NCBI GenBank assembly: GCA_903908595.1
Contig: CAIVSN010000060.1
Span: 1 to 34,871 of the forward strand
Reading direction: 5' to 3'
DNA: 34,871 nt
DNA from: an uncultured bacterium
GTDB taxonomy: Bacteria > Patescibacteriota > Gracilibacteria > BD1-5 > UBA2023
Shown here in pieces: positions 1 to 34,871 of this stretch. A model generated the notes under the pieces. It worked only from the letters and a program-made list of their open reading frames with translations, was not told where the DNA came from and did no database searches. The position numbers were made by a program, and so were the translations under genes. The first letter of the stretch is position 1, and each line of letters opens with the position of its first letter.

Positions 1-206
1 TGCCGATTTCCCCGTTCCTCGCTCTCCGTACTTGCCAGTACGGCTCGCTACGGTACTCGAAATGAACTTCGGATTTCATCGTTTTGCGGAGGTTTCCGAC
101 GCGATCCCCTTGCCGATTTCTCCGTTCCTCGCTCTCCGTACTTGCCAGTACGGCTCGCTACGGTACTCGAAATGAACTTCGGATTTCATCGTTTTGCGGA
201 GGTTTC
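1..206. repeat. Tandem 110-bp repeat, two copies (family B sequence)
   Basis: Bases 1-96 recur at 111-206 with one clear difference, giving a period of 110 bp. Each copy holds a short palindrome (CCGTAC, 6-base loop, GTACGG) and the core CGGATTTCATCGTTTTGCGG. A related core occurs in reverse at 10817-10840 and forward at 11970-12000, both inside imperfect inverted repeats. The repeat lies just downstream of the HDOD gene and codes for nothing convincing. It probably belongs to a dispersed REP-like or MITE-like family. Confidence 0.8.
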
Positions 207-235
207 AAAAATCCGGAAGCGCAGCCTCCGGATTT
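207..235 (-). terminator. Intrinsic terminator of the HDOD gene
   Basis: Read on the minus strand just after the HDOD stop codon, AAATCCGG and CCGGATTT form an 8-bp stem (228-235 with 209-216) around an 11-base loop. The stem runs directly into a T-rich tail. Position and form fit a Rho-independent terminator. Confidence 0.65.
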
Positions 236-239
236 CGTC

Positions 240-1232
240 TTAACGTTTTCTCGCGTTGATTTCCTCGTCTTCCTTCCGGTCTTGGATCCAATCCGTGAGC
301 TTCTCGAAGGAAACGGGGTCGAAGTCGTATTCTTGAGCTAATTCGGTCGCTCGGGCAATGGAATCCTTGGTAATTCCGCCCTGCCCGATGGGCGCGAGGA
401 TTTTCGCGATTTTCAGGGCTTGGGAACCGACCTTGAAGAGCTCTTCGGCATTTTCCGGCTTGTCGGCATGCCGGATATAGTCGATCATGTCCTTGTTGAA
501 TTTCCAGTGGGAAAACATCATAGAAGTAACCTCGGAAGAGGAGTGCCCGAACATCATGTTTTCCGCCACGCTCTGGTCCTGGTATTTTTCGATGGCATCC
601 TTGAAATGGTCGGTCAGGTTGTTTTCGAGGATGATGATGGAAAAAATGATAATTCCCACCTCTTGGAGGAATGCGGCAAACTGGAGCTCGTTCTTGAGGC
701 CATTGATCTTCGGATCGATCCATTTCTCGATAATCTTGCTCTGAATGGACGAAGTTCCGTTGAAGGATTCCATGTCGACGCCATAGGGCCCGAGGTTCGG
801 CTTGAGGTGACCGATAATGGCCGTACTAATCGCGATATTGGTCACCATATTGAATCCGAAAAATGACAATGCCTGTTCGAGGGTCTTGATTTTTCCGGAA
901 AACCCGTACATGGAGGAATTGGCCAACTTGAAAATATTGAAAGTTACCGCGGCGTCTTCCTTGAGCACTTTTATCAGTTCACGATTGTCCGGCTCGTCGG
1001 AATTCCTGATGCGATTGACTTCGATGACGGTCTTCGGGAGCGGCGGGAGGCTCTTGATTTTGTTCACAATCAGCTCTCTCATGTTGATGCCCACGGTCTG
1101 CGAAATATCCTGCATGATCGCCCCTACCCCGCTAGCGGTCGTATCGGCAACTGTTTTTGCCGGATTTTTTCCAGAATAGCTGGCGGCTTTCCCTTGAAAG
1201 GACGGGGCGGAAGGGCGATCGAAATTTGGCAT
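240..1232 (-). CDS. HDOD domain protein
   Basis: This 330-residue protein belongs to the HDOD family, a non-catalytic relative of HD phosphohydrolases found in bacterial signalling and stress responses. The first 50 residues are low complexity. The HDOD domain then starts at residues 55-66 with the typical LPPLP. The core helix reads LANSSMYG at 103-110 and is followed by ALSFFGFNMV at 121-130, as in the family. No GGDEF, EAL or CheY domain is attached, so the partner is unknown. The stop is TAA and there are no in-frame TGA codons. It has its own promoter upstream and a terminator downstream, so it is probably monocistronic. A start at the internal Met40 is possible because the N-terminus is poorly conserved in type. 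Confidence 0.85.
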   Translation of the reverse strand: MPNFDRPSAPSFQGKAASYSGKNPAKTVADTTASGVGAIMQDISQTVGINMRELIVNKIKSLPPLPKTVIEVNRIRNSDEPDNRELIKVLKEDAAVTFNIFKLANSSMYGFSGKIKTLEQALSFFGFNMVTNIAISTAIIGHLKPNLGPYGVDMESFNGTSSIQSKIIEKWIDPKINGLKNELQFAAFLQEVGIIIFSIIILENNLTDHFKDAIEKYQDQSVAENMMFGHSSSEVTSMMFSHWKFNKDMIDYIRHADKPENAEELFKVGSQALKIAKILAPIGQGGITKDSIARATELAQEYDFDPVSFEKLTDWIQDRKEDEEINARKR

Positions 1233-1272
1233 GTAGGGCGCTTAGTGCGGTAAATAGTTTTTTCGTTTGTCA

Positions 1273-1300
1273 ATTATATCGAATACCGTGAATTATTCAA
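1273..1300 (-). promoter_or_regulatory. Promoter of the HDOD gene
   Basis: On the minus strand TTGAAT (1295-1300) and TATAAT (1273-1278) are 16 bp apart, about 40 bp upstream of the start codon. The -10 box is a perfect consensus. Confidence 0.6.
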
Positions 1301-1560
1301 GGTGATTTGTTTCGTATCGTCCCACTCAAATCCTCCTTATAGGACGAGGGGAATTCCATTCTGCCATACTTGAGAAATACTCCCGAACCCATGGCACATC
1401 CCAAACGTATTCGCTCGTGAGAATACTGGATTTCCCAAACAAACTGAGCTCCGACAATACCATAAGGGAGGAAAGGTTAAACCCCCTTGGGCGCTATATT
1501 TTCATAATGGCGGTGAAAGCTGGCGGGTTTGAAGAGGTAAAATAGACCTATCAGATATAT
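1301..1560. other. Intergenic region without recognised content
   Basis: This stretch lies between the divergent HDOD and pseudopilin genes. I see no coding potential in code 25 and no repeat shared with the rest of the window. It may hold the leader or operator of either gene. Confidence 0.4.
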
Positions 1561-1565
1561 TGAAC

Positions 1566-1596
1566 TTGAATTCCGCAAAAAGCAGCCTAATATGAT
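1566..1596 (+). promoter_or_regulatory. Possible promoter of the pseudopilin gene
   Basis: TTGAAT (1566-1571) and TATGAT (1591-1596) precede the start codon at 1617. The 19-bp spacing is longer than ideal, so this is a weak call. Confidence 0.35.
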
Positions 1597-1616
1597 ACTG
1601 TTTTAATGTTTTCCTT

Positions 1617-3284
1617 ATGAAATCTCCCGTCTCCCGCAAATACCGAGGCTTTACCCTAATCGAGCTTATCGTGGTAATCACTATTCTCGCCATCCTCGGA
1701 ACCATCGGCTTCCTTTCCATCGGCGGATATTCTTCGAAAGCCCGCGACTCCGCCCGGGTAAGCGACGTCGCCCAAGCGATGAAATCCCTTGACCTCTCGG
1801 TCGTCACCGCTGGAAAATACCCCCTCCCCGACGCTTCCTTCGCCGTCACCTACCTCGGGGGAACCGTCTGGGACCAAGGCACCGTCGGCCCCCTTGTCAT
1901 GCAATACTTCAAGGGCTCCATACCCGGAGGCGGAATCAACGAGAAACCCGTGGATCCCCTGAAGAATTCGGAATACGTCTATTCCTCCCTCGCCTTCGGC
2001 ACCGCCTACCAAATCAAGGCAGAATATGAAAACGACCTGGCGAACGCCACGGCGTACGGCGACAGGGGCGGCGTCGAACGGATTGCCGGAAATCCCGTGC
2101 TCCCGGTGGCTTCCGCGGAAGCCGGCAATCCCACGATCGCCTACATCCGGGGTACCTACGGTTGACTCGTCGCCAAGACTTTTACCGGTGGCAAATACTA
2201 TGTCCTCGCAATTCCCAGCATCATCACCAACAGCGGTACGGACCTATGAGGAGTCCTCCGCATCGAGAACAACGCCCTTTCCGGCACCCTGCTCTTCAAC
2301 GGCAAGCCCCTCGTGAATGCCACGACGTACAACCCACGGACCAAGGTCGTATTTTCCGGGTCAAGCCTTCCTGCCGACGATTCCGAAGGAAGAATCACTT
2401 CCATGGTTACGGCCCTCAGATCCGCCTATGGAACCCAGTCCGATATCGCTTCCAATTCCAGTATAGCGAACCTTATGTCCACGAGCGGGTCGGTTGCCAT
2501 AGTCGGCCTTGGTACTGCTATTGTCTCCAATCAGCTTTGAGTCAAGCCTTTGGCTGGAGCTACGGGATTTTCGACATATCCCGGCTGTGACACGGCCGAT
2601 ATAACGCTTGACAATGGCCAGATTTGGGCCGCCTGTAATGCCGGGGCCACGAAGGCCTATACCGGCGCTACGCTTACCAATTGCGGTGGTTCCGCAACCG
2701 ACTGCGCCATCGCCTACCGCGATTCCATCGGTGGGATGTATCAATGGGGACGCAACGACGATATCTCGCCAAAAGGCACTAGCACGGGCGTTCTCGCCGT
2801 CGCGTGAACTCTGCCATCGACCGTCGGTCATCCCAATTTCATCCAGAACAACATTTCCCCATATGACTGGATTGCCACGAGGAACGACAATCTTTGGGGA
2901 GGAGCGACCACTTCGACCGGAGCCGGAATATATTCGGGGCAGACCGCCCCGAACCAGGCCTTGATGCGGTGACCGTGCGCGTCGGGATACCACGTTCCGA
3001 CCATCAAGGAATGGTGCGACGCTGCGGCGTCAATAGATCCGGCCATTGCCTGCGATGGATGGTGGGACAATACCAGCGTGGCATCCAAGCTCAAGCTCAG
3101 CCTTGCCGGGCAACGCAATTACTCGAATGCCTGATACGATATCCAGGGCGGCGTCGGATACTATTGGACCTCTTCCCCGACCTCCATTTACAGCTATTAC
3201 CTGTACGTATCGCCTATCAAGGTCTTCCCCGTCGGCTACTTTTACCGCGCGTACGGCTACAGCGTCCGGTGCCTCAAGAACTAG
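1617..3284 (+). CDS. Pseudopilin-like protein with FISUMP-type C-terminal domain
   Basis: With TGA read as Gly this is one 555-residue protein ending in TAG. TGA codons fall at residues 183, 211, 308, 397, 452 and 506. The N-terminus has a type IV prepilin signature: a short basic leader, the peptidase site and start of the hydrophobic helix GFTLIELIVV, and about 20 more hydrophobic residues. Residues 40-180 resemble the head of a type II/IV pseudopilin. The last 130 residues, with GPCASGYHVPT, the tryptophan after it and GYYWTSSP, match the Fibrobacter succinogenes major paralogous (FISUMP) type of extracellular domain. It is much longer than a normal pilin (about 150 residues), so it may be a minor or tip pilin. 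No other pilus assembly gene is in the window. The Gly at 452, in RGPCASGYHVPT, is conserved in that domain. Confidence 0.85.
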
Positions 3285-3356
3285 TCCCGGTATGGAGAAT
3301 CGGGGAATGTAGATTTCAGTATTTTCAGGGTTGTTTTCCGTGAAAGAAAGTTGAAT

Positions 3357-3385
3357 TTGCTTCTCGCCGGCACATCTCCTATAAT
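3357..3385 (+). promoter_or_regulatory. Promoter of surface protein 1 (shared family type)
   Basis: TTGCTT (3357-3362), 17 bp, TATAAT (3380-3385), 46 bp before the start codon. The same -35 hexamer and spacing precede the two paralogues at 27.6 and 29.3 kb. Confidence 0.65.
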
Positions 3386-3431
3386 TCGCCTGACACATCC
3401 CCTTTGTCGCCTATGTCCCTTTTTTTCGCAT

Positions 3432-4943
3432 ATGAAAAACCAAATCGGCCACGGAACCCGGGGAAGCACGGTCCTCGCCACGGTGGGCGCTTTCGCGCTG
3501 ACGGCATTCCTAACGTACGGGACGTTTTCGTCTCCCGGAGGATACTTCGGGTCGACCCCCTACCAAAACCGGATCGCCGCAGCGGATCAGAAGCTGGACC
3601 AGCTGACGGGCACTCAGGGTAAGACGGTGCTCGATGGGGTGGTCCTCAAGGTGAAGCAGAGGGCGGAGGCAAAGGGCGGGAATCCCCGGAATGCCGCGGC
3701 CTACAACGCCTATTTGGATACCTATCTCGCCAAAGTCGACCAGTTGGACAATACCACGAGATCCAGCTTGGGAAACGATTACGAATTCCTGTTCCAATAC
3801 ATATACCCGAGGGTGTACGAGCTCCGAGCGAGCACTGCGGTCGACGTGAATATCGCGGGCTCAACCGTTCCCGATACCGTTGTAACGGCAGCCGGAACCG
3901 TCTCCGGACAGATGGGAACCATAAAAACTATTGCCTATGCGAGAAAGGGGTCGGGGCTTGGACGTTTTACGATAACCGGTCCGAGCACCTGAGACCAAGG
4001 AAAAACGAGCTCTTGGGAATGTGGCGCCAATTGTTCAGATAATAAGGATAGCCCGTTTAGCAGATCATTCGATGCGCAATTCGCATACGGTTCACGATTG
4101 GAATTTCAAGCGTATCCCGATAACGGATACAAATTCGACAGCTGGACGGGACTCGACGGCTCGACGGGATGTGCCGGTCAATCGACGTGCACTGCCACGA
4201 TAACGGATAACATGCAGGTTACCGCGAAGTTCGTTCCAGATCCGAATAGCGTATCCCATACTTTGGGACTTATCACGTACGGTCCGACCGAGAATCACGG
4301 GGTGAGCGTGCCCCGAGCGAAGGACGGAACGTTTTTGATAATGCATAATTCCGAAAAATTGGACGAAGGCGCGATCATGACCCAAAGCGCTGGAAAAATA
4401 GCCGCGAAAAGCGGCAACAATGAAACTCCGAGAGACATGAATCGGGTGATCATTGCCAGCAAAGCCGGAATCGCAAATTTTAACGTGTTAAAAAATTCGT
4501 CCTACGTGCTCACGGCGATTCCCGAATCCGGATACAAATTCCATAGCTGGCAAGGGTCTTGCACGGGGTCTTCGCCAACCTGTACGGTGACCATGTCATC
4601 CGCAAAAAGCGTCATAGCAGTATTCGTTCCTGACAACAACACTTCCGGCCTGCTCATTATCACGAGCGATGGATCGGGGGCAGGATTTGTCAGTGGGGAT
4701 CGGGCCCTTACGTACCCGAAATCGTATGCGGAATACGCGGCGGGAAAATACCATGCCGTAACGTTCCTGGGTTTGAAAAAAGACGTGGCGATAACGCTGA
4801 CCGCAACGCCAGCAAGCGGAAGCACCTTCGTGAGTTGGTCCGGCGCTTGCAGCGGAACCTCCGCGACCTGCGCCGTAACCATGTCATCCGCGAAGAGCGT
4901 GAATGCGACGTTTGCCTCGGATTCGGGAGCGAGCGACTCTTAG
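3432..4943 (+). CDS. Surface protein 1: shared N-domain with InlB-type repeats
   Basis: The gene encodes 503 residues and ends in TAG, with one TGA (residue 187) joining two pieces. After a short basic start there is a single membrane segment (about residues 12-32). A helical domain follows with [15 protein letters not shown] near residue 125; it is shared with the proteins encoded at 25917-27611 and 27864-29321. The C-terminal two thirds carry three divergent InlB/Flg_new-type repeats, each with the pattern GYKF, aromatic-W-x-G, C-x(6,9)-C-T-x-T-M. Examples are GYKFDSWTGLDG and GYKFHSWQGSC. Paired cysteines in each repeat suggest disulfides outside the cell. The likely role is an anchored surface or adhesion protein. 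Its N-domain is not a family I can name. Confidence 0.8.
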
Positions 4944-4960
4944 TCTCTCAGCAAATTATT
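4940..4960. repeat. Solo end of family C element
   Basis: TTAGTCTCTCAGCAAATTAT closely resembles the terminal inverted repeat of the foldback element at 11030-11195. It overlaps the stop codon of the surface protein 1 gene, and no second end is nearby. Confidence 0.45.
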
Positions 4961-4974
4961 CCAAGTCGCTTGAG

Positions 4975-5140
4975 TATACCCAACGGGAATTGGTTTCCCG
5001 GTTTTTCCAGTCACATATTCGGACATCTTTTATTTTTTTCTCCGGTCACTTATTCCCGATAAGCTCCCGAAAGAAGAAAAATAAAACCTGTTCCGAATCT
5101 GTAACCGTAAAATACCGAAAACCAATTCCTGTTGGGTATA
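4975..5140 (+). mobile_element. MITE family A, copy 1 (162 bp, TA duplication)
   Basis: The element runs 4977-5138 and is flanked by TA on both sides. Its ends TACCCAACGGGAATTGG and CCAATTCCTGTTGGGTA begin imperfect inverted repeats of about 45 bp. It has no coding capacity. About nine bases in ten match the copy at 21977-22138 read in reverse. The TA duplication is that of Tc1/mariner-IS630 elements, so it is probably moved by such a transposase encoded elsewhere. Confidence 0.85.
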
Positions 5141-5195
5141 AATCGGATATTTGACACCCCGTATTTCCTTTATGGAATGAATTCAGGTCAATGAA

Positions 5196-5246
5196 GAGCC
5201 CCCCTACAAAACAATGAAATCCGCATCCGATTTCGAACACCAAAGC
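5196..5246. repeat. Degenerate family B repeat
   Basis: AACAATGAAATCCGCATCCG and the TTTCGAACACC after it resemble the family B core at 10815-10846. It lies between the MITE and the end of the biotin-ligase-like gene. The rest of 5141-5307 shows nothing I can name. Confidence 0.4.
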
Positions 5247-5307
5247 GAAACGTTCAGTGTGCTACGGTAGATCAAGGCAGAGAGAAAAACGGCGAGAAAT
5301 TCGCGCT

Positions 5308-6207
5308 TTACCGGGATTTCTGCACGTGATATTCCGCCCCATAGTCCCGCCCGTCGTCCAAGCGCAATTTCCCGTCCTCCGCGACTTCTTCCAACCGGGC
5401 ATACGCCAACGGCGCACCGATCCGGATAGACCCGTCGTCCGCGAATATCCGCACGGCGTCCCCGACCTTCGGCGACAGGCGTTCCCGGTAGCCCTCATGG
5501 CAGGAATCCATGGCCAAATGCTCCCGGATATCGGAATTCAGCCGGAGGTACAGGCCGAGCCAATCGTCCGGCTCCAAACCGAGGGAAACCGGAGCGCCGT
5601 ACAGGCATTTCGCGAGGTCATCGTTCTTCGGGAGTTCCGGAGCGAAATCGCTGTTGATGCCAATGCCGATGCGGAGGATGGAGCCGGTAGCCGTTTTTCG
5701 CGATTGCAAGAGGTGGCCCGCTATCTTTCCGCCGTTCATGACATAGTGGAACGGATAGCGAATTTCCACCCGATCGTTCTTCGCATATGCTTCGATGGTG
5801 CGGACGATGGCGAGCGATATTTTCTGCTGGAGGGAAAAAATCTGTACCGGGGTGAGTGCCGGGCGGTCGAGCTCCAGGAAAATATTGGCGTTAAAATTCG
5901 ATCGTCCGTCCTGCGAATTTACCCATCGGCGCTGCCCGCTGCCCCTCGGGGTATAGAGTTTTTTGCAAATGATCCCGAGCGTTTTCGTACCGATCGATCT
6001 GCGGAACGCGTCGATATCCTTGAGCCCGTAATCGTACAGGGTGTTCCTCTCGTCCAAGACCACGAGCGCGTCGTCAGGAAAACCCGACCGGCAACCGACG
6101 GATTCCCAAATCCCTTCGCCGCAGAACTCCACGCGCTTCCTTGGCTCGTCCGGTTCCGGCAATCCGAAACCGGATACGTTCCCAATCGATTCGCTAAACC
6201 ATTTCAT
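5308..6207 (-). CDS. Divergent biotin-protein ligase (BirA-like)
   Basis: This 299-residue protein resembles biotin-acetyl-CoA-carboxylase ligases, which activate biotin as biotinyl-AMP and attach it to a lysine of the carrier domain. PRGSGQRRW at 87-95 corresponds to the biotin-binding GRGRxGRxW loop. GGKIAGHLL at 159-167 and RIGIGIN at 179-185 are the other core motifs. The usual KWPND between them reads IRYPFHY, so the normal catalytic lysine is not in place. A C-terminal beta-rich part (residues 240-299) resembles the BirA C-domain, and there is no N-terminal HTH. ATG at 6207 was chosen because it overlaps the carboxylase stop by 14 bp (6194-6207), suggesting translational coupling. The stop is TAA and no TGA is used. 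Confidence 0.75.
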   Translation of the reverse strand: MKWFSESIGNVSGFGLPEPDEPRKRVEFCGEGIWESVGCRSGFPDDALVVLDERNTLYDYGLKDIDAFRRSIGTKTLGIICKKLYTPRGSGQRRWVNSQDGRSNFNANIFLELDRPALTPVQIFSLQQKISLAIVRTIEAYAKNDRVEIRYPFHYVMNGGKIAGHLLQSRKTATGSILRIGIGINSDFAPELPKNDDLAKCLYGAPVSLGLEPDDWLGLYLRLNSDIREHLAMDSCHEGYRERLSPKVGDAVRIFADDGSIRIGAPLAYARLEEVAEDGKLRLDDGRDYGAEYHVQKSR

Positions 6208-9200
6208 CGGTCGGCCGGATAACGAATACCGCCTGCCCGCGTCCGATTTGCTGGTTCGGGGTAACAAGCGAACGCGTGACCGCATACCTAGTGTCAGGTT
6301 CGAACGGCACGGATTCCCCGGACCCGTTCTTGAGATAGAAGGTCTCCCCACGAAGCATTTCCGGCGTAATCTGCGTGTTGTTCTTAGCGAGCACGAGCTC
6401 GAAAATCCGGCTCGCGAGCTTACCGTCGCAGTCGAGCATAATCTCCCCTTCCACGGTCATTCCCGCTTCCGGCGCTCGGGAAACCTTGGTGGCCTGATTC
6501 GTGCGGATGACGAGTTCTCCCGGCGCGAGGATCACGATGTCCTCCTTGATGGCGGAGATGTATTCGACCTTGCCGGTGAACGGCGTCAGTCCCTCGAAAT
6601 ATTGGGCCGGCTTCTTGTCGAGCGTATCGATGCGAAGGCCAAATTCCTGGAAATCCGCGCTTTTCAGGATGCGGAGCGCGATTTCCTTGTTCGTCGGTAT
6701 GCCTTCGATTTGGAGCGCGGTCAGCGCGGCAATGGCGTTCTGGATGGTTTCGGCACGGTTCTTGCCGGAGACGATGAGCTGCCCGATCATCGAGTCGTAC
6801 TTGGAAGTATGGTTTTTTCCTTTGCCGGTGCGGGTCAGGAAGGTTTCGAACCGGGTGATTTTCTTGAGCGGCCTCGGCAATGCCATCGACCAACTCGTGA
6901 TGGCCGCCATTTCTTTGCCGGTAAAATTCCGGGTCGGGTCCTCGGCGCAGATTCGGATTTCCATCGCGTGGCCGCCGTGCTTTTCGAGATTTTTCTGAAG
7001 CTTCTCGGCATCGTCCATGATCCTATGCGATTGGCCGGACGCGAGGATGAATTGGAGTTCGACGAGGTTGATTTTCGCGTCATATGCCTCTTGGACCAGC
7101 CGTTCGGTGATCGTGTGCTCGACCTGGATGCGGGTATTCATCTCCATGAACGTGAATTTCTGGGATTCCGGGTCGTAGAGGAACTCGAAGGTTCCCGCCC
7201 CGACGTATCCGATGGCCCTGGCTACGGAGGCGCAGAGCGACTGCAATTCCTGCGTGAGCGCCACGGGAACGCCGAGATCCCCGGTTTCCTCGATGAATTT
7301 TTGCCGTTTGCGCTGGGTGGTGCAATCCCGGACCCCGAGCGGCACGCACTTGCCGAATATGTCGCTGAACACCTGCACTTCGATATGCCGCTGGTTTTCC
7401 AACGCCTTCTCCAAATACATCGACGAGTTCCCAAAATTCACGAGCGCTTCTTCGGACATGAGCGCGAAGCTGTTGCGGAGCTCTTCGACGGAGTATATTT
7501 TGCGGATTCCCTTTCCGCCCCCTCCGTACACGGCCTTGATCATGACCGGGAAGCCGATTTGTTCCGCCACGCGGACGGCGATATCCTCGTCCTGGACGAT
7601 GCCGTCGTTGCCGAGGATATCGTCGGATCCCATCGCGGGAGAAAACGCGTGCTTGTTGGGAATATCCATATTTTTCAAAACGTCCTTGAACGTCGTGCGG
7701 GCCTTGATCTTGTCGCCCATGAGCTCGACGTTTTCGGAAGTCGGCCCGATGACGACGATACCGTGGGTCTCGCAGAGCGCGATGAAGTCGTCGCGCTCCG
7801 AGTAGAACCCGTACCCGAGGTACACCGCGTCGCAGCCGGAATCCTTGATGGACCGGATGATCGCGTGAGCGTTCATCATGTAGTCGTTGATCCACAGGCC
7901 TTTCCCGTGCTCCGTGGCATCGGTGACGTAGGGAAGGTTTTTGTCGGCATCGGTAAACATCATCCGGTAGTCGATCCCCAGTTTTTTCATCGCCTGCATC
8001 GCCTTGTTCGCGATGACCCCGCGGTTGAGCACCGCGACCCGGCCGAATTTGCGAAACAGCGCGTTCTTATCCTTGGCAACCCGCTCCACGGAGAGAAAAG
8101 TCTCGGCTTCCGCCGGGATTTCCGCATGGAGGATTTTCCTCAGGTATTCCTGGAGCGTCAGGGTCGGCTCCACGATATCGGGAAGTCCGGATTGCCGGAG
8201 CGTATCGTAGATTTCGGTCGCCTGTTCGGCCGGAAGGAACGGATTCCTGACCACGTCCCGGATGACGCCTTTCCCCACTTGCAAATCCGCGATGCTGAAT
8301 TCGAGGGGCACCTGTTCCGGCGTGACGATGCGTCCCGCGAACGGGATATCGGAAAGCCCGAACGGAAGCACGATGACCCCCGGAGCCTGCGCGAACGACG
8401 CGATCGTCCCGCCGGTACACACCCCGAACGGCACGGAAAAAATCCGGCACTGCGGCAGCCCCTTCGTCTTCTCGAAATACCGCGCTATGGCAAAATTGAT
8501 CGCCGGCATGGAAGAGACGGATTCCGGACCCGCGTCCACGAACATTCCCGCCGACTGGAGGAACATGATCACCGGGATTTTTCTCTCGGCGGACTGGTCG
8601 ATGAGCCGGACGATGTTCGCGGCGGCCGCTCCGTCTATCGCCCCGCCCACGATGGAAAAATCGAGCATTACCACCCCGAAAAGCCCTTCTACGTCCTTCA
8701 TCCGGCCGAAACCGGAATTCACCGCCGAATTCGGCCTCTTCTCGAGTTTGTCCGCGTCCTGGAGCACGGTGATTCTCGATCGCTTGAAATTCGGGTACGC
8801 GGGCTCGAAACTCTCGAAGAACCTGCGTTCCAATTCCGCGCTGCCGACCTTCCGAAAAATGGCCGTCCGCACCTGTTCGTAATACCGGATGAGCTCGTAC
8901 TGGGATTTCTGGTGGAAATCGATATGCAGCGCTTCGCTCGAAAGCAGGTTCGGCAGGTATTCGTCCCCGATGGACGCCTCGCAAAATTTCTCCAAAAGCA
9001 GGAGCGCGAGCGGGACGATGGTATCGGGAAGGCTATAGTGGGCATTTTTGAATTCCTTCGTCAGCTTCGCGAGTTCGTCGAGCCGGGTATCGAGCATGGA
9101 TCGGAGCCATTGGAACCGGTTCTGCTTCCACGCGGCGTAATCCATGTACACGTACCGGGGCGCCGAAGCGTCGAAAATGAGCCGGAGGAAAATATCGATG

Positions 9201-10762
9201 CGGTGTTTTTCGTAATGCAGCCCCTTGTCCTTGGAAACGACCGAATCGTCCGATTTCCCGTGCACCGAGAAAAACCGGTCATAATGGTCCGGATCGATCA
9301 GGAGGCTCAGGGTCTCGAACAGGAATTGGTAGTTGTACAATTCGCTTTTCAGGAAGCCGACCGCGTTGTTGCGTTCCTTTTCGGGGACGATGAACGAATA
9401 GTCCCCGAGCTTGCTGATGTGTTTGAGCAGCGTTTCCGCCCCGGCCACGACGTTGAACTTGGTGAGGTCCCCCCGCTCGAACGCGTGGATGAAAAATCCC
9501 AGGATCGCCGTCCGCAGCGCTTCGAAATCCGCCTTCATATGCTGGTCTTTGTCGAGGAGCATCCGCACGAAATCCGAAGAAATCTCGTCGTTTTCGTAGC
9601 GTTTCCCAAGTTCGAGCGATTCTTCGACCTTCCGGATTTTCCAGGTACGGTCGGAGAGCATTCCGGCGGTCTTCGCCCGGAGGGTAAGCCCGCGCAAGAA
9701 CCTTCGGGAAGTCTCGGCATCGCCCCCGACCAGGTGCTGCCCAAAATCCGCCTGCCGGCCGATGGCCCGGAAACTCGTCTCGAACAGTTCCGCGAGGTCG
9801 TTCGCCATTTGCTGGGCTCCCCGGTTCAAATCTCCGGTATTTTTGTCGACCGAGAGTTTGGAAACCGCGTCCACTACCCCGCTCTCCGAGAGATGGAACG
9901 CGTCGACGCGAAGTTTCCACGCGATTTCCTTCGGCGGATGCTCCCCGTTCCCGATGGCGGAATGGCCGATCGGATGGATGGTGGAAAAATACGACCTCGC
10001 GAGCGCCACCCGCAGGTCCGTCCCAAAAAACACTTCCGCCCCTCCCGACCCGCCTTCCCCGGCGAGCACCGTGAGGCTCGGCTTCCCGAGCGAGGCGACC
10101 GCGGTAATGAGCTCCGACATGCAGGCGGCCTGGTGCGTGGCGTTGGCCCGCGCTCCGGAATCGGCTCCGGGAGTGTCCACCCAATAGACCACGCGGTCGA
10201 ATTCCTCCCCTTTGAGCGCCTCGATGACGCTCCGGTGGTCTTCGGTCGTGGCCCGTCCGCCGGAATGGTTCTTGTCGTGTCCGACGACGAGGTACGTGAC
10301 TTTGTCAGCGGCGGTTTTGCCGACGGTGATTTTTCCGATGCAGATGGATCCGGCATGGATCATTTTCCCGTGAAAAGCCTCCTCGATGATGGATTCGGTC
10401 GTCCACTTCTTCTGGACGTCGTTCTGGTAGGTAACGAATTCGTTGTAGTATACGTCCAGAAAATTCGACCCGTACCGCTCCGGATACCCTTCGATTTCCC
10501 TGATGCGGTCCGCGATGGCCGTGCGGTCCAAGAAGAGCGGCGAATCCAGTCCGAGGTTCGGGATTTTGCCGAGTTCGAGGATGGAAGCGATTCGCCAGGC
10601 GTATGCGGCGCCCGTCGGATGCCGGAGCGCGTTGGCCGCGAGGAGCGGGACAGCACGGTCTCGGGTGTATTCGGCAAGGGCTCCGGCGCGGTAGGAACGG
10701 ATGTCCGAACGGGCGTTCGGAACGGAAGCGAACGGGTTGGAAAATGGGGGCAGCTTTGGCAT
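6194..10762 (-). CDS. Fused acyl-CoA carboxylase (AccA-AccD-AccC in one chain)
   Basis: A single 1522-residue protein holds most of the acetyl-CoA carboxylase machinery, which makes malonyl-CoA from acetyl-CoA, bicarbonate and ATP. Residues 130-310 are an AccA-like carboxyltransferase with VDTPGADSG and GEGGSGGAE. Residues 310-680 are a long linker with no family I recognise. Residues 685-855 are AccD-like (GGAIDGAAAANIVR, GVCTGGTIASF). Residues 905-1375 are biotin carboxylase with the ATP-grasp loop GGGGKGIR at 1084 and EMNTRIQVEHTITE at 1207. The last 120 residues end like a biotinyl fold (IGRGQAVFVI), but no AMKM-type biotinylation motif occurs anywhere in the chain. The biotinylated lysine is therefore unclear, or the carrier is a separate protein. 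No TGA occurs among its many glycines. The substrate could be another acyl-CoA. Confidence 0.85.
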   Translation of the reverse strand: MPKLPPFSNPFASVPNARSDIRSYRAGALAEYTRDRAVPLLAANALRHPTGAAYAWRIASILELGKIPNLGLDSPLFLDRTAIADRIREIEGYPERYGSNFLDVYYNEFVTYQNDVQKKWTTESIIEEAFHGKMIHAGSICIGKITVGKTAADKVTYLVVGHDKNHSGGRATTEDHRSVIEALKGEEFDRVVYWVDTPGADSGARANATHQAACMSELITAVASLGKPSLTVLAGEGGSGGAEVFFGTDLRVALARSYFSTIHPIGHSAIGNGEHPPKEIAWKLRVDAFHLSESGVVDAVSKLSVDKNTGDLNRGAQQMANDLAELFETSFRAIGRQADFGQHLVGGDAETSRRFLRGLTLRAKTAGMLSDRTWKIRKVEESLELGKRYENDEISSDFVRMLLDKDQHMKADFEALRTAILGFFIHAFERGDLTKFNVVAGAETLLKHISKLGDYSFIVPEKERNNAVGFLKSELYNYQFLFETLSLLIDPDHYDRFFSVHGKSDDSVVSKDKGLHYEKHRIDIFLRLIFDASAPRYVYMDYAAWKQNRFQWLRSMLDTRLDELAKLTKEFKNAHYSLPDTIVPLALLLLEKFCEASIGDEYLPNLLSSEALHIDFHQKSQYELIRYYEQVRTAIFRKVGSAELERRFFESFEPAYPNFKRSRITVLQDADKLEKRPNSAVNSGFGRMKDVEGLFGVVMLDFSIVGGAIDGAAAANIVRLIDQSAERKIPVIMFLQSAGMFVDAGPESVSSMPAINFAIARYFEKTKGLPQCRIFSVPFGVCTGGTIASFAQAPGVIVLPFGLSDIPFAGRIVTPEQVPLEFSIADLQVGKGVIRDVVRNPFLPAEQATEIYDTLRQSGLPDIVEPTLTLQEYLRKILHAEIPAEAETFLSVERVAKDKNALFRKFGRVAVLNRGVIANKAMQAMKKLGIDYRMMFTDADKNLPYVTDATEHGKGLWINDYMMNAHAIIRSIKDSGCDAVYLGYGFYSERDDFIALCETHGIVVIGPTSENVELMGDKIKARTTFKDVLKNMDIPNKHAFSPAMGSDDILGNDGIVQDEDIAVRVAEQIGFPVMIKAVYGGGGKGIRKIYSVEELRNSFALMSEEALVNFGNSSMYLEKALENQRHIEVQVFSDIFGKCVPLGVRDCTTQRKRQKFIEETGDLGVPVALTQELQSLCASVARAIGYVGAGTFEFLYDPESQKFTFMEMNTRIQVEHTITERLVQEAYDAKINLVELQFILASGQSHRIMDDAEKLQKNLEKHGGHAMEIRICAEDPTRNFTGKEMAAITSWSMALPRPLKKITRFETFLTRTGKGKNHTSKYDSMIGQLIVSGKNRAETIQNAIAALTALQIEGIPTNKEIALRILKSADFQEFGLRIDTLDKKPAQYFEGLTPFTGKVEYISAIKEDIVILAPGELVIRTNQATKVSRAPEAGMTVEGEIMLDCDGKLASRIFELVLAKNNTQITPEMLRGETFYLKNGSGESVPFEPDTRYAVTRSLVTPNQQIGRGQAVFVIRPTDEMV

Positions 10763-10801
10763 GGTCGTAAGGGGGGATTATTTGTGAGAGACATCATTCT
10801 T

Positions 10802-10920
10802 GGAACCCCTGAAAAACGATGAAATTCGAAGTCGGTTTCGCTCACCGTTGGGTATATAGTCATATACGTTGAGCGGAGGGCGGAGAAATCGACAAGAAAA
10901 TCGCGTTTTTCGGGGGTTCC
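10802..10920. repeat. Family B inverted-repeat element, complete copy
   Basis: The element begins GGAACCCCTGAAAAACG and ends CGTTTTTCGGGGGTTCC, so its ends are near-perfect inverted repeats. The interior holds the family core GATGAAATTCGAAGTC and a CCGTTGGGTATA stretch like the end of MITE family A. It lies upstream of the carboxylase gene and has no coding content. With the next element it fills most of the gap between 10763 and 11230. Confidence 0.75.
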
Positions 10921-11029
10921 GTTTCGAGGCTTCGATTCGTTTTCATAGTAAATAATAACCATGCTATGTCAATGGATAAAACGTGGGAAATCGGGTTCCG
11001 GGCGGGCGCTTTGCCGGGGAATTTTTCCC

Positions 11030-11195
11030 CTGAGTCTCTCAGCAAAAATACGTTGCAACTTTGCCGCGTATGCATGAAGTATCAGGCAAGGCGACTCTTA
11101 CGCAGTGGAGTGGGGCTCCACAAGTATGAGGCAACGATGGCTGATGCTCATGCGTACGATGGGAAAGTGCAAGTTATTTTTGCTGAGAGACTCAG
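11030..11195. mobile_element. Family C foldback element (166 bp)
   Basis: Terminal inverted repeats CTGAGTCTCTCAGCAAAAAT (from 11030) and their complement ending at 11195 match over 21 bases. The interior also pairs imperfectly with itself, so the whole element can fold into one long hairpin with a tip near the TGGAG/CTCCA pair around 11106-11122. There is no ORF and no obvious target duplication. A related solo end lies at 4940-4960. It is most likely a MITE of another transposase family. Confidence 0.75.
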
Positions 11196-11230
11196 ATTGA
11201 CTTGCCGGACATTTTCATCATCATGCCGCC

Positions 11231-11911
11231 ATGAACATCGGGAATGCCATCGTGAAATATATCCGGGAAGCCGAAGTGTCCGGCATGGAAGACCGGATTG
11301 CTTTGAAAACGGCACTCCTCGGAACGATGGTCGGCCGGTACCGCCTCGTCCGCGACAGCGACCGGGTCGTCCGGGAAATGATCCGGGACCGGGTAGCCGG
11401 CATTCTCCTGCTCGAACGGACGGGCCGGGTATTTCTCCCCATTCTCCGGGCGCTCTACCGGAAGCACGGGGTTGCCTTCCCCCTCTGGAGGTCATTCGAC
11501 CCCGGACCGAACCCGTTCGGCCACCCGCTCGACCGGAGCCGGGAATTGAAAAGAATCCAAGCGGCATTCGAAGGCATCGGGAACGTCGGGGTCTTCGACG
11601 AATACATGGTCTCGGGAATCCGTATCAAAAATACCGTGACCCATCTCGCGAAATCCCTCGGCCGCCCGGTTCGCGGCTACGTCCTCCAGCACAAGAAAGG
11701 CGCGGAAAATCCCGAGGTCGAAATGGAGATTTTTTCCGCGGGACACGAGCACGAGGCCGACTACGTCGAGATCCGGAACGAGATGACGGAACGGATATTC
11801 TTGCCCGACGAACCGATGCGGTTCCGGAACGGGAGGGTGTCGATTCCCGCGTATCGGAGATTGGTGAAAACGATCGTGAGGGAAGTGGGAGGGTTTGAGG
11901 GGGAGGATTAG
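11231..11911 (+). CDS. Phosphoribosyltransferase-like protein
   Basis: This 226-residue protein ends in TAG and has no in-frame TGA. Residues 119-134, VGVFDEYMVSGIRIKN, have the form of the PRPP-binding loop of type I phosphoribosyltransferases: hydrophobic strand, acidic pair, then SG with a small loop. Before it, GRVFLPILRALYRKHG at 65-80 resembles the early strand-loop-helix that binds pyrophosphate in that fold. The second acidic residue and the threonines of the canonical loop differ, so activity is uncertain and the substrate unknown. The gene starts 35 bp after a foldback element and converges on the protease gene. It could instead be a PRTase-fold regulator. Confidence 0.5.
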   Translation: MNIGNAIVKYIREAEVSGMEDRIALKTALLGTMVGRYRLVRDSDRVVREMIRDRVAGILLLERTGRVFLPILRALYRKHGVAFPLWRSFDPGPNPFGHPLDRSRELKRIQAAFEGIGNVGVFDEYMVSGIRIKNTVTHLAKSLGRPVRGYVLQHKKGAENPEVEMEIFSAGHEHEADYVEIRNEMTERIFLPDEPMRFRNGRVSIPAYRRLVKTIVREVGGFEGED

Positions 11912-12004
11912 GACCTCGGCAAAACGCAAACTCCTTGTCAATTTTTCCGCTCCTCGCTACGGTGCTCGAAATTGACTTCGGATTTCATCGTTTTTCCAAG
12001 GTCC
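11911..12004. repeat. Family B inverted-repeat element between convergent genes
   Basis: The ends GGACCTCGGCAAAACG and CGTTTTTCCAAGGTCC are inverted repeats with two mismatches. The interior carries the core GACTTCGGATTTCATCG and CTCGCTACGGTGCTCGAAAT, also present in the tandem repeat at 1-206. It starts at the last base of one stop codon and ends 7 bp before the other. It could act as a bidirectional terminator. Confidence 0.7.
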
Positions 12005-12011
12005 TACGAAT

Positions 12012-12650
12012 CTACCGGTATCCGAACATGCTGAGGAAAAAATCACTCAGGAATTCTATCGCGGGTCGGATCGGGAGGATTTTCCATTGGAATTGGGATT
12101 CCAAAATGAGTATCACGATAAGCGCCACGGTCCCGTACCGGTAAATCTTCGCGTAATCCGGATGGTCCATATAGCTGCTCAGGAAAATGTGCGAGCCGTC
12201 GAGCGGCGGAATGGGCAGCATGTTGAAGACGAAGAGCCCCCAGTTCACGAGGATGCCATAGTACAGCATTTCTATGAAAAACCTGTATTGGACGCCGGTC
12301 GCCCGCGACACGTTCGCCATGACCAGGGCGAAAATCCCGGACAAAACGATGGCCAGGAACGCGTTGGCAAAGGGTCCGGCCATCGCGATCTTGATGGCGT
12401 CGGAATGCTTCTTGAGCCGGCGCCGGTCGAATTCCACCGGCTTCGCCCATCCGAATCCCGCGAGCAGGATGAACGCGAACCCGAGCGGGTCGATGTGCTT
12501 GAGCGGATTGAGCGATACCCGGCCCATGTCCTTGGCGGTCGAGTCCCCGAGGAGGTAGGAGGCGTACGCGTGGCAGAATTCGTGGAAGGTCAGTCCGACG
12601 ATGAGGGCCGGGAGGGTTTGGAGGATGGTGACGAGGGAGAGGTTGGACAT
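12012..12650 (-). CDS. Site-2 protease family metallopeptidase (M50)
   Basis: This 212-residue membrane protein belongs to the small, PDZ-free branch of the M50 family, which cleaves transmembrane segments inside the membrane. The zinc motif HEFCH lies at 23-27 in the first membrane helix. The third ligand motif NMLPIPPLDG is at 143-152, with Asp151 as the expected ligand. NPLKHIDPLG at 48-57 and GWAKPV at 67-72 are also typical. About five or six membrane segments are visible. Its substrate cannot be told from context: it is convergent with the PRTase-like gene and upstream of nothing. The stop is TAG and no TGA codons are used. Confidence 0.9.
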   Translation of the reverse strand: MSNLSLVTILQTLPALIVGLTFHEFCHAYASYLLGDSTAKDMGRVSLNPLKHIDPLGFAFILLAGFGWAKPVEFDRRRLKKHSDAIKIAMAGPFANAFLAIVLSGIFALVMANVSRATGVQYRFFIEMLYYGILVNWGLFVFNMLPIPPLDGSHIFLSSYMDHPDYAKIYRYGTVALIVILILESQFQWKILPIRPAIEFLSDFFLSMFGYR

Positions 12651-12802
12651 GGGGGGTGGGCGGGATTATGGGGAAAGTATAGCGGGGAGGCGGGGGTTGG
12701 CAAGAGCAAAGGAGTTGCCGGAAGTCATCGAATATCTGAAATCCCGCCAGATAGAGACGCGATTTGGTATATACCCATTTCCACTCACTCGCTGGAAGTA
12801 AG

Positions 12803-12822
12803 GTATATCCAACGGGAATTGG
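12803..12822. repeat. Solo end of MITE family A
   Basis: TATATCCAACGGGAATTGG matches the terminal repeat of the family A elements. The partner end is not present nearby, so this is a remnant. It sits just past the 3' end of the VWA gene. Confidence 0.5.
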
Positions 12823-12837
12823 ATTGGCAAGAAAAAA

Positions 12838-15504
12838 TTATGATCCAATTTCAAGCGAGAAAAACTCTCCACCCTGAATTTCCCCGAGTATTTTCTCTTC
12901 CATGGCATGCAGGAGTCACTCGGAATTTGGTACCGCATGTCCAATCCCCTCCCAGGTACCGGAAACTTCAGAAGTTCCCACAAGAATGGCGCCAAGTCGA
13001 AGCTTGGGAAATTCTTTCTGAAGCGCTTTCCAATGGTCCTTGACTTCCGGAGTCCCCGTATCTCCATCGGTAATTTCGAAAACGCACTCGATGAGGTTTC
13101 CAGAGTCAAGAGCGGGACCCACGAGGCCCTTATCGGTCTCAAGATCGGCGCGGATAGCCCCCCAGACTTCCGCATCGCAGGTTGAAACATCAGCGGCATC
13201 GAGTTCCGCAATAGACGTAATGAGATTGGAAACGAAGATATTTTTATCGACAAAAGTATGTCACAATGAATTTCCCGTGGCCGTAAGCGAACTCGAGAAC
13301 TTTTTGAGTCTTTTCGCGTTTCATTCTCCTCCAAATTTCCAAATCTCCGTATCCGCAAAAAATGATTCATCGCCCTGAAGTCCAAGCTTCTCGTTGACCA
13401 TGTCCGTAAGCCGTTCGAGTGATTTTGAGAGAATGACCGAAAATAGGACGCATTGTTCTATCTTCCCGTCACTCATGCTTCTGGAGTTATCGAGAATCAG
13501 TCGAACTCGGAGAATATTGGGACGGAGGATAAACTTCGTTTCCAGTTGCTCTCGAAGGTATATCCAGAGTTCTTCGGGATTGGCTCCGGAGAGGATATCC
13601 GAAATCCGATCGACTGCCCTGTCGATATCGAGCTCATCCGATTTCTGCACATGCTCGAATATCTTTTCCTGCTGCTCGGCAATCATGGAAATGATTCGAT
13701 CTTCCCAGATTTTCGCAAGTCTCTCGATATAGGGCTTTGCCTCTTGAAAAACCGCATCATATTGAGCAAGCAGGTGGGCCACTTGATCCTCGGAAAAATG
13801 CTTTCCTTCTTTTTCAAGAAGCTTTTTCATGGCATCATTACGCTCATTTGCCATAATTTTCGCGATATCCTCCCGTGTTCTATTGGCTACCTTTTTCGCC
13901 TCCCGGGCAGAAGCATTTTTTTCTTGTTCAGCCTTGTCCTCATTCTTGAGGGACTCGAGTATTTTTTTGATTATCTCCTTGTGAGCTTCGAGATCGGGAG
14001 TTTTTTGTGCGCCTGACTTTGCCATGTTATCTCAAGCGTTTTCCGTATCGCTTTCTCCGTCTTCGCCCGTCTCTTTTGGAGGATTATTTGCATCCTTGGG
14101 CTCTCCCTTCGCCTTTCGTTCCCCTCATTCGCCTTCTTGATCATCCGTATCGGATGCTTCGTCCTCTTCTCGTTCCCCCTCTCCTTCTCCCGTATTTCCC
14201 GCTTCCCATCAGCCGCCCCCACCTTCTCCTTCCCCATATGCCTCCGGTGGAACCTCGGGAACCGTGATCTTCCCATCTTTCAAAATCTGCAAGAGAATAA
14301 GCCCCAGGTATATTGGGTCCAAAAAAGTTCTCATGATATCGATCCTATCGGCCTTTGCGATAGAGGTGACACGTTTTCCATCCCGAAAGACCGTTTTCTG
14401 AAACCGCGTAAGCATTTCTGTCGGCGTTTTGGTAGCTAGGGGGTTAAATTCCTTTGGGAGGATCCGCTTGCGATTCTCCTTCATAAAATCGAAAAGTGAG
14501 ACCAGAAAAGCATATTGTTCAGCATCGAATACGCTTTTTGCCGGTAAGAGTTTCTCGGCAATTTCTTTTTCCAATTCCCCAATGCTCGCGATAACGCTCT
14601 GTCCAAGAATTTTTTCCACTCTTTCATCGCGTGCTATCTCCTGGTCTCCTATCATATGGGATCTGAGGAGCGAATACGAAAACTGCTCGGGAAACCGATG
14701 CTTGGCGTAATCGATCCGATCTCAAGCGCCATCCTGTAATTCATGCGTTCCCGTGCCTTTCTTAACCGATACGTATTTCTGGCTCTCTGGATCCATGAGG
14801 TAATCGCCGGCACTCGATTCTTTGTATGAAGCAAATAACTGGGTCGCGTACAATTCACGGGGAAATTTTTTATAAGAATTATCGGTTCCAAAAATGGTTT
14901 TTGCGCTCACCATATCATTTACGATAGTGTCATCCACGGCATTGTGGAGACGATGGAGATAGTATCCCGTCATAAACGAAAAATCCTTGTTGACTTCGTG
15001 TTTTTTCCCAAAATACGAAGCGTATGCTCGGGCTATTCTTTCACGCTCTTTCGAGGTCGGATTTCGGATCATATCCAAATAATGAGAGCCTTCATGAAAC
15101 CCCGAAAACAAGAGCCTCTTAAGATAAAAAGCATTCTCGGGGTCGTCGATATGATGCTCCACTTCATGGATATCGAGCCCGATCCGCATTTGAAAATCAT
15201 TCTTTGCATTCCCCTGCTCGAACCAGAACCCCGAGGCTGGCACAAACTCCACCGAACTGTCCTGAAAAAGTTCCCGCAACTGCCCCATGAGACTGAACCG
15301 GTCCTTTTCATTCTCCGAGATATAGAGTCCTGTTTTTACCACCCGCTCCAGATTCGACTCGACAAAAGCCTTCTTGAGCTTGTATTTTTTCGCAAGCGCG
15401 GTAACTTCCGGAGCGTATTTCTTCTTCTCTCCCGGATTGACGGCTGAATCGGAAAGCTCGGGAGCGTGGTTTTGGATAGAGAATGACATGGCCTGTTTGA
15501 TCAT
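12838..15504 (-). CDS. HExxH metallopeptidase-like and VWA domain protein, MoxR partner
   Basis: Seven TGA codons (residues 261, 432, 460, 491, 728, 748, 863) read as Gly join several fragments into one 888-residue protein ending in TAA. Residues 100-260 contain FHEGSHYLDM, an HExxH zinc-peptidase motif at 137-141, preceded by a second HEVEH at 113-117. Residues 430-500 are an acidic Gly/Glu-rich linker. Residues 500-660 are charged and helical. The von Willebrand A domain follows with the MIDAS motif LILDNSRSMS at 676 and a later strand ending ITDGDTG. Peptidase-like plus C-terminal VWA is the layout of the DUF2201/CobT-like partners of MoxR ATPases, and such an ATPase is encoded upstream. 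VWA proteins of this sort present substrates to the ATPase. The start at 15504 lies 17 bp from a MITE. Confidence 0.8.
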
Positions 15505-15520
15505 GGGAGTTATTTGATGG

Positions 15521-15686
15521 CATACCTAAGCGAATTTGGTTTTCGGTATTTTGTGGCGATAGCTTCGGAATGGATATTATTTTTCTTTTTTTGGGAGTTT
15601 GTCGGCAATATGTGACCGAAGAAAAAAATAAAAGATATCCGAATACGTGACTGGAAAAACCGGGAAACCAATTCCCGTTGGGTATA
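15521..15686 (-). mobile_element. MITE family A, copy 2, in the leader of the VWA gene
   Basis: The right end CCAATTCCCGTTGGGTATA and the interior closely match the other full copies. The left end (CATACCTAAGCGAATTTGG) is decayed. It fills most of the gap between the second ankyrin gene and the VWA gene, ending 17 bp before the VWA start codon, so the VWA message should carry its hairpin. Confidence 0.8.
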
Positions 15687-15776
15687 TAGAGAAATTCTGA
15701 GAGTCGATTGGATTTTGACCCGAGTTATTCATAAGGAAGAAAGGTAAGTTGAAGTTGAGATTTAAAACGCTATTTT

Positions 15777-16415
15777 TTACTCTCGCATTTTGGCTTCGAT
15801 GAGAGCTTTCATTTCACTATCGTCAGAATAATAGTCCAAAAGTTTCTCTCATTGACCGTATGCTCATAGATCGGTTCGAGGATCGGCGAGGAGGAGTTTT
15901 ACTATTTCATTTGATTTGGACATGGCCCGTGTAAGCGGAGTTCATAATCCTCAGGCCTGGTAATTAATATTAATCTCCGGATGAGCAAGAAGAAGTTTGG
16001 TGGTTTCAATATTGCCATTTCGCGCGGCATGACATATTGCCGTAAGTCGTGAATAATCTTCAGCATTCACAAGAATTTCTGGCCGTGCCAGGAGGAGCTC
16101 CACTAATCGCACCTCATTCATATTCGTAGCCATGGTGAGAGCCGTATGATTATCATGTCCTCGTGCATTGACATCACCGGTCGTATAAATCAGTCCCCCG
16201 AAATTATGCATGCAATCATTTTTTGAAACAAAACAAGCAATGGCGATCTGCTCTAACTTCATTCGATCTTCGAGTAGCTCGTTTTTTTGTACATCGAGAT
16301 ATTGAATAGCGTTGGAAATTTTTCCATTGATATCTCCAATAACTCACTGGATCGACGCAATCCGCGCATCTCACATGGGCGTAGCCTTTCAAGGAATCTG
16401 ATTTGTATTTTTCAT
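15777..16415 (-). CDS. Ankyrin-repeat protein 2 of the MoxR-VWA operon
   Basis: The protein has 212 residues with seven TGA-coded glycines, and ends in TAA. Residues 1-65 form a mostly helical N-domain related to that of the larger neighbour: both run from an IQ-containing helix to IAIAC or IAVAC, an FGxLI motif and TGxxN. Ankyrin repeats follow, with LLLARPEILVN, LLLAHPEININ and LLLADPRTDL ending successive units. The C-terminus MKALIEAKMRE matches the neighbour's IKALIEEAMRK. The two genes are therefore tandem paralogues, but these repeats have diverged much more. The start at 16415 is 31 bp from the previous stop; ATG at 16376 is an alternative. It probably binds a protein partner of the ATPase complex. 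Confidence 0.75.
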
Positions 16416-16446
16416 GGAAGATTGTAAATGAATATAAATATTCGTT

Positions 16447-17361
16447 CTAAAACTCGATTCCCCGTTTTCTCATCGCTTCTTCGATGAGAGCTTTGATTTC
16501 TGGGGCTTTTGTTTGCTCAAGAGCTTTTTTTCATTGATCGTAAGCCCTAAGATCGAGGCGAGGATCGGCGAGAAGGAGTTGCGTGATTTCTGTTTCTCCA
16601 CGGAGGGATGCCCCTATAAGAGCGGTGAATCCACTTGAACTCTTCTCGTTCACGAGGATTTCTGGGCGAGCGAGAAGGAGTTTGGCGATTTCTGGGTTAT
16701 TATTGAAGGATGCCCACATAAGAGTGGTGTTTTCCTCTGAGTCCTTCTCGTTCACGAGGATTTCTGGGCGAGCGAGCAGGAGTTTGGCGATTTCCGTGTG
16801 ACCATTGAGGGATGCCAATAATAGAGCTGTGGTCCCCCCTGAGTCCTTCTCGTTCACGAGGATTTCTGGGCGAGCGAGCAGGAGTTTGGCGATTTCTGCG
16901 TTATTATTGAAGGATGCCCACATAAGAGCGGTGTTTTCCCCCGAGTCCTTCTCGTTCGCGAGGATTTCTGGGCGAGCGAGAAGGAGTTTGGCGATTTCCG
17001 TGTGACCATTGAGGGATGCCCACATAAGAGCGGTGTTTTTCCCTGAGTCCTTCTCGTTTATATTTCCCGTACTTCGAATGAGCGAGCCGAAAGATATGAG
17101 ATATTCATCTCCTGATTCTTCACAAGCAACGGCTATTTCTTCTGTTTTTCGCTGGTTTTCTCTCTCGTCCATTCTTTTCTTTTCCTCAGCCAAAAACGCC
17201 TTCTTTCACCTCTCCATTTCCTCAATGGCATCGTCAATATTTCAAACGGTCGTTTTGATGATTCGTTGTATCGATTCAACATGTGGGTTTTGAGAATCAC
17301 TCAACTTCCCCTCTTCTGGGGTGCTTGGAATGCGGGATGGAAGCTGAACGGTTTTCACCAT
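16447..17361 (-). CDS. Ankyrin-repeat protein 1 of the MoxR-VWA operon
   Basis: The protein has 304 residues with TGA-coded Gly at residues 40, 52 and 277, and ends in TAG. The first 95 residues are a helical, highly charged region (EEMERGKKAFLAEEKKR). At least five 34-residue ankyrin repeats follow, several nearly identical, built on TALMWASLNGHTEIAKLLLA and RPEILVNEKDSG. Successive units differ mainly at the N-G-H-T versus N-N-N-A/P surface positions. Such uniform units suggest recent duplication or gene conversion. The start codon at 17361 lies 2 bp after the ATPase stop, so the two are almost certainly cotranslated. Ankyrin repeats bind proteins, so adaptor or substrate roles fit best. 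There is no signal peptide. Confidence 0.8.
16570..17070. repeat. 102-bp tandem coding repeats (ankyrin units)
   Basis: About five tandem units of 102 bp inside the ankyrin gene share long blocks such as TTCTGGGCGAGCGAGAAGGA and GTCCTTCTCGTTCACGAGGA. Identity is high at DNA as well as protein level, so unit number could change by slippage or recombination. Confidence 0.75.
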
Positions 17362-17363
17362 AT

Positions 17364-19772
17364 TTACGAAAGCTTACCGGAAATAGCTTCCTGAATAGAG
17401 GTAAGGGTGGTCATGATTTTATCTTCTCCTTGAATATCCTCTTGGTTCGAGAGCGTCACGATGTGTTCTCCGATAGTATCGAGTATGGTTTCCATGGCGG
17501 GGACATGTTCTTGAAAAGGCCCTTCGAGATACTCGGATACTTGAGCGAAACCAGACCGAATCTGTTCGAGCAGGTCGATGATCCGGCTAAATTCTGCCAC
17601 TGATTTTGGACGAAGCTTGGTAATCTGCCCTATAACCGTCCCTATCTGTTCTCTGATATAGCCAATCCGAGACTCATAATCCTTGAGAAAGCCATTATTC
17701 ACATCGACATTGGTTTTTGCGTAGGCCTCATAATCTATCTCTGGCGATGCTCCAGAGAGGAGCTTAGCGAGAGCGAGATCAGAGATAAAGCGTTTCTTTG
17801 GAATGAATTCATTTTTGAGCTTCCAAATACCGCTCGCAGTTCAGGTGAATTCTATTTTCTCGTATTCTTCGAGATTTTTGCGGGATACGAGTCGTCCGAT
17901 ATCGAGGGTATTTCTGGCATTTTGATCACGGGAAAGTTCCATGGCCTTTGGCCATCCCGGCGACTGGAAAAATCCTGCTTGCTGAGCGAGAAAATAGATC
18001 TCGAATTGTTCTTTTTTATCAACTACCCCACTGATAAAATGAAAATAGAGGCTATAGCTCAGGTCCTGTGAAAATCCGCTCTTTTTCCAAAATGGGAGGA
18101 TATGTTCAAATATCTCTCGCGGAGAGATCGTGTGTTCTTTTATATTGGTTGGGAGCTCGCTTCAAGAGACATCTTGCAATGGCGACTTGAGATTTATTTT
18201 CTGAAAACGGGTCTGGATCTCTCGTGCGAGACGTGCGAGATTATGGAGCTCATGCATGCCTTGTGGTATATCCTCACCTTCTTGGCTTGGAAGGAGGAGT
18301 CCGAGAGGAGAATCCATCATGCTCACGAGCATGGTGGCAAAAAGCTGGTTCTGGTCGAGAAGTTTTTCACTCGTATCGCCTTTTTTAAGAATGGCATCCC
18401 ATGAATCCTCTTTCTCCTGTGGCAGGTAATCGTAGTTGATCATGCGGATACGACTGAGGGTCGCGATATCGAATTTGCTTCGTCCTTTTGCATATTGATC
18501 CGTTGGATTTCCCGTAAGTATCCAACAAAATCATTTCTTGATAGCAATGATGTCTCCATTGATACGTACCTCTTCGCCCGGACGTGCAGTCAAGTAGCTG
18601 TGGAGCGCGAGCCAAACCGCTGGTTTCAGGGCATTGGCTTCGTCGACGATGAACGGTTTTCCATCACGCATGGCTTCCGCCATACGACCGAGAACAAATT
18701 TTGTGGTTACGGGACTCTCATATATGGCACGAACCGCTTCGCGACACTGTTCTATTTTTTCTTTTTTCTCGCTCTCGCTCGAGGTTCCGCGTTCGACAAA
18801 ATTCCGGGCAATCTCATTTTCCAACTCGACCCTGAGGTGTGGATTGGTCGATATCTCCGTCACGAGTCAGGAATCGATTTTTCGGTCTTTGCCAGCAAGG
18901 GTAACCTGCCTGATACCAGCAGCATGGAGGAAGTTCACAAAACCTTCCAGGTCGGCCGCTTCAAGTTTGTAACGACCCTCAAAATCGCGTTTATCGAGAT
19001 CTTCGCTTCCGGGTATTTCGATTGCTTCAACTCCGAATCGAGTACGCGCCATATGTCGCGCCAGCTCGGTTTTACCCGCTCCGTGAACTCCGATGAGCAT
19101 GACCGGTTGTGGAATATCTCCTTCGAGCGATTCCATGACTTCGTCGATCTTCTCGCGAACATAGGGCGTTTCTATGATCGATCCCCGACGGTAGTTCCGA
19201 TAGAGCGCGTGAATATCATCTATGCTTTTTATCGTATGAGCAAAGAAATCGGATACCTGAAGATCTCTGAGTGATTGCGCAAGATTTGAAAGCTCTTCGT
19301 AATCGCCATCTTCCCGGGCGATATGTTTCGATGCTTCCGTATTCCCCACGATAGAATGCACTTTGTTCGCATTTGTCACGAGGTATGAAGCAATCCGTTT
19401 TTTTGATTCGTCCTGCTCATATCTCCAAGAAAGATCTTCAAAAAGTTCAAAAGCCAAGAGAAGGGCTTTTATTTTCGACTTCGTGAGCTTTTGATTCTCT
19501 GTCCCTTTGCTGAGTCGGTTCCGTATTTGCCGTTGAGTTATAGATTCCAGAGATTTGGCAAGCGCATCCTTTCACCCATGCGCCATTTCTTCGTGGAGTT
19601 TTCTAAAAATAGCAAGAAAAGTTGCATGCAGGGACAAGTCTCCAAAAAGTGCCTTTGAGAGAAGCAGCGGCTCAAAGGCAACGCTTTTAAGAAGAGAACG
19701 AAGTTCTTTTCTTTGATCGTAGTCAGTCAACACTCCTTCGGCAGTAGCGTCAAACTCTTGTTTCATGAGCAT
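17364..19772 (-). CDS. MoxR-type AAA+ ATPase
   Basis: Five TGA codons (residues 67, 302, 414, 537, 644) read as Gly join six fragments into an 802-residue protein ending in TAA. Residues 1-200 are a helical N-domain. Walker A is GVHGAGKT at 228-235, Walker B is FIVDEAN at 374-380, and the sensor-1 strand is WILTGNPTD near 420, with a TGA-coded Gly just before it. Residues 540-650 are an unassigned region. The last 150 residues look coiled coil (YESRIGYIREQIGTVIGQ). MoxR ATPases act as hexameric remodelling machines with VWA-domain partners, and the VWA gene lies in the same operon. At 802 residues it is more than twice the usual MoxR length (about 320). The chosen start lies about 30 bp past a good promoter; Met at 19763 is also possible. 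Confidence 0.85.
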
Positions 19773-19802
19773 AAAGGCATGGCATATGTAATATCTTGCG
19801 TC

Positions 19803-19832
19803 ATCGTATCACTTTCTGCTGATAAAATGCAA
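19803..19832 (-). promoter_or_regulatory. Promoter of the MoxR-ankyrin-VWA operon
   Basis: On the minus strand TTGCAT (19827-19832), 18 bp, TACGAT (19803-19808), with the ATPase start codon about 30 bp further on. It is the only good promoter seen upstream of the four genes. Confidence 0.55.
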
Positions 19833-19932
19833 AAATACCCCCTGAAAACGTTTCTCGCGGATGCGGGAAAAATCTTTCTCCGAGCAACAAATACTACAAT
19901 TCGGCTCTTTTGAGGGCTTTTTAAGAAATGGA

Positions 19933-19978
19933 AAAGGATTTTCTCGAAAAAAAATTCGAGGATTTCGAATAAAATCCA
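19933..19978. terminator. Possible terminator between hsdR remnant and MoxR operon
   Basis: A nested AT-rich palindrome: CTCGAA and TTCGAG flank a run of A residues, inside an outer GGATTTT/AAAATCC pair. On the minus strand it follows the hsdR remnant and carries a run of T. It could end that transcript, but the T-run lies in the loop, which is unusual. Confidence 0.3.
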
Positions 19979-20022
19979 GACATGCCCAAAAACATACATC
20001 CTACCAAGCAGCATCACCCCGC

Positions 20023-21475
20023 CTATCCCCCTCCCGTCAGCTCTTCCGCCAGCAATTCGCTCTGTTCCAATACCCGGTCGGCTTCGAGCTTGGCGAGATC
20101 CGGCGGATACCCGTACCGCATTAGCACCTTTTTGACTGTCAAACGGAGTTGGGCTTTGACGTCGTCGCGCTTGTCCCAGTCGACCGTGGCGTTTTTGCGG
20201 ATGATATCGACGATCGTATGGATAAGTTCCTTCATCTTGTGATCTTCGAGAAACTGCGTGGACGAATTTTCCGAGAGGATGGAGTAGAAAGCGTACTCTT
20301 CCGGCGTCAGTCCTACTTCTTCGGCCCGCCGGTCTTCCAACCGCATGTCCCGAGCGATCCGGGAGAGCTCTTCGATAATCTGCGCCGTATCCAATTGGTT
20401 GTTATGGTACCGCTTGATAACCGCGCCGAGCATTTCCGAGAATTTCTTTCCCTGCGCGATGTTTTTGCGCTTTCGGACTTTCACTTCCTCGTTCAGGAGC
20501 TTTTTGAGCAGTTCGAAGGCAAGGTTTTTGTGCTCCATGTTTTTCACTTCGAGCAGAAATTCTTCCGAGAGGATTTCCAAGGACGGGGCCCTGATGCCGG
20601 CGGCCTCGAATAGGTCCACCACCCCGTCGCTCGACAGGGCCTCGTCCACGATTTGCCGGATGGCGGTATCCAGTTCGGCGTGGCTTTTTCCGCCGGATGG
20701 CGAGAATTTGGCAATGCGGGCCTTGATGGCCTGGAAAAATGCCACGTGGTCCTTGATCCGCTCCGCCGCCTCGCTCGGCACCGACATGACGAACAGTTTG
20801 GAAAGCGCCGTCACTTCGGCCAAAAACCGGTTTTGCAAATCTTCGCTCCTCAGTATGAAATTCTGGGCCCCGAGCAGGACTTTGAGTTTTTCCCCGGTCT
20901 CCGCGCGGAAATAGGAAAGGTAATCGAACCCGTGGAACATCTGGGCGACGATTTCGAATTTGGTTTTCATCCCGGCGACGACTTCGGCGATATCGACTAC
21001 CGCTTCGCCCCGTCCACCGCTTTCGACGTAGACCGACATGGCCTTGCGCAAATCCTGCCCGATGCCGATATAATCGACGATGAGCCCGCCCGGCTTGTCC
21101 CGGTACACCCGGTTGACCCGGGCAATCGCCTGCATGAGATTGGCGCCTTCCATTTTTTTGTCGACGTACATGGTATGGAGCGGCGGCACGTCGAATCCCG
21201 TGAGCCACATCGACTGGACGATGGCGTCGATCTGGGCATGGCGTTCCTTCGCTTTATCCTTCTGCTCGGGCGTCGCGTCGGGGATTTCGTCGATGGAAGC
21301 GTCTATCTGAGGGAACGCCTCTGAATCCGCCCGGATTTTGACCAGTCGGCTCTCGTAACTAATCGGTACCGTCGCGCCGTCGCGGACCGCCTGGGCGATA
21401 TCGTAGACGTCGATATATTCTCCGAACACGTTCCGGGTAGATGTCCTTCTCGATGGGAGTGCCGGTAAAATGGGG
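20023..21475 (-). pseudogene. hsdR: Type I restriction endonuclease HsdR, C-terminal remnant
   Basis: The open part (20023-21429, 468 codons, TAG stop) is the C-terminal half of HsdR, the ATP-dependent translocase and nuclease subunit of type I restriction systems. It starts at [11 protein letters not shown] inside the second helicase domain and keeps QAIARVNR (helicase motif VI) and the long helical C-domain. Upstream in another frame FTGTPIEKD is still readable to about 21475. A small deletion between EKD and STRNVFGEY caused the frameshift. The N-terminal nuclease and first helicase domains are missing (a full HsdR has about 1000 residues), so it cannot restrict. There are no in-frame TGA codons. 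It is the last gene of a decayed hsd locus. Confidence 0.85.
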
Positions 21476-21623
21476 AGAGAGAAATTTAGTCCCCAGATTT
21501 ATCCGTTATGCCTGATAGTTTCTGACATTTTAACTTTAAATTGACAGTTTATTTCGGGGAAATTAAAACTCTTGTGAAGTATGTCTTCCCGAACGAATTG
21601 CGAATACCCAATTTTTTACCGTC

Positions 21624-23059
21624 TTATTTCAAGCTCTCCACAAATGCCTTCTCAAGAAACGAAGCGAGGTACATTTCTTTGCTTCAAAAAACAGTGGTAT
21701 GCTGGAATTGAGATCCTTTTCTTATTAAATCTTTGTCGGGATAGTTGTCAAATATCGAATTATAAACCGTACGGTATAGGTCGTTTTCAAAAACAAAGTC
21801 TCGCGTCATTATGGCGTTTATTATAACAAGATCAAAGTCTTGCCAAGCGGGTTTGGTTCCGTCCGCGAAGAGATGAAGCGCGACAATCCCGTTCATTTGG
21901 TTCCACGTTTCGGTTGTAGAGATATCGACGAAATTGCTCCATCGCATGTACCAAGGGGCAAGTTTTGCGCCATGTATACCCAACGGGAATTGGTTTTCGG
22001 TGTTTTACGGTCATAGATTCGGAACAGGTTTCATTTTTCTTCTTTCGGGAACTTATCGGGAATAAGTGACCGAAGAAAAAAATGAAAGATGTCCGGATAT
22101 GTGACTGGAAAAACCGGGAAGCCAATTCCCGTTGGGTATATCTCCCCGTTCACGTCGTCGAGAATATAGTTTCGAATGATCTCTTTGGAGAAAACAGGCG
22201 TCTCCAGTTTTGGAAAGAGTTTTTTGAAGATTTCTTTTGACTCCAGATTTTTCAAGGTAAGCATGTGGATCTTCCGGAGTTGATTTTTCACCATCTCCCT
22301 AGACCCATCCTTGAGAATCGTAGATTTTTGCGAGATTAAAATCCGGGATATTTCGATGATCATTTCCGTATTTTTTTCTCACAGTTCCCATTTGGCCGGA
22401 TCGTTTCAAAATTGGAACAAAACAGAATTCAGGGATGCAAATTGACCAAATTTTTGGGAGGAACGCATAACGTAATCACGATTGTAGCTAATCGCATCCC
22501 ATTCTGAATTTTCCAATGAGTCGACGCTTTTTATGAAGTCTTTCCCGAGAGAAATTTTCTTTGCGGAGTCTGTTTTTGAGGCAATTTTCTCCATCAAAGC
22601 CTGGAATTCCTCCATATTGAACGAACTTGATAATTTTTGTTCGCATTCATCGAAGGCTGGAACGTCAACGGATTCTCAAAAAACGTATCAGTTTTGAATC
22701 GCTCTCGATAATTTTTCCATTTTAACATTCCCAATAAAAAATGGAGTATCATCGTACTTTTTCTTTGCCTCCGTTGCTGCCTGTTTTTCTTCTGGTCCAG
22801 CTCATTTTTCCGCATACGTATTCGGTATGGAGTAGGTACTGCTACAGTAAGTTTTTCCGTCAATTTTCCGCAAAAGTTGACTGCTTGGATTCTAAACTGA
22901 TTCGCAACTTTTCCACTCCTTCCGGAATGCTTCTTCGGGGGCAAGGCTATCCGTCAGTGCCCCTACGATATCCACCACCGAAAAATACCACGTCTCACCA
23001 TGTCACGCTTTCCGGATTTTCGTACTCTCAAAAAGCGCGATGGAAGCATTTTGACTCAT
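21624..23059 (-). pseudogene. Bro-N-like gene with unknown C-terminal region, interrupted by a MITE
   Basis: The first 55 residues, with KIRKA then HGETWYFSVVDIVGALTDS, match the start of Bro-N/antirepressor-type domains. A TAG at 22892-22894 stops this frame, but the same frame then runs on with four or more TGA-coded glycines (for example FFIGNVKMEKL and NYILDDVNGEI) to the MITE at 21977-22138. Without the MITE and one TA copy the text reads NGEIHGAKLAPWYMRWSNF and continues to TAA at 21624. So the element broke one gene of about 420 codons. The early TAG may be a second lesion, or may separate a short gene from a longer one. The C-terminal part is of no family I recognise. Its place between fic and hsdR is usual for accessory genes of type I loci. 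Confidence 0.6.
21975..22140 (-). mobile_element. MITE family A, copy 3 (162 bp, inserted in a gene)
   Basis: The element is 21977-22138 with TA on each side. Removing it and one TA restores the reading frame of the host gene exactly. The ends are TACCCAACGGGAATTGG and the complement, with imperfect inverted repeats of about 45 bp. Its sequence is close to copy 1, so insertion was probably recent. Confidence 0.9.
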
Positions 23060-23100
23060 ATGCCCAACGGGAATCGGGAAACCAATTCCCGTTGGGCATA
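23059..23100. repeat. Minimal 38-bp family A palindrome
   Basis: TGCCCAACGGGAATCGGG and CCAATTCCCGTTGGGCA lie back to back between two TA dinucleotides. These are the two ends of MITE family A with the interior lost. It lies at the start codon of the Bro-N-like gene, downstream of fic. Confidence 0.7.
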
Positions 23101-23182
23101 ATCAGAAGCCATTAAAAGATAAAAACATCGAGATATTTCCCCTGCGCCATCCGTCCGACATCGTTTTCGCATCTGCCGTATT

Positions 23183-24319
23183 TTACTTCTTTAGGATATC
23201 CAGATACTTCCGAAACGCGAAGATACGATTTCGTTTGTTTCCGGTGATTTCGACAAGGATTCCCAGCGACACGAAATCTCGGATAAGATCATTGGAAGCC
23301 TTTGGGGAAAGTCACGAATCTTCCTGTACGGAGCGGGCGGATACGATGGGGCTCCGAAACAGCGCTTCAAGAAGGAAATGTCCACTTTGGGCTTTCCTGC
23401 CGAGTTTTGGGATTTCGTTTTTCGAGATAGTTTCCCTCAGGGCAATGATTTCCCTCAGTGATTCGATGGCCTCGGTAGCCGTGGATTCGATGGCCTCCAA
23501 GAAAAACATCAGCCACCCTAGCATGTCGTTTTTTTCTCGTACCCAGGTGAGCTTGTCATAATATATCCCCTTGTTTTTCTCGAAAAAATCAGACACGTAC
23601 AGAAGCGGGCGATGGAGGATTCATTGGCTTACGAGATAAAGCGGGATGATAAGCCTTCCGGTTCTCCCGTTTCCGTCAAGAAACGGATGGATTGTTTCGA
23701 ATTCGTAATGCGCGATGGCTATCCGAATGAGATGAGGGATGAAAATATCTTCGTTGTGAAGGAATTTTTCGAGGTCGGACATAAGATCTTCGACATGTTC
23801 ATGACTCGGGGGAATGAAGCTCGCGTCGGCAAGAGTAGCTCCTCCGATCCAATTTTGACTCGTTCGGAATTCTCATGGGCTTTTGTCTTTTCCCCGCACG
23901 TGGGATAGGAGTATTTTGTGAATGGACCGAACCAGGCGATTGGATAGGGGGATATTTTCGAGTTCGGCAATGGCAAAATTCAAGGATTCCCGATACTGGA
24001 TGGTTTCTCTCCAATCATCCCGATGTTCCGGACGAATGTCGAATTCGTTGGAAAAAGCCTCTTCGATATTCGTTTTGGTTCATTCGATGCGGCTCGAAGT
24101 AACCGCTTCTTTCATGACATACGATTGGAGAAATAGATCAATATTCGGAACGTACTTGGAAAACGAATTCAGTTCTCACAGGCGAAAAGAAGCGGATTCG
24201 ACTTTTTTCTGCAACTGGGGATGCGAAAAAGTCCATTGGCGATTGATAGTTTCCGGAAGAAAATACTTGTATTTAAATCCGTTCCTCCAAGTTCCGGCTT
24301 TGAATTTTTCTATTTCCAT
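23183..24319 (-). CDS. fic: Fic family protein (AMPylator-type), class II
   Basis: With five TGA codons (residues 48, 80, 149, 233, 336) read as Gly this is a complete 378-residue Fic protein ending in TAA. Fic proteins transfer AMP or another nucleotide group onto proteins. The catalytic motif [12 protein letters not shown] is intact at 211-222. The N-terminal autoinhibitory motif SSRIEG at 75-80 fits the [ST]xxxE[GN] pattern of class II enzymes, with the Gly coded by [15 protein letters not shown] starts at residue 149, again with a TGA-coded first Gly. The C-terminus is winged-helix-like ([19 protein letters not shown]). It starts 40 bp after hsdM, so it was probably part of the hsd operon and has outlived it. 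Its targets are unknown. Confidence 0.9.
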
Positions 24320-24359
24320 TTTTTGGAATAAGGTAAAAGATAGATTTCAGTGTTTTATT

Positions 24360-25080
24360 TTATTGGTTTAAAGTAAAATAGTCAATTCTATATTTTACTT
24401 TGCGCAGTCTTTCGAAATTCGAAGGTATCGATACTTCGATTTGGAATGCCTGCTCGATTTCAAACCCTATTTTCTTCAACTGTCTCCGGATTTCCTCGTC
24501 CAATTCCTTCTCCCTCGCCATCTGTTCCCCGAGCCTTTTCGTCAGTTCCCCCATCTTTACCTCAAAGGGAATCCCGTCGTCTATCGCGTCAATTATCCCC
24601 ACGTACCATCCCGGAGTCAGCACGAAACCGTGCCTCTCGATGTCCGCGAGACTCGCCGAGTGGCAATATCCCTTCTCGTTTTCATACGCCCCGTACTTCC
24701 GCCAAGAATGGTAGGATTCGGCGATTTTTTTCGTGTCGGCTTCGGATAGGTCGTGGCGTACTCGGCCTCGAGGTCAGGGTGGCTGTCCCGCAAAAACGCC
24801 CCTCCGTAATCCAGCTCAAGAACTGGGAATTGATATTGCGGATGGCGAGGTTCATCTTGGAGAGCTTCCACATGGCCTGATTGCCCTCCTGCCCGTAAAT
24901 GGTGATATTCCGGATGATTCCCCGGTGTTCCGTGACGAATTTTTCGCTCATCACGAACATTCCACCGCTTCCGCGAGCGGGGTCGCACACCCGTCACCGG
25001 TACGGTTCGATCATCTCAAACGGGAGTTTTGGGGGGTTGGTGAGCGGGATATTACGGTTTAGCAGCCTCGAAAAAACAAT
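24360..25080 (-). pseudogene. hsdM: Type I methyltransferase HsdM remnant
   Basis: Recognisable HsdM text lies in three frames. PFEMIEPYRGRVCDPARGSG (its first Gly coded by TGA) is the SAM-binding motif I region, but the usual Cys of DPxCGSGG is Arg. It continues through EKFVTEHRG and KMNLAIRNINSQF. After a frameshift come LDYGGAFLRDSHPDLEAEYA and then, in a third frame, ADTKKIAESYHSWRKYGAYE and the C-terminal GWYVGIIDAIDDGIPFE, ending in TAA. The region with the catalytic NPPF motif and about 130 residues is deleted, as is the first third of the protein. It cannot methylate DNA. No hsdS was found. Confidence 0.85.
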
Positions 25081-25155
25081 TTCCCATTAATGCTATGAGA
25101 AACTCATCGATGAAATTGTAGGAAATCTATTTTCTCGGAATTATTTTTCGGAGGC

Positions 25156-25638
25156 TTACTCAGACAGAATTTTCCCTACCCTGTCGGAGATATCGTCCTT
25201 GGGAAGCATCCTTCGGATATGGATGCCATCGATAAGATCGGGATACGAAATCCTCCATCAGCCGGCAAGTTCCGCCTTGCACCCGGGTATGACGTCATCG
25301 GTATCGAAATTGACTTTGCCGTCAACAAGGTGCGGTGGAACGCGAAGCACCCCTGAACTGACAGATTCGTCGTAGAATCGAATTTCGACGGAATCTCACT
25401 CATACTTTCCCAGTCGTTTCTCCATTTCATCGTAACATCTGGGCAGCATGCTAAAATCAGCCGAGACGGAGTATTCGGAAACATCGGACCATTTGGGAAA
25501 AAGTTTTTGCAATTCCAGAATTTCCCTTTTCTTGAACTCATCGAACTCCGCCCCATTGATTTGAATGAATTCGAATCAGCCACCGAAAGCCTCACCTCAT
25601 TCGGATGGACCGTTTTTGCTGGAATTTTTCGTATTCAT
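25156..25638 (-). CDS. Unknown protein, 160 residues
   Basis: This gene appears only in code 25: four TGA codons join short pieces into 160 residues ending in TAA. Examples of the text are FEFIQINGAEFDEFKKREIL, LQKLFPKWSDVSEYSVSADF and VLRVPPHLVDGKVNFDTDDV. Composition is that of a soluble acidic protein, with no signal peptide or membrane segment. I do not recognise a family. The frame is open further up to 25806, but that part reads poorly, so ATG at 25638 was chosen. It lies between the hsd remnant and the surface-protein gene, on the same strand as both. The 278 bp upstream of it, to 25916, show nothing clear. Confidence 0.55.
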
Positions 25639-25916
25639 AGGGTGGGAGAAAAACATTTCGGTATATTTTTCCACACAATGGGCGGGAGTCAAAAAAATCG
25701 TGCGGGCGCGGGTCTGTCGTGGGGGAGAGGAAGCCCTCTCGGCCAAATTTACGTGAGCCCGCATGTTTCCCATGAGAGTTACCGGGTGCGCATTATCATT
25801 TTCCAAGATTGCCCGTCACGGTCCGTACCGAAGAAAATGACAATCGCGCTCCCGTGGCGACGAGCACGCGGGGTTGGGTATAATTTGGGTTATACCGACG
25901 TATTTTTGAATAGAGA

Positions 25917-27611
25917 CTATTTGGTCGTTTTGCAAATAGTCAATGGGTCATCCTGGAGAATGGTAAGCTCGCCATTCGTGTTGCATTTCAATATCGCGCT
26001 CGATTTTCCCGTGTCGTCAAAAATTTTCCTGGTTGCGCCGATGCGTACTCAATCATATCCGAACTGATCGGCAGTGAAGCTTTTTTGGCAACCGTAAACC
26101 CCGTTCGTACTTCCCCAATAAAAAGTAGCCTTGTTGCTTCCGGGACTAATGGCGATGGTGCATTTGCATCCGGTCGCGTCAGGATTCTGTTCGCAAATCT
26201 GCGCCTGGGTCCTCGTGTCGCGTACGGTCCAATCTCCGCGAATTTTCCATTCCCCGTCCAAACAGGCATAGTCTGCGCTTATGTCATAATACGATGGGAT
26301 GCTCGCATAATCTCAATCCTGTTTCGGATGAGCCGTCGTCGTGACTCCGTTATTCGCAGCGGGCAGTTGAAATCTGACGTTCGTGGCGATAATATTGCCC
26401 TGTATTCCAATTCATGCGCCCGATTGTCCTTGCCCGGTAGCCACTCCGGTGACAGGACAACTCCGGTAGGTGGTAATTTTCCTTTCGCATTTGGCGTTTT
26501 CCGTTCTCGATGCCACCCCATCGGATTGGCAGACATATTCCATGAATCAGTCGGCATTGGGATTCGTATTTGGTATCTTTGTCGATTCCCCTATGGCCAT
26601 GGTAGTGCTTTGTATCGTTCCCGCGCAATCCAGTGGTTCGATTTGCCTTCCGTCAGGGTGACGGCTCGACGTTAACGCCCATGTGGGGCTACCGTTTGCG
26701 ATAATGCAGTTTTTCGCGGGAGACACCGCTCCGGTTACGGCTCCGTTTGCCCCTGCGGCGGCTCCGTTTGCGTCTCCGGTTACGGCTCAGTTTGACCCTG
26801 CGGTTGCCGCTCAGTTTGACCCTCCGTTTGACCCTGCGGTTGCGGCTCCGGTGACAACGGCGGTCGTCGCAGGAAGGGTCAGTACCGGACTTTCCGCGAG
26901 CGTTTTGTACGGCAAATTGCTTATGATCGCCTCGTTAGCTCCTCATTTGTTGCACGTAACGGTCAATACGGCCGTTTCTTTTGTCGCCCCGTTCGCAAGG
27001 ATGGGATCTATCAGGATATTCCCGGCCGCGTCCGGCGATTTTCTGTTTTGATTCGTTCCATCGTGGCATTCGCATACCTTGTATCAATATTTCGCCGGCA
27101 TATACATCCTATAAGTATCGTACGTGGTACCATTGATGGTACGCGGGGCCGTTGCGACGAGGGAAAATTCGCTTGCGGGCGGAGTCGACGCATTGCTGGT
27201 CGTCACTCCTACGCCGGCGGCCGGGACCCGGATCGCGTGCACCCTCGGGTAGATGTATTGGAAAATGAACGCGTATTCGTTCCCGTAGGCCGCGCGCATG
27301 TCGTTGTCGAGTTTGTCGACCTTCGCGAGGTAGGCGTCGACGTGGGCCGTGTAGAGGGAGGCGTTCACGGGGTTCCCGCCCTTGTCTACGGCTTTCGTCC
27401 TGACCTTCGCGACGAGCCCGTCGAGGATTCCGCCCCCCTTTCCCGCCGTGAGGCTCGAGAGCTTGGCGTCGGCTGTGGCATCGATGGAAGAATACGGGGT
27501 GGAATGCAGCATCTGGCCGCTTCCGACGGCCATGAAGGCGGCGAGCGCGGTCGCAGAGAACGCGACGAATACCGCGAGATATTGCCCGTAGGCCTTTGGC
27601 AGGGGTTGCAT
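25917..27611 (-). CDS. Surface protein 2: shared N-domain with variable Cys-rich C-terminal region
   Basis: Eight TGA codons read as Gly give one 564-residue protein ending in TAG. The N-terminus (short basic start, membrane segment about 9-31, then a helical domain with [17 protein letters not shown] and [17 protein letters not shown]) is nearly identical to surface protein 3 and clearly related to surface protein 1. After a strand-rich part and an Asn/Gly/Ala/Thr-rich linker (AGSNGGSNGAATAGSNGAVT), the C-terminal 300 residues hold many cysteines (CQSDGVASRTENAKC, CEQNPDATGCKC) and look extracellular and disulfide-bonded. I know no family for that part. The start at 27611 is shared with surface protein 3 and lies about 33 bp downstream of a matching promoter. 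Confidence 0.8.
26735..26860. repeat. Low-complexity linker repeat in surface protein 2
   Basis: Short imperfect tandem units such as GGTTACGGCTCCGTTTG and CTCAGTTTGACCCTGCGGTT encode a Gly/Ala/Asn/Thr-rich linker. Two of its glycines are TGA codons inside the repeated unit. Confidence 0.6.
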
Positions 27612-27643
27612 ATGCGTGAAGTGAGGGATACGATACGCGGGAC

Positions 27644-27672
27644 ATTGTAGGATGGTTTCGTGGGAAAAGCAA
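27644..27672 (-). promoter_or_regulatory. Promoter of surface protein 2
   Basis: On the minus strand TTGCTT (27667-27672), 17 bp, TACAAT (27644-27649). It matches the promoters of surface proteins 1 and 3. Confidence 0.65.
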
Positions 27673-27720
27673 ATGGAAATGGGGGATTCATCGTCCCATT
27701 TCGGCATTTCAAAATCCGGC

Positions 27721-27750
27721 TTGACCTTAAGTACCCCGACCGGATATAAT
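27721..27750 (+). promoter_or_regulatory. Orphan plus-strand promoter
   Basis: TTGACC (27721-27726), 18 bp, TATAAT (27745-27750). It is the copy of the alcohol dehydrogenase promoter at 29431-29460, but here no plus-strand gene follows: it faces the 3' end of surface protein 3. It was probably carried along when the N-domain region duplicated. Confidence 0.55.
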
Positions 27751-27863
27751 GGACTCATAACTTGATTTCACGTGAAAGCCGGGCAGGGATGCCGTTACCC
27801 CGCCTTTTCCATATGCTCAACGTACCGCTCCTTATTGAAAATCCATTCAAGAAGTTCCGTCGG

Positions 27864-29321
27864 TTACGGCGGCCCGGCGGTCACGGCCGTTCACGCAGCC
27901 CCTGCCGTTCACGCGGTTCCGGAAACAAAATATATGATATTCGTGAAGATCATCTTGCCTCTGAATTCACCCGTATAGGCCAGCGTTTTTTCTCAATATT
28001 CCCCACACTTCAGATCAATTCTTTTAGAGGCGAGAAATTTGCTTGGGATGGTAAAATCCGCACTGAAATTCTCTTTGTCAGTAAGCGAATCCGAGGACTG
28101 TATCGAGCAATTTCTCCCGTTTACTCACGTAACCTTGTAGACTCAATTCTCGTTCGTGATTTGCGGGGATAACGTTATTGCGCTGGAATTGCTGGAATCA
28201 TTTTTCATTGTCCGATTCGTTATGGCTACCGATCAATTTGAAATCTTGACAGTCCTGTTTTCATAATCAAAATTTTCGTCGTTAAGCGAACGTACGAGAT
28301 AATTTCATCCGACGCACAGGAAATCGTTACTGTAGACATAACTTTTCCCACCCCACGTACCAGGACTATAATAATCCCCCCCTATGGCCGACAGGGTCTG
28401 CGTTGTTCCCGGGGTGCAGATTTTTCAATTGGCAAATCAGTGTACCGCACTGCTTAAAGTCAATCATTGGTCCTTGACGTATCCGTCGATTTCTGCTTGT
28501 ACCGCTTTTTTTCTCCTATCCATTTCAGTAGGGTCCATATTGGCTGGAACCGTATACTCGACGGTTTTTACGATTTTCCCGATTCCCACGGGATCCAAGA
28601 ATTGCATTGGCAGGTTTTGGTCGTACAACGAGGCTTCGTTGGATCAAACTAGGCAGAGGGGAAAATTGTCGGAAGCAGAGTAATTGCAAACGCATGACAT
28701 GCCTTCCATGTTACAGGTTTCCGTTTGTGTGCTCTTATAGGAAATGCCACTCCTCGGCGTAAATGGTACCGTACTGGGACACGATGCGGATTTGATGGTC
28801 GTTCCACAAGTCATCTGACAGCTTCCGTCTCAGTTACATATCCATGAAGGGGGGGTGGCGGTGGCCTCGGTGGCTACGGTGGCTACGGTGGCGGTGGCTA
28901 CGGTGGCGGTGGCTACGTTGGCTGCCGTAGCCGGAGTCCGGATCGCGTATACCCTCGGGTAGATATACTGGAACAGGAACGCGTATTCGCTCCCGTACGC
29001 CGCACGCATGTCGTTGTCGAGCTTGTCGACCTTCGCGAGATAAGCGTCGACGTAGGCCGTGTAGAGGGAGGCGTTCACCGGGTTTCCGCCCTTCTCCGCC
29101 GCCTTCGCCCTGACCTTCGTGACGACCCCGTCGAGGATCGGCGCGCCTTGGCCCGCCGTGAGGCTCGAGAGCCTGGCGTCGGCCGCCGCGTCGATGGAAG
29201 CATACGGGGTGGAATGCAGCATCTGGCCGCTTCCGACGGCCATGAAGGCGGCGAGCGCGGTCGCCGAGAACGCGACGAATGCCGCGAGATATTGCCCGTA
29301 GGCCTTCGGCAGGGGTTGCAT
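27864..29321 (-). CDS. Surface protein 3: shared N-domain with a second variable C-terminal region
   Basis: About twelve TGA codons read as Gly give one 485-residue protein ending in TAA. The N-terminal 135 residues ([20 protein letters not shown] membrane segment, then [17 protein letters not shown]) nearly equal those of surface protein 2, including the upstream region. A linker of Ala/Thr/Val repeats ([20 protein letters not shown]) follows. The C-terminal 320 residues have cysteine-rich parts ([25 protein letters not shown]) and a long strand-rich domain, then a Gly/Ala/Thr tail. It shares no clear similarity with the C-terminal parts of the other two. Anchoring by the N-terminus with an exposed variable end is inferred. 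Confidence 0.8.
28848..28925. repeat. GGTGGCTAC minisatellite in surface protein 3
   Basis: Repeats of GGTGGCTACGGTGGCG and GTGGCTACG encode the Ala/Thr/Val linker right after the shared N-domain. Such short units could vary in number between strains. Confidence 0.7.
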
Positions 29322-29352
29322 ATGCGTGAAGTGAGGGATACGATACGGGGAC

Positions 29353-29381
29353 ATTGTAGGACTGTCTTTCGGGAAAAGCAA
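29353..29381 (-). promoter_or_regulatory. Promoter of surface protein 3
   Basis: On the minus strand TTGCTT (29376-29381), 17 bp, TACAAT (29353-29358), about 32 bp before the start codon. It matches the other two family promoters. Confidence 0.65.
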
Positions 29382-29430
29382 ATGGAAATGGGGGGTGTGT
29401 GTCGCCCCATTCGTTTTTTCAAAATCCGAC

Positions 29431-29460
29431 TTGACCTTAAGCGCCCCGACCGGGTATACT
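29431..29460 (+). promoter_or_regulatory. Promoter of the alcohol dehydrogenase gene
   Basis: TTGACC (29431-29436), 18 bp, TATACT (29455-29460), 44 bp before the start codon. It is divergent from the surface protein 3 promoter. Confidence 0.65.
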
Positions 29461-29504
29461 GTCGCGGAAATATCCGCAGTACCTATTTTTACCCAAACCC
29501 AACC

Positions 29505-30551
29505 ATGATTACCGCAAACGCACGGGCCGTTTTTGGCCCGACCGATTCGTTCCAGACCATCGCGATCGAACGTCGCGACCTCGGGCCCAAGGATATCCTG
29601 ATCGAAATCAAATACGCCGGAATCTGCCATTCCGACATCCATAGCGCCCGCAACGAATGGGGCCAGGCGCGCTATCCGATGGTGCCGGGGCACGAGATTG
29701 CCGGCATCGTCACCGCCGTGGGTTCCGAAGTCGGCAATTTTGCCATTGGCGACCGGGCGGGCATAGGGTGCCTGGTCGATTCCTGCCGGGAGTGCGGGCA
29801 CTGCCACGACGACGAGGAGCAGTACTGCAAAGGCGCCGTCTATACGTACGGGGGCATGGGAAAAGACGGGAAAATTACCCAGGGCGGGTACTCCACCCAC
29901 ATCGTCGTTACCGAGGATTTCGCGCTCCACATTCCCGAGAGCATCGGGCTTGACGTCGCGGCACCGCTGCTCTGCGCCGGCATCACGACGTATTCGCCGC
30001 TCCGGCACTGGAACGTCGGGCCCGGCAAGAAAGTAGCCGTGGTCGGGCTCGGTGGGCTCGGGCACATGGCCGTGAAATTCGCCCACGCGATGGGGGCGGA
30101 AGTGACCGTGCTTTCGCATTCCATGAAGAAAAAAGACGACGGGATGCTTTTCGGGGCCGACCATTACTACGCGACGAGCGAAGCGGAAACCTTCGGAAAC
30201 CTTGCCGGCACTTTTGATTTCATCCTCAATACCGTGAGCGCGAAGATCGATCTCGACGCGTACCTGTCGCTCCTCGACGTGAATGGTACGATGGTCAACG
30301 TCGGCGCCCCGTCCGACGCGCTTTCCATCAGCGTGTTCTCGCTTATCATGCAGCGGAAGTCGTTTGCCGGATCGCTCATCGGCGGTATCCGGGAGACCCA
30401 GGAAATGCTCGATTTCTGCGCGGAACACGGCATCGCCCCAGAAATAGAAATCATCTCCGCGGACTCCATCGACGAGGCATTCGAACGGGTGCTCAGGTCC
30501 GACGTCCGATACCGGTTCGTGATCGATGCGGGTACGATATCGGAGGCGTAG
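29505..30551 (+). CDS. Zinc-dependent alcohol/aldehyde dehydrogenase
   Basis: This 348-residue protein is a zinc-containing medium-chain dehydrogenase that oxidises alcohols or reduces aldehydes with NAD(P)H. Catalytic zinc ligands are visible as Cys41 (GICHSDIH) and His63-Glu64 (GHEIAG). The structural zinc site is Cys94, 97, 100 and 108 in [15 protein letters not shown]. The nucleotide-binding loop [20 protein letters not shown] lies near residue 175. The pattern is closest to the YahK/cinnamyl-alcohol type, which usually prefers NADPH, but the substrate cannot be told. The ATG and length fit the family, the stop is TAG, and no TGA is used despite many glycines. A strong promoter precedes it. 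Confidence 0.9.
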
Positions 30552-30610
30552 GGGGGCACTGCAAGGCGCGAACTTCTCGTACATTTTTTTCTTGCCCTGA
30601 AATTTTTAAT

Positions 30611-30639
30611 TTGACAGGAACGAGCTTTCTGACTATATT
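30611..30639 (+). promoter_or_regulatory. Promoter of the Fur-decarboxylase-cysteine synthase genes
   Basis: TTGACA (30611-30616), 17 bp, TATATT (30634-30639), a near-consensus promoter 31 bp before the Fur-family start. The GATAAATGATAC just after it resembles two Fur-box hexamers. That would allow autoregulation, but one short match is weak evidence. Confidence 0.65.
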
Positions 30640-30669
30640 TGCTCCGATAAATGATACTAAGTCTCAATT

Positions 30670-31080
30670 ATGGATATGGATATCGAACGCTTGCTCAAAT
30701 CGCATGGCAAAAGCGTGACGCCGGAAAGGAAGGCCATATTCGAGGGCATGTCTGGCCTCCGTCTCTTTCGGGTCAAAGATCTCCTCGCCATGTTTCCAAA
30801 TACCGGCAGGGCGAGCGTTTTTCGCACGGTTCAGCTTTTTGCCGAAATGGGATTGCTTCGGAAGCTCAGCTTCGGGGATCGGTGAGAGTATTACGAGATT
30901 GCTACGGATTCCCATCACGAACATTTCGAATGCGGGAAATGCCATGCGATATTTCGTTTTGACGCCGGATTCATTTGCAATTCGCTCGGATACCTTGCGA
31001 GGAAACAGTGATTTTTCCTACAAAGCCATCAGATTCTCCTTTCCGGCACTTGTTCCGTCTGTTATCAAAACCATGCGTAA
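30670..31080 (+). CDS. Fur-family metal or peroxide regulator
   Basis: This 136-residue protein ends in TAA and has TGA-coded Gly at 72 and 114. The N-terminal winged helix is clear: VTPERKAIF at 16-24 and RASVFRTVQLFAEMGLL near 48-64, matching the recognition helix of Fur, Zur and PerR. The C-terminal half has the metal motif HHEHFECGKC at 82-91 and a second cysteine pair CSVC at 128-131, which together form the structural zinc site. Which metal or signal it senses cannot be decided by eye. It is the first gene of a compact plus-strand run, 20 bp before the decarboxylase, so it probably controls that run in response to a metal or oxidant. Confidence 0.88.
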
Positions 31081-31100
31081 GAACCCGAATCCCCATCCTC

Positions 31101-32375
31101 ATGAAAATAACGAAAGCGTCCATTCCCGATGAAATCCGGGGAATTCTCTCCTGAGATACGGAATCGATAGGGGTGGTGATTCCGGCGCAAATCGAGCGGA
31201 ATATCCTCGATTTCGAAAACGTGCTCAAAAGCTATAGGTTTCCATCGGCAATCCATACGGTCATGAAGGCGAATGCCTCGCCCTCGATACTCGCGGCAGG
31301 GAAGCGGCATGCCTGCAGAGTGGACGTCTCATCCCGGGGAGAACTCCAAAAAGCGCTGTCGGCATGATACGGCGGTGACGAAATTACCGCCAACGGTCCG
31401 AAAAACCAGGGATTTCTCGAGCTCTGCATTGATGTGGGCGCGACGATTGCCATCGACGGAATCTCCGAGCTCCAACGGCTTCCCATTATGGTTCCTCCGG
31501 GCAGGATGCAAAAAATACTCGTGCGCCTCTCCTGATTCGAAGGGGCGAGATCCACGCGGTTCTGAGTCCTCCGGGAACACTGGGAAACGTCATTGGACAT
31601 TCTCGAAGAAAACAGGGAGAAATTGGAGGTCGTCGGATATTCGTTCCATATCGATACTCGCGATTTGGAGGTCAGGAAGGCGGCGTTTTGGGAATCGTTC
31701 GAGTATATCAAACTCTTGAAAAAATCGGGCTTTTCACCGGGCATTGTCGATATTTGAGGCGGATATGGCGTACGGTACCGGGACGACACGAGCGTAAAAA
31801 ACGAATCGTGCCATCGGTTTCACCTCGGATCCCGCATGTATCCCCAGGACGACGGGCCGATTTGAGCCGATTTCCTGGAAAGATTCCTTTGAGATCCGGG
31901 GGCACACGGCGTTTCCATAGGCAAGTTTTTGGAGGAAAACGCCATGGGGCTCTGGATCGAGCCGGGAAGGAGCCTCCTGCGGGATGCCTGATACGTCGCC
32001 ACCAGCGTCATATCGGTGCGAAAAGACCGTCTCGACACTTCGATCGTGCTCGACTCGAACTCCTTTTCCCTCGGAATGCGGGAAGAGGAACTCCCGACGG
32101 ATCCGTTCCTGTTCGGAGGAGGGGATTGAGCCGGCCATGAAGTGGATTGATCCGGCCATTCGTATTCGCTGTTGGGAAACCTCTGCCTGGAGAGTGATAT
32201 GTTTTTCTGTCGCAAGGTCCGATTCGACCGGGAAGCGGAGATAGGGGATATCGTCGTTTTCCCGGATATCGGGGCGTACCATATGGACTTTTACGAAACG
32301 GAAAGCCTCTCCCACCCCAAAAAATCCCGATTTTTTCAGTGGGGCCATGCCGTATTTCCCGATAATTTTTTGTAA
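31101..32375 (+). CDS. PLP-dependent fold-type III decarboxylase (LysA/SbnH-like)
   Basis: Ten TGA codons read as Gly join this into 424 residues ending in TAA. It matches the diaminopimelate/ornithine-type decarboxylases, which use PLP to remove CO2 from amino acids. The PLP lysine is K56 in HTVMKANAS. The phosphate-binding DIGGGYG at 217-223 has its first Gly from TGA. EPGRSLLRDAGY runs from 287, with Gly297 from TGA. The C-terminal catalytic motif is CLESD with Cys362, and GAY with Tyr393 closes the site. The family includes LysA, NspC and siderophore enzymes such as SbnH. The linked cysteine synthase-like gene and Fur regulator make a role outside lysine synthesis plausible. The next gene starts 1 bp after its stop. 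Confidence 0.88.
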
Positions 32376-32376
32376 T

Positions 32377-32874
32377 ATGACACTCTTTGCCTGACTCACG
32401 GATTGACGCGAAGCATGAACCGACGCTCCCGGAACCTATCTGGGGACGGTTTCGAACCGGTTGAAAAGCCAAAAACGGAAGGTCGTCGCCGAAACGCTCT
32501 GATCGGCCTATCTCGTAACGAGGCCCGACCCCAGCGTGCTCGATATCCGAGATTCCGCTGCCATCTGGAGCTTCATGGCATCGGAAAACCTCGAATGCGC
32601 GTTCTATTGCGATCCGCTGACCGGAGTGGAAACCGTGAGGAACCTCACGTCGATCATCGCCCGAGACCTTCCGGATTCGAAATTCGTGCACGTCTCGATC
32701 CACCCGAACTATCGGAAGGCAAAGGAAACGGACAAAAAATCCTTCGGCAGCCTCCTCGCGTATTTCGAGGTGGAATTGAAGGATTTCCCCCAGGATGCCG
32801 CCCAAGCGTCCGGAGTGCTCGACGAGTTCAGAACAATCCACAATCTCGCGATATCATGATTCTCGAATCCATAG
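32377..32874 (+). CDS. Unknown protein between decarboxylase and cysteine synthase genes
   Basis: The frame has 165 codons with five TGA-coded glycines and ends in TAG. The text is credible from about residue 18: TYLGTVSNRLKSQKRKVV, IWSFMASENLECAFYCDP and KFVHVSIHPNYRKAKETD. There is no signal peptide or membrane segment, and I recognise no family. It begins 1 bp after the decarboxylase stop and overlaps the start of the next gene by 19 bp, so all three are probably cotranslated. A small subunit or an extra enzyme of the same pathway would fit. The first 15 residues, with three TGA codons, are less certain, so a later start is possible. Confidence 0.6.
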
Positions 32875-34118
32875 TTCAGCATATCTGAAATACGCCGCTC
32901 CTTCGTATCCCGGAAACGGTTCACGGCATCGAAGGGCTCCGGATATACGCCAAGCTCGAGTACCTGAACCCGTTCTGATCAGTGAAGGATCGGACGGCTC
33001 TCTGACTGCTGGCGGAAAGCGGGGGAAAAGACCTGATCGAATCGTCGAGCGGCAATACCGCGAAAGCCCTGTGAGTCCTCGCGAGCCTCTCGGGCAAAAA
33101 ATTCCTGACGGTTACGAATCGCATCAAGTTACGCGAAGTGGCCGACGTTTTGCGAATTATCTGAGTGGAAATCGAGAGTCTGCCTCCCGGATCCGAATGC
33201 CCGGATCCCCACGATCCCAATTCGCCGTTCTGAACGATTCGGAAAATCATGGAAAACCAACCGTGAAAGTACCATTGGACGGATCAGTACACGAATGCCG
33301 CAAACCCTCAAATCCATCACGACACGACGGCGCGGGAAATCGACGGGGACATCGGTTCCCCGGATTATTTCTTTGCCTGACTCTGAACCACGGGAACGAG
33401 CCGGGGAATCGTGGAATATTTTCTCGAAAAGCGATCCGGCATGCGGAGCGTGGGCATAATCGCCGAAAGCGGATCATATATCCCCGGGATCCGGAGCGGC
33501 AGAGAAATGGAGGAAGTGGGACTGTTTCGGAAGGATTGCTACGAGGACTTCGTACCGGTACGCGATCTGGACGCCATCGACGGAATGCTCATCCTCGTCC
33601 GAAAGTGCGGAATGCTCGTCTGACCGACTACCGGAGCCGTTTTCCATGGGATGAAATCCTATCTCCGGTCGCTCGATCCGACAAGCCTCAGGGGAAAGAA
33701 CGCGGTATTCGTCGCCTGTGACCGGGTCGAGCCATACGTGGGCTACATTCGGGAGAAATGCCCGGCGTTATTTGAAACCGGAGATACGCGAGTCGAGGCA
33801 TCTCCCGCTCTCTGAGATTCGAAAACGGCAACCTTGGACGATCTCCGCAACGGAAACCACCTCGTGATCGACATGCGATCGTACCCGTCCTACGAGCTTT
33901 GGCACCTGCCGTGAAGCATTTCGTTCCCCTATCATAGGCTGCAGGGGTATCTCAAGGACCGGTACCTTCCGTTCCCAAAGGAAAAATCCATAGCATTCGC
34001 ATGTCCGTTCTGAGAGGAATCGGTCCTGATGAGCCGGATGGCAAACGGAATGGGGTACGATTCATATTCGCTGGAAGGTTGAATTTCTCGTTTGATAGGA
34101 GGATTCGGGTATTCGTAG
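32856..34118 (+). CDS. Cysteine synthase-like protein fused to a rhodanese domain
   Basis: Fourteen TGA codons read as Gly give 420 residues ending in TAG. Residues 1-310 are a fold-type II PLP enzyme of the cysteine synthase/cystathionine beta-synthase family. IGNTPLLRI starts at 10 (Gly11 from TGA). NPFGSVKDR contains the PLP lysine K44 and TGA-coded Gly41. SSGNT is at 64-68, and GLGTTGT at 175-181 has two TGA glycines. VGPTTGA closes the site. Residues 325-420 are a rhodanese domain: LVIDMRSYPSYELWHLPGSI, the active-site loop CPFGEES with Cys383, and SLEGGISRL. The enzyme joins a sulfur or nitrogen nucleophile to a serine-derived substrate. The rhodanese could supply or carry sulfur. SbnA-like diaminopropionate synthesis is an alternative. 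Confidence 0.92.
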
Positions 34119-34311
34119 GGGGTTCGTGTCACGGTATTGCCTCCAGGGCCTCATTTTTCACCAAAGCCACGTCGGATTGCCTTTTGGAAACGCCGATATC
34201 GCCTCGCGAAAATTCCCCCGTATTTCCAACATCGTTTGAAAATACGGGAAAACGATTATCCTGAGTCAGTACACCGTCATATACGACCCCATTCGCACAC
34301 CCGCTTCCTTT
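34119..34311. other. Intergenic region with a stem-loop
   Basis: CCCGTATTT (34217-34225) and AAATACGGG (34240-34248) form a perfect 9-bp stem with a 14-base loop between the rhodanese-fusion and kinase genes. No T-run follows on the plus strand. The minus strand shows a protein-like text here without a clear start or stop, so a gene remnant is possible. Confidence 0.35.
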
Positions 34312-34824
34312 ATGAGAATCTATGTCACCGGCCCCGCCTGATCCGGCAAATCCACCATCGCCAAACGGCTCGGGGAACGTTTGGGAATCCCGGTCGTCCA
34401 CTTGGACGATTTGCTCTGGAATCCGGACTGGACGGAAAATGCCGACTACGGAAAACTCCAAAAAGAAGCCATCGGAATGCCGAACTGGATTATAGAATGA
34501 CCCAGTTGTTCCATTGTCAAATCCATGCATGGCATAGACAGGATCATTGTATTGGATTATCCGCCCTTAGGCAACGCGTTTCGGATTTTGGCGAGACACG
34601 TCAAATCCAAATATTTTTGCGAAGCAAGAATCGGGATGAAAATGCCCGATAGGCTGAATCTCGGGCTGATATCCAAGACCTTTGCATGGAGAAAGAGACA
34701 GCTTCCCCGGCTTCTTGAGAATATCAGGCTTGCGGGGTTGGAAAATAGCATTAAATGGGTTTTAACCTGACACCTACTTTGCGAAACATATTCGAAAAAT
34801 CAGTTCAGTCTTACCCTCTACTAA
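34312..34824 (+). CDS. Small P-loop nucleoside/nucleotide kinase-like protein
   Basis: Three TGA codons read as Gly give 170 residues ending in TAA. The Walker A loop is GPAGSGKST at 7-15, where Gly10 is the TGA codon. HLDDLLWNPDW and WIIEGPSCS follow as in the adenylate-kinase-related FlaR/topology-modulation proteins, whose members read WIIDGN at that point. Near the end FAWRKRQLPRLLENIR supplies the basic residues usual for the lid region. The protein probably phosphorylates a small molecule, but the substrate is unknown. It lies 193 bp after the cysteine synthase fusion, so it may or may not belong to the same transcript. The remaining 47 bases of the window show nothing. Confidence 0.78.
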
Positions 34825-34871
34825 GGGATGTGATAATGATTTACCCTGAATGAGGTGGTGTCAAGTTAAAA

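What the first reader, a model, noticed from the sequence alone, without database searches (positions are those of the whole stretch)
12838..19832. MoxR ATPase, two ankyrin proteins and an HExxH-VWA protein form one operon
A single promoter is seen upstream of an 802-residue MoxR ATPase, two ankyrin-repeat proteins and an 888-residue HExxH + VWA protein. The first two genes are 2 bp apart. MoxR-VWA pairs are a known chaperone/remodelling theme (RavA-ViaA, CobS-CobT, vWA-MoxR conflict systems). Ankyrin proteins placed between the two partners are not a layout I know. They may be adaptors choosing targets, secreted effectors, or defence sensors. The standard code hides the whole operon as about a dozen fragments.
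Basis: partly seen in the sequence, partly recalled or inferred. Interest (0 to 1): 0.85.

Follow-up and report, generated by a model that had tools for sequence, protein, structure and literature searches.

The report
Repeat-protein arrays beside MoxR-vWA metalloprotease
In tiny bacteria of the Patescibacteria, an ATP-driven MoxR machine and its partner, which looks like a metal-dependent protease, are encoded together with swappable, fast-changing repeat proteins (ankyrin here; leucine-rich, propeller or retroelement-mutated ones in relatives), which suggests an unrecognised, probably defence-related, target-recognition system.

Summary
On the minus strand lie MoxR ATPase (802 aa), Ank1 (304 aa, 2 bp on), Ank2 (212 aa, 31 bp on) and an 888-aa HExxH + vWA protein. 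Two details are not confirmed: no promoter stands out from chance, and a ~168-bp repeat element (at least 40 copies in the genome) sits between Ank2 and the vWA gene, so a single transcript is unproven.

The layout is not an accident. A Gracilibacterium has an 82%-identical MoxR with an ankyrin gene 2 bp downstream, the only ankyrin matches found in that genome. Three other relatives keep the MoxR/HExxH-vWA pair but carry tandem leucine-rich-repeat genes. Distant homologues across Patescibacteria keep the pair with HEAT-like, propeller-like, WG or WD40 repeat proteins, or retroelement-mutated proteins (21/21 and 7/7 mismatches at template adenines). Array proteins share a conserved N-terminus and vary in the repeats. 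HExxH, NxxxDxxxN and MIDAS motifs are invariant in 13 homologues. Some pairs have no array.

Best reading: repeat proteins are interchangeable recognition subunits bringing targets to a MoxR-driven vWA metalloprotease, probably for defence. Anatomy and synteny are shown; docking, proteolysis and defence are inferred. A new variant of MoxR-vWA ternary conflict systems.

The parts
17364..19772 (-). MoxR-class AAA+ ATPase, 802 aa (first gene of the cluster)
   Evidence: Open under table 25; AAA_5 above Pfam cut-off; low-confidence model's core best matches NorQ, then Mdn1 and CbbQ; 82% identical homologue in G294
19068..19091 (-). P-loop (GVHGAGKT) of the MoxR ATPase
   Evidence: Invariant G228, G231, G233, K234, T235 in three homologues
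16447..17361 (-). Ank1, 304 aa: ~100-aa N-terminus (helical by eye) followed by about five ankyrin repeats
   Evidence: Ank_2 106.8 bits; starts 2 bp after the MoxR stop; 52% identical homologue in the same position in G294
16568..17077 (-). 102-nt tandem units of Ank1 coding for similar ankyrin repeats (76-86% DNA identity to the reference unit pair)
   Evidence: the repeat finder family D1; variable positions 3, 5, 10, 13, 14 of the repeat
15777..16415 (-). Ank2, 212 aa: N-terminus alignable with that of Ank1, then ankyrin repeats; 31 bp after Ank1
15520..15689 (-). Interspersed repeat element (MITE-like, ~168 bp, inverted ends) between Ank2 and the vWA gene; contains a terminator-like and a promoter-like match
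   Evidence: at least 40 near-full copies in the genome
12838..15504 (-). HExxH + vWA protein, 888 aa (predicted zinc metallopeptidase fused to a MIDAS-type vWA domain)
   Evidence: homologues in other Patescibacteria
15082..15096 (-). HExxH motif (H137 E138 G S H141)
   Evidence: H137, E138, H141 invariant in 13 homologues
14917..14943 (-). NxxxDxxxN motif (N188, D192, N196), candidate third metal ligand region
   Evidence: invariant in 13 homologues
13477..13491 (-). MIDAS motif DxSxS (D672, S674, S676) of the vWA domain
   Evidence: invariant in 13 homologues, with D813

Best explanation
This is the ankyrin version of a Patescibacteria-wide, probably cytoplasmic system with three kinds of part: a MoxR AAA+ ATPase, a co-chaperone in which a predicted HExxH metallopeptidase is fused to a vWA domain, and one or more interchangeable, fast-evolving binding proteins. 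The repeat domain of Ank1 or Ank2 binds a target. The N-terminal part, conserved within each array, docks onto the MoxR-vWA machine. The vWA domain (MIDAS) then grips an adaptor or target peptide, the MoxR ring uses ATP to remodel it, and the HExxH site cleaves it or cuts a self-effector. Shown: the genes, the conserved order, the invariant motifs, the conserved N-terminus / variable C-terminus pattern, and replacement of the binding module, including by retroelement-mutated modules in relatives. Inferred: docking, proteolysis and a role in conflict with phages or other invaders.
For: Synteny: MoxR-ANK with a 2-bp gap in G294, whose only ankyrin matches lie at that locus; MoxR-LRR2-VWA-LRR3+ in G131, MoxR-8 LRR-VWA in G293, LRR4-VWA-LRR2 in G248 with MoxR-LRR on another contig. 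Distant loci keep the pair with HEAT-like, propeller-like, WG/WD40 or LRR partners. Internally repetitive genes are 16 of 26 between the pair against 5 of 104 background genes (p = 6e-10). In all six arrays measured the N-terminus is more conserved than the rest (e.g. 69 v 32%, 63 v 26%, 92 v 71% aa identity). Ankyrin repeats vary most at positions 3, 5, 10, 13, 14, mostly known ankyrin binding positions. DGRs at homologous loci: TR/VR mismatches 21/21 and 7/7 at template adenines, RT and bAvd present. HExxH, NxxxDxxxN, DxSxS and D813 invariant in 13 homologues. Patchy: 5 of 353 class genomes carry a close homologue. No secretion-type hydrophobic segment.
Against: No biochemical data. N-terminal regions of the ankyrin, LRR (G248) and propeller proteins show no detectable homology with each other; only G293 and G131 match, so one shared docking domain is not demonstrated. 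Some loci have the bare pair and no array in view (G294 second system, G420, G705, G786). pN/pS is below 1 in all arrays, so positive selection is not shown. Ankyrin variability at binding positions is what any unconstrained ankyrin would show. Both structure predictions were poor (pLDDT 39 and 49). The vWA protein matches no peptidase family model. Paralogues in one array are not independent observations in the test. Ank2 and vWA may be on separate transcripts here because of the repeat element.
Confidence: 0.5

Rival explanations
1. Repeat proteins are clients, not adaptors: MoxR-vWA is a dedicated assembly chaperone (as RavA-ViaA, CbbQO or NorQD are for their enzymes) that folds, assembles or cuts the repeat proteins themselves, which then do another job.
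For: Well-studied MoxR-vWA pairs remodel dedicated partners (PMC7159879 section 8; NorQ is the best match of the low-confidence MoxR model). Conserved N-termini of array members would be the recognised tag.
Against: The partner fold changes completely (ANK, LRR, HEAT-like, propeller-like, lectin-type) while the pair stays, and DGR targeting in relatives fits a binder of changing targets better than a fixed client.
Confidence: 0.22
2. Host-interaction (epibiont or predator) system: ankyrin and LRR proteins are delivered into or displayed to another cell and MoxR-vWA prepares them.
For: Gracilibacteria and their relatives are thought to depend on other cells (e.g. PMC8080830 on Vampirococcus); ankyrin proteins of intracellular bacteria are often effectors (own knowledge).
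Against: No hydrophobic N-terminal or transmembrane segment in Ank1, Ank2 or the LRR proteins tested; no secretion genes noticed among the neighbours in the loci read; NCBIfam effector-ankyrin hits reflect generic repeats, far below their cut-offs.
Confidence: 0.1
3. Housekeeping metal-insertion or enzyme-maturation pair (CobS-CobT, NorQ-NorD, CoxD-CoxE type), with repeat proteins as incidental neighbours.
For: AAA core resembles NorQ; bare pairs exist in some genomes.
Against: No metalloenzyme partner noticed nearby in the loci read; 5 of 353 genomes in the class is far too patchy for housekeeping; repeat-protein enrichment next to the pair.
Confidence: 0.1
4. Chance juxtaposition of ankyrin genes in a genome rich in ankyrin proteins.
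For: G000 has many ankyrin matches on other contigs.
Against: Same 2-bp junction in G294, whose genome shows no other ankyrin match; LRR and other repeat arrays in the same slot elsewhere.
Confidence: 0.03

Closest known systems
MoxR-vWA-centric ternary conflict systems (VMAP, iSTAND, FtsH, beta-propeller types; Kaur et al. 2020, PMC7159879; iSTAND2 and TERNS3, PMC8195603)
   Same: MoxR AAA+ ATPase plus vWA co-chaperone plus a third, system-defining component; in some, DGR-diversified sensors (PMC10907252) or propeller regions
   Different: No VMAP, iSTAND, FtsH or bpMoxR model matches the window proteins; the vWA protein carries an N-terminal HExxH motif region; the third component is a tandem array of whole repeat proteins of interchangeable fold; found in Patescibacteria (CPR), which the 2020 paper left out of its multicellularity statistics for lack of information
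NorQ-NorD, CbbQ-CbbO, RavA-ViaA, CobS-CobT (MoxR-vWA chaperones)
   Same: MoxR-class ATPase with a vWA partner; low-confidence MoxR model matches NorQ best
   Different: Those act on a fixed enzyme or complex; here no enzyme partner was seen, a predicted protease is fused to the vWA domain, and repeat-protein arrays lie in the cluster
DUF2201/COG3864 predicted metallopeptidase-vWA proteins (recalled, not retrieved)
   Same: HExxH followed by an NxxxDxxxN-like motif and a C-terminal vWA-like domain, often near MoxR genes (own knowledge: a lead, not a test)
   Different: No Pfam match to that family at E <= 1
DGR-diversified antigen-sensor systems of multicellular bacteria (PMC10907252)
   Same: MoxR and vWA genes beside a reverse transcriptase with adenine-specific hypermutation, seen here in the homologous loci of G455 and G698
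   Different: In the window and its close relatives no reverse transcriptase was seen; variation is by tandem repeats and gene duplication

Membership tests
MoxR-class AAA+ ATPases | AAA_5-type P-loop core | tested here: met
   AAA_5 42.1 bits, cut-off 22; low-confidence AF2 model matches NorQ, CbbQ, midasin
MoxR-class AAA+ ATPases | Clade-specific insert in helix 2 of the AAA core | not tested
   Model confidence too low for a reliable structural reading
vWA MIDAS co-chaperone | DxSxS with a downstream Asp | tested here: met
   D672, S674, S676 and D813 invariant in 13 homologues; the Pfam VWA models score only marginally and only in homologue L104
HExxH zinc metallopeptidase | Invariant HExxH plus a third ligand | tested here: inconclusive
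   HExxH invariant and a candidate third-ligand motif NxxxDxxxN invariant, but no peptidase family model and no usable structure
MoxR-vWA ternary conflict systems | Third component from a described class (VMAP, iSTAND, FtsH, propeller, TERNS3) | tested here: not met
   No such Pfam model matched the window proteins at E <= 1; ankyrin and leucine-rich repeats are not mentioned in PMC7159879
MoxR-vWA ternary conflict systems | MoxR and vWA genes in one cluster with a further variable component | tested here: met
DGR-diversified system | Reverse transcriptase with TR/VR adenine-specific mismatches at the locus | tested here: not met
   No RT or TR/VR pair was seen in the window; both are present in distant homologous loci L108 and L110
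DUF2201/COG3864 | Pfam DUF2201 domains | tested here: not met
   no match at E <= 1
Ankyrin-repeat proteins | Ank_2/Ank repeats above cut-off | tested here: met
   106.8 and 59.2 bits against 27.3

The most novel reading that the evidence does not exclude
Patescibacteria possess an immune-like repertoire system: one ATP-driven vWA metalloprotease chassis served by an exchangeable set of recognition proteins (ankyrin, LRR, HEAT-like, propeller-like, or retroelement-hypermutated lectin-type) with conserved N-termini and variable binding faces, comparable in logic to NLR or antibody repertoires.
Probability: 0.35. Interest if true: 0.92.

Novelty: new variant of a known kind. Interest (0 to 1): 0.75.

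Why it matters
Patescibacteria are numerous and barely studied, and their genes are hard to see when the code is non-standard. A single chassis paired with repeat proteins of several fold types, arranged as conserved-plus-variable gene arrays and in some lineages hypermutated by retroelements, would be a bacterial recognition repertoire. It also offers a possible role for some CPR retroelement targets, which a 2021 survey (PMC8144416) described as mostly lacking recognisable conserved domains. It makes a concrete question testable: do MoxR-vWA machines take interchangeable target-recognition adaptors?

Tried and rejected
Structure prediction of the vWA protein (5 sequences, pLDDT 39) and of MoxR (6 sequences, pLDDT 49): too poor for domain arguments; only the AAA-core fold search is cited, with that caveat. 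The search for related loci in genome contigs with MoxR and in viral contigs with vWA: nothing; the vWA alignment led by G293 gave the four named records. phmmer against the PDB with the vWA protein: only low-complexity matches to polymerases. Self-BLAST for internal repeats failed (zero for everything including known ankyrins) and was replaced by a diagonal-score test. Idea that ankyrin and LRR proteins share one N-terminal docking domain: not supported by profile comparison except G293-G131. Positive selection on array repeats: pN/pS below 1, not claimed. Other ankyrin clusters in G000 (contigs 44, 98, 103, 186, 71): no MoxR or vWA beside them in the stretches read, set aside. Standard-code MoxR-vWA loci in G132 and G257 (transglutaminase domain in the G132 vWA-side protein): different, not counted. 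First ORF picking missed two intact LRR genes (G131 9798-10964, G293 11259-12470), found by tblastn. No vWA match in phage or plasmid collections.

Full report
What is there. Read with code 25, the minus strand between 12838 and 19832 holds four genes in the order MoxR (17364-19772), Ank1 (16447-17361), Ank2 (15777-16415) and an HExxH-vWA gene (12838-15504). The gaps are 2, 31 and 272 bp. MoxR passes the AAA_5 cut-off and both ankyrin genes pass Ank_2; the vWA protein passes no family model. That TGA codes for Gly is supported by homologues that use the standard code: Gly is the most frequent residue opposite TGA, 4.6-fold enriched in MoxR and 3.6-fold in vWA; for the window's own vWA gene taken alone the numbers are too small to tell.

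One operon? The 272-bp gap before the vWA gene is mostly one copy (15520-15689) of an interspersed element of about 168 bp with inverted ends, present in at least 40 near-full copies in the genome. It contains a terminator-like and a promoter-like match, but promoter-like matches in the region are no commoner than chance. In relatives the genes are tightly packed (gaps mostly 4-22 bp), so the cluster is probably ancestral and the element a later insertion (inference).

Close relatives. Of 353 genomes of the class, five carry a close vWA homologue (G000, G131, G293, G294, G248). G294 has a MoxR 82% identical over 802 residues and, again 2 bp downstream, an ankyrin gene 52% identical to Ank1; its only Ank_2 matches lie there. 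G131 reads MoxR, two LRR genes, vWA, three LRR genes, then a frameshifted LRR gene; G293 reads MoxR (cut by the contig end), eight LRR genes, vWA; G248 has LRR genes on both sides of vWA, and MoxR followed by an LRR gene on another contig. G294 also has a second MoxR-vWA pair, split over contigs, with no array seen.

Wider. Profile searches reach homologues in other Patescibacteria with the standard code. In every locus not cut by a contig end, MoxR and vWA lie together. The neighbours differ: LRR of other kinds (G437, G325), HEAT-like repeats (G543), propeller-like proteins (G577, G847, G848, G992, G477), WG repeats (G348, G477), WD40 plus an unknown family (G391), and, in one family, a possible beta-helix protein (G851, G825, G872). 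Some of these labels rest on Pfam (LRR in G437, WG, WD40), the others (G325 LRR, HEAT-like, propeller-like, beta-helix-like) on reading the sequence. Four loci show no array in view (G294 second system, G420, G705, G786). Internally repetitive proteins make up 16 of 26 genes between the pair and 5 of 104 background genes; array paralogues are not independent, so the p-value of 6e-10 is optimistic, but about eleven loci have at least one such neighbour. On a tree of 25 vWA proteins the partner type changes at least six times; several long branches, the window's among them, make details unsure.

Variation. In all six arrays measured the N-terminal part is more conserved than the rest: 69 v 32%, 63 v 26%, 92 v 71%, 60 v 48%, 53 v 38%, 48 v 34% amino-acid identity. 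Ank1's repeats are 102-nt tandem units, and repeat positions 3, 5, 10, 13 and 14 vary most; against the positions randomised in designed ankyrins (recalled from the literature) the excess has p = 0.0017. This is compatible with diversified binding but also with lack of constraint. pN/pS is below 1, so positive selection is not claimed. In G698 and G455 a diversity-generating retroelement sits at the homologous locus: template and variable repeats differ at 7 of 7 and 21 of 21 sites only where the template has A, with reverse transcriptase and, in G698, a bAvd protein. In G698 the variable repeat is the 3' end of the MoxR gene. G481 has the reverse transcriptase, but no template pair was found in its short contig.

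Mechanism. The vWA protein keeps HExxH, NxxxDxxxN, DxSxS and the downstream Asp in all 13 homologues aligned, so both metal site and MIDAS are probably working parts. By analogy with known MoxR-vWA pairs (PMC7159879) the vWA domain would grip a peptide and the MoxR ring would remodel it. The changing repeat protein is the natural recognition part; its N-terminus, conserved within each array, the natural docking part. Neither is shown. N-terminal regions are homologous between G293 and G131 but not detectably with the ankyrin, G248 or propeller versions. No signal or transmembrane segment is evident. Upstream of MoxR lie a C-terminal HsdR fragment, pieces of a type I methyltransferase and a Fic gene, the debris of a restriction system, which mildly favours a defence setting.

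Comparison. The nearest described class is the MoxR-vWA ternary conflict systems. The third component here is not one of the described ones, and the vWA protein carries an HExxH region. In the held open library no paper contains both Patescibacteria and MoxR, and searches combining MoxR with ankyrin or leucine-rich repeat and CPR terms found only the 2021 death-domain paper among relevant ones, where ankyrins and LRRs occur in other contexts. Subscription journals and preprints were not searchable, so prior description cannot be excluded. I rate it a new variant of a known kind.

Noticed in passing
window 4975-5143, 15520-15689, 21972-22141; at least 40 near-full copies in genome G000: Interspersed ~168-bp element with inverted ends (MITE-like, 84-89% identical copies; only 40 of 292 first-look candidates were scored, so the true number may be higher).
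   Followed up: partly
window 20023-21429 (HsdR C-terminal part), 24360-25019 (N6-methyltransferase pieces), 23183-24319 (Fic): Remains of a type I restriction system and a Fic gene directly upstream of MoxR, suggesting an old defence island.
   Followed up: partly
L108 4715-4758, L110 7889-7910, L111 4712-4741: Reverse transcriptase genes of the DGR-type loci contain (GA)n tracts of 22, 11 and 15 units; in L108 the reading frame is broken there. Possible phase-variable switching of retroelement mutagenesis.
   Followed up: partly
L108 3386-3498 (VR) and 3744-3856 (TR): The DGR variable repeat is the 3' end of the MoxR gene itself: a hypermutated MoxR C-terminus.
   Followed up: partly
G000 contigs C44, C103, C186, C71 (L093, L095, L096, L097): Further clusters of large ankyrin proteins whose N-terminus looks like a WGR domain by eye; no MoxR seen nearby.
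   Followed up: no
genome G000 and the window: The genome is 2.41 Mb, about twice its family members; window GC is 52% against about 35% in the G131 locus, and the operon (42-47%) is lower in GC than its neighbours (57-58%), which hints at gene transfer or a mixed bin.
   Followed up: no
window 25917-27758 and 27864-29400: Paralogous proteins with a shared N-terminus ([25 protein letters not shown]) and divergent C-termini; DNA 86% identical over 300 nt (family D2).
   Followed up: no
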